Shown: positions 1-64,000 of the stretch, one piece after another
How positions within the stretch are numbered: the first letter of the stretch is position 1
How the letters are laid out: each line of letters begins with the position of its first letter
Assembly (NCBI RefSeq): GCF_004078635.1
Contig: NZ_RZNB01000001.1
Coordinates: 558,001-622,000 of the forward strand
DNA: 64,000 bases
Source of the DNA: Labedella phragmitis
GTDB lineage: Bacteria > Actinomycetota > Actinomycetes > Actinomycetales > Microbacteriaceae
Direction: 5' to 3'
Position numbers and translations under genes: made by a program
The notes under the pieces: generated by a model
The model's input: the letters and a program-made list of their open reading frames with translations, nothing else
What the model was told of the DNA's origin: nothing
Database searches by the model: none

Positions 1-1
1 G

Positions 2-778
2 GGCGGCATCGACCCGCGACACGACCCGATCTTCCAGCGCGGCTACGATCCGGCTGTCCACGGCGGCCCACGGGACGAGGTGCCGGTGCCGTCGACCCGG
101 CGGTCGCGTGCACGACGGGATGCCGACCTCGACCTCTTCGCACCGCCGTCCTCCCAGTCGCCGGACGCGAGCGGAACGGCGGCCCCGGGCGGGGTTCCCC
201 CCGAGTCGAGGCCGAGGTGGGGGAGCGACGACCCGTTGCCCCCGCCCGTCGCGGAGCGCCCGACCCGCATGGTGCCGCCTCCCGGCGCGCCCGCCGAGGA
301 GGAGCCCGAGGACTTCCTCGCGCGCGCGCCGAAGGTCGCGGACGCCGGTGAGGCACGGTCGAACCCCCGAACGGAGTCGAGGGACACGGACGCCGCACCG
401 ACGGCGCCGTGGCGGAACCCCTACCTCCTGGGGCTCGTCATCGGCGGGGCGGTCCTCGCGGTCGCCGGCTTCCAGATGTTCCGGGCCGCCCTCGAGACGA
501 TCTACGTCGACTTCGCCCAGACGGGATTCATCTTCGGCGGCGGGGACACGGGCTCGGACGAGGACGCGGACCCGACGGCGGAACTCGTGTCGATGCAGCT
601 CGGCTGGTCGCTCGGTCCGCTCCTGTTCGTCGTCGGGCTCGCGGCGATCCTCGCGGTCGTGATCTTCGTCGCGGTCCGTTGGCGTCCCGTCGGGAGGGCG
701 GACGAGCGCGGCCCGGCCGCGGACGGTGGCGGCGACGAGTCTCACGGGAACACCGACGGGACGGGCGCTCGACCGTGA
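2..778 (+). CDS. Membrane protein of unknown function, 5' end outside window (cassette gene A)
   Basis: The frame is open from the left edge to a TGA at 776-778, so the true start probably lies upstream; GTG at 80 is the first visible start candidate. The first ~400 bases encode a charged, proline-rich segment. Two hydrophobic segments follow (about 421-480 and 613-683), separated by an acidic loop rich in Asp and Glu. I do not recognise a named family. The gene at 1845-2222 has the same plan and similar residues around both membrane segments, so the two are paralogs. The stop overlaps the next gene's GTG by four bases, implying translational coupling. Confidence 0.7.
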   Translation, partial: GGIDPRHDPIFQRGYDPAVHGGPRDEVPVPSTRRSRARRDADLDLFAPPSSQSPDASGTAAPGGVPPESRPRWGSDDPLPPPVAERPTRMVPPPGAPAEEEPEDFLARAPKVADAGEARSNPRTESRDTDAAPTAPWRNPYLLGLVIGGAVLAVAGFQMFRAALETIYVDFAQTGFIFGGGDTGSDEDADPTAELVSMQLGWSLGPLLFVVGLAAILAVVIFVAVRWRPVGRADERGPAADGGGDESHGNTDGTGARP

Positions 779-1233
779 GGCGCACCGTGAGGTCCCGGCG
801 GATCGTCCTCCTCGTGGTGGCCTCCCTCGCGGTCGTCCTCCTCCTCGGCGGAGCCGCTCTCGTGGCCACCGACGCCCGCTCGCGCGCGGCCGCCGCGACC
901 GGCGTCGTGGATGAGCTCCGCGAGTTCTACAGCGGGCAGGAGGGATACGACGTGGGCGAGCCCGCCAGACTCGCCCGTCTCGTGATGGCCGACTCGCTCG
1001 CGAACGACGGGCCGACACCCGTGCTCTTCACCGACCAGGAGGCGGACTACCGCGACGCCCGGTATGGCGCGTTCGGCGGCATCTTCACCTACCTCCCGCT
1101 GCAGCGACCGTGGGCTCCGCGCCTCGTGATCGTGCCCATCGCGGCGGGAGCGGCCCTCGGCGTCCTCGTGGTCCTGCTGCAGGCCGCAGCGTGGTCACCT
1201 CGTCCGCGGCGCGAGCGCTCACCGCGATCGTGA
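775..1233 (+). CDS. Small membrane protein of unknown function (cassette gene B)
   Basis: A 152-residue protein starting at GTG 775, which overlaps the previous stop in a GTGA. There is an N-terminal membrane anchor (residues ~8-28), an extracytoplasmic domain of ~90 residues, and a second membrane segment near the C-terminus. The motifs MADSLANDG, FGG and RPWAPRLV recur in the genes at 1230 and 2219, so these three are paralogs. No enzymatic motif is visible. An in-frame GTG at 787 is an alternative start, but the overlap favours 775. Confidence 0.72.
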   Translation: MRRTVRSRRIVLLVVASLAVVLLLGGAALVATDARSRAAAATGVVDELREFYSGQEGYDVGEPARLARLVMADSLANDGPTPVLFTDQEADYRDARYGAFGGIFTYLPLQRPWAPRLVIVPIAAGAALGVLVVLLQAAAWSPRPRRERSPRS

Positions 1234-1730
1234 CCCGGATCTCCAGCCGGTCGTTCCTCTCCGTCGTCGCGGTGGTCCTCATCGTCGTCGGCGTCGGCCT
1301 CGTCTGGGTCGACGCCCGGGCGAGGATCGACGCGGTGGGAGCCACGATCCGCTCGGCGACGTCGCAGCAGGCGGGTGTCGAGTACTACCGCGACCTCGTC
1401 GACACCCCCGAGTTCCGGCGGTGGGTAGTCATCGACGCTCTCGTGAACGACACCACCCCGCGCGTGTCGATCGTGCAGGAGGGCGACGCCGTCCTCATCC
1501 GTGCCGGGGCGTTTGGCACGGGGCTGTTCGAATCGCCGCGACCGCGGCCGTGGTCACCCCGCTTCGTCACCGTGCCGCTGATCATCGGGGTGGTCCTCGG
1601 GATCGCCCTGACACTCGACGCCGCGGCGCATCACACGCCCGTCCGACCCCGTGCTCCACGGGCCGGTCGACGCCCCGCGATGCACACTCCGCCACCTCCT
1701 GGCGAGGAGTTCCGTCACCGCAGGGCCTGA
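1230..1730 (+). CDS. Small membrane protein, paralog of the preceding gene (cassette gene C)
   Basis: A 166-residue protein. I place the start at GTG 1230 because it overlaps the upstream TGA in a GTGA, like its neighbours; the frame stays open further upstream. It has an N-terminal membrane segment, a middle domain with VIDALVND and FGTG...RPWSPRFV, and a second membrane segment followed by a basic, proline-rich tail. The motifs match the products at 775-1233 and 2219-2719. Function is unknown. Physical coupling suggests that the encoded proteins act as one membrane complex. Confidence 0.7.
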   Translation: MTRISSRSFLSVVAVVLIVVGVGLVWVDARARIDAVGATIRSATSQQAGVEYYRDLVDTPEFRRWVVIDALVNDTTPRVSIVQEGDAVLIRAGAFGTGLFESPRPRPWSPRFVTVPLIIGVVLGIALTLDAAAHHTPVRPRAPRAGRRPAMHTPPPPGEEFRHRRA

Positions 1731-1844
1731 GGGATACTGACGGAAGATGCCTCGCGAGTCGTGGCCAGCACGTCGTCGACGACGGACATCCGGGAGTGCG
1801 ACTCCGCCCCGCGTCTCGCTCCCTCGAGGGTGGGAGGTGCGGCG

Positions 1845-2222
1845 ATGGACGATATCGACGGACCGGCTGGCGGCGAGCGGCCCGTCCCGGACGGCGCGAC
1901 CGGTCGGCCGAGGGATCGTTCACGCCGCGAGCCGAGTCCCCGGTGGAATCCGCATGTCGTCGTGCTCGTCGTCGGCGGGTTCGCGCTCATCGCCATGGGA
2001 GTGCGCTTGTACCGCTCCGCCCTCGACGTCGTGTACTCGGATTTCACGAGTCGCGGCACGCACGGGCTTTCGGACGTCGAGGACGGGGATGCGGCCCGTG
2101 ACCTCGTCGCCATGCAGGTCGAGTGGACCGTCGGCCCCCTCCTCATCGCCTTCGGGATCCTCTCGGTCCTCGTCGGGGTGACCGTGCTGGCCGTGCGGTT
2201 CCGACGGGGAGCATCACGATGA
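1845..2222 (+). CDS. Small membrane protein, second copy of cassette gene A
   Basis: A 125-residue protein. ATG 1845 is preceded by GGGAGG at 1832-1837 with 7 nt spacing, a good ribosome binding site that decides against upstream in-frame starts. It has a hydrophilic N-terminus and two membrane segments around an acidic loop. LVAMQVEWTVGPLL closely parallels LVSMQLGWSLGPLL in the gene ending at 778. The stop overlaps the next ATG (ATGA at 2219-2222). Function unknown. Confidence 0.72.
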   Translation: MDDIDGPAGGERPVPDGATGRPRDRSRREPSPRWNPHVVVLVVGGFALIAMGVRLYRSALDVVYSDFTSRGTHGLSDVEDGDAARDLVAMQVEWTVGPLLIAFGILSVLVGVTVLAVRFRRGASR

Positions 2223-2719
2223 TCGCGGGTGCGCGGCGGCTCATCGGCGGCGTCGTCGGCGCCGTGCTCTCGGTCGTGCTCATCGGCGCCGGAATCGTGC
2301 TCGTCTTCGCGGACGCGCAGGACCGGCTCGCCGCCGCGACGCGCATCGCCATCCAGTCGGAGGCCCTCGACGAGGCGCCCGTGCTGACACCGCCGGAGAT
2401 CGTCGCCCGCACGATCGTCGTCGACTCGATCTCGCTCGACGGTCCGCTGCCGCGCTATTCCATCGTGTTCGTCGACGCAGCGGGTTTCCGCACGACGATC
2501 GACGACCCCGACGGACTCGTGTTCGTCGACGAGAGCGGGTACCAGTACGTCTCGTACGGATCGTTTGGCGGGATGGGCACGGGGTCGCCCGTCCCCCTGC
2601 CGAGGCCGTGGATCCCGCGGCTCGTCACCGGCGTCCTCGCTGCGGGTCTCGCTCTCGCCGTCGCGACGGGAGCCGGCCTCGCGCTCACGTGGTCGCCCCA
2701 ACGCCCGGCCCGACCGTGA
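2219..2719 (+). CDS. Small membrane protein, second copy of cassette gene B
   Basis: A 166-residue protein starting at ATG 2219, overlapping the upstream stop. It has an N-terminal membrane anchor, an extracytoplasmic domain with VDSISLDGPLPR and YGSFGGMG, then LPRPWIPRLV leading into a second membrane segment. These are the motifs of the products at 775 and 1230, with ~15 extra residues in the middle domain. It ends 18 bases before the convergent lipid kinase. Function unknown. Confidence 0.72.
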   Translation: MIAGARRLIGGVVGAVLSVVLIGAGIVLVFADAQDRLAAATRIAIQSEALDEAPVLTPPEIVARTIVVDSISLDGPLPRYSIVFVDAAGFRTTIDDPDGLVFVDESGYQYVSYGSFGGMGTGSPVPLPRPWIPRLVTGVLAAGLALAVATGAGLALTWSPQRPARP

Positions 2720-2737
2720 CTCCGGTCCCTGCGGTGG

Positions 2738-3727
2738 TCACGCCACGGGGAGCGGGACGCGCACGGCGAGGGCGCCCGGTCGCGTCGAGAACGCGACGGC
2801 CGTCCCGGAACCGAAGTCGTCGCCGTCGAGCTCGACCTCGTTCGGGTCGTCGAGGCCGATCGTCACTCCGGCGCTGCGGAGGTACGTGATGGTCTTGCCG
2901 GCGCCCCCGCGCCGGTTCGCCTCGATGATCTGTCGGCCGATGCTGAACCGGCGGAGCGCGCGGTTCTGCCAGGAGACGCGGCGCCACACCTGGAGCCAAC
3001 CCACGAGGCCCTTCGGCTGCAGGACCGCGATGTCGAGGAGCCCGTCGTCGACGGAAGCGCCCGGCAGCAGCTCGATCCCACCCGGGAGCAGACCGCAATT
3101 GCCGACGATGACGGTGGACACGTGCGCGCTGTGCTCGTTGTGCCCCTGCAGGCGGTACCGCACGCGGAACGGTCGCGAGACCGGGATGGCCCGGAGACCG
3201 GCGTCGACGTACGCGAGCCAGCCGACGGCGCGCTTGAGCGCCGGATTCGTGTTCGCCATGATCTGCGCGTCGATCCCGACACCGGCCATCACGAGGAACG
3301 CGTGGGAATCCGTGGAGCCGTCGCCCCGCGCGATGCGCGCCTCGCCGATGTCGATGTCGCGAGTGGCGCCCGTGAACGCGATCGTGACGCTGCGGGAGAC
3401 GTCGGACAGGGGGAGGTCGAGATTGCGCGCGAGCAGATTGCCCGTCCCCGACGGCAGGATTCCGAGAGGGACACCCGTCCCGACGAGCGCTTCCGAAACC
3501 GAACGCACCGTGCCGTCACCACCCGCGGCCATCACGAGCCCGGCGCCGGCCTCCACGAGAATCCGCGCGAGCCCGGCCCCCGGATCCTCGACGCTCGTCG
3601 CGACCCACCGCGTCTCGCCCCAGCCCTCGGCGACGGCCGTGAGCTCCACGATCGGTCGCAGAGCATCGACGTCGATCTTCACGGGGTTGTAGACGACCGC
3701 GGCCCACCGAGAACCCGCAGCACCCAT
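2738..3727 (-). CDS. Diacylglycerol kinase family lipid kinase
   Basis: A 329-residue protein of the DAGK catalytic-domain family, which phosphorylates lipids with ATP in membrane phospholipid turnover. The N-terminus carries VVYNPVK and then [11 protein letters not shown], the glycine-rich nucleotide-binding motif of the family, followed by [16 protein letters not shown], the second conserved motif. Length is typical. The start ATG at 3727 has a TAGGTT -10 hexamer (3734-3739 on this strand) 6 nt upstream, so the mRNA may be leaderless. The gene is divergent from serS, with 34 bp between start codons. The exact lipid substrate cannot be read from sequence. Confidence 0.92.
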
Positions 3728-3761
3728 GAGGACAACCTACCCGGCGCATAGACTGGACCGC

Positions 3762-5027
3762 GTGATCGATCCAGTGCTCTTGCGTGAGAACCCCGACCTC
3801 GTTCGACGCTCGCAGGAGGCGCGTGGAGCCTCCGTCGAGGTCGTCTCGGAGGCGCTCGAGGCCGACGCGGCCAAGCGCGCGGCCATCACCCGGTTCGAGA
3901 CGCTCCGTGCCGAGCAGAACGCCCACGGCAAGCGCGTCGCGCAAGCACCCAAGGAGGAGAAGGCCGCTCTCGTGGCCGAGGCGAAGGGCCTCTCCGAGCA
4001 GGTGAAGGCGGCGCAGCAGGAGCAGAACGAGGCCGACGAGCGTTACGCCGCGGCCGTCGCGCAGATCCAGAACATCGTGCTCGACGGCGTGCCGGCCGGA
4101 GGAGAGGACGACTTCGTCACCCTGCGTGAGGTGGGGGACAAGCCGGCGTTCGACTTCGAACCGCGCGACCACCTCGAGATCGGTGAGCTCCTCGACGCGA
4201 TCGACATGACGCGCGGCACGAAGGTGTCCGGCTCGCGCTTCTACTTCCTCAAGGGCATCGGCGCGCGCCTCGAGCTCGCGCTCATGAACCTCGCGCTCGA
4301 TCGCGCCCTCGAGGCCGGCTTCATCCCGCTCATCACTCCGACGCTCGTGAAGCCGGAGATCATGGCGGGCACGGGCTTCCTCGGGGCCCACTCGGACGAG
4401 ATCTACTACCTGCAGGACGACGACCTCTACCTCACGGGCACGAGCGAGGTGGCGCTCGCGGGCTACCATGCCGACGAGATCCTCGACCTCTCCGACGGGG
4501 CCCTCCGCTACGCCGGCTGGTCGACGTGCTACCGCCGCGAGGCCGGCTCCTACGGCAAGGACACCCGCGGCATCATCCGCGTGCACCAGTTCAACAAGCT
4601 CGAGATGTTCGTGCACACCACTCCGGACGACGCTGCGGCGGAGCACGAACGCCTGCTCGGCTATCAGGAGCGCATGATGACGGACCTCGGCCTGTCGTAC
4701 CGCGTCATCGACACCGCAGCGGGCGATCTCGGTTCGAGCGCCGCCCGGAAATTCGACGTCGAGGCGTGGGTGCCGACGCAGGACGCGTACCGCGAGCTCA
4801 CCTCCACCTCGAACTGCACGACGTACCAGGCTCGGCGTCTCGGCATCCGCTCGCGCGGCGAGGACGGCAAGACGAGCCCCGTCGCGACGCTCAACGGCAC
4901 CCTCGCGACGACGCGCTGGCTCGTCGCGATCCTCGAGACCCATCAGCAGGAGGACGGCTCCGTCATCATCCCCGAGGTGTTGCGCCCCTATCTCGGCGGC
5001 CTCGACGTCGCGAAGCCCGTCCGATGA
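3762..5027 (+). CDS. serS: Serine--tRNA ligase
   Basis: A 421-residue cytoplasmic class II aminoacyl-tRNA synthetase that charges tRNA-Ser. It begins [17 protein letters not shown], the usual N-terminus, followed by the coiled-coil tRNA arm (~residues 30-100). The catalytic core contains TGTSEVAL (residues ~225-235), the class II motif 2 region around [14 protein letters not shown], and the C-terminal motif 3 [16 protein letters not shown] chose GTG 3762 because an earlier ATG at 3726 overlaps the divergent gene, and TAGACT at 3749-3754 sits 7 nt upstream, fitting a leaderless start. It is coupled to the HAD gene by ATGA. Confidence 0.97.
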
Positions 5028-5863
5028 GCGGTGCGAAGCGACTCGTCGCGCTCGACATCGACGGAACGGTCCTCGGGGAGGACGGTTCGCTGTCGGACGT
5101 GGTCCGCGACGCGGTGCGCTCGATCGTGTCCGACGCCGTCGTCGTCACGCTCGCGACGGGCCGCAGCTGGGACTCGACGAAGCCCGTCCTCGACATGCTG
5201 GGACTCGAGCCGGAGTATGTCGTGTGCGCCAACGGTGCGCTTGTGCTGAAGCGCGACCCCGACGAATCGTCGGGCTACCGCCGTCACCTCATCGAGACGT
5301 TCGACGCGGCAGAGGTGCTCGAGACGATCCGTACGAACCTCGACGACGGGCGCTACATGGTCGAGCTCCCGGACGGGTCCCGCAAGTACACCGAGGGCAT
5401 GGACGACTGGAACCTCGACAACGCCGAGCAGGTCCCGTTCGAACGGCTTTCGGACGAGCCGGTCCTCCGCGTCGTGGTCGTGTCGCCCGACCAGGGCGAG
5501 CAGGAGTTCCTCGAGAGCGTCGAGCGAATGGGACTCCATCGGGTCGCGTACTCGATCGGGTGGACGGCCTGGCTCGACATCGCGCCGCAAGGAGTCAACA
5601 AGTCGACGGCGCTCGAGCACGTCCGCGAAGCCCTCGACGTCGCACGTGACAACGTGTTCGTCGCGGGGGACGGCCGCAACGACATCGAGATGTTCGAGTG
5701 GGCCGTGGCGGGCGGCGGCACGGCCGTCGCGATGGGGCAGGCGCCTGACGAGGTCGTGACCGCAGCGAACGCGCGCACGGGCACGGTCGACGAGGACGGC
5801 CTCGCCGCAGCGCTCGTGGAGCACCTCGGCGCCGGAGCGCCGGAGTCGTCCGTGGCACGCTGA
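5024..5863 (+). CDS. HAD-superfamily (Cof-type) hydrolase
   Basis: A 279-residue Cof/YidA-like phosphatase. Motif I is LDIDGTVLG near the N-terminus with the nucleophilic and acid/base Asp pair, motif II is TLATGRSW, and motif III/IV is [15 protein letters not shown] near residue 215. A cap domain lies between. Members act on sugar phosphates, flavin or other small phosphate esters; the substrate is not predictable here. The start ATG 5024 overlaps the serS stop, so the two are co-translated. A GC-rich hairpin lies 17 bases after the stop. Confidence 0.9.
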
Positions 5864-5879
5864 CGCGCCTTTCCGCGAC

Positions 5880-5899
5880 GCGCCGGCCTGCGCCGGCGC
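5880..5899. terminator. GC-rich hairpin between convergent genes
   Basis: GCGCCGGC at 5880-5887 pairs perfectly with 5892-5899 across a 4-nt CTGC loop. It sits between the HAD gene stop (5863) and the stop of the convergent LuxR-type gene (5908). There is no U-tract, so it is an inferred actinobacterial-style terminator usable by either strand. Confidence 0.5.
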
Positions 5900-5907
5900 T
5901 GGACCGC

Positions 5908-7440
5908 TTACCGGGGTGGCTGTGGCCTCAGGCCCGCGCGGTGCGCGATGTCCGCCGCCTCTTGGCGGGAGTTCACCCCGAGTTTCCGATAGAGCCGGCG
6001 CACCGTCGTCTTGAGTGTGTTCGGGCTCACGAAGAGGTCTCCCGCGATGACGGCGAGCGAGCGGTCGGAGACGAGCTGGACGAGGACCTCCTGCTCCCTC
6101 TTGCTGAGGGTCGAGAGGAGTGCCGCCTCTCCGCCGCCGACGACGGACGCTGAGACGGGCACCCCGCGGCTGCCGGCGAGATCCTCGAGGGCGTCGACGT
6201 CGATCAGATCGTACGTTCGGAAGAGTCCCTCGCGATCGATGATCGCGCGCGCCCGCTCGAAGTGCTCCGAAGCCGCACTGCTCCGGTTCAGCCCGGCCGC
6301 GGCCGCTGCGTGAAGCAGGAGCGCAGCGGCGCGGATCCGCGGGCTCGCTTCCGGTCCGATGGCATGCTGCGTCATGTCGATGACGGCGTGGAAGGCGCCC
6401 CGCCGGTACGCGGCGATGGCGTTGAGCGCGGCATCGCCCGGAGTGGTCCATTCCCGCTCGTCGACGCCGAAACGGCCGAGGTTCACAGCGGCGGCCCTCA
6501 GGTAGTGCGCGTTCATCGCGCCTCCGGCGATGGCCGGCGGCCTCCGGGCGAGCTCGACCTCCAGGTCGGCCTCGACGAGCGCGCGTTCCTCTGCCGTCGC
6601 GGCGTGGGTGGACCTCACCCACAGGGCCGCCGCCCAATAGTCGCCGATCGGGTGGACGCTCATCCTGGCGAGGTCGACGGCGGCGGCGCCGCGGTCGCCC
6701 CCGTCCGTATGGATGAGGGCGGCGGTGAGGTGGATGACCGCGTCGTACCCCACCTGAGCCTCGCCCGTGTCGCGAGCCCGTCGCAACCAGTCCTGCGCCG
6801 CCCTCAGCCGCCCGCGTTCGGCGAGATACCAGGCGAGGTGTCCCGCGGCTCGTCTCCCCGCTTGGTGCTGCTCGGTGTGAAGGGCGAGCCGGTACGACTC
6901 CTCGTACTCGTGGTGGGCCTCTCCTCGACCGTCACCGGCGGTCTCGAGCGATCTCCCCCACTGCACGAACAGATGGGGGAGATGCTGCAGGAGTTTCGCG
7001 GTCTCGACGTCCGAGGCGGCCTCGAACCGTCGTCGCGCGTCCGCAGCAGATGCCCGTGCATCCGCGAAGTCGCCGCGCATGCGTTGTGTCGCGGACGTTC
7101 CCGTGAGGATCACGAGCTGTTGGGCGAGCGTCGACCCGCTCGCGGGAGTGATCGAGAACTGCTGGGTCCGCTCGACGCGATCCGGATCCGTCTCGGCGAC
7201 GAGCTGCTGCAGATAGTTCGCCGCCACGATCAGGCCGGGATTGTCGATCAGGATCTCGCCGGGAAGGGCTCGGACGGCGTCGAGGAGTTCAGCCGGGGCG
7301 GTGGCGGAGTAGCGATCCCACGCTGACCCGATGAGGGCCGCGGCCGCTTGCGCGCCGTTCCGGGCTACCTCGTCGAGCACTCGCTCGCGGAGCGTTCCGC
7401 GGCTTTCGTGGCTCGGTGGCTCGGTTTCGTTCGCTGTCAC
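5908..7440 (-). CDS. Large LuxR-family transcriptional regulator
   Basis: A 510-residue regulator. The C-terminal ~65 residues form a LuxR/NarL helix-turn-helix (LSKREQEVLVQLVSDRSLAVIAGDLFVSPNTLKTTVRRLYRKLGV). The rest is Ala-rich helical sequence resembling the TPR-like arm of MalT/LAL-type regulators, but I see no N-terminal Walker A motif, so it is not a full STAND ATPase. I chose GTG 7440 because GGAGGGGAGG lies just upstream; an ATG 30 bases earlier would put that site inside the gene. It faces away from the iron transporter, 618 bp distant, so regulation of that operon is not implied. Confidence 0.85.
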   Translation of the reverse strand: MTANETEPPSHESRGTLRERVLDEVARNGAQAAAALIGSAWDRYSATAPAELLDAVRALPGEILIDNPGLIVAANYLQQLVAETDPDRVERTQQFSITPASGSTLAQQLVILTGTSATQRMRGDFADARASAADARRRFEAASDVETAKLLQHLPHLFVQWGRSLETAGDGRGEAHHEYEESYRLALHTEQHQAGRRAAGHLAWYLAERGRLRAAQDWLRRARDTGEAQVGYDAVIHLTAALIHTDGGDRGAAAVDLARMSVHPIGDYWAAALWVRSTHAATAEERALVEADLEVELARRPPAIAGGAMNAHYLRAAAVNLGRFGVDEREWTTPGDAALNAIAAYRRGAFHAVIDMTQHAIGPEASPRIRAAALLLHAAAAAGLNRSSAASEHFERARAIIDREGLFRTYDLIDVDALEDLAGSRGVPVSASVVGGGEAALLSTLSKREQEVLVQLVSDRSLAVIAGDLFVSPNTLKTTVRRLYRKLGVNSRQEAADIAHRAGLRPQPPR

Positions 7441-8014
7441 GCGACCTCCCCTCCTCGAGGTGAACGCCACCGATCGACCTCACCTCGCATCGACGGCACA
7501 ACCGTGAGTATCGCCGTCGACCCCCTCAGGACTAGCACAATCCGGTCCCGTTGTGGAGGCAGGCGTCGATCGCTGACGGACACTCGAGCGGAAAGTCGTG
7601 GCCGGCCGACCGCCGGGAATTTTCGGTGATCGTCACCCGTCCGGGGGGCATGAGCCGCACGGGAGGGTGACCCGGGGGGTGAATTTATCCGTCACGTGGC
7701 GTACTCAGGGGACGCCCGCGGGAGACTCATCCTCGGGATCGATGTTTCGACACTCTCCGCCGAGCAGGTCACGCGTTTCGGGTACGTGGCGACCAGCCGC
7801 GGAGAGGGGGCGACCGGTGGCGCCGGTTCGTCCGCCTCGTCGATCTCGCCAGGCGCGCAACAGAGCGTCAACCCGACCCGCGCCTTCGGGGGCGCGGGTC
7901 GGGGCGCATCCGCGATCGACCCGCGACGGCGGGGTGCGATGCGAGGGTGCGGCCGCGCGCCCGGTCGCGGAGGTTGATCGTCCGCATGCACTTTTCGATA
8001 CGGCGAGGATGCGC
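7441..8014. other. Long non-coding gap between LuxR-type gene and siderophore operon
   Basis: This ~570-bp stretch holds no frame with convincing codon use or recognisable homology; the open frames in it are low-complexity Arg/Pro/Ser translations of GC-rich DNA. It does contain a perfect 13-bp hairpin (7872-7903) and ends at the iron box at 8015. It may hold regulatory DNA or a small RNA, but I cannot show a promoter for one. Confidence 0.5.
7872..7903 (+). terminator. Perfect 13-bp hairpin in intergenic gap
   Basis: CCCGACCCGCGCC (7872-7884) pairs perfectly with 7891-7903 across a 6-nt TTCGGG loop. No annotated gene ends just before it, since the flanking LuxR-type gene is transcribed away. 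It lies ~110 bp upstream of the iron box. It could end an unannotated short transcript or insulate the iron operon from upstream read-through. Confidence 0.5.
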
Positions 8015-8033
8015 TTAGGATAGGCAAGCCTAA
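8015..8033 (+). promoter_or_regulatory. IdeR/DtxR iron box
   Basis: TTAGGATAGGCAAGCCTAA matches the iron-box consensus TTAGGTTAGGCTAACCTAA at 16 of 19 positions, with perfect outer TTAGG/CCTAA arms. It lies 26 bp before the start of the siderophore-binding lipoprotein, where bound regulator would block RNA polymerase. By family knowledge, Fe(II)-loaded IdeR/DtxR represses such promoters, so the 8059-12047 operon should be induced by iron starvation. The regulator gene is not in this window. Confidence 0.9.
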
Positions 8034-8058
8034 TCCCACCACGTCTCGAAGGACTTCC

Positions 8059-9102
8059 GTGCGCGCTTCCCGCAGAACCCTCTCCCTCGTCGCCCTCGCG
8101 GCCGTCGGCACACTCGGCCTCGCCGCGTGCTCGAGCGGAAGCGACACCGCCTCGTCCGGATCCTCCGGCGGAGCGAGAGGGAGCGGCTTCCCGGTCACGG
8201 TCGAGCACGTCTTCGGAGAGACGGAGATCACGCAAGCGCCCGAGCGCGTCGCCACCGTCCAGTGGGCCAACCAGGACGTCGCGCTCGCCCTCGGCGTCGT
8301 ACCCGTCGGCATGCCGGCCCAGACCTACGGCGACGACGACGGCGACGGCATCCTCCCGTGGACGTACGAGAAGCTCGACGAACTCGGCGGCACGGACGAG
8401 CTCCCGGTCCTCTTCGACGAGACCTCGGCGCTCGACTTCGAGGCGGTCGCCGACACGACGCCCGACGTCATCCTCGGCGGCTACGGCGGATTCACGGAGG
8501 AGGACTACGAGACCCTCTCGCAGATCGCTCCGACGGTCGCGTACCCCGACGTGCCGTGGGGTGCCACGTGGCGCGAGATGGCCGAGCTCGACGGCGCGGC
8601 CCTCGGCATGGCCGACGAGGCCGACGCGCTCATCTCCGACATCGAGAAGCAGATCGCTGACGCCGTCGCGGCCGAGCCGGCCCTCGAGGGCAAGACCGCG
8701 ATGGTCGGGTACTTCACCCCCGGCGACCTCAGCAGCATCGGCTACTACTCGACCGACGATGCCCGCAACAAGTACCTCGCGGACTTCGGTTTCGAGACGC
8801 CCGAGAGCCTCGCGCAGCTCTCCGAGGAGAACGAGGAGTTCTTCGGCAGCGTGAGCGCCGAGAACGCCGACACCTTCGACGACGTCGACATCATGGTCGT
8901 CTACGGCGACGACTCCACGCTCCCGGCCCTGCAGGCGGACCCGCTGCTCTCGCAGATCCCCGCCGTTGCGAACGGTTCGGTCGTCGTGATGAACAACAGT
9001 CTCCCCATCGCCGCAGCCCTCTCGCCGACGGTCCTGTCGATCCCGTGGTCGCTCGACGAGTTCGTCGGGATGCTCGCGGACGCCGCCGAGAACGCCGAGT
9101 GA
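8059..9102 (+). CDS. Iron-siderophore ABC transporter, substrate-binding lipoprotein
   Basis: A 347-residue exported lipoprotein of the FecB/FhuD/FepB type. The signal peptide ends in the lipobox LAAC (residues ~22-25), then a Ser/Gly linker. The mature protein has the periplasmic-binding fold: VTVEHVFGETEI, ERVATVQWANQDVALALGVVPVG, and later PDVILGGYGGFTEEDYETLSQIAPTV. Start GTG 8059 places a normal signal peptide at the N-terminus. It is first in a four-gene operon (binding protein, two permeases, ATPase) with overlapping or near-abutting joints, under the iron box at 8015. The ligand is presumably a ferric siderophore; which one is unknown. Confidence 0.93.
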   Translation: MRASRRTLSLVALAAVGTLGLAACSSGSDTASSGSSGGARGSGFPVTVEHVFGETEITQAPERVATVQWANQDVALALGVVPVGMPAQTYGDDDGDGILPWTYEKLDELGGTDELPVLFDETSALDFEAVADTTPDVILGGYGGFTEEDYETLSQIAPTVAYPDVPWGATWREMAELDGAALGMADEADALISDIEKQIADAVAAEPALEGKTAMVGYFTPGDLSSIGYYSTDDARNKYLADFGFETPESLAQLSEENEEFFGSVSAENADTFDDVDIMVVYGDDSTLPALQADPLLSQIPAVANGSVVVMNNSLPIAAALSPTVLSIPWSLDEFVGMLADAAENAE

Positions 9103-10157
9103 TCACAGCACCCGTCGTCGTCGGGACGCCGACCAGACCCTCGCGGGCCCGGTCGGCGTCCCGTCGTCGTCGCCGGGTGCTCGGACTGCTCGCCTGCCTC
9201 GTCGGGCTCGTGGTCGTCGTGGTGCTGTCGGTCTCGATCGGGTCGCGTGAGGTCTCGCTCACGGAGGTCGTGAGCGCCTTCACCGACCAGTCGGCCACTG
9301 GCCTCGCCGAGGAGGCGGTGCGAGCACGCGTGCCCCGCACGGTGCTCGGTCTGCTCGTCGGGGCGGCGCTCGGTCTCGCGGGCGCCATCATGCAGGGGGT
9401 CACGCGCAATCCGCTCGCAGACCCCGGCATCCTCGGTGTCAACACGGGGGCGTCGCTCTTCGTCGTCTCCGGCATCGCCTTCTTCGGTATGACGACCGTC
9501 ACGCAGTACATCTGGCTCGCCCTCGCCGGAGCCGCCGCGAGCGCCGTGTTCGTCTACACGGTCGGATCGATCGGTCGCGGCGGAGCGACGCCCCTGAAGC
9601 TCGCCCTCGCCGGAGCGGCCACGACCGCCGCTCTCAGTTCGCTCATCAGCGCGATCGTGCTGCCGCGCGTCGACGCCCTCCAGGTCTTCCGCTTCTGGCA
9701 GATCGGCGGGATCGGGGGCGCGAACTGGGAGTCGATGGCCACGGTCGTCCCGTTCCTCGCGGTCGGCGCGATCCTGTCGCTGCTGTCCGCCCGCTCGCTC
9801 GACGCTCTCGCTCTCGGCGACGAGCTCGCGACGGGGCTCGGCGGGAACATCAAGGTCGCGCGCGCCGTCGCCGCGCTCGGAGGAGTCCTGCTGTGCGGCG
9901 CGGCCACGGCGATCGCGGGGCCCATCGGCTTCATCGGTCTCGTCGTGCCGCACGTCGCGCGCATCCTCACGGGCAGTGACTACCGCTGGATCCTGCCGTA
10001 CTCGGTCGGTTTCGGCGCCGTGCTCCTGCTGCTCGCGGATGTGGTCGGCCGTGTGGTGACGCGACCGAGCGACGTCGAGGTGGGCATCATCACGGCGATC
10101 ATCGGTGCGCCCGTGTTCATCGCCGTCGTGCGCCGACAGAAGATCAAGGAGTTGTGA
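9099..10157 (+). CDS. Iron-siderophore ABC transporter permease (FecCD family)
   Basis: A 352-residue integral membrane protein of the FecCD/BtuC type with about nine or ten hydrophobic segments. Family motifs include VPRTVLGLLVGAALGLAGAIMQGVTRNPLADPGILGVN in the first half and GPIGFIGLVVPHVARILTGSDYR near the end, the region that contacts the ATPase. GTG 9099 overlaps the preceding TGA (GTGA). It is the first of two different permeases forming the channel heterodimer. Confidence 0.93.
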   Translation: MITAPVVVGTPTRPSRARSASRRRRRVLGLLACLVGLVVVVVLSVSIGSREVSLTEVVSAFTDQSATGLAEEAVRARVPRTVLGLLVGAALGLAGAIMQGVTRNPLADPGILGVNTGASLFVVSGIAFFGMTTVTQYIWLALAGAAASAVFVYTVGSIGRGGATPLKLALAGAATTAALSSLISAIVLPRVDALQVFRFWQIGGIGGANWESMATVVPFLAVGAILSLLSARSLDALALGDELATGLGGNIKVARAVAALGGVLLCGAATAIAGPIGFIGLVVPHVARILTGSDYRWILPYSVGFGAVLLLLADVVGRVVTRPSDVEVGIITAIIGAPVFIAVVRRQKIKEL

Positions 10158-10158
10158 C

Positions 10159-11250
10159 GTGACGCGAGAGTTCGTCGCCGCGCGACCCGTCGGGGTGACC
10201 GGGTCCACTCCGGCCGTCGGCACGTCCGCCGCCGAGACGCTTCGCGCCGCGCGCCGCCGACGCGGGCGGCACAGACGGCTCGTGATCGGCGCCCTCGCGG
10301 CGGCCCTCGTCGCGATGTTCGTCACGACCCTGATGGTCGGCAACACCTTCTACCCTCCGGGCGACGTGCTCCGGGTGGCGTTCGGCGAGAAGGTGCCCGG
10401 GGCGTCCTTCACCGTGGGGACGCTGCGTTTGCCCCGCGCCATCACGGGTGTCCTCGCGGGCGTCGCCTTCGGGCTGGCGGGGGTCACGTTCCAGACGATG
10501 CTCCGCAACGCGCTCGCGAGCCCGGACGTGATCGGCATCACCTCAGGGGCGAGCGCAGCGGCCGTCTTCGCGATCACGATCCTCGGCGCGGGGGGAGCGG
10601 GCGTCTCGATCCTCGCCGTCGTCAGCGGCCTCGGCGCGGCCCTCGCGATCTATCTGCTCGCCTACCGCAACGGGCTCTCGGGCGCGCGACTCATCCTCAT
10701 CGGGATCGGCGTCGGCGCGATGCTCGACAGTGTCGTGAGCTACCTCCTCCTCAAGTCCAGCTCGTTCGAGGTGCAGGCGGCGTTGCGGTGGCTCACCGGC
10801 AGCCTCGGCAGCGCCTTCTGGGACGGCATCCCGCCGCTCGCGCTCAGCCTGCTCGTGCTGCTGCCGCTCATCATCGTGCTCACGCGTCGTTTGACGGCAC
10901 TCCAGTTGGGTGACGAATCGGCGATGGCGCTCGGCGTGCGCGTCGACCGGACGCGGCTCCTGCTCGTCGTCGTCGCCGTGGCACTCGCGGGCGTCGCGAC
11001 GGCCACCACCGGCCCGATCGCCTTCGTCGCGTTCCTCTCGGGACCGATCGCCGCGCGGCTCGTGGGCGGTGGTCGTTCGCTGCTGATCCCCGCCGGTCTC
11101 GTGGGCGGGCTCCTCGTGCTCACCGCGGACCTGCTCGGTCAGTTCGCCTTCGGCACCTCGTTCCCCGTCGGTGTCGTCACGGGTGCCATCGGCGCTCCGT
11201 ACCTCCTCTACCTGCTGATCCGTTCGAACCGCTCGGGAGGCTCCCTGTGA
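10159..11250 (+). CDS. Iron-siderophore ABC transporter permease (FecCD family), second subunit
   Basis: A 363-residue permease partner of the 9099-10157 product. FecCD hallmarks are LRLPRAITGVLAGVAFGLAGVTFQTMLRNALASPDVIGI and GPIAFVAFLSGPIAARLVGG. The longer basic N-terminal tail (~45 residues) is predicted cytoplasmic. GTG 10159 lies one base after the previous stop; the last bases overlap the ATPase start (GTGA). Confidence 0.92.
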   Translation: MTREFVAARPVGVTGSTPAVGTSAAETLRAARRRRGRHRRLVIGALAAALVAMFVTTLMVGNTFYPPGDVLRVAFGEKVPGASFTVGTLRLPRAITGVLAGVAFGLAGVTFQTMLRNALASPDVIGITSGASAAAVFAITILGAGGAGVSILAVVSGLGAALAIYLLAYRNGLSGARLILIGIGVGAMLDSVVSYLLLKSSSFEVQAALRWLTGSLGSAFWDGIPPLALSLLVLLPLIIVLTRRLTALQLGDESAMALGVRVDRTRLLLVVVAVALAGVATATTGPIAFVAFLSGPIAARLVGGGRSLLIPAGLVGGLLVLTADLLGQFAFGTSFPVGVVTGAIGAPYLLYLLIRSNRSGGSL

Positions 11251-12047
11251 CCGTGTCCCATTCCCTCGAGGTCGACGGCGCGACGATCGCGTACGGCGAC
11301 CGCGTCGTCCTCGACGACCTCGACCTCGTCGTCCCGCCGGGCCGGATCAGCATCATCGTCGGCGCCAACGCGTGCGGGAAGTCGACGCTGCTCCGCGCCA
11401 TGGCGCGGTTGCTCGCCCCCACGAGTGGATCGGTCCTGCTCGACGGCGCCCCCATCACGGCGATGCCCACGAAGAAGGTCGCGACCGTGCTCGGTCTCCT
11501 GCCCCAGACGCCCATCGCGCCGGAGGGGATCGTCGTCGCCGACCTCGTGGGTCGTGGCCGGTATCCCCATCAGGGACTGTTCTCGCGCTGGACCGCGGCG
11601 GACGATGCCGCGGTCGCCGAGGCGCTCGAGGCGACGGGGTCGCTCGAACTCGCGGAGCGTCCCGTCGACGAGTTGTCCGGCGGTCAGCGCCAGCGGGTCT
11701 GGATCTCGATGGCCCTCGCGCAGCAGACCGACGTCCTCCTCCTCGACGAGCCGACGACGTTCCTCGACGTCTCCCACCAGGTCGACGTGCTCGACCTCGT
11801 CACCGACCTCAATCGCGCCCGCGGCACCACCGTCGTCATCGTGCTCCACGACCTCAATCTCGCGGCGCGTTACGCCGATCACCTCTTCGCCGTGAAGGAG
11901 GGCCGCATCTTCGCATCGGGCACCCCGCGTGAGGTCGTCACCTCCGAGACCGTCGAGGCCGTCTTCGGCATGGCGTCGCGCGTCATCGACGATCCCGTCA
12001 CGGGCACCCCCCTCGTCGTCCCGATCGGCCGCCACCACTCCCTCTGA
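11247..12047 (+). CDS. Iron-siderophore ABC transporter ATP-binding protein
   Basis: A 266-residue FepC/FhuC-type ATPase powering siderophore import. Walker A is GANACGKST (residues ~36-44), the Q-loop is LLPQTPIAP, the signature is ELSGGQRQRVWI, Walker B is VLLLDEPTTFLD, and the switch His is in VLHDLNLAARY. All catalytic elements are present. GTG 11247 overlaps the permease stop. It is the last gene of the iron-regulated operon; an inverted repeat follows at 12061. Confidence 0.95.
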   Translation: MTVSHSLEVDGATIAYGDRVVLDDLDLVVPPGRISIIVGANACGKSTLLRAMARLLAPTSGSVLLDGAPITAMPTKKVATVLGLLPQTPIAPEGIVVADLVGRGRYPHQGLFSRWTAADDAAVAEALEATGSLELAERPVDELSGGQRQRVWISMALAQQTDVLLLDEPTTFLDVSHQVDVLDLVTDLNRARGTTVVIVLHDLNLAARYADHLFAVKEGRIFASGTPREVVTSETVEAVFGMASRVIDDPVTGTPLVVPIGRHHSL

Positions 12048-12060
12048 CCGCCGCCGGTAC

Positions 12061-12128
12061 GGTCCCCGAGCTTGTCGAAGGGCGGTGAGCCGACCGCGAC
12101 GTGCGACGCTTCGACAGACTCAGCGACC
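12061..12128. repeat. REP-like imperfect inverted repeat
   Basis: The 20-bp arms 12061-12080 and 12109-12128 are reverse complements at 16 of 20 positions, with a core of CTTGTCGAAG/CTTCGACA. Motifs of the form CTTCGACAGGCTCAGCGACC are familiar to me as interspersed repeats in actinobacterial intergenic regions; that is recollection, not a search. It lies just after the siderophore operon, so it may also act as a terminator. Confidence 0.5.
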
Positions 12129-12191
12129 GAGTGAGCGACTCCGCGGGTCGCAGGTGGACCGCACCCGCTCGCACGGGCGCACAATAGGGGG

Positions 12192-12476
12192 ATGGCCACG
12201 ACCGAGTTCGCGAACGAACGCGACGCTTCCCGATACACCATGCGGCGCGACGGCGTCATCGTGAGTGCGCTCGATTACAACGACGACGGCCGCACCGTCG
12301 CGTTCACCCGGGCCTTCACGAACTCGCCGTTCCGGGGCAACGGTTACGCAGGTGAGCTCACGGCCTTCGCCGTCGACGACGCGGAGAAGGCTGGACGCAC
12401 CGTGATCCCGATGTGCTGGTACGTCGCCGACTGGTTCGACGAGCACCCCGAGCGGGAGCATCTGATCGCGCGGTAG
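12192..12476 (+). CDS. Small GNAT-like N-acetyltransferase (Yjdj/NATD1 type)
   Basis: A 94-residue protein of the short GNAT-like family typified by human NATD1. The residues SALDYNDDGRTVAFTRAFTNSPFRGNGYAGELTAFAVDDAEKAGRTVIPMCWYVADWF follow the family pattern, with FRGNGYAGEL as the acetyl-CoA-binding loop and the C-terminal P-C-x-Y-V-x-x-W/F block. The acceptor is unknown. CACAAT at 12180-12185 lies 6 nt before the ATG, consistent with a leaderless start. It is a stand-alone gene. Confidence 0.85.
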   Translation: MATTEFANERDASRYTMRRDGVIVSALDYNDDGRTVAFTRAFTNSPFRGNGYAGELTAFAVDDAEKAGRTVIPMCWYVADWFDEHPEREHLIAR

Positions 12477-12597
12477 TGACTCGATTCACCCCCAGATCGG
12501 GGGCTGTTCCAGCACGTTCCCAGAACGCACTGGCAGAATCGCGGGAACCGCATCGGATACACTCGGTCTCCGGTCGTGCCCGCACGATCGTTCTCCG

Positions 12598-12685
12598 GGA
12601 GGGCTGTCCGAGCGGCCGATGGAGCTGGTCTTGAAAACCAGTGGGCAGAAATGTCTCGTGGGTTCGAATCCCACGCCCTCCGCCA
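12598..12685 (+). tRNA. tRNA-Ser (anticodon TGA)
   Basis: The 88-nt sequence folds as a class II tRNA. Acceptor GGAGGGC (12598-12604) pairs with GCCCTCC before discriminator G and an encoded CCA (12683-12685). The anticodon stem CTGGT/ACCAG encloses loop CTTGAAA with anticodon TGA, reading UCA-type Ser codons. A T-arm with GTTCGAATC and a long variable arm are present, as expected for serine tRNAs. Confidence 0.96.
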
Positions 12686-12859
12686 CAGATTCACCGGCCA
12701 CGGGACATGCCGCCGCGACGCGGATGACGGATCGCCGCCCACCCCTGCACGCGAGGCGCCCGGCACCGCGTGGCCAGCGCATCGGAGACGACGACGTCAG
12801 AAGCCCCCGCTTCTCCACCCCCGACCCCGCGTCCGTCGCGCGACCTGAAAGGCACCCTT

Positions 12860-14149
12860 GTGAGCGAAACCCCCCGGTCCTCACGCCGCGTCGCCACCGA
12901 CCCGAGCATCAGCCGACACGCGCGGCGTCGGCGCCACAACCCCTTCGCGACGGGCCTGCGCTTCGTCGCCGGAGCCCTCGCCGTGCTGCTCGTGAGCGGC
13001 GGCACCGTCGCGGCCTACGCGCTCTGGGACGTCGTGTCGAGCGTGAAGCCCGCCGTCACCCTCGCCGGCCAGGACCCGAACATCCCGAGCATCGACGCGA
13101 TCGAGGGCGGCGTGAACCTGCTCCTCGTGGGAAGCGACAGTCGGCAGGGCCAGGGGACCGAGTACGGCGACCCCTCCAAGGAGACCGGCGTCCTCAACGA
13201 CGTGACGATGCTCCTCCACATCTCCGAGGACCACACGAGCGCCGTCGTCGTCTCCTTCCCGCGGGATCTCTTCGTCCCCATCCCCGAGTGCCCGAAGCCT
13301 GACGGCAGCGGCACGTTCGACGCGATGTCGTCGCAGAAGATCAACACGACGCTCTCCTACGGCGGGCTCGCGTGCACCGTTCTCACGGTCGAGTCGCTCA
13401 CCGGCCTGCGGATCCCCTTCGCCGCCGAGGTTCAGTTCAACGGCGTCATCGCGCTCTCCAACGCCGTCGGCGGCGTCGAGGTCTGCGTGGCCGAGCCGAT
13501 CGAGGACGACTACACCCAGACCTACCTCGCCGCGGGCACGCACACCCTGCAGGGCAAAGAGGCGTTGCAGTTCCTCCGCACCCGGCACGGAGTCGGGGAC
13601 GGTTCGGACCTCGGTCGGATCAGCAACCAGCAGGTCTTCCTGTCGTCCCTCGTCCGCACGCTGCAGAGCTCCGAGACGCTCGGCGACCCGACGAAGCTCT
13701 TCGGCATCGCGAAGGCGGCCGCGGGCAACATGCAGCTCTCGACGAACCTCGCGAACCTCAACACGATGGTCTCCGTCGCGATGGCCCTCAAGGACATCCC
13801 GCTCGACCAGATCGCCTTCCTCCAGTACCCGAACGCGTACGGCTCGAGCGGCGGACAGCAGGGCGTCCTGCCCCTCGATTCGGCCGCCGAGCAGCTCTTC
13901 GACGCGATCAAGGCGGACAAGAAGTTGAGCATCACGGGCACGACCGGAGTGGGGTCGGTCACCGACCCGAACGCCCCGGCCGAGACGGAGACCCCCGTGG
14001 AGCCCGAGACCCCGGAGACCACGCCGCCGGCGGACGCGAGTGCTCCCTCGACCACTCCGCCTCCCGCCGCCGACGAGGCGGTCGAACTCCCCGACTCGAT
14101 CGAGGGTCAGACGGCGGACGACCGGACGTGTTCGAAGGGCAATAACTGA
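12860..14149 (+). CDS. LCP (LytR-CpsA-Psr) family protein
   Basis: A 429-residue membrane-anchored enzyme of the LCP family, which transfers polyprenyl-linked glycopolymers onto peptidoglycan on the outer face of the membrane. A basic cytoplasmic N-terminus is followed by one membrane segment (FVAGALAVLLVSGGTVAAYAL). The LCP domain has NLLLVGSDSR, LNDVTMLLHI, VVSFPRDLFVPIPEC, GGVEVCV and ALQFLRTRHGVGDGSDLGRISNQQ, which carry the conserved Asp/Arg residues binding the pyrophosphate lipid. A Pro/Thr/Glu-rich tail ends in a Cys. I prefer GTG 12860 over GTG 12770 because it gives an N-terminus like the paralog at 14202. Confidence 0.92.
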   Translation: MSETPRSSRRVATDPSISRHARRRRHNPFATGLRFVAGALAVLLVSGGTVAAYALWDVVSSVKPAVTLAGQDPNIPSIDAIEGGVNLLLVGSDSRQGQGTEYGDPSKETGVLNDVTMLLHISEDHTSAVVVSFPRDLFVPIPECPKPDGSGTFDAMSSQKINTTLSYGGLACTVLTVESLTGLRIPFAAEVQFNGVIALSNAVGGVEVCVAEPIEDDYTQTYLAAGTHTLQGKEALQFLRTRHGVGDGSDLGRISNQQVFLSSLVRTLQSSETLGDPTKLFGIAKAAAGNMQLSTNLANLNTMVSVAMALKDIPLDQIAFLQYPNAYGSSGGQQGVLPLDSAAEQLFDAIKADKKLSITGTTGVGSVTDPNAPAETETPVEPETPETTPPADASAPSTTPPPAADEAVELPDSIEGQTADDRTCSKGNN

Positions 14150-14201
14150 GGTCGAGCGGGCCTTCACCTGCCTCGGCGCGCACGGCCCCTAAACTCGACG
14201 A

Positions 14202-15485
14202 ATGGCCCGTTCGACCCGAAATCCCGAGCCGACCCTGACGCGACACGCTCGCGGGCGCCGTCGGGGTCCCGTCGCCGCCGTCCTCCGGGGCGTCGCGTTC
14301 ACCCTCGCCGTCGTGCTCGTGAGCGGAGCGGCCGTCGCCGCCTATGCGGCATGGGAGATCGGCGCCGGCATCGCGAGCAACGCCGTCGACATCGGCCAGG
14401 GCGGGGACACCGCCGACGCACCCTCGGGGATCGGCGAACTCGAGGGCGGCTTCAACATGCTCGTCATCGGCGCCGACAACTCCGCCAACCAGAACACCTC
14501 CGCGTACGGCAAGCGCGATGTCACGCTCAACGACGTCAACATGCTCGTGCACGTGGCGGCGGACCACCAGAGCGCCGTCGTCGTGAGTTTCCCGCGCGAC
14601 ATGCTCGTGCCGATCCCCGAGTGCACGGATCCGGACACGGGCGAGGTGCACGCTGAACAGTACTCCGCCATGATCAACACGGCATTCGCGAAGGGCGGCG
14701 AGAAGGGCGGCCTCGGGTGTGCGGCGAAGACCATCGAGGAGCTCACGGGCCTCGAAGTGGACTACGCGGCCCAGTTCTCGTTCGCCTCGGTCATCCAGTT
14801 GACGAACGCCCTCGGCGGCGTCGAGGTCTGCCTCGCCGACCCCATCAAGGACCGGTTCTCGGGGCTCGACCTCGATGAGGGCGTCAGCACTATCCAGGGC
14901 GAGCAGGCCCTGCAGTTCCTGCGCACCCGCAAGGCGGTCGGCGACGGCAGCGACCTCTCGCGGATCGCGCTGCAGCAGACGTACATGTCGTCGCTCGTGA
15001 AGAAGCTCAAGAGCGACGGCACTCTGGGCGACGTCACGAAGCTCTACGGCATCGCGAAGGTCGCCGCCGAGAGCCTGTCGCTCTCGAGCAACCTCGCGAA
15101 CATCAACGCGATGATCTCGATGGCGCTCACGGTGAGGAACCTCGACCTGGAGAACATCCAGCTCGTGCAGTACCCGGTGGGGGAGGCGCCGTCCGATCCC
15201 AACCGCGTGGTCCCTCAGAAGGAGACGGCCGATCAGCTCATGGCGGCGATCGCCGCCGATGCGTCCTTCTCCTCCGATCCCGATGCGCGTCGCGTCGGCG
15301 TCGAGGACACGAGCACAGAGGAGCCTGCCGACCCGGAGACCGAGACGCCGCCGTCCACGTCTCCGTCGGCCGACCCGTCGACGACCCCGTCCGCGGGAGC
15401 GACGACGTCGCCCCCGGCGTCGGGAGTCATCGACGGCCTCGTGGGCCAGTCGGCCGCGCAGGAGAGCTGCGTCGTCAAGAACTGA
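14202..15485 (+). CDS. LCP (LytR-CpsA-Psr) family protein, paralog of preceding gene
   Basis: A 427-residue second LCP protein, clearly a tandem duplicate of the 12860 product. One N-terminal membrane segment (FTLAVVLVSGAAVAAYAAW) precedes the extracellular domain with FNMLVIGADN, LNDVNMLVHV, VVSFPRDMLVPIPEC, GGVEVCL and ALQFLRTRKAVGDGSDLSRIALQQ. The tail is Pro/Ser/Thr-rich with a Cys near the end, as in its neighbour. TAAACT at 14190-14195 lies 6 nt before the ATG, so it may have its own leaderless promoter. It likely attaches teichoic-acid-like or other wall glycopolymers. Confidence 0.92.
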   Translation: MARSTRNPEPTLTRHARGRRRGPVAAVLRGVAFTLAVVLVSGAAVAAYAAWEIGAGIASNAVDIGQGGDTADAPSGIGELEGGFNMLVIGADNSANQNTSAYGKRDVTLNDVNMLVHVAADHQSAVVVSFPRDMLVPIPECTDPDTGEVHAEQYSAMINTAFAKGGEKGGLGCAAKTIEELTGLEVDYAAQFSFASVIQLTNALGGVEVCLADPIKDRFSGLDLDEGVSTIQGEQALQFLRTRKAVGDGSDLSRIALQQTYMSSLVKKLKSDGTLGDVTKLYGIAKVAAESLSLSSNLANINAMISMALTVRNLDLENIQLVQYPVGEAPSDPNRVVPQKETADQLMAAIAADASFSSDPDARRVGVEDTSTEEPADPETETPPSTSPSADPSTTPSAGATTSPPASGVIDGLVGQSAAQESCVVKN

Positions 15486-15499
15486 CCGGACTCCCGTGG

Positions 15500-15528
15500 T
15501 TGGGCGTGCACCGCGCGTCCGTTATGCT
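15500..15528 (+). promoter_or_regulatory. Predicted promoter of tRNA-Ser(GCT)
   Basis: TTGGGC (15500-15505) and TATGCT (15523-15528), separated by 17 bp, each match the sigma-70 type -35 and -10 hexamers at four of six positions. They lie 33 bp before the tRNA at 15561. Predicted by eye only. Confidence 0.45.
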
Positions 15529-15560
15529 GGAGGCCGTGCGTCGGCTCGACCGTCGCACAT

Positions 15561-15649
15561 GGAGACGTCGCATAGTCCGGCCGAGTGCACCACCCTGCTA
15601 AGGTGGAGTCCCCTTATGGGGACCGAGGGTTCAAATCCCTCCGTCTCCG
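15561..15649 (+). tRNA. tRNA-Ser (anticodon GCT)
   Basis: The 89-nt class II tRNA has acceptor GGAGACG (15561-15567) pairing with CGTCTCC (15642-15648) and discriminator G. The anticodon stem CCACC/GGTGG encloses CTGCTAA with anticodon GCT, reading AGC/AGU. The variable arm GTCCCCTTATGGGGAC is long, as in serine tRNAs. CCA is not encoded, unlike in the other tRNA-Ser here. Confidence 0.96.
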
Positions 15650-15779
15650 CAGTGCCGATGAGAGTCAACGGCTGTCTGCCGTGCCCTGTCGATTCGGATC
15701 GTCTTGTGTCTGCCGGGCCACGTCATATGCATGTCGAGGCCCTTGGTCCGGGGTGGTCGGCGCGGCTATGGTCGATCGC

Positions 15780-16775
15780 ATGACTCTGCGACGACGCATC
15801 CTGTTCATCGGCGGATCCGGCGTGATCAGCACCGCGTGCGTCCGCGCGGCGGTGGCCGCCGGGCATGACGTGTCGGTCCTGAATCGCGGACGGAGCACCC
15901 GTCCTCTTCCCGAAGGAGTGCGCGAACTCCGGGCCGATGTGCGAGACGCGGACGCCGTCGCCGCAGTCGTCGGAGAGCGCCCGTTCGATGTCGTGGCCGA
16001 CTTCCTCTCTTTCGTGCCCGCGCACGTCGAGACGGCCCTCGCGACGGTCGGCGGGAGCGCCGGTCAGTACATCTTCATCAGCTCGGCCTCGGCCTACGAG
16101 AAGCCGCCGCGTCGCCTGCCGATCACCGAGTCCACTCCGCTGCGGAACCCGTTCTGGCAGTATTCGCGGGACAAGATCGCGTGCGAAGACCTGCTGGTCG
16201 CGGCCCACCGGGATCGCGAGCTGCCCGTCACCATCGTGCGTCCGTCGCACACCTATGACGACACGCTGCTGCCGACGCTCGGCGGCTGGACCGATATCGC
16301 GCGAATGCGCGCCGGCCGGCCCGTCGTCGTGCACGGCGACGGCAGCAGCCTGTGGACGCTCACCCACAGCGACGATTTCGCGGTCGGCTTCACGGGGCTC
16401 CTCGGCAACCCCGCGGCGATCGGCGAGGCGTTCACGATCACCGGCTCACATGCGCCCACGTGGGATCAGATCTACCGCTGGCTCGCCGAAGCGGCGGGGG
16501 TGGACGCCCCCAGCCTCGTCCACGTCGCGAGCGACACGATCGCGACGGCGGCGCCAGACCTCGGCCCCGGTCTGCTGGGCGACAAGGCCCACTCGGTCGT
16601 GTTCGACGCGACGAGGGTGCGCGAGTTGTCGCCGGAGTTCGGCACGACGATCACCTTCGACGAGGGTGCCCGCCGGATTCTGGCCCACTACGACGCCCAC
16701 CCGGAGCTCCAGCAGGTCGACCCCGAACTCGACGAGCTCTTCGACCGCTTGGTTGCACACGCCGACTCCGTGTAG
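15780..16775 (+). CDS. NAD-dependent epimerase/dehydratase-like SDR protein
   Basis: A 331-residue extended short-chain dehydrogenase/reductase. The N-terminal Rossmann motif is RILFIGGSGVIS (a G-x-x-G-x-x-S variant of GxxGxxG), followed by VLNRGRS and the Asp-rich region. FISSASAYEKPP and WQYSRDKIACED give the S-Y-K type active site region (Y x x x K as YSRDK). The C-terminal half resembles sugar-nucleotide epimerase or isoflavone-reductase-like proteins. The substrate is unknown. ATG 15780 is preceded by TATGGT 7 nt upstream, fitting a leaderless start; longer reading runs back into the tRNA and is not credible. Confidence 0.87.
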   Translation: MTLRRRILFIGGSGVISTACVRAAVAAGHDVSVLNRGRSTRPLPEGVRELRADVRDADAVAAVVGERPFDVVADFLSFVPAHVETALATVGGSAGQYIFISSASAYEKPPRRLPITESTPLRNPFWQYSRDKIACEDLLVAAHRDRELPVTIVRPSHTYDDTLLPTLGGWTDIARMRAGRPVVVHGDGSSLWTLTHSDDFAVGFTGLLGNPAAIGEAFTITGSHAPTWDQIYRWLAEAAGVDAPSLVHVASDTIATAAPDLGPGLLGDKAHSVVFDATRVRELSPEFGTTITFDEGARRILAHYDAHPELQQVDPELDELFDRLVAHADSV

Positions 16776-16862
16776 GGCGACGGGACGGGCGAGACCATCG
16801 TCGCGACGCCGCACGTCGTTCCACGGGTCGAGAAGCGAATCGCCCGGTGGCAGGATGAGGCC

Positions 16863-17702
16863 ATGCCCGAGTCTCCCGAGGTTGACGCGCTTGGCGCCTT
16901 CCTGCGCTCTCACGCGGTGGGGCGGCGCATCGCGTCCGTCGACCTCGTCGAGTTCCGTGCGCTCAAGACGCGCGAACGGCCGCTCCGGGAACTCGAGGGT
17001 CGCACCGTGTCGGGCGTCCGTCGATTCGGGAAGCACCTCGTGCTCGACACCGACGGTCCCTTGCTGCTCCTGAGTTTCGGCCGGGCCGGCTGGGCGCGCT
17101 GGTCCGACGGCCCCGAGGACCCGGCCGCCTCCAGCCCCGACGCGCCGCCCGTCATCGCGCGCGTCCTCTTCGACGACGGAGCGGAGCTCGCCGTCACGGA
17201 TACGGGCGACTGGCTCTCCCTCGGTCTCTCGGTCGTGGACGACGAGACGACCGTGCCGGCGATCGCGAAGCTCGGCCCTGATCCGTTGTCCGACGCCTTC
17301 ACGCCCGCAGTGCTCGCCCGCATCGTCGTCGGCCGCCGCAAGCGGCTCAAGGCGCTGCTTCAGGAGCAGGAGTCGCTCGCCGGTATCGGCAACGCCTACT
17401 CGGACGAGATCCTGTTCGCGGCGCGGTTGTCGCCGCTCGTGCAGGCGGTCGCTCTCGACGAGGAGGAACGCGAGGCTCTCTACGCGGCCATCCGCGACGT
17501 GCTCGGCTCCGCCGTCGAAGCCCGTCGCGACGTGCCTCCCGCCGAACTCAAGGCAGCGAAGGTCGCCGCGATGGCCGTGCACGGCCGGACCGGCGAGCCG
17601 TGCCCGGACTGCGGCGGCACGGTCCTCGACGTCCCGGGCTCGAAGGGCGGCGCGCAGTACTGTCCCGAGCGCCAGACCGGGGGAGTGCCGCTCCCCGAGT
17701 GA
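16863..17702 (+). CDS. Fpg/Nei-family DNA glycosylase
   Basis: A 279-residue base-excision-repair enzyme. MPESPEV gives the catalytic Pro-2/Glu-3 N-terminus, K (FGKHLVL) lies in the beta-hairpin around residue 60, and IGNAYSDEILF is the helix-two-turn-helix. The zinc finger CPDCGG...QYCPERQ near the C-terminus is of the family's CxxC...CxxC class, although the last Cys is replaced (CPERQ rather than CxxC), a deviation worth noting. It removes oxidised bases and nicks DNA. It stands alone and is convergent with the next gene, with almost no spacer. Confidence 0.9.
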   Translation: MPESPEVDALGAFLRSHAVGRRIASVDLVEFRALKTRERPLRELEGRTVSGVRRFGKHLVLDTDGPLLLLSFGRAGWARWSDGPEDPAASSPDAPPVIARVLFDDGAELAVTDTGDWLSLGLSVVDDETTVPAIAKLGPDPLSDAFTPAVLARIVVGRRKRLKALLQEQESLAGIGNAYSDEILFAARLSPLVQAVALDEEEREALYAAIRDVLGSAVEARRDVPPAELKAAKVAAMAVHGRTGEPCPDCGGTVLDVPGSKGGAQYCPERQTGGVPLPE

Positions 17703-17706
17703 CGGC

Positions 17707-18573
17707 TCACCAGGAGACGTTCGAGTACCCCTTGAACGCCTCGCAACTGATCGCGACGGAATCGAGTTCAGCGCCCGGGGCGTAGTCCTGTTCGATCAGC
17801 ACGTATCGGAAGTTCGGAAGCCCGTCGACGGCGTCGATGATCTCCTGGATCGGAAGGATTCCGGTTCCGACCTCCGTGAACGTGTCAGGCGTCACGACCT
17901 GGTCGAACTCCGTCATGGTGATCGTCGCGTCGGGGGCGAGGACGCCGTCGAAGAGATTCAGCGGCTGTGCATGGCCGGACGGGAAGTCCTTCTGATGGAT
18001 CATGATGAACCGGTCGGGGTTCTCGCGGAACAGCCGGAGAGGGTCGGCGCCTCCGCGGTAGGCCCAGTAGGTGTCAAGCTCGAACTTCACGAGTTCCGGG
18101 TCCGTGTTCTCGAGGAGCAGGTCGTAGACCGTGCGATCGCCGAAGCGCTGGAACTCCTGGAAGTGGTTGTGGTAGAAGAACTCGATGCCGCGTTCGGCGC
18201 TCACTCGACCGATCTCATTGAAGAACTCCGCTCGTCTCTTCACGTAGTCGACGTCGCCGAACGGGTAGAACTCGAGGTCGCAACCGATACGGGTGTTGCC
18301 GATCCTCTCCTGGAAATCGAGGACCTGCGGGAGCCGGTCGAGATCCAGCGGATTGATCTGGCAACCGATGATCGACACCCCGCGGTCGCGCATGAGGTTG
18401 GCGAGAAAATCGGCAGGGATGCCGAAACCGATGCCGTCCTCGGTGAGCGCTCGATGGTTGGCTCCTTCGAAGCGGGTGAGGCCGAGGTCGGCGAGCGCGT
18501 TCAGTGTTCCTTCGGGGTCGGCGGCGAGAGAGTCGCGCACCGAGTAGAGCTGAATTCCGATTTCGACGGCCAT
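17707..18573 (-). CDS. Sugar phosphate isomerase/epimerase (xylose-isomerase-like TIM barrel)
   Basis: A 288-residue AP-endonuclease-2/xylose-isomerase-like TIM barrel. Family features are IGIQLYSVRDSLAADPEGTLNALADLGLTRFEGANH at the N-terminus, FFYHNHFQEF with the metal-binding region, KFELDTYWAYRGGADPLRLF and FIMIHQKDFPSG. Metal ligands would come from the Glu, Asp and His in these strands. It lies 69 bp after the TetR gene and downstream of a pyranose-oxidase-like gene on the same strand, suggesting it acts on an oxidised or keto sugar. The substrate is inferred from context only. Confidence 0.88.
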   Translation of the reverse strand: MAVEIGIQLYSVRDSLAADPEGTLNALADLGLTRFEGANHRALTEDGIGFGIPADFLANLMRDRGVSIIGCQINPLDLDRLPQVLDFQERIGNTRIGCDLEFYPFGDVDYVKRRAEFFNEIGRVSAERGIEFFYHNHFQEFQRFGDRTVYDLLLENTDPELVKFELDTYWAYRGGADPLRLFRENPDRFIMIHQKDFPSGHAQPLNLFDGVLAPDATITMTEFDQVVTPDTFTEVGTGILPIQEIIDAVDGLPNFRYVLIEQDYAPGAELDSVAISCEAFKGYSNVSW

Positions 18574-18642
18574 AACGGACCTTTCTGACTGAGGGGTGGG
18601 TGGAGTGCGGAAGAGACGTGATGCCGTTTTGCGAGTCGGCGC

Positions 18643-19242
18643 TCAGGCGCCGCGCCAACGGGCGATGAGCGCATCGAGATACCCGTCGAAAGCGGCGACG
18701 AGGTCGAACTCGCGGTCGAGCAGCCACTGCAACTGGAGGCCGTCCATCATGGCGCTGAGGCGGTGGGCCTCGGCGCGGGCCTCGGGGCCGGTCAACGCCG
18801 AGATCTGACCGGTCTCGGCGGCCCGGGCGATCTCCTCCTGGAGGCGGTCGGTGATGTGCCGGTACCGGTCGACGAAATAGTCGTGCGCCGGGTGGCCGGG
18901 CGCCGTCGCCTCGGCACTCAGAGTGATGAGGAATTCGACCCAGGCGGGGTTCTCGTGGCTGTACCGTATGCGTGCGCGGAGGGCGTCGACGTAGGGGAGC
19001 CCGGACAACTCCGTGTTCTCGACCTGAAGCGCATCCCATCGGTCGAGGACCGCCACGAGCAGGCCGTCCTTGCTGCCGAAGAGATTGATGATCTGCGATG
19101 CGGGCGCGTCGACGGCCTCGGCGATCATCCGGAGCGAGCCGCCACGGTATCCGCGCTCCCCGAAGACGTGGATCGCCGTCTCGACGAGGCGCCGGCGGGA
19201 CTCGACGCCGGACTTATAGGGGCCACGCGAGCCGTTCGTCAT
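18643..19242 (-). CDS. TetR-family transcriptional regulator
   Basis: A 199-residue repressor. The N-terminal helix-turn-helix spans residues ~13-60 (RRRLVETAIHVFGERGYRGGSLRMIAEAVDAPASQIINLFGSKDGLL), and the C-terminal ligand domain has the usual helical length. ATG 19242 overlaps the stop of the upstream oxidoreductase (ATGA), so it is co-translated with the enzyme it probably controls. The likely targets are its own operon and the divergent TIM-barrel gene at 20869. Inducer unknown. Confidence 0.9.
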   Translation of the reverse strand: MTNGSRGPYKSGVESRRRLVETAIHVFGERGYRGGSLRMIAEAVDAPASQIINLFGSKDGLLVAVLDRWDALQVENTELSGLPYVDALRARIRYSHENPAWVEFLITLSAEATAPGHPAHDYFVDRYRHITDRLQEEIARAAETGQISALTGPEARAEAHRLSAMMDGLQLQWLLDREFDLVAAFDGYLDALIARWRGA

Positions 19243-20753
19243 GCGAGCGCCCGCACCACGGCGGCCGCCGCGCGCACCGCCGTCGTCATGCCCGTGAGTG
19301 TCGAGTTGCACACGAGGGCGGTGGGGATGACGCCGTTCCCCGCGACGAACAGGTTGTCGAACCCCCAGACGCGGCAATCGAGATCGCAGACGCTCGTGCC
19401 GTCGTCGACGCGCCCCATCCTCACGGTGCCCGTGAGGTGCAGGGAGCCGCCGGCGCCGAGTACCGCCGACTGCGTCTCCGGATCGAAGTCGCCGAGGAGT
19501 CGGGCTGCCGCCGCCTGGTCGGCGCGTGCGAGCTCGAGGTTCGCGCGGTCGGCATCGGAGTACCGGAAGTGCACGGTGATCCGGGGCATCCCGGTGGCGT
19601 CGACCTCGTCGTCGGAGAACTCGAGCCGATTGTCACGTTGGATCTCCGTCCGGATGTAGTACTCGATGCCGACGCCGTAGCCGACCGGGCGCTTCTCGTC
19701 GTCGACGACGACCTTATTCATGAGGTGCACTTGGAACGGCTGTTCCGCGTCGCTGTGAGGGACCCAGAGGCAGTCGGACGCCCACTCGTGGTCGGTCGGC
19801 GGCTCGAGGGTCGTCAGGTCGAAACCGAGCCGATCGGGTGCCGCGTCGACGATCCCGGTGAGGAAGAAGTGCTCATTGAGGTAGCGGCCGAGGGCGTCGG
19901 GCCGGATTCCCGAAGCGAACAGGAGCTGTGGTGTGCGGACCGTGTCGGCACACACCACGACCTGACGGGCGTGGACTGTAGACAGCGCGCCCGTCTCGAT
20001 GTCGCGGCACTCCGCGCCGATGGCACGGCCGTTCTCGTGAAGGATCGACGTCGCGATCGTGTCGGGGACAAGCGTGAACCGTCCGTCGATCCCGGGTGCG
20101 CCGATCGGAGGGAAGATGACGAAGGGACTCGTCCGGATCTTGAGACCGGTCTCGTCGGCGTTGACGGCCATCGGCATGTCCTGCACACCGCGACCTGGTG
20201 CCGAGCGCGGGTCGAAGTGCGCGGCGAGGGCGCGCACCACGGCCGCACCCGCCTCGGTCTGCGGGTACGCCTCAGGGTTCACCCTGAGTAGCTGGGCGGC
20301 CCGGTTCAGGTCCTGTTCCCACTCGTCGGGCGCGATGTGGGGGTTGATCTCGCTGCCCCACGGGAACGGTGTTGCGGCAGTCCAGTGGATGCCCATGCCG
20401 CCGGCGTTCCAGGCGACGGAGGCGCTCGGCATCTCGTCGGCCGCCTCGCCGAGAGACGAGAGGTGGTACATCCCGGGCGTCACTCCCCGCATTGTGGCGC
20501 CAGTCTCGGCGGTCGGCGCGACGCCGGTGTAGAAGGCTTGGACCCCGGAGGCGACCCGCTTGTTGTACTGATCCCACACGTCCGGATCCGTGACGTCGTG
20601 CAGGTGCTGACCGGCAATGGGACCGACGTTCGGCCCGCCCGCGATCATCACGATCCGCGCATCCGGCCGTTGTTCGCGCACACATCGGGCGACCGCCGCG
20701 CCCATCAGGCCGCTTCCGACGATGAGCAGGTCGGCGGGTTCCGGGGTGTGCAT
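19239..20753 (-). CDS. GMC oxidoreductase, pyranose oxidase / glycoside 3-oxidase-like
   Basis: A 504-residue FAD enzyme. The N-terminal LLIVGSGLMGAAVARCV is the GxGxxG FAD-binding motif. GGMGIHWTAATP (residues ~130-141) strikingly resembles the pyranose 2-oxidase STHW flavinylation segment. The C-terminal LHLTGTVRMG and VCNSTLTGM supply the expected His and Asn catalytic pair. Such enzymes oxidise C2 or C3 of free or glycosidic sugars. No signal peptide is visible, so it is probably cytoplasmic. GAGGAG lies shortly before the ATG. The gene neighbourhood (two TIM barrels, TetR) fits 3-keto-glycoside metabolism; the substrate is not known. Confidence 0.88.
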   Translation of the reverse strand: MHTPEPADLLIVGSGLMGAAVARCVREQRPDARIVMIAGGPNVGPIAGQHLHDVTDPDVWDQYNKRVASGVQAFYTGVAPTAETGATMRGVTPGMYHLSSLGEAADEMPSASVAWNAGGMGIHWTAATPFPWGSEINPHIAPDEWEQDLNRAAQLLRVNPEAYPQTEAGAAVVRALAAHFDPRSAPGRGVQDMPMAVNADETGLKIRTSPFVIFPPIGAPGIDGRFTLVPDTIATSILHENGRAIGAECRDIETGALSTVHARQVVVCADTVRTPQLLFASGIRPDALGRYLNEHFFLTGIVDAAPDRLGFDLTTLEPPTDHEWASDCLWVPHSDAEQPFQVHLMNKVVVDDEKRPVGYGVGIEYYIRTEIQRDNRLEFSDDEVDATGMPRITVHFRYSDADRANLELARADQAAAARLLGDFDPETQSAVLGAGGSLHLTGTVRMGRVDDGTSVCDLDCRVWGFDNLFVAGNGVIPTALVCNSTLTGMTTAVRAAAAVVRALA

Positions 20754-20783
20754 GGGTCTCCTCGAGCAGGGCGATCAGTGGTG

Positions 20784-20825
20784 TTGACGTACCGCCGAGC
20801 GTACTCGTAATCTGAACACTCGTAA
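20784..20825. promoter_or_regulatory. Divergent promoter with repeated ACTCGTAA motif
   Basis: In the 115-bp gap between the oxidoreductase and the TIM-barrel gene, TTGACG (20784-20789) and TAATCT (20808-20813) form a -35/-10 pair with 18 bp spacing reading rightward. The direct repeat ACTCGTAA occurs at 20803-20810 and 20818-20825, overlapping the -10. It is a candidate operator for the TetR protein, although TetR sites are usually palindromic. Confidence 0.4.
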
Positions 20826-20868
20826 AGATTTCAGCGCACGGACGATGCAACACAGGCGAGGAGACACG

Positions 20869-21630
20869 ATGCTGATCAGCGCGAGCGAATGGGTCCTCGG
20901 GGACCGTCCCACCGCTCTCCGCCGAGCCCGCGCCGCGGGATTCGACGCGATCGAACTGGACGCGACCCCCGGCGTCGACGTCGATCGTCTGAAGCACGAG
21001 CTCACCGAGGCGGAGTTGAGCGTTCCGTCGCTCTGCTGGGCGTGGAACAGCGAAGACGAGCTCGGCTCTCCCGACGCCGATTCGCGCCGACGGGCGCAGC
21101 GGTACCTGCTCGGCTCCCTCGAGCTCGCCCACGAGCTCGGCGCGTCCCAGCTCGTCACGCTCCCGGCCTGTCGGAAGGTCGCCTGGACGCTCGACGAGAC
21201 GCGGATGCGCGGCATCGAGCGCGCTGCGGACTCCATCTCCGAGGTCCTCGCCGATGCACCGGCGGAGGTGTCCCTCGCGCTCGAGGGACTCCGCCGTGAG
21301 GAGAGCTTCCTCATGAACTCGCTGGCCGATGCGGACGTGCTGCGGTCGATGATCGACGACGATCGCGTCGGCCTCGTCGCCGACGTCTACCATCTCGCCT
21401 ACGAGGAACTCGACCCGATCGCCTCCCTGCAGCGGTTCGCGGACGTCATCACTCTGGTGCATCTCGCGGAGCCGACGCGGACGCCGCTCCTCGCGACCTC
21501 GCCGGGTGTCAGCGGCCTTGTGGACCAACTACGCGTGATGCCCGGAATCCGTTCGGCCACTCTCGAGTTCGAGGTGGGCGACGACGACGCGGCCCTCGCC
21601 GCGAGCGTCGTCTTCGCACGCACTCTCTGA
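20869..21630 (+). CDS. Sugar phosphate isomerase/epimerase-like TIM-barrel protein
   Basis: A 253-residue TIM barrel of the xylose-isomerase-like superfamily. MLISASEWVLGDRPTALRRARAAGFDAIELD is a typical first repeat; later strands include SLALEGLRRE, VGLVADVYHLAYEE and ITLVHLAEP, which supply candidate metal ligands (Glu, Asp, His). GAGGAG at 20858-20863 precedes ATG 20869 by 5 nt. It is divergent from the pyranose-oxidase-like gene and probably co-regulated with it by TetR. It is only distantly similar to the TIM barrel at 17707, so the two likely act at different steps. Confidence 0.8.
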   Translation: MLISASEWVLGDRPTALRRARAAGFDAIELDATPGVDVDRLKHELTEAELSVPSLCWAWNSEDELGSPDADSRRRAQRYLLGSLELAHELGASQLVTLPACRKVAWTLDETRMRGIERAADSISEVLADAPAEVSLALEGLRREESFLMNSLADADVLRSMIDDDRVGLVADVYHLAYEELDPIASLQRFADVITLVHLAEPTRTPLLATSPGVSGLVDQLRVMPGIRSATLEFEVGDDDAALAASVVFARTL

Positions 21631-21642
21631 AAGCGTCGCCCG

Positions 21643-23043
21643 TCACAACCCGCTCTGACCCGCGAGTTCGATCGCGATGTCGAAATCGGTGCGGTCGCGG
21701 GTGGAGTCGAGGCTCCTGCCCGTGATCTGCTCGATGACCTGTACGCGATGCCTCAGCGTGTTCGGGTGGATGTAGAGCTCGCTCGCAGCGACGCTCCACC
21801 GTCCGCCCGTCCGGAGGAACACCTCGAGCGTCTGCATCAGCTGACCGCCGCGCGCCGTGTCGTAGTCCCGGAGTGGCGCGAGCAGGGCCGTGGCCGTCTC
21901 CCGCATGAGTGCGGACGCTTGCGAGTACAGCACCGTCGACGGGCTGTTGAGCTCGTCGGCGCCGACGACGCTACCCGGTCCCGATCGCCGCGCTACCCCC
22001 AGCGCGTGCTCCGCCTGGATCAGGGACAGACGCAGACGGCCGGGACCGCCGGCGGATCCGACTCCCGCCGACGCTGTCCGAGGGAGCCCGCGAACCAGGC
22101 GGTCGACGACGTCCTCGCCGGAGACGCAGACGAGGACGGCGTCGTCGAAAGGGGCCGCGGCCACACGCTGGCCGGCGGCGCGGCGCGTCGCGAGGAGGAC
22201 CGCCTCCGGGTCCGGGTTCCAGATCGCCACGACGGCCAGCCCCTCGGCCTCCTCGACCCCGAGGGATCGAAGCCGCGCGAGCACCGACACCTCGTCCTGC
22301 TCGCCGCTGCGCAGCCACGTGAACAACTCGCGCGTGTAGCCGTCGACCGCTCGCCGCACCGAGCGGATCCGCTCGATCTCGAGGGCGATGAAGGGAACGC
22401 CGACGGACAGCACGGCGCGTTGCTCGACGCTGAAGGAGCCGGGCTCGACGGCGCTGAAGAGCTCGGCGTCGAGCACACCCTCGCTCAGCAGGGGTATCGA
22501 GTGCATGTCGTCGGTGGAGTGCACGCCGAAGGTCTCACGGTCGGCGACGAGACCGATGGGCGATGCGAGGCCGGCCGACAACGACTCGAGCATCGAGCCG
22601 AGGCTCCGGTCCTCCCGCAGAGCCGCGACGAAGGTCTCGTAGTAGTCGAGGTGACGCCGGAGGGGTCTCTCCCACACCCGGCGCTGCGCCTGGACGAAGG
22701 ACTTGATGATGCGCACGAACGGGACCTCGACGGGCACGAGGAACAGTGTGAGACCGGCGCGCTCGCAGGCGGAGACGAGGTGGGACGGCAGGTCGGTCAC
22801 CGTGCTCGTGAGCCCGAAGCCGAGGGCGAGCACCCCTGCATCGGCGAGGTCCCGGACGAAGGCGTCCGCCGACACGGCTGGCCACCATTGGCCGGACGTC
22901 AGGGCGACATCGCCAGCGGAGATGAACTCGGACGCCGGGAACCGGTCTATCGCGTGAACCCATTCGATGGGCGCGTCGAGGTTGCCGTGCACGGCCACCG
23001 TGAGCGACAGTCCGCGCTCGCGGAGGAGTTCACCGACTTTCAC
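21643..23043 (-). CDS. PucR-family transcriptional regulator
   Basis: A 466-residue activator-type regulator. The N-terminal PucR domain (VKVGELLRERGLSLTVAVHGN...WVHAIDRFPASEFISAGDVALTSGQWW) is the one found in purine-catabolism and related regulators. The C-terminal PucR helix-turn-helix has LMQTLEVFLRTGGRWSVAASELYIHPNTLRHRVQVIEQITGRSL. GTG 23043 is preceded by AAAGGAG on this strand. It lies ~300 bp from the divergent transporter-catabolic operon at 23351-32108 and is the probable regulator of it. Its effector is likely the transported nitrogen compound. Confidence 0.9.
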   Translation of the reverse strand: MKVGELLRERGLSLTVAVHGNLDAPIEWVHAIDRFPASEFISAGDVALTSGQWWPAVSADAFVRDLADAGVLALGFGLTSTVTDLPSHLVSACERAGLTLFLVPVEVPFVRIIKSFVQAQRRVWERPLRRHLDYYETFVAALREDRSLGSMLESLSAGLASPIGLVADRETFGVHSTDDMHSIPLLSEGVLDAELFSAVEPGSFSVEQRAVLSVGVPFIALEIERIRSVRRAVDGYTRELFTWLRSGEQDEVSVLARLRSLGVEEAEGLAVVAIWNPDPEAVLLATRRAAGQRVAAAPFDDAVLVCVSGEDVVDRLVRGLPRTASAGVGSAGGPGRLRLSLIQAEHALGVARRSGPGSVVGADELNSPSTVLYSQASALMRETATALLAPLRDYDTARGGQLMQTLEVFLRTGGRWSVAASELYIHPNTLRHRVQVIEQITGRSLDSTRDRTDFDIAIELAGQSGL

Positions 23044-23257
23044 GCGCTCTCCTTTCCATCCGGGATGCAGGCTCTCGAAACCTCCGGGAAACGCTTCGGG
23101 GCACCATGTGTAACGGCTCCGAAACAATGGTCCGCAAGTCGAGCGTCCCGTTGGAGGAATGACCAACCCCACGCCGCGAATCGGGCCATTCGTCCAATTC
23201 CGCGGCGGGACCGGCCTCAATCAGGATAGGCGGACCGGGCACACTGTCCCGTTGCAC

Positions 23258-23284
23258 CCGACGACCGACGACCGACGACCGACG
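23258..23284. repeat. Short 7-bp tandem repeat upstream of ABC operon
   Basis: CCGACGA is repeated three full times plus a partial CCGACG at 23258-23284, between the PucR gene and the transporter operon. It lies ~65 bp upstream of the lipoprotein start, so changes in repeat number could alter promoter spacing. Function is not known. Confidence 0.5.
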
Positions 23285-23350
23285 TCGGGTCCGCCGCACC
23301 GTCGGCACCCGCACCTCACCGGCATCTCCCGACATCCCGAAAGGTCCACC

Positions 23351-24436
23351 ATGATCCGACACCGCAAAGCGGTCATCGTGACGGCGTCCTCCCTCGCCGC
23401 CGCCCTCGCCCTCACGGCCTGCTCGTCCGACTCCGACTCCGGCTCCGGTGAGTCCGCGTCGGGCTCCGAGATCAGCGGAGAGGTCACGTTCGCCGGTTAC
23501 GGCGGCGCCGGCGGCGACAGCATCACGTCCGCATGGCTCGACCCGTTCTCGGAGGAGACCGGGGTCGACGCGATCCTCGACCCCTCCATGGACAACTCGA
23601 AGCTCCTCCAGATGATCGAGAGCGGCAACGTCACGTGGGACGTCGTCGAGGTCGGCCTCGACTTCGACCTCACCGAGGCGAACGACGGTCTGGTCGACAT
23701 CGACTGCGACGTCGTCGACTGCGCGGCGTTCGACGGGAACTGGGAGGTCACCGCCAAGGGCGTCCCCATGTTCATCTACTCGACCACCGTCGCGTACAAC
23801 ACGGATGCGTACAGCGAGGCCGACGCCCCGCAGGACTGGGCGGACTTCTTCGACACCGAGGCCTTCCCGGGCAAGCGGGCGATCAACTCGGCCGAGGGCT
23901 TCTTCGGTCTCGCCGAGGCGGCCCTCATCTCCGACGGCGTCGCCCGCGACGAGCTCTACCCCCTCGACATCGACCGCGCCCTCGAGATCATGGAGCCCGT
24001 CAAGGACGACATGATCTTCATCACGAGCGGGTCCGAGTGCATCGACCTCGTCACGTCCGGTGAGGCCTCGGTCGGTGCCTGCTACAACGGCCGGGTCACC
24101 CTCGCCGCCTCCGAGGGGCAGCCGATCGCGCAGTCCTGGAACCAGCAGATCCAGTCGGCCGACTACGTCGCCATCCCCGAAGGCAGCCAGAACGTCGACG
24201 CCGCCATGGCGCTCATCGCGTACCTCACGTCCACCGAGCACGCCGGCGAGATCGCGGACTACATCACTTACGGTCCGGGCAACCCCGCAGCCGAGGTGAG
24301 TGACGAGGCCGCGGCCGACGTTCCCACGGCGAACGAGGGCGACGGCGACGACGCCCCGATCGTCGCCGACTGGCAGTGGTGGAACGAGAACCGGGCCGAT
24401 GTGCTCGAGACGGTCTCCGAGTGGGTCGCGTCCTGA
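23351..24436 (+). CDS. Spermidine/putrescine-type ABC transporter substrate-binding lipoprotein
   Basis: A 361-residue lipoprotein with the lipobox ALTACSS near residue 22. The mature protein follows the PotD/PotF family: TFAGYGGAGGDSITSAWLDPFSEETGV, VTWDVVEVG, FIYSTTVAYNTDAYSEADAPQDWADFFDTEAFPGKRAIN and a C-terminal WWNENRADVLETVSEWVAS. The binding site is rich in acidic residues, consistent with a cationic ligand. A Ser/Gly/Asp-rich linker follows the lipobox. ATG 23351 gives a normal signal peptide. First gene of an eight-gene coupled operon. Confidence 0.93.
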   Translation: MIRHRKAVIVTASSLAAALALTACSSDSDSGSGESASGSEISGEVTFAGYGGAGGDSITSAWLDPFSEETGVDAILDPSMDNSKLLQMIESGNVTWDVVEVGLDFDLTEANDGLVDIDCDVVDCAAFDGNWEVTAKGVPMFIYSTTVAYNTDAYSEADAPQDWADFFDTEAFPGKRAINSAEGFFGLAEAALISDGVARDELYPLDIDRALEIMEPVKDDMIFITSGSECIDLVTSGEASVGACYNGRVTLAASEGQPIAQSWNQQIQSADYVAIPEGSQNVDAAMALIAYLTSTEHAGEIADYITYGPGNPAAEVSDEAAADVPTANEGDGDDAPIVADWQWWNENRADVLETVSEWVAS

Positions 24437-25284
24437 CCAACCAGGGAGGGGGCCGGCGCTGGTGGATCAGCGTCGGCCTCCTCGGCCTGCTCTTCGTCCT
24501 CCTCGCGCTCGTCGTGCCGCTCGCCGTGGTCGTGCAACGCAGCCTCGACGCGGGTTTCGACAACTTCGCCGACGCGCTCGCGTCCGCCTCGTTCATCCGG
24601 TCGCTCGGCAACACCGCGGTGCTCGCCGTCGGTGTGACGCTCTGCTCCGCCGTGATCGGCTACCCATACGCCTACGCCATGGCCCGCTCGGGTCGCGTGG
24701 TCTCGCGGATACTCCTCACGGCCCTCATGCTGTCGTTCTGGACGAGTCTTCTGGTCCGCAGTTACGCGTGGCAGGTGATCCTCAACGACACGGGCCTCGT
24801 CAACGAGGCGCTGCAGTTCCTCGGAGTGATCGACGAGCCCCTACAGCTCATCCGGACCCCGGCGGCGACGCTCATCGGTATGACGCACATCCTCGTCCCG
24901 TTCACCATCCTCGCGATCTTCGCCCAGCTGCGTGGGATCTCGCCGGACCTCGCGATCGCCGCCCGCGGTCTGGGTGCGACACGCACCCGTGCTTTCTGGA
25001 GCGTCACCTTCCCGCTGTCGCTGCCCGGTCTCGCGGCCGGCAGCCTGCTCGTGTTCGTCCTGACGCTCGGCTACTACGTGACCCCCCAGTTGCTCGGCGG
25101 CGCGGGCAACCCCGTGATCGGTCAGTCGATCGTCGAGCAGACCAATGCTCTCCTGAACACCGGGGTCGGATCGGCCATGGCCGTGATCCTGCTCCTGATC
25201 GTCGTGGTCATCCTGGGTGTGGCGGCCCGCTTCCTGGGTCTCGGCCGCGTGCTGGGACTCGCAACCGAGAGGAGCGACCGATGA
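24421..25284 (+). CDS. Polyamine-type ABC transporter permease (PotB-like)
   Basis: A 287-residue inner-membrane protein with about six membrane segments. The cytoplasmic EAA loop is LAIAARGLGATRTRAFWSVTFPLSLPGLAAGS. GTG 24421 overlaps the binding-protein stop by 16 bases, the only start that fits the first membrane segment (WWISVGLLGLLFVLLALVVPLAVVV). It pairs with the next gene to form the channel. Confidence 0.92.
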   Translation: MGRVLTNQGGGRRWWISVGLLGLLFVLLALVVPLAVVVQRSLDAGFDNFADALASASFIRSLGNTAVLAVGVTLCSAVIGYPYAYAMARSGRVVSRILLTALMLSFWTSLLVRSYAWQVILNDTGLVNEALQFLGVIDEPLQLIRTPAATLIGMTHILVPFTILAIFAQLRGISPDLAIAARGLGATRTRAFWSVTFPLSLPGLAAGSLLVFVLTLGYYVTPQLLGGAGNPVIGQSIVEQTNALLNTGVGSAMAVILLLIVVVILGVAARFLGLGRVLGLATERSDR

Positions 25285-26081
25285 AGACCGGACTCACCGT
25301 CCGCATCGTCGGCATCGTCATCGCCGTGCTGCTCGTCGTTCCGACGATCGTGATCTGCGCGACCGCGTTCACGAGCGGCTCCGCCGTCTCGTTCCCACCG
25401 CAGGGCTTCTCCCTGCGGTGGATCGAGGACGTCCTCGGGGACCGCCGCTGGACGCGCGCGTTCGGCAACTCGTTCGCCGTCGGCCTGCTCGCGGCCCTCT
25501 TCTCGATGGTCGCCGGAGCGGCGCTCGCCCTCGGCGCCGCCCGCGCCCGCGGGGCGATCGCATCGGTGTTCACCGCGATCTCGGTCCTGCCGATGATCGT
25601 TCCGCTCGTGGTCGGGGCCATCGGCTTCTACCTCGTGTACGCGCGGCTCGGCCTGACAGGGAACGTGCTCGGCCTCGCGCTCGCACACGGCGTGCTCGGA
25701 CTGCCGTACGTGTTCGTCAACGTCCTCGCTCTCCTGCGTACGCTGGACCCGCGCATCGAGGAGGCCGCGAGGGTTCACGGCGCCGGACATCTCACGACGC
25801 TCGCGACGGTCACGCTCCCGCTCCTCGCCCCCGCGACGGTCGTGGGAGGCCTCCTCGCCTTCGTCTCGTCGTGGGACGAGGTCGTCGTGGCGACGTTCCT
25901 GAGCGACGCGCGCTTCCAAACTCTCCCCGTGCTGATGTACAGCCAGATCCGATCGGGCGTCGAGCCCTCGGTGTCGGCCGTGTCGCTCATCGTCACCGTC
26001 GTGACGTTCGCCATCGCACTCGCCGTTTTCGCCGTCGGTCCCATCCGTGCCCGACTCGCCAGAAGGAGCTCGAGATTATGA
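25281..26081 (+). CDS. Polyamine-type ABC transporter permease (PotC-like)
   Basis: A 266-residue permease with six predicted membrane segments. The EAA motif is RIEEAARVHGAGHLTTLATVTLPLLAPATVVGG; FVSSWDEVVVATFLSD is the PotC-type signature (normally SFDDFVVS). ATG 25281 overlaps the PotB-like stop (ATGA). It forms a heterodimer with the 24421 product. Confidence 0.92.
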   Translation: MKTGLTVRIVGIVIAVLLVVPTIVICATAFTSGSAVSFPPQGFSLRWIEDVLGDRRWTRAFGNSFAVGLLAALFSMVAGAALALGAARARGAIASVFTAISVLPMIVPLVVGAIGFYLVYARLGLTGNVLGLALAHGVLGLPYVFVNVLALLRTLDPRIEEAARVHGAGHLTTLATVTLPLLAPATVVGGLLAFVSSWDEVVVATFLSDARFQTLPVLMYSQIRSGVEPSVSAVSLIVTVVTFAIALAVFAVGPIRARLARRSSRL

Positions 26082-27238
26082 GTCCGACAGCAACCGACAG
26101 AGCACCGGGCGCAGCGCTCGACGTGCGTTCCATCACCAAGCGATATGGCGACACGCCGGCCGTCGACGCCGTGAGCCTCGACATCCGGGCGGGCGAGTTC
26201 GTGACCCTCCTGGGCGCGTCGGGTTCCGGCAAGACGACACTCCTACGGATCATCGCGGGATTCGCGGACGCCGATGAGGGCTCGCTGCTCGTCGACGGTC
26301 AGGAGCTGCGCTCGGTGCCCGTCCATCGGCGCGACATCGGGATGGTGTTCCAGAACTACGCGCTCTTCCCTCACCTGAACGTGGAACAGAACGTCGCCTA
26401 CCCGCTCCGGATGCGCGGGATGCGCGGCCCCGAGCGCCGTCGGCGCGTCGCCGAGGCCCTCGAGGCCGTGCACCTGCCGACCTTCGGTCGTCGTCGGATC
26501 ACCGAACTCTCCGGGGGGCAGCAGCAGCGCGTCGCTCTTGCTCGAGCGATCGTCAGCCGTCCGCGGCTGCTGCTGATGGACGAACCCCTCGGTGCCCTCG
26601 ACCGCAACCTGCGCGATGCGCTGCAGCTCGAGATCAGCCGACTCAGTCGCGAGTTGGGCCTGACGGTCGTCAACGTGACGCACGACCAGGAGGAGGCCCT
26701 GACCATGAGCGATCGGATCGCCCTCCTCGATCGAGGTCGGCTCGTGCAATTCGCTACCCCCGACGACCTCTACCACCGTCCCGTCGACGACACGGCGGCC
26801 GCCTTCGTCGGAGAGTCGAACCTTTTCCGCGGGTCCGTCCGCGACGACGGAACGCTCGACGGCGCGGACGGCGTCGTCTTCTCCCCGCCGTCTCTCGTCG
26901 ACGGCTCCGCCGTCGGATCGGGACGCGTCGCCGTCATGGTGCGCCCCTCCCTGGTCCGGATCACCGCCGTCGGAAGCGCCCCGGAGGCGCACTCGCGCGT
27001 GGACGGCCGCGTCAGCGGAATCGTCTACGCCGGCGACTCCCGCAAGATCATCGTCACGACCGCCTCCGGCACCGAGCTGATCGCACGAGAGGACGCTGCC
27101 CGGCCGCTCGACGTGAGCGTCGAGCAGCCCGTCACCCTGCACTGGGACGCCCGGTCGTCCATCGTGACCCGACTCGCCGCAGGCTCCGCCGGAGCCACGG
27201 CCCCCGCCCCCGAGACCAGAAGGACAGCACGCGCGTGA
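26078..27238 (+). CDS. Polyamine-type ABC transporter ATP-binding protein (PotA-like)
   Basis: A 386-residue ATPase of the MalK/PotA class. Walker A is GASGSGKTTLL, the Q-loop MVFQNYALFPHLNV, the signature LSGGQQQRVALARA, Walker B LLLMDEPLGALD and the switch His VTHDQEEALTMSD. A C-terminal TOBE regulatory domain (from residue ~285) follows. All catalytic residues are present. ATG 26078 overlaps the previous stop. It powers import by the 23351-26081 components. Confidence 0.95.
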   Translation: MSPTATDRAPGAALDVRSITKRYGDTPAVDAVSLDIRAGEFVTLLGASGSGKTTLLRIIAGFADADEGSLLVDGQELRSVPVHRRDIGMVFQNYALFPHLNVEQNVAYPLRMRGMRGPERRRRVAEALEAVHLPTFGRRRITELSGGQQQRVALARAIVSRPRLLLMDEPLGALDRNLRDALQLEISRLSRELGLTVVNVTHDQEEALTMSDRIALLDRGRLVQFATPDDLYHRPVDDTAAAFVGESNLFRGSVRDDGTLDGADGVVFSPPSLVDGSAVGSGRVAVMVRPSLVRITAVGSAPEAHSRVDGRVSGIVYAGDSRKIIVTTASGTELIAREDAARPLDVSVEQPVTLHWDARSSIVTRLAAGSAGATAPAPETRRTARA

Positions 27239-28245
27239 ACAACATCATCGATTCCACCAAAGAGGTCGCCGACGGGCGCTTCCACGCCCTCATGGGGCCG
27301 GAGGCGTACCCCGCATTCCACGAGCTCGGCGAGCTGGAAGGGACATGGGGTCGACGCTGGGGAGCCGCCGACGAGGTGAGTCGCTTGCGATCCGTGCTGA
27401 TGCGTCGTCCGAGTGCCGGCCTCGGCGCCGTCCGTACCGACGCCTACGACGCGGACATGGACGCCTTCGTCGACCCCGACCGCCGCTGGTACTGGACGGG
27501 GTCAGACCTGCCCGACCTCGACGCCGTCGCCGAGCAGTACGAGGGCTTCGTCGCGGCTCTCGAGGCGGAGGGTGTCGAGATCGTGTTCGCACCCGAGCTG
27601 CCCGCCGACTACACGAAGGCCGTCTACACCCGCGACCCGCTCGTCACCGTTCCGGGCGGTGCCGTGATCGGGCGGCTCGCGCCGCGCATGCGTCGCGGAG
27701 AGGAGCAGTCGATCGCGGCGACGGTCGCCGCAGCGGGCATGCCGATCCTCGGAACCGTCACGGGATCGGGGCTCGCGGAGGGCGGGAGCTTCGTGAAGGT
27801 GCGTCGCGACCTCGCCTTCTACGGCTCCTCGGTGCGGTGCAATCCCGAAGGCGGCCGTCAACTCGCGCGCATCCTCGAACCGTTCGGCATCGAGGTGCAG
27901 CGTGTGAGCCTTCCCGGATATCTCATCCACCTCGACATGTGCTCCGTCATGCTCGACGACGACCTGGCTCTCGTGAACCCGCGACTCGCGCCCTACGACT
28001 ACATGTCGGCGCTGTGGGACCTCGGCATCGAGACGGTCGACGTGCACCCCGACGAGGAGTGGTCGACGAACCTGCTGGTCCTCGACAGGCGGCGCGTCAT
28101 CATGCCGGCACACCTCGAACGTACGGCGGAACTGCTCAACAGTCGCCACGGGGTCGAGGTGGTCCCCATCGAGTTCCGAGAGATGCTGAAGAACGGTGGC
28201 GGGCTGCACTGCTCGACGATGGAACTCCAGCGGGATTGGAGCTGA
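27235..28245 (+). CDS. Amidinotransferase/arginine-deiminase-superfamily protein
   Basis: A 336-residue member of the guanidino-group-modifying pentein superfamily. Landmarks are SVLMRRP, YTRDPLV (the R-D pair), GLAEGGSFVK (EGG motif), IHLDMCSVML, and the C-terminal GGGLHCSTM with the nucleophilic Cys at residue ~328 after the invariant Gly-rich turn. The EGGD Asp of classical deiminases is replaced by Ser, so substrate recognition may differ. Expected chemistry is hydrolysis or transfer on a guanidine, giving a ureido product. GTG 27235 overlaps the ATPase stop. Its place behind a cation importer suggests the imported compound carries a guanidino group. Confidence 0.85.
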   Translation: MNNIIDSTKEVADGRFHALMGPEAYPAFHELGELEGTWGRRWGAADEVSRLRSVLMRRPSAGLGAVRTDAYDADMDAFVDPDRRWYWTGSDLPDLDAVAEQYEGFVAALEAEGVEIVFAPELPADYTKAVYTRDPLVTVPGGAVIGRLAPRMRRGEEQSIAATVAAAGMPILGTVTGSGLAEGGSFVKVRRDLAFYGSSVRCNPEGGRQLARILEPFGIEVQRVSLPGYLIHLDMCSVMLDDDLALVNPRLAPYDYMSALWDLGIETVDVHPDEEWSTNLLVLDRRRVIMPAHLERTAELLNSRHGVEVVPIEFREMLKNGGGLHCSTMELQRDWS

Positions 28246-28252
28246 CGCCGCG

Positions 28253-29497
28253 ATGGACGCGTTCCTCGACGACTTCGCGACCATGTCGGCTTTCGGCGCC
28301 ACTCCGGGCGGAGGTGTCGAACGCCAGGCGGCGAGTGCCGCCGATGGCGAGAACCGCGCGTGGTTCACCGACTGGCTCGAGCGCAACGGCTTCGATGTCC
28401 GGGTCGACGCCATCGGCAACATCTTCGGACTGATCGAGCGGATCCCGGGCGCCCCTTACGTCGTCGTGGGTTCCCACCTCGACAGTCAGCCGCTCGCCGG
28501 GCGATTCGACGGGGCGTACGGCGTGCTCGCCGGTGCCCACGCGGTTCGGGCCGCCACTGGAGCCGAGGGTCCGGCCGTCTTCAACCTCGCCGTTGTCGAC
28601 TGGTTCAACGAGGAGGGCAGTCGGTTCAAGCCCAGCATGATGGGCAGTGCCGTGTTCACCGGAGGGCTTCCGCTCGAGGTGGCACTCGCGACGACCGATC
28701 CGACCGGAACGTCGGTGGCCGATGCGCTCGACACGATCGGTGGACGCGGAAAGGCCGCTCCCCTGGATGTGGCTGCGTACCTCGAGATCCACGTCGAGCA
28801 AGGACGAGAGCTCGAGGACACGGGAACCACCATCGGCCTCGTCGCCACGACATGGACGGCCCACAAGCTCGAGGTCGTCGTGCGCGGAGAGCAGTCGCAC
28901 ACCGGTGCGGCGCGGATGGCGGACCGGCGCGACGCCCTCTACGGGGCCGCGGAGCTGATCGTCGCGGTGCGTCGACTCATCGACGGCTTCGAACCCGAGG
29001 AACTGCACACGGCCGTCAGCGAGATGTACCTCGACCCGAACTCGCCCGTCGCCATCGCCCGCGAGGTACGGATGCTCGTGGACGTGCGTTCCCCGGACCG
29101 GTCGCTCCTCGAGACGGCGGTCGATCGGCTGCGGTCGGAGATGCGCGCGATCGAGGAACGCGCTCGGGTCGACATCGAGATCCGCGGTGTCGTCGAATGG
29201 TCGAGCGGTCCGTTCCTCGAAGAGGGGATTCTCCTGGCCGCTGCCGAAGCGGAGAGGCTCGGCTACAGCCACCGCCGTTCCGCCACCGTCGCGGGGCACG
29301 ACGCGACCAACATGAAGGAGATCGTCCCGACCGTGATGCTCTTCGTTCCGAGCGTCGACGGAATCTCCCACAACGAGCGGGAATTCACCTCCGACGCCGA
29401 CATGCTCGCCGGTCTCGACGTCCTCACCGCGGTGCTGGTCAGGGTCGCCGCGGGCGACCTCGACGCGGCCATCGGCGATATCGGGGAGGGGAGATGA
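28253..29497 (+). CDS. M20-family Zn-dependent amidohydrolase (allantoate/N-carbamoyl amino acid type)
   Basis: A 414-residue di-zinc hydrolase of the AllC/HyuC/AmaB group. Metal and active-site motifs are GSHLDSQPLAGRFDGAYGVLAG, NEEGSRF, HVEQGRELEDTG, GEQSHTGAARM (dimerisation domain) and AGHDATNM, with SVDGISHNEREFTS near the end. The family hydrolyses N-carbamoyl amino acids or allantoate to amine, CO2 and ammonia, which would be the step after a guanidino deiminase. ATG 28253 lies 8 bases after the previous stop. Its actual substrate is unknown. Confidence 0.9.
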   Translation: MDAFLDDFATMSAFGATPGGGVERQAASAADGENRAWFTDWLERNGFDVRVDAIGNIFGLIERIPGAPYVVVGSHLDSQPLAGRFDGAYGVLAGAHAVRAATGAEGPAVFNLAVVDWFNEEGSRFKPSMMGSAVFTGGLPLEVALATTDPTGTSVADALDTIGGRGKAAPLDVAAYLEIHVEQGRELEDTGTTIGLVATTWTAHKLEVVVRGEQSHTGAARMADRRDALYGAAELIVAVRRLIDGFEPEELHTAVSEMYLDPNSPVAIAREVRMLVDVRSPDRSLLETAVDRLRSEMRAIEERARVDIEIRGVVEWSSGPFLEEGILLAAAEAERLGYSHRRSATVAGHDATNMKEIVPTVMLFVPSVDGISHNEREFTSDADMLAGLDVLTAVLVRVAAGDLDAAIGDIGEGR

Positions 29498-31158
29498 CCC
29501 CCGCCATGGCTCGGACGGGTGGGGACGTCGCCGTCGAGACGCTGCGGGCGCTCGGGGTCGAGCGTCTCGTCGGGACGCCGGGACAGCACGCGCTCGGACT
29601 CTTCGACGCGTTGCGGCGCGGCGGAATCGAGCTGCTGCCCGCTCGCGTGGAGAACAACGCCGGCTTCATGGCGGACGGCCTCGCCCGGGTCGGTGGCACC
29701 GTCGCGCCCCTCCTGCTGTCGACCGGTCCCGGCGCGCTCACGTCTCTGCCGGCGCTCATGGAGGCGGCCGGTTCCTCCATCCCCGTGCTGGCACTGTCCG
29801 CACAGGTTCCCGTGAGCGGACTCGGTGGGGCGAGGCACGGGCATCTCCATGAGCTCGACGACCAGTCGGCGGTCTTCGCACAGGTTGTCAAGGGCAGCTG
29901 GACCGTGCGCACGGCCGTGCAGATACCGTCGGCGATCCGGTCGGCGTGGGAGCTCGCGGAGACGGCGCCGTGCGGTCCGGTCCTCGTGGAGATCCCCCAG
30001 GACATCCTTCTGGCCGAGGTCGGCGACACCGTACCCGTCGTCGTCGATGTCCGGTCGGAACCGCGCGCCGTCCGGGCGCGCGACGAATCGATCATCGCGG
30101 CAGCACGCGCCCTCGATGCCGCGACGCGACCCGTCGTGCTCGCGGGCGGGGGCGCGGCGCGTTCGGGAGCACGGATCGCACTCGAGCACGTCGCCGAGGC
30201 CATCGACGCGCCCGTCTTCTCGACCTTCAGTGGTCGTGACGCCATCGCGGCGTCGCACCCCCTCGCGGCCGGCAGCTGGCTCGAGGACATCGCCACGACG
30301 GAGTACCTCGAGAACGCGGACGTCCTCCTGGTCGTCGGCAGCGGACTCGGTGAATTGTCGAGCAACTACTTCACCCTGCGCCCGCGCGGGACCATCATCC
30401 AGATCGACGCCGACCTCGACGTCCTCGGAGCCAATCATCCGGTCCTCGCCCTCCACGGCGATGCGCGCGACGCTCTCGAGCGGATGGGAGACGCCCTCGA
30501 GTCGACGACCGAGGTGACGCGCCGAGCGACGCGGAGGGGAGAGATCACCGCCCTTCACGCGACGGTCGAGGCCCGCCTCGACGGGCAGGGCCTCGAGGCG
30601 GAACGGGCCATCATCGCAGCCATCCGCGACGCGCTGCCGGACGACGCCGACAGCTTCTGGGACATGACGATGATCGCGTACTGGGCCTGGTCGGCCTGGG
30701 ACGGGAGGGACGGGAGATTCGCCACGGCGCAAGGAGCGGGTGGCCTCGGCTACGCGTTTCCCGCGGCGGTCGGGGCGGCCTTCGCAGACCGGTCGCGTGC
30801 GGTGCTCGCCGTCTCGGGTGACGGCGGGGCGATGTACGGCATCTCGGAGCTCGGGACGAGCGTGCAGCTCGGCCTCGACGTCACCTGGCTCATCGTGGCC
30901 GACGGCGGTTACGGCATCCTCGAGGAGTACATGACGAGTGCCTTCGGAGTCGCGACCGCGACGTCCCTCGCGATGCCGGACTTCGTGGCGCTCGCCGCGT
31001 CCTTCGGCGTCTACGCGCGGTCCACGACGGTCGAGCGGCTGGCCGACGACCTCGCCGAGGCGCTCGCGACACCGGGGCCGTCGGTCGTGGTGCTCCCGCA
31101 ACGCATCGCCCTCTTCGCTCCGACGCATCTCGGCCGTCCGTCGGGTCCCGTCGCGTGA
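29494..31158 (+). CDS. ThDP-dependent enzyme, acetolactate synthase-like
   Basis: A 554-residue thiamine-diphosphate enzyme with three domains. The N-terminal Pyr domain has ARVENNAGFMADG, whose Glu aligns with the catalytic Glu of the family (usually R-H-E). The central domain has the Rossmann-like PVVLAGGGAARSG and VVGSGLGELSS. The C-terminal PP domain has VSGDGGAMYGISELGTSVQLGLDVTWLIVADGGYGI; the normal NN pair of the GDG-x(24-27)-NN motif reads AD, a clear deviation. It likely decarboxylates or ligates a 2-oxo acid. It is not glyoxylate carboligase-like, because the Glu is retained. ATG 29494 overlaps the previous stop. Confidence 0.88.
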   Translation: MTPAMARTGGDVAVETLRALGVERLVGTPGQHALGLFDALRRGGIELLPARVENNAGFMADGLARVGGTVAPLLLSTGPGALTSLPALMEAAGSSIPVLALSAQVPVSGLGGARHGHLHELDDQSAVFAQVVKGSWTVRTAVQIPSAIRSAWELAETAPCGPVLVEIPQDILLAEVGDTVPVVVDVRSEPRAVRARDESIIAAARALDAATRPVVLAGGGAARSGARIALEHVAEAIDAPVFSTFSGRDAIAASHPLAAGSWLEDIATTEYLENADVLLVVGSGLGELSSNYFTLRPRGTIIQIDADLDVLGANHPVLALHGDARDALERMGDALESTTEVTRRATRRGEITALHATVEARLDGQGLEAERAIIAAIRDALPDDADSFWDMTMIAYWAWSAWDGRDGRFATAQGAGGLGYAFPAAVGAAFADRSRAVLAVSGDGGAMYGISELGTSVQLGLDVTWLIVADGGYGILEEYMTSAFGVATATSLAMPDFVALAASFGVYARSTTVERLADDLAEALATPGPSVVVLPQRIALFAPTHLGRPSGPVA

Positions 31159-32108
31159 CGGCCGAGACCGACGAGCGTCCCGTCGTCGTCATGACCGAGA
31201 GCGGGGACGTCGACCCCGGGGCGGGGGTCGCGCTGCTCGAGCAGAACGGCTTCGAGGTCGTCGTGCTGACGGGCGCGCTCCCGCTCAGCAGTGGCTCCGC
31301 GCGGTCGGGCGGGGGATGGCGGAACGCGGTCGCCGCCATCATCGGCCTTGCCCCTTTCGGGGCCGCGGAGATGGATCGGCTCCCTGCCCTGCGACTCATC
31401 GCGACGACCTCGACGGGGGTCGACATGGTCGACGAGCGCGCGGCGGCGGAGCGCGGCATCGAGGTCGTCGGGCTCGGCGGCGTTGCGACCCGGGAGGTCG
31501 CGACGCACACGCTCGCGCTGATCCTCACCTCCTTGCGGGAGTTGCAGGCCGGGGTGGACGTGGTCCGCGGCGGCGGTTGGACCTCCGAGCTGACCGTCAC
31601 TCCGCCGGACGTCGGCCGGCTGGTGCTGGGCCTCGTCGGCTTCGGGCGGATCGCGCGGGAGACGGCCAGACTCGCCCGACCACTGTTCGAGCGCATCGTC
31701 GCAACGGACCCGTTCGTGACGGAATCGGAGAACGGCGTCGAGTTGATGGCCTTCGACACGCTGCTCGATGTCGCCGACGTGGTGTCCCTGCATCTTCCCG
31801 CGACCGCGGACACCCGCCGGCTCATCGGCGAGCGAGCCATGGCACGCCTGCGGCCGGGTGCACTGCTCGTGAACGCCTCCCGCGCCGAGATCGTCGATTC
31901 CGCAGCGGTCCTCGACGCGCTCGAATCAGGCCGAGTCTCGCGCTACGCCGCCGACGTCCTCGACGGCGAACCTCCCGCTGCCGACGATCCGCTGCGGTCG
32001 CACCCGCGCGCCATTGTCACACCGCACATGGGATTCTTGTCGACGAGCTCTCTCCAGCGCTACGAACTCGACCCGGCGAGGACGATCATCGAACGATTGG
32101 CCCGCTGA
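31155..32108 (+). CDS. D-2-hydroxyacid dehydrogenase (NAD-dependent)
   Basis: A 317-residue dehydrogenase of the glyoxylate/hydroxypyruvate reductase group. The Rossmann motif is LGLVGFGRIARETARLARPL (GxGxxA). Catalytic residues are Arg in NASRAEIVDS, Glu in DVLDGEPP, and His in VTPHMGFLS. It would interconvert a 2-oxo acid and a D-2-hydroxy acid, perhaps acting on the ThDP enzyme's substrate or product. GTG 31155 overlaps the preceding stop. Last gene of the operon, ending 11 bases from a convergent gene. Confidence 0.9.
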   Translation: MTAETDERPVVVMTESGDVDPGAGVALLEQNGFEVVVLTGALPLSSGSARSGGGWRNAVAAIIGLAPFGAAEMDRLPALRLIATTSTGVDMVDERAAAERGIEVVGLGGVATREVATHTLALILTSLRELQAGVDVVRGGGWTSELTVTPPDVGRLVLGLVGFGRIARETARLARPLFERIVATDPFVTESENGVELMAFDTLLDVADVVSLHLPATADTRRLIGERAMARLRPGALLVNASRAEIVDSAAVLDALESGRVSRYAADVLDGEPPAADDPLRSHPRAIVTPHMGFLSTSSLQRYELDPARTIIERLAR

Positions 32109-32118
32109 CGCGCGGCGA

Positions 32119-32781
32119 TCACACCCCGGCGGCCAGCTCGTCGAGCACGTGACGGGCGAGGGCGCGCTGCTCCGTTGGCTCGTTCGTGATCATGATGAGC
32201 GCCTTCCACACCGCCCACCCGCGACCGCGCGCCCACGTCGCGTCGTCGAGGTCGAGTTCGCGTCGGAGGTCGAGGATGTCGTGCATCTCCGCATCCCAGT
32301 GCGTGACCGGGCCGCCGCGGAACGCGCTGTGGAGTCCGGGGATGGGGCCGTCGGTCGTCTCCGCCACGCGCAGGGTGACGAGGAACGATGCGAGATCGGC
32401 GGCGAACACGACGGGGTCGTCGGGACGTGTGGCGGCGAGCGGCGTGCCGTCGATCCAGTCGTAGACGGACCACGGGGCGGGGAAGTGGGCACTCGCGGCG
32501 CCTGCGCCCCGCACCTCGGGGATGGGGAGTGGGACCTGCGATCGCAGGCGCGGCAGCCACGCCTGCTCCTTCGCGACCTGTGGGACGTAGTCGTCCGCGC
32601 TCGGGAGGCGGACCACGAGCTCGTGTCCCAAGCGGAACATGCGGTGATCGTTGCCCCCGCGCTCGAGACGGCGGATCGGGAGTCCGGCCCACTCCGGGAA
32701 CTGTTCGGCGACGAGTGCGCGCACGAGCCTCTCATCGAGCAGCGCGGCGTCGATCCGGCGGTCGTTCGGTCCCTCGGTCAT
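32119..32781 (-). pseudogene. Aminoglycoside-phosphotransferase-like gene with catalytic core deleted
   Basis: The 220-residue product begins as a normal APH/ChoK-fold protein: RRLERGGNDHRMFRLGHELVVRLPSADDY, VYDWIDGTPL and HSAFRGGPVTHWDAEMHDILD. It ends with LDDATWARGRGWAVWKALIMITN...HVLDELAAG, which in this family follows the active site. The ~80 residues normally between (catalytic loop HGDxxxxN and metal-binding DFG) are missing. The two parts fuse in frame near residue 170. It cannot be a working kinase by known family rules, so I call it an internally deleted, probably inactive gene. The frame is otherwise intact. Confidence 0.75.
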
Positions 32782-32874
32782 GATCGTTCGACGCTACCGC
32801 AGGGCCCGCGTGACCTCGACGGCCACGACCGCAACCCCGGTCGGCCGCCCCGTCGCCGCGGCTACCGTGGCCGC

Positions 32875-33168
32875 ATGCCTTCCGTCACGATCGTCGCCCA
32901 CGTCGTCTCGACCGCTCCAGAGGCGCTCGTGATGATCGCCAAGACCGTGCGGTCCCACGTGGAGGGCGCCGGGTCCGCGAGTGCGTCCGTGCCGCTGCCG
33001 ATGAACGCGCGGGCGTCCGTGACCGTCGCCGGTTTCGGTGACGAGCTCCCCGTCGCGATCGACGTGGAGGCGCCGACCATCGAGGAGGCGAAGGCCGCGG
33101 CTTCCGCCCTCCGGCTCCAGCTCAAGGCGGGCCCGGGCTGGCGGATGGAGTCCGGGCCGGGCGCGTGA
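32875..33168 (+). CDS. Conserved-looking small protein of unknown function
   Basis: A 97-residue soluble protein with no signal peptide or membrane segment. TACCGT at 32863-32868 sits 6 nt before the ATG, supporting a leaderless start and a real gene. The sequence is balanced in charge with alternating beta/alpha character (VTIVAHVVSTAPEALVMIAKTVRSHVEG; APTIEEAKAAASALRLQL). I do not recognise a family. It stands between the deleted APH-like gene (divergent) and a flavin monooxygenase. Confidence 0.7.
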   Translation: MPSVTIVAHVVSTAPEALVMIAKTVRSHVEGAGSASASVPLPMNARASVTVAGFGDELPVAIDVEAPTIEEAKAAASALRLQLKAGPGWRMESGPGA

Positions 33169-33226
33169 ACGTCACTCCCCATCACCGTCGTCACCGCCGT
33201 TTCGATCCCGCGATAGCGTGTTCCGG

Positions 33227-34597
33227 GTGAGCTCCCTGATCCACCTCAACGGTTTCGAGATGAACACCCCCAGCCACATCAATCACGGCTTGTGGGTGCA
33301 CCCCGAGAACCAGCGCCATCGCTACACGGACATCGACTACTGGACCGAGACGGCGCGACTGCTCGAGCGCGGCCTGTTCGACGCGATGTTCATCGCCGAC
33401 GTGGTGGGGACGTACGACGTCTACCGGGGCAGCCGCGATCCGGCGGTCGAGCGCGGGATCCAGATCCCCAACAACGATCCCTACCTCGTCGTCCCCGCGA
33501 TGGCCGCGGTCACGCGGGACCTCGGTTTCGCGGTGACCGCCTCGACGACGTACGAGCCGCCGTTCGGGAACGCGCGTCGCCTGTCGACGCTCGACCACCT
33601 CACGAAGGGGCGGATCGCCTGGAACGTCGTCACCGGGTATCTCCCCGATGCGGCACGCAATTTCGGGCTCCGCGAGCAGGTGACGCACGACGTGCGGTAC
33701 GAGGTCGCGGAGGAGTTCCTCGACGTCTCGTACAAGCTGTGGGAGGGATCGTGGGACGACGACGCCGTCGTGCTCGATCGTGAACGGCGCATCTACACGG
33801 ATCCCACGAAGGTCCACGAGATCCACCACGAGGGCCGGTTCTTCTCCGTCGACGGCCCGCATTTGAGTGAGCCCAGCCGGCAGCGCACCCCCGTCATCTA
33901 CCAGGCGGGCAGTTCCGACTCGGGCAAGAACCTCGCCGCGCGGCACGCCGAAGGCGTCTTCGTCTCGTCGCGCACGCTCGACCGGGTCGCGGCGGATGTG
34001 CGCGACCTGCGGGACCGCGCGGAGGGCTTCGGTCGGGGGCGCGACGCGATCCGCGCCTTCACGTCGATCAACATCGTCCTCGGCGAGACCGAGGCGGAGG
34101 CCCGGCGGAAGGCGGAGGACCTCTTCGGCTACCGCGACCTCGACGGTTACCTCGTGCACTTCGGCGGAGGGACCGGCATCGACGTCGCGGCGCTCGCCGG
34201 GGACGAGGGGGTCACCTTCTCCGGGCGCGGCCACATCGAGTCGCGCGAGAAGGAGTTCGCCGAGGCGCAGGGCGGCAAGGCGAAGGCGATCATCGACTCG
34301 CTGAGCGATCCGTGGAGCGACGAGTTCCACGTCGTGGGCACGCCCGAACAGGTCGCGGACCGGCTCGAGGAGATCGTCGAGCGGACGGGCGTCGACGGGT
34401 TCAACGTCGTGCAGTACCTCTCGCCCGGGACCTTCGAGGACATCGTCGAGCTGCTCGTTCCGGAGCTGCAGCGCCGGGGCCGGTACCGGACCGCGTACGA
34501 GGAGCAGACACTGCGCGAGCGCCTCTTCCCGGGCGCCGGTCCGCTCCTGCCCGCGACGCACCCGGCCGCGGCTCACCGCGGCGCCTTCCGCGCCTGA
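33227..34597 (+). CDS. LLM-class flavin-dependent monooxygenase (NtaA/SnaA/DszA group)
   Basis: A 456-residue FMNH2-dependent monooxygenase with the bacterial-luciferase TIM barrel. Diagnostic segments are LLERGLFDAMFIADVVGTYDVYRG, STTYEPPFGNARRLSTLDHLTKGRIAWNVVT, NFGLREQVTHDVRYEVAEEFLDVSYKLWEGSW and TPVIYQAGSSDSGKNLAARHAEGVFV. Members desulfonate or oxidise aryl sulfones, EDTA/NTA and similar. It is a paralog of the 62098-63546 product. No flavin reductase is adjacent, so FMNH2 must come from elsewhere. GTG 33227 has TAGCGT (33214-33219) 7 nt upstream, consistent with a leaderless start. Confidence 0.92.
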   Translation: MSSLIHLNGFEMNTPSHINHGLWVHPENQRHRYTDIDYWTETARLLERGLFDAMFIADVVGTYDVYRGSRDPAVERGIQIPNNDPYLVVPAMAAVTRDLGFAVTASTTYEPPFGNARRLSTLDHLTKGRIAWNVVTGYLPDAARNFGLREQVTHDVRYEVAEEFLDVSYKLWEGSWDDDAVVLDRERRIYTDPTKVHEIHHEGRFFSVDGPHLSEPSRQRTPVIYQAGSSDSGKNLAARHAEGVFVSSRTLDRVAADVRDLRDRAEGFGRGRDAIRAFTSINIVLGETEAEARRKAEDLFGYRDLDGYLVHFGGGTGIDVAALAGDEGVTFSGRGHIESREKEFAEAQGGKAKAIIDSLSDPWSDEFHVVGTPEQVADRLEEIVERTGVDGFNVVQYLSPGTFEDIVELLVPELQRRGRYRTAYEEQTLRERLFPGAGPLLPATHPAAAHRGAFRA

Positions 34598-34670
34598 CGC
34601 GCCGTATCGCGGTGACTCGGGCCACAGGCCCCGATGCTATTATGTTCTCAGCGTCATATTGGAGGTCCAC

Positions 34671-35246
34671 ATGACCGACACAGGGGCACTCGTCCGGGCG
34701 GCGAGAAAGAGTCGGCGGCTCACGCAGGTCGAGCTGGCTGAGCGCGTCCGCTCGGATCAAGCGAGCGTTTCGCGTGCCGAGCGAGGACGAGATGCGGAGT
34801 TCGCGACGATTGCTCGATTGCTCGGCGGAGCGGGCCATCGGCTCTACTCGGCTCCGACACGTCGCGACGATGCCGCCGCCGTTGCCGCCGAAATCCGACG
34901 ACGGCTCGCCGGCGGGGACAAGGAGCGCGCACTGCGTGCGCTGATTCAGCTGAATGACGATCTGATTGCGGAACAGGGCCTCGTCCGAGGTGTACTCGGT
35001 CTCGCGGAGCCCGAAACGACAGGCGACCGTGTGTGGGATGCGGCACTCGCGGCGCTCGTGGCGTGGCGCCTCACGGAGGAGGGACTTCCGACGCCCGACT
35101 GGGTCGAAGCTGAATCGCGGCAGCTGCCCGATGCGCGTGTGCTCGACGTCGATCCCGCGGATCCCGTGCCGCCACCGTCCGAGGTGCCGGAACAGTTCCT
35201 GCGCCGCGGGGTACTCGCGTGGCGTCAGACATTCGAGAGCGTCTGA
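34671..35246 (+). CDS. XRE-family helix-turn-helix protein, likely antitoxin partner
   Basis: A 191-residue protein with an N-terminal HTH (ALVRAARKSRRLTQVELAERVRSDQASVSRAERGRDAEFATIARLL) and a helical C-terminal extension without known motifs. GGAGG at 34661-34665 precedes ATG 34671; a TATTAT -10-like element is at 34638. It sits two bases upstream of the nucleotidyltransferase gene, the usual order for an antitoxin/regulator with its toxin. Base composition is visibly lower in G+C than its neighbours, hinting at transfer. Confidence 0.85.
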   Translation: MTDTGALVRAARKSRRLTQVELAERVRSDQASVSRAERGRDAEFATIARLLGGAGHRLYSAPTRRDDAAAVAAEIRRRLAGGDKERALRALIQLNDDLIAEQGLVRGVLGLAEPETTGDRVWDAALAALVAWRLTEEGLPTPDWVEAESRQLPDARVLDVDPADPVPPPSEVPEQFLRRGVLAWRQTFESV

Positions 35247-35247
35247 C

Positions 35248-35829
35248 GTGGCCACGGCGTTGGATCGCGAAGCACTCGTGCGAGGGCTTCGCGAGCTCAT
35301 CCTCGAACTACGCAGTGCGGGTGAGGTGGCGGGAATTCGCATCGTCGGTGGTGCCGCTCTCGCCCTGCGCTACTTCGATCGCGGAACGACGCAGGATCTC
35401 GACTCTCTGCACGTCAATCCGGGATCGGACGAGGCGGTCGCTGCTGCGGCGGCGCGGGTCGCCGCCGGCTTCGGGTGGGACGACAACTGGCTGAACTTCG
35501 CCGTCACTCGGGCCGATGCGCTCCCCACGATGGGACGTCGTGTCGAGTGGGAGACGCTTTACGACCGGGACGGAATCGTCATCGAGGTCGCGTCGAAGGA
35601 GGCGATGCTGGCAATGAAGCTGCGCGCGAACCGCCCAGGGCGCGATACGGGGGACATCCGCCGACTTCTCGCGTTGTGTTCCCTGTCGACCGTCGTAGCG
35701 GTTGGGGAGTTGTACGAAGAGTTCTACCCGGGCGACGTTCTCCCCGATCGGGCGACCACGATCGTCGAGAGCATCCTCGCCGATGGTGAGTTGTTGCTTC
35801 CGCCCGAGTTGCCTGACATCGACATCTGA
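35248..35829 (+). CDS. Nucleotidyltransferase-fold protein, AbiEii/DUF6036-like putative toxin
   Basis: A 193-residue protein with the nucleotidyltransferase signature IRIVGGAALALRYFDRGTTQDLDSLHV: a GG motif followed by T-x-D-L-D metal ligands. The later segment WETLYDRDGIVIEVASKEAMLAMKLRANRPGRDTGDIRRLLAL resembles the AbiEii/DUF6036 region containing K and D-x-x-D. By family knowledge such proteins can transfer nucleotides to RNA or proteins and act as toxins in two-gene modules. GTG 35248 is two bases after the XRE stop. Toxicity is inferred. Confidence 0.83.
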   Translation: MATALDREALVRGLRELILELRSAGEVAGIRIVGGAALALRYFDRGTTQDLDSLHVNPGSDEAVAAAAARVAAGFGWDDNWLNFAVTRADALPTMGRRVEWETLYDRDGIVIEVASKEAMLAMKLRANRPGRDTGDIRRLLALCSLSTVVAVGELYEEFYPGDVLPDRATTIVESILADGELLLPPELPDIDI

Positions 35830-35897
35830 CCCTGGTCGCCTCGACTGGTTCTCGTCAGCGCTCGCTGCGGGGGAGTGTGACGGACTAGCGTGGGCGC

Positions 35898-36299
35898 ATG
35901 GCAGCGCCGCTCGTGTACCTCACGTTCCCCGGGACCGCGCGCGAGGCGCTCGGCTTCTACGCCGACGTATTCGGCGGGCCGCTCACCCTCCACACCTTCG
36001 CGGAGTTCGGACGGGAGGACGGAGACCCCGACGCGATCGCGCACGGCACGCTCGACGGTGTCGTCTCGCTCGGGGGAGCGGACGCGGCGACCGGCGAGGA
36101 TCCCGTCGCGGTGCGCGGCCTCCTGCTCTCGCTCCTCGGAACCGCATCGCCGGGCGTCCTGCACGAATGGTACGAAGCGCTCGCGCTCGGTGGTGACGCG
36201 GTCGACCCGCTGCAGATGCGCCCATGGGGAGCGACCGACGGACAGGTCGTCGACCGCTACGGTCTGCGCTGGCTCATCGGCTACGAACCGGAAGCCTGA
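35898..36299 (+). CDS. VOC-family protein (PhnB/glyoxalase-like)
   Basis: A 133-residue single-domain protein of the vicinal-oxygen-chelate superfamily. PLVYLTFPGTAREALGFYADVFGGPLTLHTFAEFG, HGTLDGVVSLGGAD and VDPLQMRPWGATDGQVVDRYGLRWLIGYE follow the PhnB-like pattern, ending in the usual D-x-x-G-x-x-W strand. Function of this subgroup is unknown. TAGCGT (35886-35891) lies 6 nt before ATG 35898, so a leaderless mRNA is likely. Confidence 0.88.
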   Translation: MAAPLVYLTFPGTAREALGFYADVFGGPLTLHTFAEFGREDGDPDAIAHGTLDGVVSLGGADAATGEDPVAVRGLLLSLLGTASPGVLHEWYEALALGGDAVDPLQMRPWGATDGQVVDRYGLRWLIGYEPEA

Positions 36300-36332
36300 C
36301 GCGCGGACGCCGACTCGGTGGCGGGTCCGGCG

Positions 36333-37472
36333 CTAGCCGACCGCGGTGCCGAACAGGAGTCCCAGCGCGTACGTGACGGCGGCCGCACCGAATCCGATCG
36401 CGAGCTGGCGGAGCGCGCGGGCGAGGGGGGACGCCCCCGAGAGGATGCCGACGGAGGCTCCCGTCAGCAGCAGCGCGACGCCGACGAGCGCGGCGGCGAC
36501 CGCGACCGCCGGGAGCCCGGACATCCCGACGAGGTACGGCAGGACGGGAATGATCGCGCCCGCGGCGAAGAGGAAGAAGCTCGTGATGGCGGCGCTCCAC
36601 GCGGTCCCGATCGACTCATGGGCGTCCGCGAGCTCGGCGTCGTGCCCGATGCTCATCGCCCCTGTGGGCGGGCCGTCGGCGCTGTGGGCGATCCGGTCGA
36701 GGACCTCGCGGGCGTGCTCCGACGCCTCCTCCTCCGTCATGCCGCGCGCCCGATAGACGAGGGCGAGCTCGTTGGCCTCGACATCGAGATGAGGGAGCGC
36801 CGTCCGTGCGTCCGGATCGGGTGTCGACGCCTCGAGCAGCTCGCGCTGCGACCGCACCGACACGTATTCACCTGCGCCCATCGAGAGGGCGCCGGCGAGG
36901 AGCCCGGCGATTCCGGAGGCGAGGACGACCGACGTCCCGACGCCGGTCGCGCTCATCCCGACGACGAGGGCGAGGTTCGAGACGAGGCCGTCGTTCATAC
37001 CGAAGACCGCGGCGCGGAAACTTCCGGAGAGACGCGAGCGCCCCCGCTCGGCGAGGCCGCGGACGACCTCGCCGTGGATGCGCTCGTCCGCAGCCATGGC
37101 GGGCGAAGCGTCCACGTCGTCCTCGTACGGCGATCGCGACTCCGCCCGCTGCATGAGCGCGAGCACGAAGACCGAGCCGTAACGGCGGGCGAAGAAGGTG
37201 AGGACGCGGGTCCGGAGGTCGCTCGGGATCGGGCGCCCGATGCGGGAGCCGAGGAGTTCGATCCAGTGCTGCTGGTGCCGTTCCTCGGCCTCGACGAGTC
37301 CGAGCAGGATCTGCTTCTCCTCGCCGCCGCGGCGCGAGGCGAGATCTCGGTACACGGCGGCCTCGGCGCGCTCGTCGGCGAGGTAGCGGCGCCAACGGCG
37401 GACCTGCGCCTTCGTGGGCGAGACGGCGGCGCCGTTCTCATCGATGCGGGTCGGGGTGGGGTGTTCGGTCAC
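36333..37472 (-). CDS. Ferritin-like/VIT1 fusion iron exporter (MbfA type)
   Basis: A 379-residue fusion. Residues ~25-90 form a ferritin-like (rubrerythrin) four-helix domain with metal-ligand helices RRWRRYLADERAEAAVYRDLASRRG and LVEAEERHQQHWIELLG. Residues ~140-379 form a VIT1/CCC1-type membrane domain with FRAAVFGMNDGLVSNLALVVGMS and LLAGALSMGAGEYVSVRSQRELLE and about five membrane segments. In alpha-proteobacteria such MbfA proteins export iron and protect against peroxide. GTG 37472 has GGAAG upstream on this strand. The katA/fur pair nearby supports an iron-oxidative stress role. Confidence 0.9.
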   Translation of the reverse strand: MTEHPTPTRIDENGAAVSPTKAQVRRWRRYLADERAEAAVYRDLASRRGGEEKQILLGLVEAEERHQQHWIELLGSRIGRPIPSDLRTRVLTFFARRYGSVFVLALMQRAESRSPYEDDVDASPAMAADERIHGEVVRGLAERGRSRLSGSFRAAVFGMNDGLVSNLALVVGMSATGVGTSVVLASGIAGLLAGALSMGAGEYVSVRSQRELLEASTPDPDARTALPHLDVEANELALVYRARGMTEEEASEHAREVLDRIAHSADGPPTGAMSIGHDAELADAHESIGTAWSAAITSFFLFAAGAIIPVLPYLVGMSGLPAVAVAAALVGVALLLTGASVGILSGASPLARALRQLAIGFGAAAVTYALGLLFGTAVG

Positions 37473-37773
37473 GGCGATGCTTCCGCTCGGGCGGCCGGTG
37501 ATCGCGAGGGAGGACCGGCCACGGTGGACGTTGTGGCCGAAGGTCTCGCTCGCCCGTCCCCGGGTGGGCTGCCGGGGGCCGATCGTCGTGAACGGCTCCA
37601 GTATGTCGACAGACCGCTGCGCTTCGTCTCCTGGAACGGTTCGACCGGACCGTGGAGGCGTCGCGCTCGGAGCTACTCCCCTTCGCGTCCCCGAGTATAC
37701 CGGCCCTCCGCAGAGCCGTGAGGTGTCGGCGTTGGTCGCTTCCAGGGCCCCCGAGGCGACCAAAGCTGACACC
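37473..37773. other. Intergenic region between mbfA-type gene and MarR gene
   Basis: These ~300 bases hold no convincing gene; open frames here continue from the neighbouring genes into low-complexity translation. The main feature is the 24-bp inverted repeat at 37716-37779. Promoter elements for the leftward exporter gene must lie here, but I cannot pick one out with confidence. Confidence 0.5.
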
Positions 37774-37779
37774 TCACGG
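37716..37779. repeat. Long inverted repeat at 3' end of MarR-family gene
   Basis: The arms 37716-37739 and 37756-37779 are 24 bp each and reverse-complementary except for about three positions, with a 16-nt loop. The right arm reaches the MarR stop codon (37774-37776). It could terminate MarR transcription before the downstream exporter gene, but the stem is longer than usual and lacks a U-tract. It may instead be a mobile REP-like element. Confidence 0.6.
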
Positions 37780-38265
37780 GGTTGGGGAGGCGGCTGCGGC
37801 GGCGGTGACGGCGTGCAGCGAGGAGCGGAGGGAGGCGAGTTCATCCATCGCCATGCCGAGCTGCGCGACGATCTGCTGGGGGATGGACTCCGCCTGGCGG
37901 CGCAGGTCGCGACCCGATTCGGTGAGGGAGACGACGAGGACGCGTTCGTCGGCCTCGCTCCGTCGACGGCTCACGAGGCCGGCGGTCTCGAGTCGCTTGA
38001 GGAGGGGCGAGAGCGTCGCCGGCTCAAGGGCGAGCGTCGTGGCGAGGTCGCCCGCGGACCGCTCGTCCTGGCTCCAGAGCGCGAGCATCACGAGGTACTG
38101 CGGATGCGTGAGCCCGAGTGGCTCGAGGACCGGGCGATACAGGGACAACACGCTGCGCGACGCGACGACCAGGGCGAAGCAGACCTGATTCTCGAGCGCG
38201 AGGAGATCCGGGGTGACGGTGGAGTCGACGGGTTCTGGATCGAAAGCGGCATCCGATGTGACCAT
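37774..38265 (-). CDS. MarR-family regulator, OhrR-like
   Basis: A 163-residue winged-helix regulator. LENQVCFALVVASRSVLSLYRPVLEPLGLTHPQYLVMLALW closely follows the OhrR N-terminus, including the single redox Cys in the N-Q-x-C-F-A-L motif, which senses organic hydroperoxides. The wing contains LSPLLKRLETAGLVSRRRSEADERVLVVSLT. ATG 38265 has TAGAGT (38273-38278 on this strand) 7 nt upstream, so I prefer it to the in-frame ATG 38298. No ohr peroxidase gene adjoins; the exporter, catalase and divergent Zn-ribbon gene are candidate targets. Confidence 0.87.
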   Translation of the reverse strand: MVTSDAAFDPEPVDSTVTPDLLALENQVCFALVVASRSVLSLYRPVLEPLGLTHPQYLVMLALWSQDERSAGDLATTLALEPATLSPLLKRLETAGLVSRRRSEADERVLVVSLTESGRDLRRQAESIPQQIVAQLGMAMDELASLRSSLHAVTAAAAASPTP

Positions 38266-38306
38266 GATCGTCACTCTACCCGGATTTCCTGAGTACACTA
38301 AAGGTT

Positions 38307-38558
38307 ATGGCACGAAGGAGATCGAGCGACGAGCGGCCGCCCCGTCCGAGCATCCGCGAGGTGGGCTTCACCAACTGGCTGAACGCGATGCTCTTCCCGT
38401 ACATCGGCCCGCCCCCAGTGGGCCCGTACGATGAGGCACCGCTGGCGCCGAGTACGGCGTCGGCCTGTCCTCTCTGCGGCGCCCCGATGTCGCAACACGT
38501 CGTGGACCGTTCCGGACCGCGCACGATGCTCCACTGTCCGCGCCTCGTTACCCCGTAG
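38307..38558 (+). CDS. Small CxxC zinc-ribbon-like protein of unknown function
   Basis: An 83-residue protein. The N-terminal part has a conserved-looking SIREVGFTNWLNAMLFPYIGPPPVGPYDE; the C-terminal part has CPLCGAPMSQHVVDRSGPRTMLHCP, three Cys plus a His that could hold a metal. TACACT (38294-38299) lies 7 nt before ATG 38307, arguing for a real leaderless gene. It is divergent from the OhrR-like gene by 41 bp and could be its target. I do not recognise a named family. Confidence 0.7.
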   Translation: MARRRSSDERPPRPSIREVGFTNWLNAMLFPYIGPPPVGPYDEAPLAPSTASACPLCGAPMSQHVVDRSGPRTMLHCPRLVTP

Positions 38559-38570
38559 GATCGAACGGCC

Positions 38571-38629
38571 GCCGAGGCCGGTGGGGCTGCGAACCTTTCG
38601 GGTAGGCGCCGCGCCCTGCCGGCCTCGGC
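38571..38629. terminator. Imperfect hairpin after the Zn-ribbon gene
   Basis: GCCGAGGCCGG (38571-38581) pairs perfectly with 38619-38629 across a 37-nt loop, and pairing continues partly outward. It starts 12 bases after the small gene's stop, as a terminator would, but the long loop weakens this call. Confidence 0.35.
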
Positions 38630-38691
38630 CGCCCTCCGATCCTGCGGTGTGACGCATCGCCCTCTCTCCCTCCCCATCCCCACCGAAAAAA

Positions 38692-38743
38692 GCTTTCGAG
38701 CGTCGTTGCACCGGTATACCGGTGCAACGACGCTCGAAAGCTG
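38692..38743 (-). terminator. Perfect 52-bp palindrome, terminator of catalase gene
   Basis: The 26-bp arms meet at 38717/38718 with no mismatch and no spacer; ACCGGTATACCGGT is the centre. On the minus strand the hairpin is followed by six T residues (complement of 38686-38691), the arrangement of an intrinsic terminator, and it lies 27 bases past the catalase stop at 38771. The stem is unusually long and perfect. Confidence 0.75.
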
Positions 38744-38770
38744 TATCTCAGGGGAGGGAGGAGGCGCGCG

Positions 38771-40267
38771 TCAGCGGGAGACGGGGGCCGGTTCTCCCAC
38801 GAGGGACGTGCGCGGCTCCGCGATGGGCGGCAGGGCCTCGGCGACACGGCGGCCGAGCACGACGTCGACGTTGCTCCAGTAGAGCAGGACGCGCTCGCGC
38901 AGCTCCGGGATCGTGACCTTCGACACGTGGCCCGCGATGTTCGACACGAGGCGGTCGCGCGCCGCGTCGTCCAGGACCTCGTTGACGAGCGTGCGCGCCT
39001 GCACGAAGTCGTCGTCCTCCGGGTGAAGTGTCGCGGCGGCACGGATGAGCTCACCGTCGTTCTGCCAGCCGCGGTCGTCACCGTGGGCCGCGGGGTCGGC
39101 GTGCGGGCCGCCGAAGGAGTTGGGCGCGTACACCGGCTCCTGCGGGGACCGGTAGCCGTGCCGCATCGCGCCGTCCTTCGAGTAGCTGTTCGTCTCCGTG
39201 TGGGGGCGGTTCACGGGCAGTTCGGCGTGGTTCGTGCCGACCCGGTAGCGGTGAGCGTCGGCGTAGCTGAAGATGCGCGCCTGCAGCATCTTGTCGGGGC
39301 TCGCGGCGATGCCGGGAACGAAGTTCGAGGGTGCGAACGTGGCCTGCTCGATCTCGGCGAAGTAGTTGCCCGGGTTGCGGTCGAGCGTCATGCGGCCGAC
39401 CGGGATGAGCGGGTAGTCGCTCTTCGGCCAGACCTTCGTGAGGTCGAAGGGGTTGAAGCGGTACTCGGCGGCGTCGGCGTAGGGCATGACCTGGACGGAG
39501 AGGTCCCAGCTCGGGAAGTTTCCCGAGTCGATCGCCTCGTGCAGGTCGCGGATGTGGAAGTCGGCGTCCTCGCCCGCGATCTGGTCGGCCTGCGCCTGCG
39601 TGAGGGTGTCGTGTCCCTGCGCCGTGCGGAAGTGGTACTTCACCCAGAACCGCTCGCCCTCGGCGTTGATCCACTGGTAGGTGTGCGAACCGAAGCCGTC
39701 CATGTGGCGCCACGAGGACGGGAGGCCCCGGTCGCCCATGAGCCACGTGACCTGGTGGGCCGACTCGGGCTGCAGGGTCCAGAAGTCCCACTGCATGTTG
39801 TGATCGCGCAGGTGGCTGCCGGGGAGGCGCTTCTGCGAGCGGATGAAGTCGGGGAACTTGATGCCGTCCTTGATGAAGAAGACGGGGGTGTTGTTGCCGA
39901 CGAGGTCGTAGTTGCCCTCGCTCGTGTAGAACTTGATCGCGAAGCCGCGCGGGTCGCGCCACGTGTCCGGGCTGCCGAGTTCGCCGGCGACGGAGGAGAA
40001 GCGCGTGAGCAGTTCGGTCTCGACGCCGGGCTGGAAGAGCGCGGCGCGCGTGTACATGCTCACGTCGTGCGTGGTCGTGAACGTGCCGAACGCTCCACCG
40101 CCCTTCGCGTGGACGACGCGCTCCGGGACCCGCTCGCGGTTGAACTGCGCGAGCTTCTCGACGAGGTAGTGGTCGGTCAGCGCGATGGCGCCGTCCGCTC
40201 CCACGCTCTGCGAGTGCTGGTCGCTACCGACCGGGGCTCCGGAATTGGTGGTGGTGTGGTTCGTCAC
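38771..40267 (-). CDS. katA: Catalase
   Basis: A 498-residue monofunctional heme catalase. Active-site His is in RERVPERVVHAKGGGAFGTF (residues ~55-75), the distal Asn in FYTSEGNYDLVGNNTPVFFIKDGIKFPDFI, and the proximal heme Tyr in RIFSYADAHRYRVG (R-x-F-x-Y-x-D-x-x-R). Length is typical of clade 3 small-subunit catalases. GTG 40267 follows AGGAG with ~7 nt spacing on this strand. It lies 57 bp downstream of the Fur-family gene on the same strand, the classic fur-catalase order, and ends at a strong terminator hairpin. Confidence 0.96.
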   Translation of the reverse strand: MTNHTTTNSGAPVGSDQHSQSVGADGAIALTDHYLVEKLAQFNRERVPERVVHAKGGGAFGTFTTTHDVSMYTRAALFQPGVETELLTRFSSVAGELGSPDTWRDPRGFAIKFYTSEGNYDLVGNNTPVFFIKDGIKFPDFIRSQKRLPGSHLRDHNMQWDFWTLQPESAHQVTWLMGDRGLPSSWRHMDGFGSHTYQWINAEGERFWVKYHFRTAQGHDTLTQAQADQIAGEDADFHIRDLHEAIDSGNFPSWDLSVQVMPYADAAEYRFNPFDLTKVWPKSDYPLIPVGRMTLDRNPGNYFAEIEQATFAPSNFVPGIAASPDKMLQARIFSYADAHRYRVGTNHAELPVNRPHTETNSYSKDGAMRHGYRSPQEPVYAPNSFGGPHADPAAHGDDRGWQNDGELIRAAATLHPEDDDFVQARTLVNEVLDDAARDRLVSNIAGHVSKVTIPELRERVLLYWSNVDVVLGRRVAEALPPIAEPRTSLVGEPAPVSR

Positions 40268-40323
40268 AGATGGACTCCTGGTGTCGGGGATGGTGATGGG
40301 GTCGGAAACGATGAGGGGTCGCA

Positions 40324-40770
40324 TCATGCGACGGGGGAGGCGGCGGGAGTCTCGGCAACCATGGCGCAGTCGGGGCAGACGCCCCAGAAGTTCACCTCGG
40401 CCGTCGCGATCGCGAAGCCGCTCGTCGACGACGGCGTCAGACAGGGGGCGTGACCGACGACGCAATCGACGTCCTCGATCGCTCCGCACTCGGTGCAGAC
40501 GACGTGGTGGTGGTTGTCGCCGAGGCGGCGCTCGTAGCGGGCCGGAGACCTCGCGGGCTCGATCCGGCGCACGAGGCCCGCCGCGGCCAGCGCGGAGAGG
40601 ATGTTGTGCACAGACTGGATCGAGATGTCGGGGTCGACGTCGCGGAGGAGCCCGTGGATGCTCTCGGCGTCGGAGTGAGGAGCGTTCTCGAGCAGCTCGA
40701 GGACCTCGAGACGACCGCGGGTGACCCGCAGGCCGGCGGCCCGGATGTCGTCGGCGAGGTCGGTGGGCAT
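40324..40770 (-). CDS. Fur-family regulator (FurA/PerR-like)
   Basis: A 148-residue metalloregulator. The winged helix is LRVTRGRLEVLELLENAPHSDAESIHGLLRDVDPDISIQSVHNILSALAAAGLV; the metal-binding dimerisation domain has DNHHHVVCTECGAIEDVDC with regulatory His and the structural CxxC, and the second CPDC near the C-terminus completes a Cys4 zinc site. In related actinobacteria FurA represses the adjacent catalase gene until oxidised. TAGCGT lies 6 nt before ATG 40770 on this strand, consistent with a leaderless mRNA, as reported for mycobacterial furA-katG. Confidence 0.93.
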   Translation of the reverse strand: MPTDLADDIRAAGLRVTRGRLEVLELLENAPHSDAESIHGLLRDVDPDISIQSVHNILSALAAAGLVRRIEPARSPARYERRLGDNHHHVVCTECGAIEDVDCVVGHAPCLTPSSTSGFAIATAEVNFWGVCPDCAMVAETPAASPVA

Positions 40771-40875
40771 GTCTCCACGCTAGCGGGTAATCGTGAATGA
40801 CTCAAAACAACGCGCCGGTCGGTGGTCCTCCGCAACCCCTCCGACGGCGCGGCTCGGACGGAGGAGAATCGGCGC

Positions 40876-42312
40876 ATGACCGATCGACAGTCGCCCGCCC
40901 GTCCCTCCGATGAAGACCACTACGACGTCGCCGTCATCGGCGCCGGTCCAGCGGGCACGGCCGCGGCTCTCCGCGCGGCCGAACTCGGCGCATCGGTCGT
41001 CGTCCTGGAGGCCGGGCGGCTGGGCGGGACGTGCGTCAACACCGGGTGCGTGCCCACGCGAGTCCTCGCGAAGACCGCCCGGCTCATGCGCGAGACGCGT
41101 GCGGCCGGCGACTACGGCATCACGGTAGGTGCTCCCTCGATCGATTGGGCGGCCACGGTCGAGCGGGTCGGCGAGCGCGTCGACGCCGTGCGCTCGATCA
41201 AGCGCGAGAGTGAGCGCTTCGCCGAGGCGGGCGTGACGCTGATCCAGGAGGGGCGAGCGCGCTTCGTCGACGACTCGACCCTCGTCCTCGACAGCGGTCG
41301 ACGCGTCTCTGCCGGGTCGATCGTCATCTGCGTGGGCGGCCACTCTCGCCGCTTGCCCGTCCCCGGCGCCGAGCTCGCGACGGTCCCGGAGGACGTGCTC
41401 ACGCTGTCCGAGCTGCCGAAGCGCGTCGCCGTCATCGGCGCGGGCAACACGGGTGCGCAACTCGTGACGGTCTTCAACGCCTTCGGTTCCGAGGTCACGC
41501 TCCTCGACGTCGCCCCGCGCATCCTCATCGCGTCGGACGCCTCGATCTCCGAGGCCGTCTCGGCGGCCTTCATCGAGCAGGGCGTCGACGTCCGGACGGG
41601 GATCTCCACCGTCGAAAGCATCGAACGCGCCGATGACGGGACGCTGACGCTCGCCTGGAAGCAGGGCGAGGAGTCGCTCACGCGCGACGTCGACGCCGTC
41701 ATCATGGCGACGGGGTGGCCGGCCGACGTCGAGGACCTGGGGCTCGAGAACGCGGGCATCGAGGTCGTCCGTTCCGCGGTGCCCGCCGACCGGTACTTCC
41801 GGACGAGCGTCCCGCACGTGTTCTCCGTCGGCGACGCGAACGGCCGTGACATGCTCGTGCAGGCCGCGCAGTTCGAGGGCGAGGCCGCGGCTGAGAACGC
41901 CGTGCTCGAGGCCAACCGGCGGACGCCGCACCACCTCCTGCCCGCCGGCGGGTTCACCGACCCCGACTACGCGGGCGTCGGTCTCACGGAGGAGCAGGCG
42001 CGCGAGCAGGACCCGGCCTGCGTTGTCGCGCGCGTGCCGTTCTCGAACGTCGACCGCGCCGTGATCGACGATCGTGAGAGCGGGTTCCTCCTGCTCATCG
42101 CGGACCGTCGCCGCGAACTCATCCTCGGCGCCCACGCGGTGGGGGAGAACGCGATCGAGGTCGTCCAGTCGGTCACGACGGCGATGGCCGCTGGCGTCGA
42201 CGTGGGGACGCTCGCGAACGTCCGCTTCGCCTACCCCACCTACAGTGCCGTCATCGGCATGGCGGCGCGGGCCCTGCTCGCTGAAGCTGCCGTGGCGATC
42301 GATCGTGACTGA
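40876..42312 (+). CDS. Flavoprotein disulfide oxidoreductase (Lpd/mercuric reductase-like family)
   Basis: A 478-residue pyridine nucleotide-disulfide oxidoreductase. The N-terminal FAD motif is VAVIGAGPAGTAAALRAAELG, with the redox pair in GGTCVNTGCVPTR. The NAD(P) domain has VAVIGAGNTGAQLVTVF. The C-terminal dimerisation domain has AHAVGENAIEVVQ, where the His-Glu pair of lipoamide dehydrogenase is only partly kept. There is no metal-binding N-terminal HMA domain, so mercuric reductase is unlikely. The substrate is unknown; context (catalase, Fur, copZ-like gene) suggests redox or metal stress. ATG 40876 has GAGAAT 6 nt upstream. Confidence 0.88.
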   Translation: MTDRQSPARPSDEDHYDVAVIGAGPAGTAAALRAAELGASVVVLEAGRLGGTCVNTGCVPTRVLAKTARLMRETRAAGDYGITVGAPSIDWAATVERVGERVDAVRSIKRESERFAEAGVTLIQEGRARFVDDSTLVLDSGRRVSAGSIVICVGGHSRRLPVPGAELATVPEDVLTLSELPKRVAVIGAGNTGAQLVTVFNAFGSEVTLLDVAPRILIASDASISEAVSAAFIEQGVDVRTGISTVESIERADDGTLTLAWKQGEESLTRDVDAVIMATGWPADVEDLGLENAGIEVVRSAVPADRYFRTSVPHVFSVGDANGRDMLVQAAQFEGEAAAENAVLEANRRTPHHLLPAGGFTDPDYAGVGLTEEQAREQDPACVVARVPFSNVDRAVIDDRESGFLLLIADRRRELILGAHAVGENAIEVVQSVTTAMAAGVDVGTLANVRFAYPTYSAVIGMAARALLAEAAVAIDRD

Positions 42313-42318
42313 GGAGCA

Positions 42319-42735
42319 TTGATCGAACAGTGCCCTCGGTTGCCACTGACGGGAGTTAGGCATATCCGTGGCTACCCCGGGCGGGTATTCACTCGTCCGA
42401 CCGATCAACCCCGAAATGAACCGACGACCGAGTCCTGCGCCGCGGCTCTCCACGAGCAGTACCTCGTCGCCGAAATGACGTGCGACCACTGCGTCTCGGC
42501 AGTGACCGAGGAACTCTCTGCCCTCGACGGGGTCCAGGGCGTGGCGGTGGACCTCAACGCCAGCGGCGTCTCGCGCGTGGACGTCACCGTCAACCGTCCC
42601 CTCGACTCCGCCGCCGTCGAGGTCGCCATCACCGAGGCCGGCTACTCCATCGGGGGGGGGCTGATCGCGCGTCCGCGACTGCAGAAGCATCTCTTCACCT
42701 ATCTGGTCTGTGGAGAGATGCTGCTGAAGGGCTGA
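42319..42735 (+). CDS. copZ-like heavy-metal-associated domain gene, probably frameshifted
   Basis: The core ALHEQYLVAEMTCDHCVSAVTEELSALDGVQGVAVDLN...VTEAGYSI is an HMA copper-chaperone domain with the CxxC copper site, very like the intact copy at 54932-55177. In frame there is only a TTG start at 42319, and the frame runs through the operator site. ATG 42416 aligns with the intact copy's start but is out of frame by one base. A run of nine G (42652-42660) makes the protein run 25 residues past the expected end; eight G would give a stop at 42662-42664. I therefore suspect two single-base shifts, by mutation or base-calling error. Confidence 0.55.
   Translation: MIEQCPRLPLTGVRHIRGYPGRVFTRPTDQPRNEPTTESCAAALHEQYLVAEMTCDHCVSAVTEELSALDGVQGVAVDLNASGVSRVDVTVNRPLDSAAVEVAITEAGYSIGGGLIARPRLQKHLFTYLVCGEMLLKG
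42373..42387 (+). promoter_or_regulatory. CsoR-like copper operator upstream of copZ-like gene
   Basis: TACCCCGGGCGGGTA has inverted TACCC/GGGTA half-sites separated by 5 bp, the pattern bound by copper-sensing CsoR repressors in other actinobacteria and firmicutes. An equivalent site with a different centre precedes the second copZ at 54883. Inferred from pattern; no csoR gene is in the window. Confidence 0.6.
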
Positions 42736-42754
42736 TGCGGGTTAGGGTGCCCGG

Positions 42755-43156
42755 ATGGGACAATCGACTATGACTGGCGATAGTAGGACCGAACTTCTCG
42801 CATCCCTTCGAGCGCCACTTGTTGGTGCGCGGGAGGGTGAGGTGGAGATTCGCGACGTTCACCTGGATCCCCGTACCTTTCCCGCTGGCGAGGAGGGATG
42901 GAAGATCACGCTCTATCTTTCTGCTCCGCAGTCTCGGCAGGGCTGGGATGTCTCCTCGACCCAGGCTTTGAAGCGGCGGGCGCGCCAGGAGTATGAACTG
43001 GCGACGATAGACGAGCCCGAGGCTCCGCCGGCATATGTGGACGTATCGACGCTGAGTGAGTCAGTCGATATCGAAGATGTGGCGGAGTCGGAGGAGCCGG
43101 AGGATGGCGAAACGGCGGTAGCGGACGATGACAGCGACACGTCCGTCGGACGATGA
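42755..43156 (+). CDS. Small acidic-tailed protein, partner of HEPN-like gene
   Basis: A 133-residue soluble protein. The first ~90 residues are mixed alpha/beta (LLASLRAPLVGAREGEVEIRDVHLDP...GWKITLYLSAPQSRQGWDVSSTQALKRRARQEYE); the last 45 are strongly acidic. No known family is recognised. TAGGGT (42743-42748) lies 6 nt before ATG 42755, so the pair has its own leaderless promoter. The stop overlaps the next ATG (ATGA). An acidic small protein ahead of a HEPN protein is compatible with an antitoxin role, but that is speculation. Confidence 0.72.
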   Translation: MGQSTMTGDSRTELLASLRAPLVGAREGEVEIRDVHLDPRTFPAGEEGWKITLYLSAPQSRQGWDVSSTQALKRRARQEYELATIDEPEAPPAYVDVSTLSESVDIEDVAESEEPEDGETAVADDDSDTSVGR

Positions 43157-43740
43157 CCTCTCCCATCTGGGCGTCGAAGATGCTCGTCACAGCCGATCGG
43201 CTTGCAACCGGAAGCGGGGCTGGCCGGCCCGCTCTGAGTGACCTTCGCCGGGGAACTTCGACCGCCTACTATGCCTTGTTCCACCAGATACTGCGTCATG
43301 CGAGTCTCCAATCGGTCCCCGAAGCAACTGAGGATGACGTCGCCAACGTGAGTCGCTGGTTCAGTCATGCAGGAGTCGCGAAGGCATCGCGGTGGGTCGT
43401 GGCGGCGGCTTCCCCGAAGCCGTCCAAGAAGGAGGATCGCGCTGCTGTGAGGCTGCTCCGCGGCGGCGGAAGTGGAGTGCCCGCGGAGCTTCTCGCGGTG
43501 GCGGAAGCCTTTATCGACTTGCAGAACGCGAGGCATGAAGCGGACTACAGCAACGATTATGATCCCGTACGTTTCACGACGATCGATCATGTTCGGAGCG
43601 CTGAGAGGGCTGTCCACGTGACGTGGTCCATGTGGCGAGCGCACACCTCGCCCAAGCCTGCTCGACAGGAACTGGCACGTGCCTACGGCAAATTTCTCTT
43701 GCTCTGCCTTGCGGCGTCGGGGGGGCCGCAGGCTCGCTGA
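43153..43740 (+). CDS. HEPN-domain-like protein
   Basis: A 195-residue helical protein. LRRGTSTAYYALFHQILRHASLQ and AFIDLQNARHEADYSNDYDPVRFTTIDHVRSAERAV match the HEPN pattern: an N-terminal R-x-S-x-A-Y-Y-A-x-F-H helix and a later R-H-x-A-D-Y block. HEPN proteins are often ribonuclease toxins, though a canonical R-x4-6-H catalytic motif is not certain here. ATG 43153 overlaps the upstream stop. Codon use is visibly less GC-biased than in the neighbours, and the pair sits between unrelated genes, suggesting an acquired module. Confidence 0.75.
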   Translation: MTSPIWASKMLVTADRLATGSGAGRPALSDLRRGTSTAYYALFHQILRHASLQSVPEATEDDVANVSRWFSHAGVAKASRWVVAAASPKPSKKEDRAAVRLLRGGGSGVPAELLAVAEAFIDLQNARHEADYSNDYDPVRFTTIDHVRSAERAVHVTWSMWRAHTSPKPARQELARAYGKFLLLCLAASGGPQAR

Positions 43741-43744
43741 CCAC

Positions 43745-43766
43745 GGGTGCCCGGATTCGGGAGCCC
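43745..43766 (+). terminator. Hairpin after HEPN-like gene
   Basis: GGGTGCCCG (43745-43753) pairs with 43758-43766 with two mismatches across a 4-nt loop, followed by TTGT. It begins five bases after the stop at 43740 and separates this module from the convergent HupE/UreJ-like gene. Confidence 0.45.
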
Positions 43767-43853
43767 TTGTCACCCGCCGATGACTGCTCCGTCAATCAGT
43801 CCGCGGTGGGCACCTCGAGAGATTGTGGGCGCCTCGATCACTGCCCGCCGTAC

Positions 43854-45098
43854 TCACTCCCAGCCGAAGATGCGCTGGACGAACCAGACGAGGCCGAAGA
43901 CCGCGACGCCGGCGCTCACGATCGCCGCGACCCAGAGGGCTGCGCGCGGTGACCGCCGACGCAGCAGAGCGAGCAGCGGGAAGACGACCAGGATGATCGC
44001 GACCTGGACGGCCTCGATGCCGACGTTGAAGACGAGCAGCGACCACAGCAGCGACCAGGACCACGGCTCGTCGATTCCGAGAGCGGACGCGAAGCCCATG
44101 CCGTGGATGAGGCCGAACGCGAAGACGATGGCCAGGCGGATCCAACCGCCGCGGTCCATCCCGAGCGGGCCACGCGGCGCCGTCTCCTCCTCCGTCGCGT
44201 CGCCGCGGCGGCGCCGCAACCGCACGAGCGGCCACGCCGCCACGATCGCGATGGAGAGGGCGATGATCGGCTCGATGACAGCGGCCGGAAGCGTGAAGAC
44301 CTGCAGCGCCGCGAGGATGAACGTGATCGAGTGCGCGATCGTGAACGCGGTCGCCGCGAGGACGATCTCGCGCAAGCGGCGCGACCCCGCGATGAGCGCG
44401 AGGAGGAACAAGATGTGGTCGACACCGAAGAGCAGGTGCTCGGCCCCGAGGACGAAGAACTCCCAGAGGCGGACCCCCGTGCTCTGACCGACCGAGAACT
44501 CGGGATTGTCCGCGTCGATCACGGCGCTGCCGGACCCGCCGGCGAGGTCGTAGCTCAGGATGGTCTCCGTGCCCTGGACGTACAGTTCGTCGTCCGGGAA
44601 GAGCGAACTCGTGACGGTGATCTCCCCCTCGCCCTCCGTGCACTCCGCGTCGAGGGACAGGATCGCGTAGGGGACGCCCTGCTGCTCGGTGATGTCGTAT
44701 TCACCGTCCGGGACGAGCGCGCAGACCTCCCCGCCCGACGACACCCTGAACCGGTCGACCACGTAGGCGAGTGCCGTGTCGGCGTAGGCGTCGAGCGTCG
44801 TCGCCTGCTCGGCGGCGTCACCGTACTCCCATGCCTCCGTGCCGTCCTGGAAGAGCGGGTCGACCTGTTCCGAGTCGGCCGCCGAGACGACGAAGAGGTC
44901 GTACTCGAGCTGCAGCTCAACATCGAGGTGCCCCGGCTCGGCCCCCTCCGCGATGTCCGCGTAAACCACCGAGGAGATCCCGTGGGCGGACGCGGGCGCC
45001 GTGCCGAGTACACCGAGACCGAGCGCCAGGGCGCCGACGGCGACCGCCGCGGCGAGGGGGCCCGTGAGGTGGCGACGGCGAGGACGGGGGGATGACAT
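43854..45098 (-). CDS. HupE/UreJ-family membrane protein with large extracellular domain
   Basis: A 414-residue protein. A signal peptide ending near ASAHG is followed by a ~200-residue exported domain, acidic and beta-rich, and a C-terminal six-helix membrane domain. The membrane part has family hallmarks VLGAEHLLFGVDHILFLLALI, TAFTIAHSITFILAAL and FGLIHGMGFASAL, whose conserved His residues suggest metal (often nickel or cobalt) handling. The export domain after the signal peptide resembles those of long HupE-type proteins. AAGGAG precedes ATG 45098. No urease or hydrogenase genes are nearby. Confidence 0.85.
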   Translation of the reverse strand: MSSPRPRRRHLTGPLAAAVAVGALALGLGVLGTAPASAHGISSVVYADIAEGAEPGHLDVELQLEYDLFVVSAADSEQVDPLFQDGTEAWEYGDAAEQATTLDAYADTALAYVVDRFRVSSGGEVCALVPDGEYDITEQQGVPYAILSLDAECTEGEGEITVTSSLFPDDELYVQGTETILSYDLAGGSGSAVIDADNPEFSVGQSTGVRLWEFFVLGAEHLLFGVDHILFLLALIAGSRRLREIVLAATAFTIAHSITFILAALQVFTLPAAVIEPIIALSIAIVAAWPLVRLRRRRGDATEEETAPRGPLGMDRGGWIRLAIVFAFGLIHGMGFASALGIDEPWSWSLLWSLLVFNVGIEAVQVAIILVVFPLLALLRRRSPRAALWVAAIVSAGVAVFGLVWFVQRIFGWE

Positions 45099-45282
45099 TG
45101 TTCTCCTTCACTGGAAGCGCGGTCGTTCGTCCCGAGCCCCACGGCACTCTGTCGTCGAACGGTGAACGGGTGGCCAACGCCGGGGAAACGCACGTCGTCT
45201 TCGCTCCGACGTCGGCGAGTCGTTCACCGCGCGGTCACCCGCACGTCACCTCTCCGACGCCGGCCCCCTGTTCACTGACGCG

Positions 45283-45900
45283 GTGCCGACCTCTCCTCGT
45301 CCCCTCCGCCGAGCCGGCGCTCTCGCCGCGGCCGCCGCGCTCGCCGTGACGCTCGTCGGATGCGTCGCGGGAGGTTCGACGCCGTCCGGCGACGAGGCCG
45401 GCGTCGTCCCCGCGCCCGGGCGCACGATCGAGGCGGCACCGTCGGCGATCGCGGAGCTGCGTGGCTACCGCATCGCCGTCGTGGTCCCCGACGACTCGGA
45501 GGCCTCGGAGACGCTCCTGACCGCCGCACGCGCGTTCGCCGACGACAGCGGAGCGGAGCTCGTCGAGTTCGCCGCCGCCGTGGAGGGCGACGACCCGATC
45601 GGGAACGCGCTCGCCGCTGCGCTCGACGCGGATGCCGACGTCGTCGTCGGCCTCGGCGAGGGCGTCGTGGGCGTGTTCGACTTCGAGACGGGGAAGGTCC
45701 TCCATCAGGAGGTCCTCGTCATCGGTGGCCAGTTGGCGGAGCCGACGGAGAACGTGACCGCCGTGATCTGGCCCGGAGCGACGGCGCGTGAGCCGACCGA
45801 CGATGAGAGCATGACGGTCGAGCGCGGGCTCGACGCCTTCACCGTGGGAGTCACGAGCGTCCGCGCCGGCGTGACGGGCGTGGTCCTGAGCCTCGACTGA
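45283..45900 (+). CDS. Predicted lipoprotein of unknown function
   Basis: A 205-residue exported lipoprotein with a signal peptide (RRAGALAAAAALAVTLVGC) and lipobox LVGC near residue 27. The mature part, IAELRGYRIAVVVPDDSEASETLLTAARAFADDSGAELVEFAAAVEGDDPIGNALAAALDADADVVVGLGEGVVG, looks like one lobe of a Rossmann-like periplasmic-binding fold (as in BMP or LacI-type binding proteins), truncated at about half the family length. No transporter adjoins it. GTG 45283 is the only sensible start. Confidence 0.72.
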   Translation: MPTSPRPLRRAGALAAAAALAVTLVGCVAGGSTPSGDEAGVVPAPGRTIEAAPSAIAELRGYRIAVVVPDDSEASETLLTAARAFADDSGAELVEFAAAVEGDDPIGNALAAALDADADVVVGLGEGVVGVFDFETGKVLHQEVLVIGGQLAEPTENVTAVIWPGATAREPTDDESMTVERGLDAFTVGVTSVRAGVTGVVLSLD

Positions 45901-46098
45901 CGTCGTTCGAGCGGCCTCCCTCCGGATCGCGTGGAAACGGATGGTCGCCGATCGGTCGAGCGTCACGCTTCACAGGCGGGACACGCGTCGTTCACCGAAC
46001 GGTCGCGAGCGCGTCACGAGCAGCCCCGAAGGTTGCCTAGGGCACCCGTGTGGCGTCCCCATCCCCTGTCGAACTCAAGATTGGCTTGTGACTTCTTG

Positions 46099-48984
46099 TT
46101 GACCACCCATGAGGCGTCGGCCCCCGCGGCCGAGCCACGCACGATCAGGAACGGGAGACGCGGCGTCGCCGGTCTCCTCCTCCTCTCCCTCACCGCCGGA
46201 GGCTTCGCCATGGCGAGTCTGCCGGCCGGAGCGGTCACGCAGACCGTGGCCGCCGCCGCCGTCGGTATCGCCGCCGAACCCTTCCGTCTCCAGGCGGAGG
46301 ACTACACCGGTGACAACGGCAACGGCCTGAAGAAGGAGACGTCGAGCGACTCGACCGGCGCCTCGCTCGGCAACGTCGGCGGCAGCTGGGACGGCGGCGA
46401 GCTCACCTACGCGGCCGTCGACTTCGGTGCGGCGCCCCTGTCCTCTCTCACGGTCCGCTACGTGAACAACTCCGGTCGCGTCGGCGCGAACCCGTCGCTC
46501 GACTTCTACCTCGACGAGAAGACCGAGGCCAACAAGATCGCGACGACGGCCCTTCCCGTCACCGGGAGCAACTGGCAGTCGTACAGCACGACGACCGTCG
46601 ACCTCGCGAAGGCGGTCTCCGGCACCCACACGCTCATCGTCGTGATGCACGTGACGGCGGACGCCAGCCACCCCTACGTCGGCAACTTCGACTACTTCGA
46701 GTTCGCCCCAGAGCCCCTGCCCGCGACGTACCTCACGTCGGCCGACGCCTGGAGCTACTCCGACAACGGCACGGACCCGTCGGGCAACGGCTCGCTGTCG
46801 TGGACCACGGCCGACTTCGACGACGCCGCCTGGAAGAGCGCCGTCGGTTCGTTCGGCTCGAAGCGCGGCGCCGCCGACCTCGGCGGCGGTTTCACCGCCA
46901 AGACGCTCATCCAGTACGCGAAGACGGGATCGACCGACACGGTCGAGACCTACCACTTCCGCAACGAGTTCGAGGTCTCGGCCGGAGAACTCGCGCAGAT
47001 CGACGCGCTGAAGGCGACCGTCACCTACGACGACGCCGTGCGCGTCTACGTCAACGGCGAGAAGGTCGCGGGCTTCGCGGACGACCGCGTGAACGGTGCC
47101 GCGAACCAGAACCTCACCTACGCGGGCAACAGCGGCGGAGACCCCGTCACGAGCAGCTTCGAGATCCCCGCCGACGCCCTCCAGGCCGGTGAGAACACGA
47201 TCGCGATCGCGCTCTACCAGGACCGCGCGACGAGCAGCGACATCTACCTCGACTTCGCTTCGCTCGCACCCGTGCTGCCGACCCCCGAGCCCACCGAGGC
47301 GAAGATCTCCGACCTCGTGCTCGGTGTCGGTGCAACCGAGGCCGAGCGCACGCTCGCCTGGTACTCGGACGTCGACGTCGCGCAGGTCGCGCAGCTCGCG
47401 AAGGCGTCCGACGTCGTCGACGGCGCGTTCCCAGCGTCGGCCCGCACGATCGAGACGACGAAGACCGGCGGCACGACGAGCGGCGAGTTCTTCCGCGACG
47501 CGACGCTCGACGGCCTCCAGGAGAACACCGAGTACGCGTACCGCGTCGGCAGTGACGAGAAGGGCTGGTCGGACGTCTACACGTTCCGCACGCAGGACTT
47601 CTCTGGCGACTTCTCCTTCTTCTTCTTCGGCGACCCGCAGCTCGGTGCCTCCGGCGACGCGGCTCGCGATGCCGCCGGCTGGAAGGACACGCTCGACGTG
47701 GCCACGCAGAGCTACCCGGACGCCGAACTGCTCTACTCCTCTGGCGACCAGGTGGAGAGCGCCTCGAACGAGTCGCAGTACGAGCTCTTCCTCCAGTCCG
47801 ACCACCTGCGGGAGCTCCCGTTCGTGGCGAACAACGGAAACCACGACGTCGGATCGAAGGCGTACGAGCAGCACTTCAACCTCCCGAACGAGGACCTCTC
47901 GGCGGGCGCCGGATCGGCCACCTCGTCGGGCGGCGACTACTGGTTCATCTACAAGGACGTCCTGTTCCTCAACCTCAACTCGAACAGCCGCGACTACTCC
48001 TCGCACTACGCGTGGATGGACAAGGTCATCGCCGAGCAGGGCGACAAGGCGAAGTGGAAGGCCGTGGCGTTCCACCACTCCCTCTACTCCGTCGGACCGC
48101 ACCAGGACGACGGCGACGTGATCGATCGTCGCGGCACGATGCCGGAGAAGATCTCCGAGCTCGGCATCGACCTCGTGCTCATGGGTCACGACCACAACTA
48201 CGCCCGCACCTACCTCATCAAGAACGGCCAGAAGGCCGACGAGAACGAGGTCCCGGCCGCCGTCAAGGTCGAGGCGAAGGACGGCGAGGTCATGTACGTG
48301 ACCGCGAACTCCGCGAGCGGATCGAAGTACTACGACACCGAGAACCCCGACGCTTGGTGGGCCTCCGTCTGGAACCAGGAGAGGGTGCGCAACTACACCG
48401 TGCTCGACGTCACGGACGACGAGATCTCCGTCCGCACGCTCCGCAGCCAGCAGAACGGTGCCGAGAAGCCCGTGAACAGCGTCGTCGACGAGGTCACCCT
48501 CACCAAGGACGCGGCGCCCGAGCTGACGGTGCCGGCCGACGGCGAGATCGCTCAGGGCTCCGAGTTCGACCCCCTCGAGGGTGTCTCCGCGACCGACAAC
48601 GTCGACGGCGACCTCACGGAGAAGATCGAGGTCGACGGAACCGTCGACACGTCGACGGCTGGCGACTACACGCTGACCTACACGGTCGAGGACGGCCGCG
48701 GCAACGTGACCACCGAAGAGCGCATCGTCACGGTCGTCGCCCCGACCGACCCGACGGACCCGCCGACGGACCCGACGGACCCGCCGACGGAGCCGACGGA
48801 CCCGCCGACGGAGCCGACGGACCCGCCGACGGAGCCGACGGACCCGCCGACGGCCCGACGGACCCGCCCACGGACCCGACGGACCCCCCGACGGAGCCCG
48901 GTACCCCCGGTCAGCCCTCCTTCACCCCGTCCCCGCCGGTGGCATCGGGTGACGACCTGCCGGAGTCGCTGCGCGACCAGGTGA
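46099..48984 (+). CDS. Secreted CBM6/purple acid phosphatase-like wall protein, frameshifted near 3' end
   Basis: As read, this encodes ~961 residues. A signal peptide (RTIRNGRRGVAGLLLLSLTAGGFAMASLPAGA) precedes a CBM6-like domain (FRLQAEDYTGDNGNG..., residues ~59-197), a galactose-binding-like domain (~209-390), an FN3-like PAP N-domain, and a metallophosphatase with GDPQLG, SGDQVE, GNHD, FHHSLY and GHDHNY metal ligands (~504-790). A DUF5011/Ig-like domain (DGEIAQGSEFDPLEGVSATDNVDGD) and PTDP/PTEP repeats follow. A single missing base near 48854 then garbles the C-terminus until TGA 48984; the frame that continues to 49355 carries the rest. The start is uncertain: TTG 46099 gives a normal signal peptide, GTG 46048 is an alternative, and ATG 46109 is out of frame. 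Confidence 0.75.
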   Translation: MTTHEASAPAAEPRTIRNGRRGVAGLLLLSLTAGGFAMASLPAGAVTQTVAAAAVGIAAEPFRLQAEDYTGDNGNGLKKETSSDSTGASLGNVGGSWDGGELTYAAVDFGAAPLSSLTVRYVNNSGRVGANPSLDFYLDEKTEANKIATTALPVTGSNWQSYSTTTVDLAKAVSGTHTLIVVMHVTADASHPYVGNFDYFEFAPEPLPATYLTSADAWSYSDNGTDPSGNGSLSWTTADFDDAAWKSAVGSFGSKRGAADLGGGFTAKTLIQYAKTGSTDTVETYHFRNEFEVSAGELAQIDALKATVTYDDAVRVYVNGEKVAGFADDRVNGAANQNLTYAGNSGGDPVTSSFEIPADALQAGENTIAIALYQDRATSSDIYLDFASLAPVLPTPEPTEAKISDLVLGVGATEAERTLAWYSDVDVAQVAQLAKASDVVDGAFPASARTIETTKTGGTTSGEFFRDATLDGLQENTEYAYRVGSDEKGWSDVYTFRTQDFSGDFSFFFFGDPQLGASGDAARDAAGWKDTLDVATQSYPDAELLYSSGDQVESASNESQYELFLQSDHLRELPFVANNGNHDVGSKAYEQHFNLPNEDLSAGAGSATSSGGDYWFIYKDVLFLNLNSNSRDYSSHYAWMDKVIAEQGDKAKWKAVAFHHSLYSVGPHQDDGDVIDRRGTMPEKISELGIDLVLMGHDHNYARTYLIKNGQKADENEVPAAVKVEAKDGEVMYVTANSASGSKYYDTENPDAWWASVWNQERVRNYTVLDVTDDEISVRTLRSQQNGAEKPVNSVVDEVTLTKDAAPELTVPADGEIAQGSEFDPLEGVSATDNVDGDLTEKIEVDGTVDTSTAGDYTLTYTVEDGRGNVTTEERIVTVVAPTDPTDPPTDPTDPPTEPTDPPTEPTDPPTEPTDPPTARRTRPRTRRTPRRSPVPPVSPPSPRPRRWHRVTTCRSRCATR
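48742..48900 (+). repeat. PTDP/PTEP-coding tandem repeat with frameshift
   Basis: This stretch repeats CCGACGGACCCG-like units encoding Pro-Thr-Asp/Glu-Pro, a flexible wall-spanning linker. Around 48854 the sequence reads ACGGCCCGACGG where the repeat predicts ACGGACCCGACGG; the missing A shifts the frame. Slippage in such repeats is known in surface proteins, but sequencing error is equally possible. Confidence 0.8.
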
Positions 48985-49355
48985 CGGTGACGGTCTCGGG
49001 CCGCACGGTGAACATCGACGGTCTCACCGCCGGTGACTGGTACTACGTCTACATCTACTCGGCTCCCCAGGGACTCGGTTGGGTGCAGGCCGATGCCGAC
49101 GGCGGCGCCAGCGCGACCCTGCCGACCGGACTGACGGCCGGTTCCCACCGCGTCGCGGTGCTCGACGCCGAGGGTGAGCTGGTCGGCTGGGACGTCCTCG
49201 TCCTCGCGGCCGCCGACCCCTCCGACCCCGACGGCCTCGCCGTGACGGGTTCGGATGCGGCCGGTGCGTGGGGAGCCGTCGCACTCGGCGCCCTCCTCCT
49301 GGCTGGCGGCGGCGCCCTGCTGATCGCCCGTCGCAACCGCGTCACCGACCGCTGA
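48855..49355 (+). pseudogene. C-terminal wall-anchor part of the PAP-like protein, out of frame
   Basis: Read one frame over, the sequence continues TDPPTEPGTPGQPSFTPSPPVASGDDLPESLRDQVTVTVSGRTVNIDGLTAGDWYYVYIYS..., then LAVTGSDAAGAWGAVALGALLLAGGGALLIARRNRVTDR: an 80-residue C-terminal module, an LPxTG-like LAVTG sorting motif, a membrane segment and a basic tail. The same module ends the GH92 and M14 proteins nearby. A strong terminator starts 8 bases after this stop, supporting 49355 as the real gene end. The start given is the shift point, not a start codon. Confidence 0.75.
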
Positions 49356-49362
49356 CGCAGAA

Positions 49363-49396
49363 CCGTCGGGGACCGGCTCACGCCGGTCCCCGACGG
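49363..49396 (+). terminator. Strong terminator after PAP-like gene
   Basis: CCGTCGGGGACCGG (49363-49376) pairs perfectly with 49383-49396, and C49377/G49382 extend the stem to 15 bp around a TCAC loop. It starts 8 bases after the stop at 49355, so the frame-shifted 3' part belongs to the gene. There is no U-tract. Confidence 0.65.
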
Positions 49397-49459
49397 CCCT
49401 CGGGCGGAAGCCCCCCTCGCCGTGCCCTGCTCACAACACCCCCGGAGAACCCCACACGC

Positions 49460-52400
49460 ATGTCGACGTCATCCCGTTCCCTCCGTCTCGTCGCCGGAGG
49501 ACTGCTCGCCGCACTCCTCGGTTCCGGGATCGCGCCGGCCAGCGCCGCGACCGCCGTCGAGTCGACGGCCGCGGCCACCGATTTCACCGAACTCGTCAAC
49601 TCCTTCGTGTCGACGGAGGACGACTTCGGCCAGGACATGCCCGGAGCATCGGCGCCGAGCTCGATCGTCAAGATCAACCCGATGACGACCCCGGGCCGCT
49701 CGCACAGCGGCTACGACTACGCCGAGGACCAGATCGCGGGCTTCACGCACACGAACCTCGACGGTGTCGGCGGCTCGGGTGGCGGCGGCGACCTGCTCGT
49801 CGTCCCCACCTACACTTCCTACTCGAGTGTGCCGACGACGGCGTCGTACGCGAAGGACTACAGTCACGACGCCGAGGAGGCCGAGCCCGGCTACTACGGC
49901 GTCGAGCTCGAGACCGACAAGGGCCCGATCCTCGCGGAGGCGACGACCGACGTCCGTACCGGCCAGGACCGCTTCACCTTCCCGCAGGCGGGAAAGGCCT
50001 CGCTCGTCGTCGACCTGCGCAACAACTTCACCCGCCGCAACGACGCGTCGCTCGACGTCGCGAAGCTCGGTGACGGTCGCGTGGCCCTCTCGGGAACGAT
50101 CGGCGGCCACTTCAACGGCTACGACTACGCGATGTACTACTACGCGGAGACGACGACCGCCGTCGCCAACGCCCGTACCTGGGGAGCCTCCGGCACCCTC
50201 GGGACCGCGACGCACCAGGACGGCACCAACCTCGGCGCGATCCTCGACTTCGACGTGACGGCCGGACAGCAGGTGGGCCTCCGGGTCGCGGTCTCGCCGA
50301 TCAGCGCAGCTCAGGCGAAGAGCGATCTCGCCGTCGAGATGGGCGACCGCACCTTCGAGGACGTCCGCGCGGACACGAAGGCCGACTGGAACGAGATCCT
50401 CGGGCGCCTCGCCGTCTCCGCCTCGGAGACGAGCGACCCCGACGGCGACCTCGCGAAGCTGTTCTACACGCACCTCTACCGCCTCTTCGGGCAGCCCGTG
50501 AATGCGACGAGCACGAGCGGCACCTACCGCGGGCTCGACGGTGAGATCTACGAGGCCGACGGCTACACGCACTACGACGGCTGGGGCACGTGGGACGACT
50601 TCCGCAAGTTCGAGGTCCTCGCGATCGGGTACCCCGAGGTCTTCCGCGACCAGGCGCAGTCGCTCGTCGATCTCTTCGGCACGTTCGCGAAGAGCGGCAA
50701 GAACTCCCTCTCGGGCGCCGTGCACTCCGTGCCGACCGTCCGCTTCGAGCGTGCGGTCGTCGTGATCGCGGACGCCGTCGCGAAGGGAGCGGAGCTGCGC
50801 GGGCTCGCGGATGCGTGGCCGGCGCTCGTCTCCCAGTCGGCCGGCGGCTACAGCAACCCCGACAACGTCAAGCGCGGCTACATCGCGAACGAGGTCGACG
50901 ACACGCTCGGCGCAGCGTACGACGACACGGCGCTCGCGACGATCGCCGACGCGCTCGGGAAGACGGACGAGGCGCAGAGCTTCCGCTTGCGCGCGGCGAA
51001 CTGGACGAACCTCTACAAGGACGACGCCGTGACCGTCGCCGACGGCGACACCGTCGGCCTCGTGTTCCCGAAGGACGCGAACGGCAACTGGGTGAACGCG
51101 AATCCGGAGGCGTTCGAAGCCGGCAACGTCTACCAGGGGACGCTGTGGCAGTACAACTGGACGGTCGCGAGCGACATGGGCGGCATGATCGACCTCATGG
51201 GCGGAGAGGACGAGACCCTCTCGGCGCTCAGCTTCATGTTCGGAGAGCAGGCGCCGAACGACGGCGGACGCATGCTGTTCTCGAGCGCGAACGAGACCGA
51301 CCTGCAAGTGCCGTACCTCTTCAACTACGTTGGTGCGCCGTCGAAGACGCAGAAGTGGGTGCGCGACCTCTACACGAAGGAGACCTGGAACCGGTATATC
51401 GCGACCGGGTCGACGGGCGAGTATCCGACGAGCGGCGGGGAGTTCCGGCCGCCGATCAAGACGAAGGTCTACAAGAACGCCCCTCAGGGTTTCCTGCCCA
51501 CGCAGGACAACGACACCGGTGCGATGTCGGCGACGTTCGTCGCCGCGGCGCTCGGCCTCTACCCGGTGCAGGCGGGCTCCGATGAATACCAGATCGGCAC
51601 GCCGTTCTTCGAGAACGTGCACATCAGCTACGAGTCGGGCCGCTCGTTCGACATCAGCGCGAACGGCGTCTCGCCCGACGACTACTACATCCAGTCGGCC
51701 GCCCTCAACGGGCAGGACTTCGAGCGCACGTGGATCACGTACGACCAGCTCACGGCCGGTGGTGAACTCGCCTTCGAGATGGGCGACGACGCGTCCGACT
51801 GGGCGGCCGACGGTGTCGCGCCGTCGTCGCTGAGCGACGTGCTCCCGAGCTCGGTCTACGACAAGACGGGCGCGATCGCCGTCTCCTCTCGGCTGTTCTC
51901 CGAGTCCGATGCTTCTGACGGTTCCATCGGGAACGAGATCGCCCTGACGATCACCAATGGCACGTTCGCGGGCAAGAACGGCGACGACCTCGCCGCGAAC
52001 GGTGGGATCTCCGCTGCGAACCTGCCCGCCGGGCTGAGCCTCGTGGCGAAGCGCACCGGTGACCGCGGCGTCGCCCTGTCCCTCGTCGGCCAGGCCGACG
52101 ACCACGGCATACTCGACAGCATCGACGACCTCGAGCTGAGCATCGCCGATGCGGCGTTCAGTCGGAAGCCGTCGACCGGGTCGCGTGAATTCGCGTTCAA
52201 GGTCACGTTCGACGGTGCCGCGCTGCAGGCCGGGGACACGACGCTGACGGCGTCCGCCGACGGCACGGTCGACACGACGGTGGCGCTCACGCTGAGCGGT
52301 GCGACGTTCGCGGGAGCCGCGGGACGCGACCTCGTCGCGGACGGCGACCTCGCGGTGCCAGGACTTCCGGACGGGATCAGGGCGACGGCCGTGAAGCGGA

Positions 52401-54799
52401 ACGACGAGACGGTCGATCTGCGACTGCTCGGCTCGCTCGGTGACGCCCAGCGGGCTCAGTTCGCCCTCGCCTTCACGGATGCGGCGCTCTCCGGAGTACG
52501 CGCCACGGAACTGAGCGGCGACGGCATCTCCGGACTCGGTACCTTCACGATCGCGGTGGACCAGCAGTGGCGCGCCAAGCTCACCGCCCTCGTCGAGGAG
52601 GCCGACCTCGTCGTGGAGGGTGGCTACACGGCCGGCTCGTTCGCGGTGTTCAGTTCGGCGCGAGACGCGGCGAAGGCCGTGCTCGCGGACGAGGAGGCGA
52701 CGGACGAGCAGCTCCAGTCCGCCTACAGCACGCTGACCCGCGCGGCCGCGGCGCTCACGATCGCCGACCCGTCGGACGAGGTGCGCCTCGGCGACACGCT
52801 CTACGGCGAGGTCCTGTTCGACGACGACTTCTCGACGGATCGCTCGGCTGAGTACACGGTGTTCGGCGACGTGACCGAGTCCTCCGCGGACGTCTCCGTT
52901 GACACCGCAGCCGGCACCCTCACGGCCGAGGCCGACGGGCGCCGCTTCAGCCACGTCGCCCTTCCGGTGAGTGGCGGGGATGACTTCGCCCTCGTCGTCG
53001 AGCCGAAGAGCTTCGCCGGAACGAAGGCTCCGGAGGACAGTCTCTTCATCGGTCTCACCGACGGGCCCACGAACCGCGCGCACAGCTGGTTCAACAACAC
53101 GCGCGCCGAGACCGGCATGGACTTCTGGGTCGACGGTCAGGGCAAGGACAGCGGTGCCGGTTCGCTCACAGGAGTGCAGTGGAACCCCGGCGACCGGTTC
53201 GCGACCGTCGTCGCCGACGGCGTGATCACGTCGTGGATGGAGGAGGACGGCTCCTGGCGGAAGCTCCGCTCGGGTGTCCTCACCTCCGCCGTGACCGTCG
53301 AGCAGCTCGCCGCATGGGATCCCACCCTGAGCCTCCGACTCGACACGGGAACGATCGAGATCGACCGGGTCACGCTCCTCGCGGCGACCGAGGCCGCTCC
53401 GGTCGAGCCGGTACGGATCGAGGCCGAGGGCTTCACGGGCTCGAGCGGCGGGACGCTCGTGGCGGAGGGCGCGAGCCCGTCGGGCAACGTCGGTGGCACG
53501 TACGACGGCGGTCGACTGACCTACGCGGACGTGGACTTCGGCGCCGGGGAACAGAGCACGCTCACGGTTCGCACGTCCACCCGGGATGAGCGCGTCGGCG
53601 CGAACCCCCGTCTCGAGTTCTACCTCGACGAGCCGACCGAGGCGAACAGGGTCGCTGACGTCGCGCTGCCGAAGACCGGCGGCTGGGGCAACTACGTGAC
53701 CACGACGGTCGATCTCGAGAAGCCCGTCTCCGGACGTCACACACTGGTCGTCGTGATGCACTCCGACCCCGTTGCCGGGCAGCAGTACCAGTACGTCTCC
53801 AACCTGGACTGGTTCGAGTTCGCGCCCGCCGAGGGCGAGGTGACGCCGGCGGACCTCACGGAGCTGCTGGCTGCCATCGCGGACGCGCAGACGGTGGTGG
53901 AGCAGGAGGAGCGGTACATCGCGATCGACTTCGCCGCGTTCCGCCGGGCACTCGAGGCCGCCGAGGACGTGGCGGCGACGCCGGAGGTGCGCCAGGACGA
54001 GGTCGACGCGGCGCTGCGGATCTTGACCGCTGCGACCGATCAACTCGAGTGGAAGGTCGTGCGTCAGCTCCCGGGGCTCATCTCGGAAGCGGGGGCGATC
54101 GACACGGCGCCGTACACGCCCGAATCCGTCGCGGCCCTCGTCGCTGCGATCGAGACGGCGCGCGCGGTCGAGGACGGCGCATCGTACGAGACGTACGTCG
54201 GTGCGTTCGACGGGCTCCGCGCGGCGATCGACGGGCTGACCGAGCCGACGGACCCGACCGATCCCACGGACCCGACGGATCCGCCCACCGATCCGACCGA
54301 CCCGCCGACGGACCCGACGGATCCGCCCACCGATCCGACCGACCCCGGAGCGCCTTCGTTCACGCCGGCCGCTCCGGCCGAGACGGGTGACGAGTTGCCC
54401 GACGCCTTCCAGGACCGCATCACGGTGACGGTCTCCGGTCGAGTCGCGACGCTCGGCGGGCTCGAGCCGGACGCGTGGCACTACGTCTACGTATACTCGA
54501 CGCCCACGGCGCTCGGGTGGGTGCACGCCGACGCAGAGGGCAGCGCGACCGTCACGCTCCCGTCGGGCCTCGAGGCGGGCGAGCACCGCATCGCCGTGCT
54601 CGACGCCGGGGGCGACCTGCTGGGCTGGGCCGAGTTCACGCTCGCTGCCGGGCCGGGCGGCGGGCAGGACGGCGACGGACTCGCCGTCACGGGTGCCGAT
54701 GGGGCCGTGATCTGGTCGGCCGGTGCGCTCGCGTTCCTCCTCCTGGCGCTCGGGGCGGCCGTCGTGGTCGCGCGTCGTCGGAGCAGCGCCACCCTCTGA
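49460..54799 (+). CDS. GH92-family alpha-mannosidase, multidomain wall-anchored protein
   Basis: A 1779-residue secreted enzyme. After a signal peptide, the GH92 catalytic domain (residues ~30-790) has GFTHTNLDGVG, THLYRLFGQP, YDGWGTWDDFR, VYQGTLWQYNW, SSANETDLQVPYLFNYVGAPSKTQ (acid residue region, ~610) and TQDNDTGAMSATFVAAALGLYPV (Asp pair, ~681). GH92 enzymes are Ca-dependent exo-alpha-mannosidases acting on yeast or plant mannan and N-glycans. Next are beta-rich linkers, a LamG-like domain (~1118-1313), a CBM6 domain (~1313-1455), two FIVAR-like segments, a PTDP repeat (~1594-1630), the shared C-terminal module, and LAVTG with a membrane segment and RRR tail. ATG 49460 gives the signal peptide. 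Confidence 0.93.
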   Translation: MSTSSRSLRLVAGGLLAALLGSGIAPASAATAVESTAAATDFTELVNSFVSTEDDFGQDMPGASAPSSIVKINPMTTPGRSHSGYDYAEDQIAGFTHTNLDGVGGSGGGGDLLVVPTYTSYSSVPTTASYAKDYSHDAEEAEPGYYGVELETDKGPILAEATTDVRTGQDRFTFPQAGKASLVVDLRNNFTRRNDASLDVAKLGDGRVALSGTIGGHFNGYDYAMYYYAETTTAVANARTWGASGTLGTATHQDGTNLGAILDFDVTAGQQVGLRVAVSPISAAQAKSDLAVEMGDRTFEDVRADTKADWNEILGRLAVSASETSDPDGDLAKLFYTHLYRLFGQPVNATSTSGTYRGLDGEIYEADGYTHYDGWGTWDDFRKFEVLAIGYPEVFRDQAQSLVDLFGTFAKSGKNSLSGAVHSVPTVRFERAVVVIADAVAKGAELRGLADAWPALVSQSAGGYSNPDNVKRGYIANEVDDTLGAAYDDTALATIADALGKTDEAQSFRLRAANWTNLYKDDAVTVADGDTVGLVFPKDANGNWVNANPEAFEAGNVYQGTLWQYNWTVASDMGGMIDLMGGEDETLSALSFMFGEQAPNDGGRMLFSSANETDLQVPYLFNYVGAPSKTQKWVRDLYTKETWNRYIATGSTGEYPTSGGEFRPPIKTKVYKNAPQGFLPTQDNDTGAMSATFVAAALGLYPVQAGSDEYQIGTPFFENVHISYESGRSFDISANGVSPDDYYIQSAALNGQDFERTWITYDQLTAGGELAFEMGDDASDWAADGVAPSSLSDVLPSSVYDKTGAIAVSSRLFSESDASDGSIGNEIALTITNGTFAGKNGDDLAANGGISAANLPAGLSLVAKRTGDRGVALSLVGQADDHGILDSIDDLELSIADAAFSRKPSTGSREFAFKVTFDGAALQAGDTTLTASADGTVDTTVALTLSGATFAGAAGRDLVADGDLAVPGLPDGIRATAVKRNDETVDLRLLGSLGDAQRAQFALAFTDAALSGVRATELSGDGISGLGTFTIAVDQQWRAKLTALVEEADLVVEGGYTAGSFAVFSSARDAAKAVLADEEATDEQLQSAYSTLTRAAAALTIADPSDEVRLGDTLYGEVLFDDDFSTDRSAEYTVFGDVTESSADVSVDTAAGTLTAEADGRRFSHVALPVSGGDDFALVVEPKSFAGTKAPEDSLFIGLTDGPTNRAHSWFNNTRAETGMDFWVDGQGKDSGAGSLTGVQWNPGDRFATVVADGVITSWMEEDGSWRKLRSGVLTSAVTVEQLAAWDPTLSLRLDTGTIEIDRVTLLAATEAAPVEPVRIEAEGFTGSSGGTLVAEGASPSGNVGGTYDGGRLTYADVDFGAGEQSTLTVRTSTRDERVGANPRLEFYLDEPTEANRVADVALPKTGGWGNYVTTTVDLEKPVSGRHTLVVVMHSDPVAGQQYQYVSNLDWFEFAPAEGEVTPADLTELLAAIADAQTVVEQEERYIAIDFAAFRRALEAAEDVAATPEVRQDEVDAALRILTAATDQLEWKVVRQLPGLISEAGAIDTAPYTPESVAALVAAIETARAVEDGASYETYVGAFDGLRAAIDGLTEPTDPTDPTDPTDPPTDPTDPPTDPTDPPTDPTDPGAPSFTPAAPAETGDELPDAFQDRITVTVSGRVATLGGLEPDAWHYVYVYSTPTALGWVHADAEGSATVTLPSGLEAGEHRIAVLDAGGDLLGWAEFTLAAGPGGGQDGDGLAVTGADGAVIWSAGALAFLLLALGAAVVVARRRSSATL
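54241..54350 (+). repeat. PTDP-coding tandem repeat in GH92 gene
   Basis: Repeated CCGACGGACCCG-type units encode Pro-Thr-Asp-Pro, the wall-spanning linker of the GH92 protein. Unlike the repeat at 48742-48900, this one keeps the reading frame through to the anchor. Length may vary between strains. Confidence 0.75.
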
Positions 54800-54812
54800 T
54801 CACCAGCGGACG

Positions 54813-54851
54813 ACGCCGCCCCCGAGCGCCAGGCGCGTTCGGGGGCGGCGT
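54813..54851 (+). terminator. Terminator after GH92 gene
   Basis: ACGCCGCCCCCGA (54813-54825) pairs perfectly with 54839-54851 across a 13-nt loop that can itself pair partly (GCGCC/GCGC). It begins 14 bases after the stop at 54799 and separates the mannosidase gene from the copper operator. Confidence 0.65.
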
Positions 54852-54882
54852 TGCTCGGGGGCGGACGTCAGCGTATCGTGGA

Positions 54883-54897
54883 TACCCCACCCGGGTA
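54883..54897 (+). promoter_or_regulatory. CsoR-like copper operator of intact copZ
   Basis: TACCCCACCCGGGTA has TACCC/GGGTA half-sites 5 bp apart, matching the site at 42373-42387 upstream of the damaged paralog. It lies 35 bp before the ATG at 54932. Copper derepression by a CsoR-type repressor encoded elsewhere is inferred. Confidence 0.65.
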
Positions 54898-54931
54898 CTC
54901 GTTCGAGTGCCCCCGAACCAAGAGGTGCATC

Positions 54932-55177
54932 ATGAGCTCCACCGCCGATTCCGCTTCGCCCGTGCACGAGCAGTACCTCGTCTCGGGTATGACGTGCGAA
55001 CACTGCGTGCACGCGGTCACCGAGGAGATCTCCGCGATCGACGGCGTCCAGAGCGTGGACGTCGAGCTGCACAACGGCGGCGTCTCCCGCGTCGATGTCG
55101 TCAGCACCCGACCCCTCGCGTCGACGGACGTCGAGGCCGCGATCCTCGAGGCGGGTTACTCGCTCGCGAGCGCCTGA
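54932..55177 (+). CDS. Copper chaperone, HMA domain (CopZ-like)
   Basis: An 81-residue cytoplasmic metal chaperone. VHEQYLVSGMTCEHCVHAVTEEISAIDGVQSVDVELH has the Cu-binding M-T-C-x-x-C motif of the ferredoxin-like HMA fold, and VEAAILEAGYSLASA is the normal C-terminus. It delivers Cu(I) to an exporter or repressor. AGAGG lies ~7 nt before the ATG. No CopA ATPase is adjacent, so it is a solitary copy, apparently the intact version of the gene at 42319. Confidence 0.92.
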   Translation: MSSTADSASPVHEQYLVSGMTCEHCVHAVTEEISAIDGVQSVDVELHNGGVSRVDVVSTRPLASTDVEAAILEAGYSLASA

Positions 55178-55229
55178 CCCAAAGGGCTACACCCGCACGA
55201 GGGCTCTAGGTAGACGTAGCGCCCTGGGT
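55177..55229. terminator. Imperfect hairpin after copZ
   Basis: ACCCAAAGGGCTAC (55177-55190) pairs with 55216-55229 at about 12 of 14 positions with a 25-nt loop. It begins at the copZ stop codon. It is a possible terminator or a short inverted-repeat element; weakly supported. Confidence 0.35.
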
Positions 55230-55257
55230 ACCGGACTGTCGCCCTCGGCGAGGGAGC

Positions 55258-55578
55258 GTGCACCCGGTGATCTTCGTCACGCTCGGCTCCTCGATGGACC
55301 GGCCGCATTCGCTGGTCGTGAAGCCCGACGTCGAGGAGCGGAGGGCGCTTCTCGAGCTGCCCCGCGTCTTCGTTCCGCCGTACTTCGGGCCCGCCGGCTG
55401 GATCGGTATCGACGTCGATGAGTCGCCGAGGACCGATTGGACCGTCATCGCCGAGCTCATCGATGCGTCGTATCGCCAGGTCGCACTCAAACGGCAGGTC
55501 GCGGCGCTCGACGCGCACCCCGTCGTCGCGTCGATGTCACCGACTGCCGCGGCGGGTCACCCTGCGTCGGGTAATTGA
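55258..55578 (+). CDS. MmcQ/YjbR-family protein lacking its N-terminus
   Basis: The 106 residues HSLVVKPDVEERRALLELPRVFVPPYFGPAGWIGIDVDESPRTDWTVIAELIDASYRQVALKRQVAALDA match the C-terminal two thirds of the MmcQ/YjbR fold, a DNA-binding-like protein normally ~115-125 residues long. The usual first ~38 residues (up to the strand before IFVTL) are absent, and an in-frame TAG at 55207 blocks extension. Start GTG 55258 is assumed. It is likely a truncated remnant, though a shortened functional form cannot be excluded. Confidence 0.6.
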   Translation: MHPVIFVTLGSSMDRPHSLVVKPDVEERRALLELPRVFVPPYFGPAGWIGIDVDESPRTDWTVIAELIDASYRQVALKRQVAALDAHPVVASMSPTAAAGHPASGN

Positions 55579-55604
55579 CTACTCACCTGTTCGAGGAGGA
55601 ACGC

Positions 55605-55984
55605 ATGGGCAATCCGATCGTGCACGTCGACATCATCGGGCCCGACCCGGATGCGCTGCGCCACTTCTATAGAAAGCTGTTCGGCTGGGATGCCGACGCT
55701 GGGGCCCCGTCGCACACGAGATCTCCGACCCGGGCGCGTACTCCTTCATCGAGCCGGGAGCGGGCGCCGCAGCCGTTCCGGCGGGGGTCGGTGGTGGTCC
55801 GTCCTTCTCTTCCCGCGCGATGTTCTACGCCGGGGTCACGGACGTCGACGTCGCCCTCACGACCGCTGAGCGACTCGGCGGGAGACGACTCCTCGGACCG
55901 GCGCTCAACGCGAAGGGCGGAGTGATCGTCGGTCACTTCGAGGACCCGGCGGGCAACGTCGTCGGGGTCGCCGCCCCGGCCTAG
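55605..55984 (+). pseudogene. VOC-family (glyoxalase-like) gene interrupted by one-base frameshift
   Basis: ATG 55605 follows GAGGAGG and reads MGNPIVHVDIIGPDPDALRHFYRKLFGWDADAGAP, a clear VOC N-terminus. At 55705-55708 (CCCC) the frame must shift by one missing C. The next frame then reads VAHEISDPGAYSFIEPGAGAAAVPAGV...AMFYAGVTDVDVALTTAERLGGRRLLGPALNAKGGVIVGHFEDPAGNVVGVAAPA to TAG 55984, a complete VOC C-terminus of ~126 residues in all. It is either a fresh pseudogene or a base-calling error in a homopolymer. Confidence 0.8.
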
Positions 55985-56002
55985 ATCGGGCCGGGAACGA
56001 CG

Positions 56003-56037
56003 ATGAGGGCGCCACCCGATCCGGGTGGCGCCCTCAT
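56003..56037. terminator. Bidirectional terminator, 16-bp perfect stem
   Basis: ATGAGGGCGCCACCCG (56003-56018) pairs perfectly with 56022-56037 across an ATC loop. It lies between the convergent VOC gene (stop 55984) and M14 carboxypeptidase gene (stop 56052) and probably ends transcription from both sides. Confidence 0.8.
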
Positions 56038-56051
56038 GTGCGTCGGTGCGG

Positions 56052-59000
56052 TTACTCCGCGGCGGTGTTCCGCATGCGCTTCGCGACCACGAGGCACGCG
56101 CCGAGCAGGAGGAGCGCACCCGCGAGGCCGATGAGCGGGAGCGGGTCGTTCGCACCCGTCACTGCGACGTCGTCACCCGGAGCGGCCGGGCCGGCGCCGT
56201 CGGGATCGGTCGTGCCGGGCTCGTCCGTGCCCGGCTGCTCGCCCGGCTCCTCGCCCGGGACCTCGAGGGCGAGGATCGTGATGTCGTCCCAGCCGATGAG
56301 GGCGCCGGCTGCGTCCTCGACGGCGACGCGGTGGAGCTCCGCCGTCGTGTCGGCGGGGATGACGACCCCGAAGGTGCCCTCGGCCGAGACCGTGCGCGTA
56401 CCGAGTCCGACGGGCTCCGAGAAGAGCGTCGTCGTGAGGTCCTGGCCCGCGAATGATGCGTCGACGGTCACCGTGATGGTGTCGCCGGCGGTCGCCGTCT
56501 CCGGCACGCTCACGCCGGTCTTCGTCTCGTCCGTCAGGTCGTCCTCGGTGATCGGCGGCACGACCGCGGTCCCCGGGCCGCCGGCCCAGTAGAGCGCGCG
56601 GGCGATATCACCGAACGCTCCGACCGGGTGGTTGCGGAACGTCGGTGAGGTGCCGAACAGGAAGTATCGGTTGCCCGCAGCCGTCTCGGCGGAGACCGCC
56701 GAGGGCTTCCCGGCAGCGTCGGCCTGCGCGCGACCGGCGGAGGCCGCCCAGTGGCCCGACACGAACGGGTCGGCCGCGTAGGACTGCTCGACCGTGACGC
56801 CCTCGCCGAGTCCCGTGAACCACGTCGCAGGGTAGATGAACGCCGTGTCCTGGGCGCTCGGCGCGAAGAGGCTGCCCTCGGGAGTGTCGACGCGCACGAT
56901 GCCATTCGAGCCGCTCGTGCCCGTGGTCGCCGTGAGCTGCGCGAGCCCGTTGGTCGCACCGAACGTCGCGCCGCCGCTTCCGCGCGCCACGACGTCGCCG
57001 CCGCGCGCGAGGAAGGCTGTGAGCGCCGCGGCACCGTTCGCCTGCGCCGGGGAGAAGGACAGGTTGCCGCCGAGGAAGAGCACGTCGAGAGTGGTGAGGT
57101 CCACGGCTCCCGACGTGATGAGCGCGGCGCTCACGAGCACGGGCTCGTCGAATCCGAGCTTGAGGAGCGCGTCGCGGTCGTCCGTCGTCGTGTATCCGAC
57201 GCGGAGCGAGCGCAGCGACGTCGTGGATTCGTCGCGGAGGGCCAGCCCGTCGGTCGCGGCGAAGTCGACGCCGAAGAGCTCGGCGGCCTCCTCGGCGGCG
57301 GCGCGACTCGCCGCATCCTTCCCGAGGACGACCGTGCCGTCGTCGAGCTGCGAGAGCGGGATCCCCGCATCGAGCAGCGCCGTGATCGCCTGCCATTCGG
57401 CCGTGCCGCTCGGCTCGAGCGAGAGGTAGGGGCCGACCTCGGCGACGGAACCCCCGAGGTCGGCGGTCGTCACCGGCTCGACGGCGACCGAGAGGGCCGG
57501 GTCGGTCGTGTTGCCTACCGAGACGACGTCGGCACCCCAGAGGAGCGAGAGGCTCCACGCGGAGATGTCGTACATGCTGTCGATCCGGTCCGAGATGTCG
57601 GTGCCGTCGGCGAGCAGCACGTTCGCGAGCCCACGCAGCGGCTGGTGCATGTCCACGAGGAACGTCCCGGCCCCGTAGGTCGTGCCGCCCGCCGTGAAGG
57701 GCGCGGTGGCGCGCGTCACCTCGATGTCGTTGACGAGGAGCTGCTCGACGAGCTGCTCGGCGTCGGAGCGCGAGCGCTGCGAGCCGTCGACGGGGATGAC
57801 GTAGGCGCGCGGGAACGTCGCGTTGTAGATGTCGGTCTCGTCCCAGATGTCGGTCCACTCGGTGGGGACGCCGGGCTCGAGGTCCTCGGGAGCGACGTCC
57901 GCGGGGATGGGGGTCTGCTCGGCGCCCGTGATGCCGCGCTCGAAGATCTCCATCTGGTTCTCGAGCAGCGGGTCGCGGTTCTCGACCACGTAGTCGATGA
58001 TCGAGTCGATGACGACCTCGGCCACCTCGGTGTCGACGGCGGAGTTGAACTGGTTCTGCGCCGGGTTGTTGTTCACGCGGCCGAGCGGGAGCTCGACGGT
58101 GTTCGTGATCGCGCCCTGGTAGGCGACGTACTGCGGCGCGAAGATCGGGGGCCAGTCGTCCCAGCCGGAGCGGATGTCGCGATAGGGGATGAGGATCTTG
58201 CCGGTGTTCTCCGTCGTCGGGTTGCCCGCGCCGTCGTCGTACGTGTTGCCGGGGATGTCCGCGGCGGCGACGGCTTCCTCGACCGCGAGAGCGGCGGAGT
58301 AGGCGTGCGGCAGGAAGAGGTCGTACTCGTAGTTCTCGCCGTGGGGCGGACCGCACGGCTCGACCTGGAGGATGCCGGTGTAGCCGTGGATGTCGACGAA
58401 GTACGTGGGCTGGATGAGGCCCGTGATGTCGCGGAGGGCCGTCGTCGTGTTGGTCGCGTTCGTGATGAAGTCGCGGTTCGGGTCGTAGCCGTTCGCGGTG
58501 GCGCGAGTGCCGTTGAAGCGGCCGTCGGGATTCGCCGTGACCGTGAAGTAGAGGCGCGTGGTGTCGAGGAGGTCGGCGACCTCGGGCTCGTCGGCGGTCT
58601 CGACGAGCTGCTCGATGTAGTTCATCGTCGCGTCGGTGCCCTCCCACTCGTTGCCGTGGATGTTCGCGTTGAACCAGATCGGCAGCTTGTAGCCCTCGGC
58701 GATCGCGGCGTCTTGAGCTGCCGCGGTGGGGGCGTGCTTGATCGCGTCCCGCCAGGCGGTCTGCTGCGCGGTCTCGGTCGCGGACTCCGGAGCGGTCACG
58801 GTGACGAGGTAGAGGTCTCGACCCTGCTCCGACTTCCCGATGACCTGGGCGGAGACGTAGTCGCTCTCCGCCATGAGGTCGTTGAGGGCCGGCGCGATGT
58901 CGGCGAAGGGCAGTGCGCCGCGAGCGATCGAGGCGTCGGCGGCGTCGGCAGGCACCTCCGTGAGGGTCGGTTGCACCGGGTAGCTCGTGGGGAAGGCGAC

Positions 59001-59138
59001 GCCGCCGTCGGTGCGGACGATGGGAAGGGATGGAGCGTCGAGGACGCCCTCAGCGGCGGTTGCCGCTGGGGCGGAGAGGAACACGGCCGTTGCGGCAACG
59101 ATGACGCTGCTCGCTCCGGCCACGACACGATTGACCAC
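56052..59138 (-). CDS. M14-family zinc carboxypeptidase, secreted and wall-anchored
   Basis: A 1028-residue exported metallopeptidase. After a signal peptide (VVAGASSVIVAATAVFLSAPAATAA) the M14 domain has IWFNANIHGNEWEG (zinc His and Glu, residue ~160), NPDGRFNGTRATANGYDPNRDF, and TYFVDIHGYTG (third zinc His, ~250). A long C-terminal region with a DJ-1/GATase-like beta-alpha domain follows, then SVPETATAGDTITVTVDASFAGQDLTTTLFSEPVGLG...ELHRVAVEDAAGALIGWDDIT, an anchor-proximal module shared with the GH92 and PAP proteins, then VAVTGAND and a membrane segment with a basic tail. GTG 59138 has CGGAG upstream; an earlier GTG would lengthen the N-terminus without benefit. Confidence 0.9.
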   Translation of the reverse strand: MVNRVVAGASSVIVAATAVFLSAPAATAAEGVLDAPSLPIVRTDGGVAFPTSYPVQPTLTEVPADAADASIARGALPFADIAPALNDLMAESDYVSAQVIGKSEQGRDLYLVTVTAPESATETAQQTAWRDAIKHAPTAAAQDAAIAEGYKLPIWFNANIHGNEWEGTDATMNYIEQLVETADEPEVADLLDTTRLYFTVTANPDGRFNGTRATANGYDPNRDFITNATNTTTALRDITGLIQPTYFVDIHGYTGILQVEPCGPPHGENYEYDLFLPHAYSAALAVEEAVAAADIPGNTYDDGAGNPTTENTGKILIPYRDIRSGWDDWPPIFAPQYVAYQGAITNTVELPLGRVNNNPAQNQFNSAVDTEVAEVVIDSIIDYVVENRDPLLENQMEIFERGITGAEQTPIPADVAPEDLEPGVPTEWTDIWDETDIYNATFPRAYVIPVDGSQRSRSDAEQLVEQLLVNDIEVTRATAPFTAGGTTYGAGTFLVDMHQPLRGLANVLLADGTDISDRIDSMYDISAWSLSLLWGADVVSVGNTTDPALSVAVEPVTTADLGGSVAEVGPYLSLEPSGTAEWQAITALLDAGIPLSQLDDGTVVLGKDAASRAAAEEAAELFGVDFAATDGLALRDESTTSLRSLRVGYTTTDDRDALLKLGFDEPVLVSAALITSGAVDLTTLDVLFLGGNLSFSPAQANGAAALTAFLARGGDVVARGSGGATFGATNGLAQLTATTGTSGSNGIVRVDTPEGSLFAPSAQDTAFIYPATWFTGLGEGVTVEQSYAADPFVSGHWAASAGRAQADAAGKPSAVSAETAAGNRYFLFGTSPTFRNHPVGAFGDIARALYWAGGPGTAVVPPITEDDLTDETKTGVSVPETATAGDTITVTVDASFAGQDLTTTLFSEPVGLGTRTVSAEGTFGVVIPADTTAELHRVAVEDAAGALIGWDDITILALEVPGEEPGEQPGTDEPGTTDPDGAGPAAPGDDVAVTGANDPLPLIGLAGALLLLGACLVVAKRMRNTAAE

Positions 59139-59588
59139 GAAGGCTTCTCCGTTTCGAAGGCGCGATGGAACGACGGGACGACGCACTCGGACGTCGATGG
59201 ATGCGCCGACGGCGGTGCGTTCGGTGGCCGGGATGGCCGGAGGGAGGCTGTGTGCTCAACCTATGGAGGCTTTGTTTCGCCGGTGTGTCAGTCGCGTGAC
59301 CCGGCATTCACGGAGGTGCCCCCAGAACGAGGGGTGAGGTGGTGGATGCGTGCGTTACGGGGGTCGAGCATGGGCGATCCGTTGCTTCTCGCGCGCCGAT
59401 CGTGAATCGATAGCGCGTCGTCCGGTCGGTCTCGGAGCGCGGTCCGAGGGTGGGCGTTCGTCCTCTGGTCCGCTCGTTCAGCGTGCGCCCGTCGGCCCTA
59501 CTGCGGCTCGAGGGCTGCAGTTTCGTGTCGAGGGCGCCCCTTGTACGTGTAGCCCTCGAACGGCAGTAGCCCCTTCGGGGTGGGGGGG
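59139..59588. other. Intergenic region between carboxypeptidase and acyl-CoA dehydrogenase genes
   Basis: About 450 bases with no convincing gene: frames here translate to Arg/Ser-rich shadows. It carries the promoter region of the leftward carboxypeptidase gene and, near the right end, an inverted repeat at 59498-59569 followed by the small hairpin CCCCTTCGGGG (59570-59580), which lies 9 bases past the convergent dehydrogenase stop and may terminate it. Confidence 0.5.
59498..59580. repeat. Inverted repeats after acyl-CoA dehydrogenase gene
   Basis: CTACTGCGGCTCGAGGGC (59498-59515) and 59552-59569 are reverse complements at 15 of 18 positions; an internal TCGAGGGC copy (59528-59535) can also pair with the right arm, so two alternative stems exist. 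CCCCTTCGGGG at 59570-59580 forms a third small hairpin. Probably a terminator for the minus-strand genes; the competing stems are unusual. Confidence 0.5.
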
Positions 59589-60851
59589 TCAGGGAGAGGG
59601 GTTCGTGGGGGCGGTGCCGATGTTCCAGATGAAGGGCGGCGGCATGCCGTTGATCGACCAGTCGCCCACGATGCGCGCCTTGTAGATCACCGGGTTGTGC
59701 GAGGCCACCGTGCGGGCGTTGCGCCAGTGCCGGTCGAGGCCTCTCGCTCGGCTCGTCGCCGAGGCGCCGAGCGTGTTGAAGACGAGTGTTGCGGCGCGCG
59801 GGACCGATTCCGAGAGCACGACCTGCGCTTGAGCCGAACGGATCTCCGCGAGCACGTTCGCAGCGACGTCCTCCTCGCTGTCGCGCAGGTGCGTCGTGTC
59901 GGCGGCCGCCTGCACGGCCTCCGCGACACCGCGCACGAGGGCGACGGCCGTGTACGCGACGGACGAGATCTCGCCGACGACGGCCTGGATCTGCGCATCG
60001 TCGCGCACGAGTGACGCGACCCCATGGCTGTAGACGCGCGTCCGCTCACGGATCGCAAGGGCCGTATCCCGTTCGGCGGCCGCCGCGATCCCCGCCAGCA
60101 CGGCGAGCAGGACGAGCTGGTAGAGCGCCGTCTGGTAGCGGAACCTGTCGTCGAAGAGCGAGACGTGCGCGTCCTCGACCTCGGCATCGGTGAAGACGAT
60201 GGTGCCCGTCCCCGTGAGCTGCTGGCCGAATCCGTCCCAGTCGTCCGAGATCGCGACGCCCGGCTGCCGCGTCCGCACGAGCACCGTCACGGACTCGCCG
60301 TCGCGGTCGGCCGTCACGTCGGTCCAGTCCGCGAAGATGCTGCCCGTCGTGTAGAACTTGCGGCCGTTGAGCACCCAGCGGTCGCCCCGTCGCTCGAGGC
60401 GCGTCTGCGACGACCCGAGGGCGCCGTTGCCCGTCTCGCTCCACGCGTTGCCGACGATCTCGCCGGCGGCGAAGCGCCGCAACCACGCGTCGCGCTCGCC
60501 CCCGGGGACCGCCTGCAGTCGGTCCTCGACGAACGCGATGTGACCGCGGAAGATCTGCGGGAGGTTCGCGTCGGCGGCGCCGAGCTCGACGAGGACCTCG
60601 GCCAGCTCGGGGATCGTGAGGCCGTCGCCGCCGAAGTCGGTCGGTACCCGTAGGCGTCCGAAGCCCGCGTCGACCAACCAGCGCACGGGCTCGAACGGGA
60701 GCACGTGCTCCCGCTCACGCGCGATGGCACCGTCGGCGATGCGCGCGAACACGGGCCGCAGCCGCGCGAGCACCTCGTCGAGTGCCTTCGGGCTGCTGCG
60801 CCCTTCGAGAAGATTCGGAGCCGTGGGGCTGGTCGTCGTCGTGTGCGTCAT
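59589..60851 (-). CDS. Acyl-CoA-dehydrogenase-fold monooxygenase (DszC/SfnB-like)
   Basis: A 420-residue flavoprotein. The acyl-CoA dehydrogenase fold is visible in WLVDAGFGRLRVPTDFGGDGLTIPELAEVLVELG, GNAWSETGNGALGSSQTRLERRGDRWVLNGRKFYTTGSIFADW and, near the end, NTLGASATSRARGLDRHWRNARTVASHNPVIYKARIVGDW, a DszC/SfnB-type C-terminus. Unlike true dehydrogenases, this group uses FMNH2/O2 to oxidise sulfur or nitrogen compounds. It follows a second such enzyme by 9 bases and an LLM monooxygenase, implying a three-gene operon transcribed leftward. Confidence 0.9.
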   Translation of the reverse strand: MTHTTTTSPTAPNLLEGRSSPKALDEVLARLRPVFARIADGAIAREREHVLPFEPVRWLVDAGFGRLRVPTDFGGDGLTIPELAEVLVELGAADANLPQIFRGHIAFVEDRLQAVPGGERDAWLRRFAAGEIVGNAWSETGNGALGSSQTRLERRGDRWVLNGRKFYTTGSIFADWTDVTADRDGESVTVLVRTRQPGVAISDDWDGFGQQLTGTGTIVFTDAEVEDAHVSLFDDRFRYQTALYQLVLLAVLAGIAAAAERDTALAIRERTRVYSHGVASLVRDDAQIQAVVGEISSVAYTAVALVRGVAEAVQAAADTTHLRDSEEDVAANVLAEIRSAQAQVVLSESVPRAATLVFNTLGASATSRARGLDRHWRNARTVASHNPVIYKARIVGDWSINGMPPPFIWNIGTAPTNPSP

Positions 60852-60860
60852 CGGGAGTCC

Positions 60861-62096
60861 CTATGTGTAGAGCGAGATCGGTTGGAGTTCGCCGTTGAGC
60901 ACGTACGCGCCCACCTCGAGCTTCTTGTAGTCGACGGGGTCGTGGAGGGAGTGCGTGCGCACGTTCCGCCAGAACAGGTCGAGGCCCGTCGACGACTTCG
61001 CCGAGCTCGATCCCGTGATCTCGAAGATGCGGTTCGCGACCTCGATGCCGACCTCGGTCGAGACGACCTTGAGCTTCGCGATCTCGATCGCGATCTCGCC
61101 ACGGATCTCCGCCGTCACGTCGTCGCCGAGCGCGATGACCTCGTCGAACGCGCGACCGGCGCGATCGGCGAGCGCCTCGACCGCGGCGATCTTCGACGCG
61201 AACTCGCCGACCACGCGCTGCACGAACGGGTCGTCGCGGTATGTGTCGGCCGTGCTCAGGAACCAGGCCGCCGGTCGGGCACGCGTGAGGTCGAGTCCCT
61301 GCGCGAGTGCCCCCTCCGCGACCCCGAGGTAGAGGTTCCCGAAAGCGAGTTGGATACCCGGGGTGATGAGGGTCGAGAACGGCTCATCCGTTCCGATGCC
61401 GAGGACGTCGTCGGGCGTCACGACGACGTCGGTGAACCGCACGGAGCCGCTTGCCGAGAGGCGCTGTCCGAGCGCATCCCAGTCGCCGAGGTACGTCACG
61501 CCGTCACGGTCGTGATCGAGCGCGAAGAAGAGGAAACGTCCGTCGAGCTCTCCGCCCCTCACGATCGCGTTGACGAGCACGACGTCTCCCGCCGATGCCC
61601 CCGTCGAGAACCGCTTGAGCCCGTTGAGACGGTACCCGTCGCCGTCGGGAACGAGCTCGAGGTTCGGGTCGGTCGGGTTGACCGAGTCGCCCCAGATCCA
61701 GCGCCCCTCGACGGTCCGCCGGTACCAGTCGGCGCGCTTCGCCGCGTCGGTGTTGAAGCCGATGTTGCCCGAGTTGATGTAGTGGTATGCCAGGATCTGG
61801 GCGATCGACGCGTCCGTCCGTGACAGGATGCGGACGGCGAGGAACGCCGACTCCCAGTGGCCGCCTCCGCCGCCGAACTCCGCGGGGTCGAGGAGGTTCA
61901 CGAGGCCGCTGTCGCGGAGGAGGTCGAGCTCCGTCGTCGGGTCGAGGTTCGCGCGGTCCCGGGCGAGGGCGTCCTCGCCGAGTGTCGCCGCGACGCTTTC
62001 GGCGACGCCGCGCCAGTGCGCGAGTTCCTCGCGTGAGGCGGTGCCGCTCCACGGGGAGCGGGTCGTGTCGATCGTCTGCGTCGTCGTGTCCGTCAC
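60861..62096 (-). CDS. Acyl-CoA-dehydrogenase-fold monooxygenase (DszC/SfnB-like), second paralog
   Basis: A 411-residue protein related to the 59589 product but diverged. Key segments are LRDSGLVNLLDPAEFGGGGGHWESAFLAVRILSRTDASIAQILAYHYINSGNIGFNTDAAKRADWYRRTVEGRWIWGDSVNPTDP, DGYRLNGLKRFSTGASAGDVVLVNA and the C-terminal GLDLFWRNVRTHSLHDPVDYKKLEVGAYVLNGELQP, which fits DszC-type enzymes. GTG 62096 lies one base after the upstream monooxygenase stop; longer frames begin in that gene. Probably oxidises a sulfur-containing substrate with reduced flavin supplied by another reductase. Confidence 0.9.
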   Translation of the reverse strand: MTDTTTQTIDTTRSPWSGTASREELAHWRGVAESVAATLGEDALARDRANLDPTTELDLLRDSGLVNLLDPAEFGGGGGHWESAFLAVRILSRTDASIAQILAYHYINSGNIGFNTDAAKRADWYRRTVEGRWIWGDSVNPTDPNLELVPDGDGYRLNGLKRFSTGASAGDVVLVNAIVRGGELDGRFLFFALDHDRDGVTYLGDWDALGQRLSASGSVRFTDVVVTPDDVLGIGTDEPFSTLITPGIQLAFGNLYLGVAEGALAQGLDLTRARPAAWFLSTADTYRDDPFVQRVVGEFASKIAAVEALADRAGRAFDEVIALGDDVTAEIRGEIAIEIAKLKVVSTEVGIEVANRIFEITGSSSAKSSTGLDLFWRNVRTHSLHDPVDYKKLEVGAYVLNGELQPISLYT

Positions 62097-62097
62097 G

Positions 62098-63546
62098 TCA
62101 GGCTCCTTGCGGTTCGAGGTCGGCTGCCGAGCCGAAGAGGGAAGGGGCGGTATCGTCGGCCGCGCTGGGACCGTCGGCGAACGCGCCGCGGTAGGCATGC
62201 GCAGGGTGCCACGCCGGCACGTCGGGCGAGCCGGTGCCGTTGAGCCGGCCGCGCAGCGTCCCCTCGGGGTACTCGTCCCACACGCGGCCACGGCGGCGCA
62301 GCTCGGGGATGAGGAGCTCGACGACGTCCTCGAAGGTGCCGGGGGTCACGACGTAGGCGAGGTTGAACCCGTCGATGCCGCCCACCTCGATCCACCGCTC
62401 GAGCTCGTCGGCGACTGTCGCCGCGCTGCCGACGATCACGGGACCGATGCCCCCGATGCCGACGTAGTGCGCGATGTCGCGTGGCGTCCACTTCCGCTCG
62501 GGGTCGTACTGCGTGAAGATCGCGAGGGCCGATCGTGCGGCGTCGGTGTCGACGTACGTGAGCGGGACGTCGGGGTCGTACTGCGAGAGGTCGAGTCCCG
62601 ACCAGCCGCCGTAGAGGGCGAGGGCGCCGTCGAGACTCACGTACGGGCGGTAGGAGTCGTACTTCTGCTGCGCCTCCTCGTCCGTGTCCGCCACGATCAC
62701 CGTCGCGAGGGTGAGGATCTTGACGCTGTCGCGCGGACGACCGATCTGTTCGGCGCGGTCGCGGATGTCGTCGGTGATGCGTCGCGTCAACTCCGGCTTG
62801 AGTCCGTTGATGAAGATGGCCTCGCCGTGCTTCGCGGCGAACTCGCGACCGCGCGACGACGCCCCCGCCTGGAAGATGACCGGTGTGCGCTGGGGGCTCG
62901 GCTCCGACAAGTGGACCCCCGGCACCTGGAAGTGCTCGCCGACGTGGCCGATCGGGTGCACCTTCGTCGGGTCCGTGTAGACGCCGCGCTCACGATCGAT
63001 CACGACCGCGTCGTCCTCCCACGACCCCTCCCACAGCTTGTAGGTGACGTCGAGGAACTCGTCGCCGATGCCGTAGCGGTCGTCGTGCCCGATCTGCGTG
63101 CCGAGGCCGAGGTTGCGGGCCGCCGAGTCGAGATACGAGGTGACGACGTTCCAGCCGACCCGGCCCTTCGTGAAGTGGTCGAGCGTGGAGAAGCGGCGCG
63201 CCAGCGCGTAGGGCAGCTCGTACGTCGAGGCGACGGTGACTCCGAAGCCGAGGTGCTCGGTGGCGTGGGCCATGGCGGAGACCTGCACGATGGGATCGCC
63301 GACGGGGATCTGCGCGGAGTCCTCGAGCGCCGTCGCGGCGGAGTGCCGGTAGACGTCGTAGACGCCGACCACGTCGGCGATGAAGAGCGCGTCGAAGGTG
63401 CCGCGCTCGAGCAGCTTCGCGAGATCGACCCAGTAGTCGAGCGAGTTGTACCGGTGCGCCTGGTTGTCGGGATGCTTCCACAGGCCGGGGGCCTGGTGGG
63501 TGACGCAGCTCATGTCGAACGCGTTGAGGATGATGCGCGATGCCAT
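62098..63546 (-). CDS. LLM-class flavin-dependent monooxygenase (NtaA/SnaA/DszA group)
   Basis: A 482-residue FMNH2-dependent monooxygenase. KLLERGTFDALFIADVVGVYDVYRHSA, STYELPYALARRFSTLDHFTKGRVGWNVVTSYLDSAARNLGLG, DEFLDVTYKLWEGSWEDDAVVIDR and TPVIFQAGASSRGREFAAKHGEAIF match the group and its paralog at 33227. ATG 63546 has GCGGAG upstream. First gene of the leftward operon with two DszC-like enzymes, divergent from a substrate-binding lipoprotein. Context suggests uptake and oxidative cleavage of an organosulfur compound. Confidence 0.93.
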   Translation of the reverse strand: MASRIILNAFDMSCVTHQAPGLWKHPDNQAHRYNSLDYWVDLAKLLERGTFDALFIADVVGVYDVYRHSAATALEDSAQIPVGDPIVQVSAMAHATEHLGFGVTVASTYELPYALARRFSTLDHFTKGRVGWNVVTSYLDSAARNLGLGTQIGHDDRYGIGDEFLDVTYKLWEGSWEDDAVVIDRERGVYTDPTKVHPIGHVGEHFQVPGVHLSEPSPQRTPVIFQAGASSRGREFAAKHGEAIFINGLKPELTRRITDDIRDRAEQIGRPRDSVKILTLATVIVADTDEEAQQKYDSYRPYVSLDGALALYGGWSGLDLSQYDPDVPLTYVDTDAARSALAIFTQYDPERKWTPRDIAHYVGIGGIGPVIVGSAATVADELERWIEVGGIDGFNLAYVVTPGTFEDVVELLIPELRRRGRVWDEYPEGTLRGRLNGTGSPDVPAWHPAHAYRGAFADGPSAADDTAPSLFGSAADLEPQGA

Positions 63547-63790
63547 CTGGCTCTGCTCCGCTTCCTGATCGGGCGCCCCGGGGGGCCGTGGTCCGCCGAC
63601 GCTACCGAAGCCGTCGGGCGCCCCGGAAGGGCCGTCGACACACGGCGAAACGTTCGGAGGACACACTTCGTCACACCGTGTCGTCGTCTTACGTCGGGCC
63701 TTCCGTCGGGTGTCGACCACTCCTACATTTCGAGGAGCCGCCCGGTCGTCGGGCTACCAGCACCCTCCCTCAGCACACCAGGAGACCACC
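63547..63790. promoter_or_regulatory. Divergent intergenic region with GTCGACAC/GTGTCGAC arms
   Basis: This 244-bp region separates the leftward monooxygenase operon from the rightward lipoprotein gene. GTCGACAC (63634-63641) and GTGTCGAC (63710-63717) form an inverted pair, and CCGTCG flanks each. It may be an operator for a shared regulator; no regulator gene is visible within the window. Confidence 0.35.
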
Positions 63791-64000
63791 ATGACCAGCA
63801 CCCGATCCCCGTTCGGACGCCGCAGCCGCGGCGCCGCGTTCGTCGCCGGAGCCGCCGCCGTGGCAATGACACTCTCCGCGTGCGCGGGAGGGGCGGCGAG
63901 CGGCGCGAACGCCGACGGTGACTTCAGCGGCGAGGAACTGACCGTCCTCCTCATCTCCTCGCACGAGGGCGCCTCCGAGTGGCTCTCCACGGAGTTCGAG
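63791..64000 (+). CDS. ABC-type substrate-binding lipoprotein, cut by right edge
   Basis: The frame from ATG 63791 stays open to the window end. It encodes a basic n-region (TSTRSPFGRRSRG), a hydrophobic stretch and lipobox LSAC (residue ~36), then GGDFSGEELTVLLISSHEGASEWLSTEFE, typical of a family 1 extracellular solute-binding protein that precedes ABC permease genes. Only the first 70 residues are seen. Divergent placement from the monooxygenase operon suggests it imports that operon's substrate. Confidence 0.8.
   Translation, partial: MTSTRSPFGRRSRGAAFVAGAAAVAMTLSACAGGAASGANADGDFSGEELTVLLISSHEGASEWLSTEFE

Follow-up and report, generated by a model that had tools for sequence, protein, structure and literature searches.

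The window, a 64,000-nucleotide stretch of Labedella phragmitis DNA, contains a single tight operon of eight genes (23351–32108) that we propose imports and degrades an amino-free arginine-like acid, most likely D-argininate (5-guanidino-2-hydroxypentanoate) or 2-ketoarginine, yielding GABA without urea, a carbamoyl hydrolase and a deiminase taking the place of the usual urea-releasing enzyme; we put the probability of this reading at about one half.

Organization of the operon, its importer and its regulator

The eight genes, all open over their full extents, encode in order a solute-binding protein, two permeases, an ATPase, a pentein, an M20 carbamoylase-type enzyme, a thiamine diphosphate (ThDP) enzyme and a D-2-hydroxyacid dehydrogenase. 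Families were assigned with NCBIfam and Pfam throughout; the four enzymes and the binding protein were additionally compared with PDB sequences.

21643–23220, minus strand: PucR-family regulator, divergent from the operon (Pfam: PF07905 N-terminal domain, PF13556 HTH)
23351–24436, plus strand: lipoprotein solute-binding protein, SBP_bac_8 (Pfam; PDB sequence matches; lipobox LTAC)
24376–25284, plus strand: PotB-like ABC permease (NCBIfam; GTG start at 24376, 24379 or 24421)
25281–26081, plus strand: PotC-like ABC permease (NCBIfam)
26078–27238, plus strand: PotA-like ABC ATPase (NCBIfam TIGR01187, 350.6 bits against a cut-off of 355.6)
27235–28245, plus strand: pentein hydrolase of a distinct family, putative guanidino-acid deiminase acting on 4-guanidinobutyrate or on the 2-oxo or 2-hydroxy analogue of arginine (NCBIfam, Pfam, PDB alignment, residues)
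28253–29497, plus strand: M20 amidohydrolase, hydantoinase/carbamoylase family, putative omega-ureido-acid carbamoylase (NCBIfam, PDB sequences)
29494–31158, plus strand: ThDP enzyme, putatively decarboxylating a 2-oxo acid with a 5-guanidino (or ureido/amino) group (NCBIfam, Pfam, PDB)
31155–32108, plus strand: D-2-hydroxyacid dehydrogenase, putatively oxidizing a D-2-hydroxy acid to the 2-oxo acid (NCBIfam, Pfam, PDB)

The binding protein and PotB-like genes overlap by 16–61 bp, depending on which GTG start is chosen, there are 4-bp overlaps at the PotB/PotC, PotC/PotA, PotA/pentein, M20/ThDP and ThDP/dehydrogenase junctions, and a 7-bp gap separates the pentein and M20 genes. Both the eight tightly joined genes described in a first-pass annotation of this DNA and its view of them as a catabolic operon for a guanidino or ureido compound with its own importer are supported, with overlaps of 4–61 bp and the one 7-bp gap at the junctions. 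The grouping of these genes is more than chance; homologues in the 3.52 Mb genome number two for the M20 enzyme and five for the ThDP enzyme (E up to 0.001 for both) and four for the dehydrogenase (E up to 1e-15). We have not adopted a pathway role for the neighbouring TIM-barrel (20845–21630) and GMC genes, because among the 38 pentein loci described below they have matches in L064–L067 only and in none of the other 34.

The importer had been termed polyamine-type, which is true at the superfamily level but no further, because the matches of the binding protein to GABA-binding-type proteins, its closest solved relatives by sequence (PDB 9d57, 6dgv and 4eq7; 191–193 bits), far exceed its score with the PotD model (43.6 bits, cut-off 582). 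The other PotABCD equivalog cut-offs are missed as well (PotB 152 of 348, PotC 132 of 326, and PotA 335 of 482 bits). The PucR-type gene, for which the first-listed start is a TTG and the true start may lie downstream, is divergent as had been noted, and its best segments are 70–89% identical in L064–L067. It says little about purines, however, although that had been the hint drawn from it, because a second PucR-like gene in the same genome adjoins gabT/gabD-like genes (tblastn).

The pentein and M20 hydrolases

The pentein scores 43.5 bits with PF02274 (gathering score 22.8), placing it in the superfamily, and it aligns with PDB entry 3rhy (E 5e-18) at the catalytic residues. D134, E182, H232 and D234 are kept in all 39 family members, as is C326 in all 38 that reach that position, and both carboxylate-binding arginines, R153 and R201, are kept in 39 of 39; alignment with DDAH places the clamp arginine at R153 and not R147, and the remote pentein of L111 has an alanine at the R201 position. 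The departure from DDAH is at K128, which is a lysine in all 39 members and aligns with Asp60 of Pseudomonas aeruginosa DDAH. The corresponding Asp73 of human DDAH1 binds the alpha-amino group of the ligand, according to the part of PMC10958460 drawn on here; the part of PMC6273216 consulted for residue roles does not give them. As a control we compared this position in 11 hand-picked relatives and then in 40 other pentein loci (L004–L043), where it is Asp in 22, Asn in two, Lys in three, Ile in one and unreadable in 12; one of the lysines belongs to a true relative outside the family (L031), and the other two rest on hits of less than 30 bits.

Identity with arginine deiminase or DDAH was rejected on the curated scores (TIGR01078, 29.3 of 489.1 bits; PRK01388, 35.9 of 414; DDAH model, 81.2 of 340) together with the lysine in place of the aspartate, and as judged from its sequence the pentein constitutes a distinct family. 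Because the residue that binds the alpha-amino group is replaced by lysine in every member, arginine itself appears an unlikely substrate, and agmatine likewise appears unlikely because both carboxylate-binding arginines are retained; Lys128 is as compatible with a diacid as it is with 4-guanidinobutyrate or 2-ketoarginine. Two of the substrates suggested previously thus lose ground, arginine through Lys128 and agmatine through the arginine pair, while guanidinobutyrate comes closest to our reading.

The M20 enzyme exceeds the cut-offs of TIGR01879, the hydantoinase/carbamoylase family amidases (287.3 against 204 bits), and of the wider 'allantoate amidohydrolase' subfamily PRK09290.2-1 (439.3 against 424 bits), and it misses that of the AllC model TIGR03176 (179.7 bits, cut-off 597.75); its solved relatives include beta-alanine synthases and carbamoyl-amino-acid hydrolases (PDB sequences). 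Among 26 aligned M20 rows (L090, a short match, being omitted), a valine replaces asparagine in all 22 of the window type, at a position which we take to be one half of the Asn/Arg carboxylate pair of classical carbamoylases.

The 2-oxo-acid enzymes and the occurrence of the set in other genomes

In alignment the window ThDP enzyme keeps the catalytic glutamate. With its best families it does not reach the cut-offs (338 of 571 bits, and 314.2 of 500 with the second-best, PRK07524, 5-guanidino-2-oxopentanoate decarboxylase) and it is nearer to PRK08266, a family of unknown function; its substrate is therefore argued from its neighbours. PRK07524 is the best family for four of the eight ThDP proteins scanned, with one, that of L072, over the cut-off of 500 (500.8 bits) and those of L071, L062 and L080 below it (489.0, 463.4 and 448.4 bits), and PRK08266 is the better fit for the enzymes of the window, L073, L075 and L081. 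In the Microbacterium loci L071 and L072, which have the order SBP3–permease–ATPase–ThDP–pentein–M20–dehydrogenase, these AruI-like enzymes occupy the ThDP place, scoring 138–142 bits above the next family, and 180 and 187 bits with the glyoxylate carboligase model. Glyoxylate carboligase has a valine at the catalytic glutamate position, and that identity is disfavoured for the window enzyme because the glutamate is kept. The Arg, Glu and His of the D-2-hydroxyacid dehydrogenase family, presumably its functional residues, are aligned in the window dehydrogenase.

We identified 38 pentein loci by scanning a genome collection with two peptide patterns, a lower bound in that records near the source genome may have been missed. 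Presence was counted from tblastn matches of at least 85 bits, because the ORF choices in relatives, made by composition and homology, missed or misplaced some genes. An M20 enzyme at least 54% identical to that of the window is found at 21 of the 38 loci (L090 being cut by a contig end), and any match to it at 25, four of them remote (L094–L097); the ThDP enzyme is present at 16 and the dehydrogenase at 14, the latter counted with three query proteins of which two came from L081 and L094 themselves, and 13 of the 16 ThDP loci also carry the dehydrogenase. These counts support co-occurrence of the four enzyme types in other genomes, the check that the first-pass annotation had put forward. The complete operon recurs in L064–L067 (two Labedella and two Microbacterium records), and elsewhere the enzyme types occur with other transporters, four transporter types being seen beside the pentein set in all. 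Members of the pentein family occur in Actinomycetota, with more remote ones on plasmids of proteobacteria.

In a quick tree of the pentein with 38 rows (the window and 37 loci, the incomplete L098 being omitted) presence of the ThDP enzyme switches at least six times, with short-contig loci such as L090, L100 and L101 scored as lacking it and a long-branch warning for L099, L081, L100, L092 and L074. Because there are loci with pentein and M20 genes and neither ThDP enzyme nor dehydrogenase (some on contigs cut short), we consider it more likely that the 2-oxo-acid enzymes act before or parallel to the pentein and M20 enzymes than after them, and the order first suggested for the operon, with 2-oxo acid chemistry last, is correspondingly less likely. 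Other companions vary: in L068, L069, L070 and L088 the pentein and M20 genes are paired with a PF04199 cyclase and an NCS1 permease, and a class II aldolase gene lies nearby in Vreelandella (L094), Kozakia (L110) and Shinella (L111); both point to different substrates among the penteins of the wider family. In favour of the pathway proposed below, an agmatinase-family gene adjoins the set in all five Pseudoclavibacter loci (one by family scan, five by tblastn), and PF04371 deiminase-type genes are nearby in L082 (Pfam) and L074 (tblastn).

The set of Pseudactinotalea locus L080 comprises the pentein, M20, an AruI-like ThDP enzyme (448 bits), an aldehyde dehydrogenase, the D-2-hydroxyacid dehydrogenase and an importer of the window type. 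Next to it lie genes for a GABA transaminase (573 bits against a cut-off of 506.65) and for a succinate-semialdehyde-dehydrogenase-like protein (536 bits against 646). This link to GABA may be chance, because the transaminase is found in one of the 38 loci, where it has its own PucR gene. Aldehyde dehydrogenases of the L080 type have matches in two of the 38 loci (L074 and L080), and there is none in the window operon; the Labedella genome does encode a GABA transaminase, over its cut-off, beside a gabD-like gene.

Proposed pathway, alternatives and known systems

What we observe is gene content, conservation, residues and co-occurrence; all substrates, the order of steps and the direction in which the dehydrogenase works are inferences. 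The dehydrogenase would convert a D-2-hydroxy acid to the 2-oxo acid, which the ThDP enzyme would decarboxylate to 4-guanidinobutanal, and an aldehyde dehydrogenase encoded elsewhere would oxidize this to 4-guanidinobutyrate; the pentein would then convert the guanidino to a ureido group with release of ammonia, and the M20 enzyme the ureido group to an amine, CO2 and ammonia, yielding GABA for use via the gabT/gabD-like genes elsewhere in the genome. Alternatively, the pathway might begin with the pentein and M20 enzymes and close with the ThDP step, and its end product would not change.

Several features could also be accommodated by a short or branched guanidino acid (3-guanidinopropionate, guanidinoacetate or guanidinosuccinate, for example), converted by the pentein and M20 enzymes to beta-alanine, glycine or aspartate, with the ThDP enzyme and dehydrogenase then processing the carbon skeleton, as the first-pass annotation had it. 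The solved M20 relatives include beta-alanine synthases and carbamoyl-amino-acid hydrolases, the NCS1 and cyclase loci would be consistent with a cyclic acylguanidine precursor whose ring has six or five members, and Lys128 plus two arginines also suit a diacid; we nonetheless regard this as unlikely, given the valine in all 22 window-type M20 rows (of 26) where the carboxylate-pair asparagine would be, DDAH-aligned guanidine- and carboxylate-binding residues that suit a substrate of arginine length, and the GABA genes of L080, the sole locus where genes for the amino-acid end accompany the set.

A purine ureide route seems improbable. Here the pentein would convert 5-guanidinohydantoin, from oxidized guanine, to allantoin, which the M20 enzyme would open and decarbamoylate, and glyoxylate would pass to a ThDP carboligase and the dehydrogenase. 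This would leave the aldehyde dehydrogenase and GABA genes of L080 unexplained and give the two conserved arginines a substrate without a carboxylate; moreover, the window ThDP enzyme aligns with glutamate at the carboligase valine, and the AruI-like enzymes that take its place in L071 and L072 reach 180 and 187 bits with the carboligase model but 489 and 501 with the 2-ketoarginine model. The M20 evidence is divided, exceeding the allantoate amidohydrolase subfamily cut-off (439 against 424 bits) but reaching only 180 of 598 bits with the AllC equivalog, while the PucR regulator, the NCS1 permease and ring-opening-type cyclase of some loci, and a weak hydroxypyruvate-isomerase match of the adjoining TIM barrel (27.5 of 353 bits) are in favour of the route. 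Least probable to us is direct uptake of arginine or agmatine, with the pentein as the corresponding deiminase: all 39 members have lysine in the alpha-amino pocket, the retained carboxylate-binding arginines would be useless to agmatine, the arginine deiminase equivalog scores 29 against 489 bits, and neither ornithine carbamoyltransferase nor carbamate kinase is among the eight operon genes, although the fold is that of a pentein and the best ABC model for the Pseudoclavibacter L060 binding protein is of lysine/arginine/ornithine type (112 of 256 bits, below cut-off).

Beyond our preferred reading of the operon as degrading an argininate-like acid to GABA, we suggest more tentatively, and with the odds somewhat against the whole, that there is a novel pathway in several actinobacterial lineages from argininate, 2-ketoarginine or 4-guanidinobutyrate to GABA without urea, with a new pentein specificity (a guanidino-acid deiminase with lysine in the amino pocket) in a family reaching the proteobacteria, and with the carbamoyl step performed mostly by M20 enzymes and in Nonomuraea by a re-purposed urease paralogue. 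The latter, which is pentein-linked, may hydrolyse substituted ureas. As the first-pass annotation supposed, no characterized pathway with this set is described in the literature searched, nor did the search listings yield a guanidinobutyrate deiminase or argininate catabolism. If correct, the proposal would add a urea-free branch to arginine and guanidinobutyrate catabolism and offer a testable function for one set of 'arginine deiminase family' proteins; a simple residue rule for pentein substrates, Asp/Asn to Lys, is also suggested.

Components of the proposed pathway resemble several known enzymes. DDAH and arginine deiminase share the superfamily and aligned catalytic residues with the window pentein, but differ from it at the alpha-amino position, where it has lysine, and its scores with their equivalogs are far below cut-off. 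The M20 allantoate and N-carbamoyl amino acid amidohydrolases share TIGR01879 membership with the window enzyme, which differs in the window-type valine for the carboxylate-pair asparagine. In the AguA/AguB system (agmatine deiminase and N-carbamoylputrescine amidase) a pentein likewise makes a ureido compound from which a second hydrolase frees the amine, but AguB is a nitrilase-type amidase, whereas here the second hydrolase is an M20 metalloenzyme and the pentein is of another family, with carboxylate-binding arginine. The Pseudomonas arginine transaminase/oxidase route (AruH/AruI, KauB and GbuA) is similar in its 2-ketoarginine-type ThDP decarboxylase, as seen in the sister loci, and in GABA as the likely end product. 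It differs in that the window operon includes a D-2-hydroxyacid dehydrogenase but neither a transaminase nor an oxidase, and in that no ureohydrolase is among the eight operon genes. Its intermediates are arginine, 2-ketoarginine, 4-guanidinobutyrate and GABA, as given in the part of PMC2242806 used here; in the pathway proposed here a deiminase and a carbamoylase would together replace the guanidinobutyrase step, with no urea formed.

The operon and its surroundings

The eight overlapping or abutting genes described in the first-pass annotation are borne out, as is the divergent PucR-type gene, which family-model searches recover.

23351-32108, plus strand: binding lipoprotein, two permeases, ATPase, pentein, M20 amidohydrolase, ThDP enzyme and D-2-hydroxyacid dehydrogenase

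Five of the seven junctions overlap by 4 bp; in a sixth the overlap is 16-61 bp, according to which start codon is used, and the last is a 7-bp gap. The earlier description of the gene products also stands, except that the binding protein is closer to GABA-binding-type proteins than to PotD. The host genome is 3.5 Mb; among named species, Labedella populi is its closest relative at this locus, with a 97% identical pentein.

Upstream (17707-21630) lie two AP_endonuc_2 TIM-barrel genes, of which the one at 17707 does not reach the gathering score, together with a GMC oxidoreductase gene and one that by eye resembles TetR; only in loci L064-L067 do the GMC gene and the 20845 TIM barrel keep their place beside the operon. 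At about 2500-4430 of three of these, L065 and L066 have an M20 peptidase with a dimerisation domain between the TIM barrel and PucR and L067 carries a cluster-mate of it; the window has no space for such a gene there. Further downstream (45931-48984), a protein of 1017 aa combines CBM6, a purple acid phosphatase N-domain, a metallophosphoesterase domain and surface Ig-like domains.

Active sites of the enzymes

The pentein exceeds the Pfam ADI threshold, and its scores are far under the cut-offs for both arginine deiminase and DDAH, identities that we reject. Alignment with the Pseudomonas aeruginosa DDAH (3rhy) pairs Asp66, Arg85, Arg132, His162 and Cys249 with D134, R153, R201, H232 and C326, and places K128 at the position of Asp60. 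According to PMC10958460, Asp73 of human DDAH1, six residues before the guanidine-binding Asp79, binds the ligand alpha-amino group, and PMC9980740 includes Asp73, Arg98 and Arg145 among the pocket residues. K128, D134, R153, E182, R201, H232 and D234 are invariant in 39/39 family members (the window and 38 loci from a genome-collection scan). Remoter plasmid-borne homologues have K128 in three of four cases, with His in Thermomicrobium, and the remote Shinella pentein (L111), with Lys at this place, has Ala instead of R201. Among 40 other pentein loci searched by tblastn as a control, 22 have Asp at this place, two have Asn, three Lys and one Ile, and 12 are unreadable (gap, no coverage or no match); of the three Lys readings, that of L031 rests on a sound match and the others on matches below 30 bits. 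From the alignment, Lys128 would be expected to repel a ligand's alpha-ammonium group and to suit an oxygen there instead, whether of a carboxylate, a keto or a hydroxy group.

The M20 enzyme is over the cut-off of carbamoylase family TIGR01879 and of the broad allantoate amidohydrolase subfamily (439 vs 424 bits); it falls under the curated AllC cut-off, and we reject that identity. At the position of the carboxylate-binding Asn of characterised members, all 22 window-type sequences have Val, L094 has Asn and L095-L097 have Thr. In alignment, the dehydrogenase has the Arg, Glu and His typical of its family.

The ThDP enzyme retains the catalytic Glu; its best model is PRK08266 and the next is 5-guanidino-2-oxopentanoate decarboxylase, and it is under the cut-off for both. 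Enzymes of the same kind occur in L073, L075 and L081. In four loci this decarboxylase model (cut-off 500) is the best match of the ThDP enzyme, with 501 bits in L072, 489 in L071, 463 in L062 (in all likelihood one contig with L093) and 448 in L080. We propose the window enzyme as a candidate 2-oxo-guanidino-acid decarboxylase, mainly because in L071 and L072 these high-scoring, AruI-like ThDP enzymes stand with pentein, M20 and the window-type dehydrogenase family.

Distribution and variant loci

The pentein is rare, occurring in 12 of 398 family genomes including the window's own (E 1e-22); among 394 class-drawn genomes it was found in 14 (E 1e-25), namely the window's own and 13 with remote relatives at 33-37% identity. 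The 38 loci of the collection scan lie in Labedella, Microbacterium, Cryobacterium, Pseudoclavibacter, Pseudactinotalea, Agrococcus, Homoserinimonas, Nonomuraea, Microtetraspora, Rhodococcus, Brevibacterium, Conexibacter, Vreelandella and MAGs. The suggested co-occurrence of the enzymes is upheld, with a close M20 at 21/38, ThDP at 16/38 and dehydrogenase at 14/38 loci. The dehydrogenase accompanies ThDP in 13 of 16 cases, the exceptions being L073 (a 5-kb contig), L093 (whose contig ends 4.3 kb off) and L099 (remote). Own-genome homologues in 3.52 Mb number two for M20, five for ThDP and four for the dehydrogenase, giving by arithmetic a chance of about 1-3% for one in a given 21-kb stretch. 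Because ThDP presence switches at least six times on a quick pentein tree, a figure inflated by cut contigs counted as absence, the association appears to have been gained or lost repeatedly. Transporters vary: PotABCD-type binding protein at 6 loci, NCS1 at 5, MFS metabolite:H+ symporter at 8, and SBP_bac_3 matches of the polar-amino-acid ABC type at 14, some weak or far from the pentein.

In Nonomuraea (L083 1401-6038 and equivalents in L084-L087) genes for an MFS symporter, the pentein, a fused urease gamma/beta chain and a divergent urease alpha chain follow one another. The alpha subunit retains metal-ligand motifs, and its flap motif is VHR in 5/5 vs CHH in the H. pylori enzyme. In each of the four Nonomuraea genomes searched, one or more additional urease alpha genes with higher scores lie elsewhere, and none has an M20 more than 37% identical; the urease paralogue may stand in for M20.

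Loci L068, L069, L070 and L088 combine pentein and M20 with an NCS1 permease, PF04199 cyclase, SnoaL-like protein and XRE-cupin regulator, and tblastn of these loci gave no ThDP match; their content suggests a different, perhaps cyclic, substrate. Remoter pentein relatives occur in Kozakia baliensis plasmid pKB16680_2 (L110), Shinella (L111) and Vreelandella (L094), with neighbours that include M20, genes annotated as polysaccharide deacetylase, class II aldolase or ABC transporter genes; a class II aldolase gene is near the pentein in all three genera. These neighbours and the four NCS1 loci point to other substrates within the wider family. A purine-ureide route would fit PucR, NCS1, the ring-opening-type hydrolase and the allantoate-family M20, and we consider it improbable as the function of the operon.

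Proposed route and known pathways

We propose that the ABC transporter would import a D-2-hydroxy acid, which the dehydrogenase would oxidise to a 2-oxo acid and the ThDP enzyme decarboxylate to an aldehyde, to be oxidised by an aldehyde dehydrogenase encoded outside the operon. The pentein would then convert guanidino to ureido plus ammonia, and M20 the ureido group to amine, CO2 and ammonia; GABA would pass to succinate through gabT/gabD located elsewhere. Pentein and M20 occur without ThDP and dehydrogenase in L068-L070, L074, L082 and L088 (the L069 and L082 stretches end about 5 kb to the right), which suggests a core made up of these two enzymes, fed by the 2-oxo-acid part. Alternatively, in the window the pentein and M20 may act first.

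The fullest gene set is that of L080 of Pseudactinotalea suaedae, with SSADH-like, GABA transaminase, PucR, pentein and M20 genes, an XRE-cupin-like regulator (by tblastn), AruI-like ThDP with an aldehyde dehydrogenase, a Pot-type importer and a D-2-hydroxyacid dehydrogenase (incomplete at the stretch end). By gene content it looks like a complete pathway that would take a C5 2-hydroxy-5-guanidino acid through GABA to succinate. Caution is needed, as GABA genes beside a pentein are a single observation and a gabT/gabD/PucR-like group also stands alone. PucR does occur near GABA genes in the window's own genome, at L107 (4274-8816), where gabD-like and gabT genes accompany a PucR-like gene 30% identical to the window's. 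An agmatinase-family gene follows M20 in all five Pseudoclavibacter loci (L075-L079, tblastn), and the L060 copy scores 302.7 bits vs a PRK02190 cut-off of 302.

We found no published description of this gene set in the open-access literature on guanidino-acid deiminases, argininate, 2-ketoarginine and pentein clusters. With moderate confidence, we regard the operon as a variant of arginine/guanidinobutyrate catabolism that differs from described routes. The known route, as outlined in PMC2242806, runs from 2-ketoarginine through guanidinobutyrate to GABA and releases urea, whereas the proposed route would yield ammonia and CO2 through the pentein and M20.
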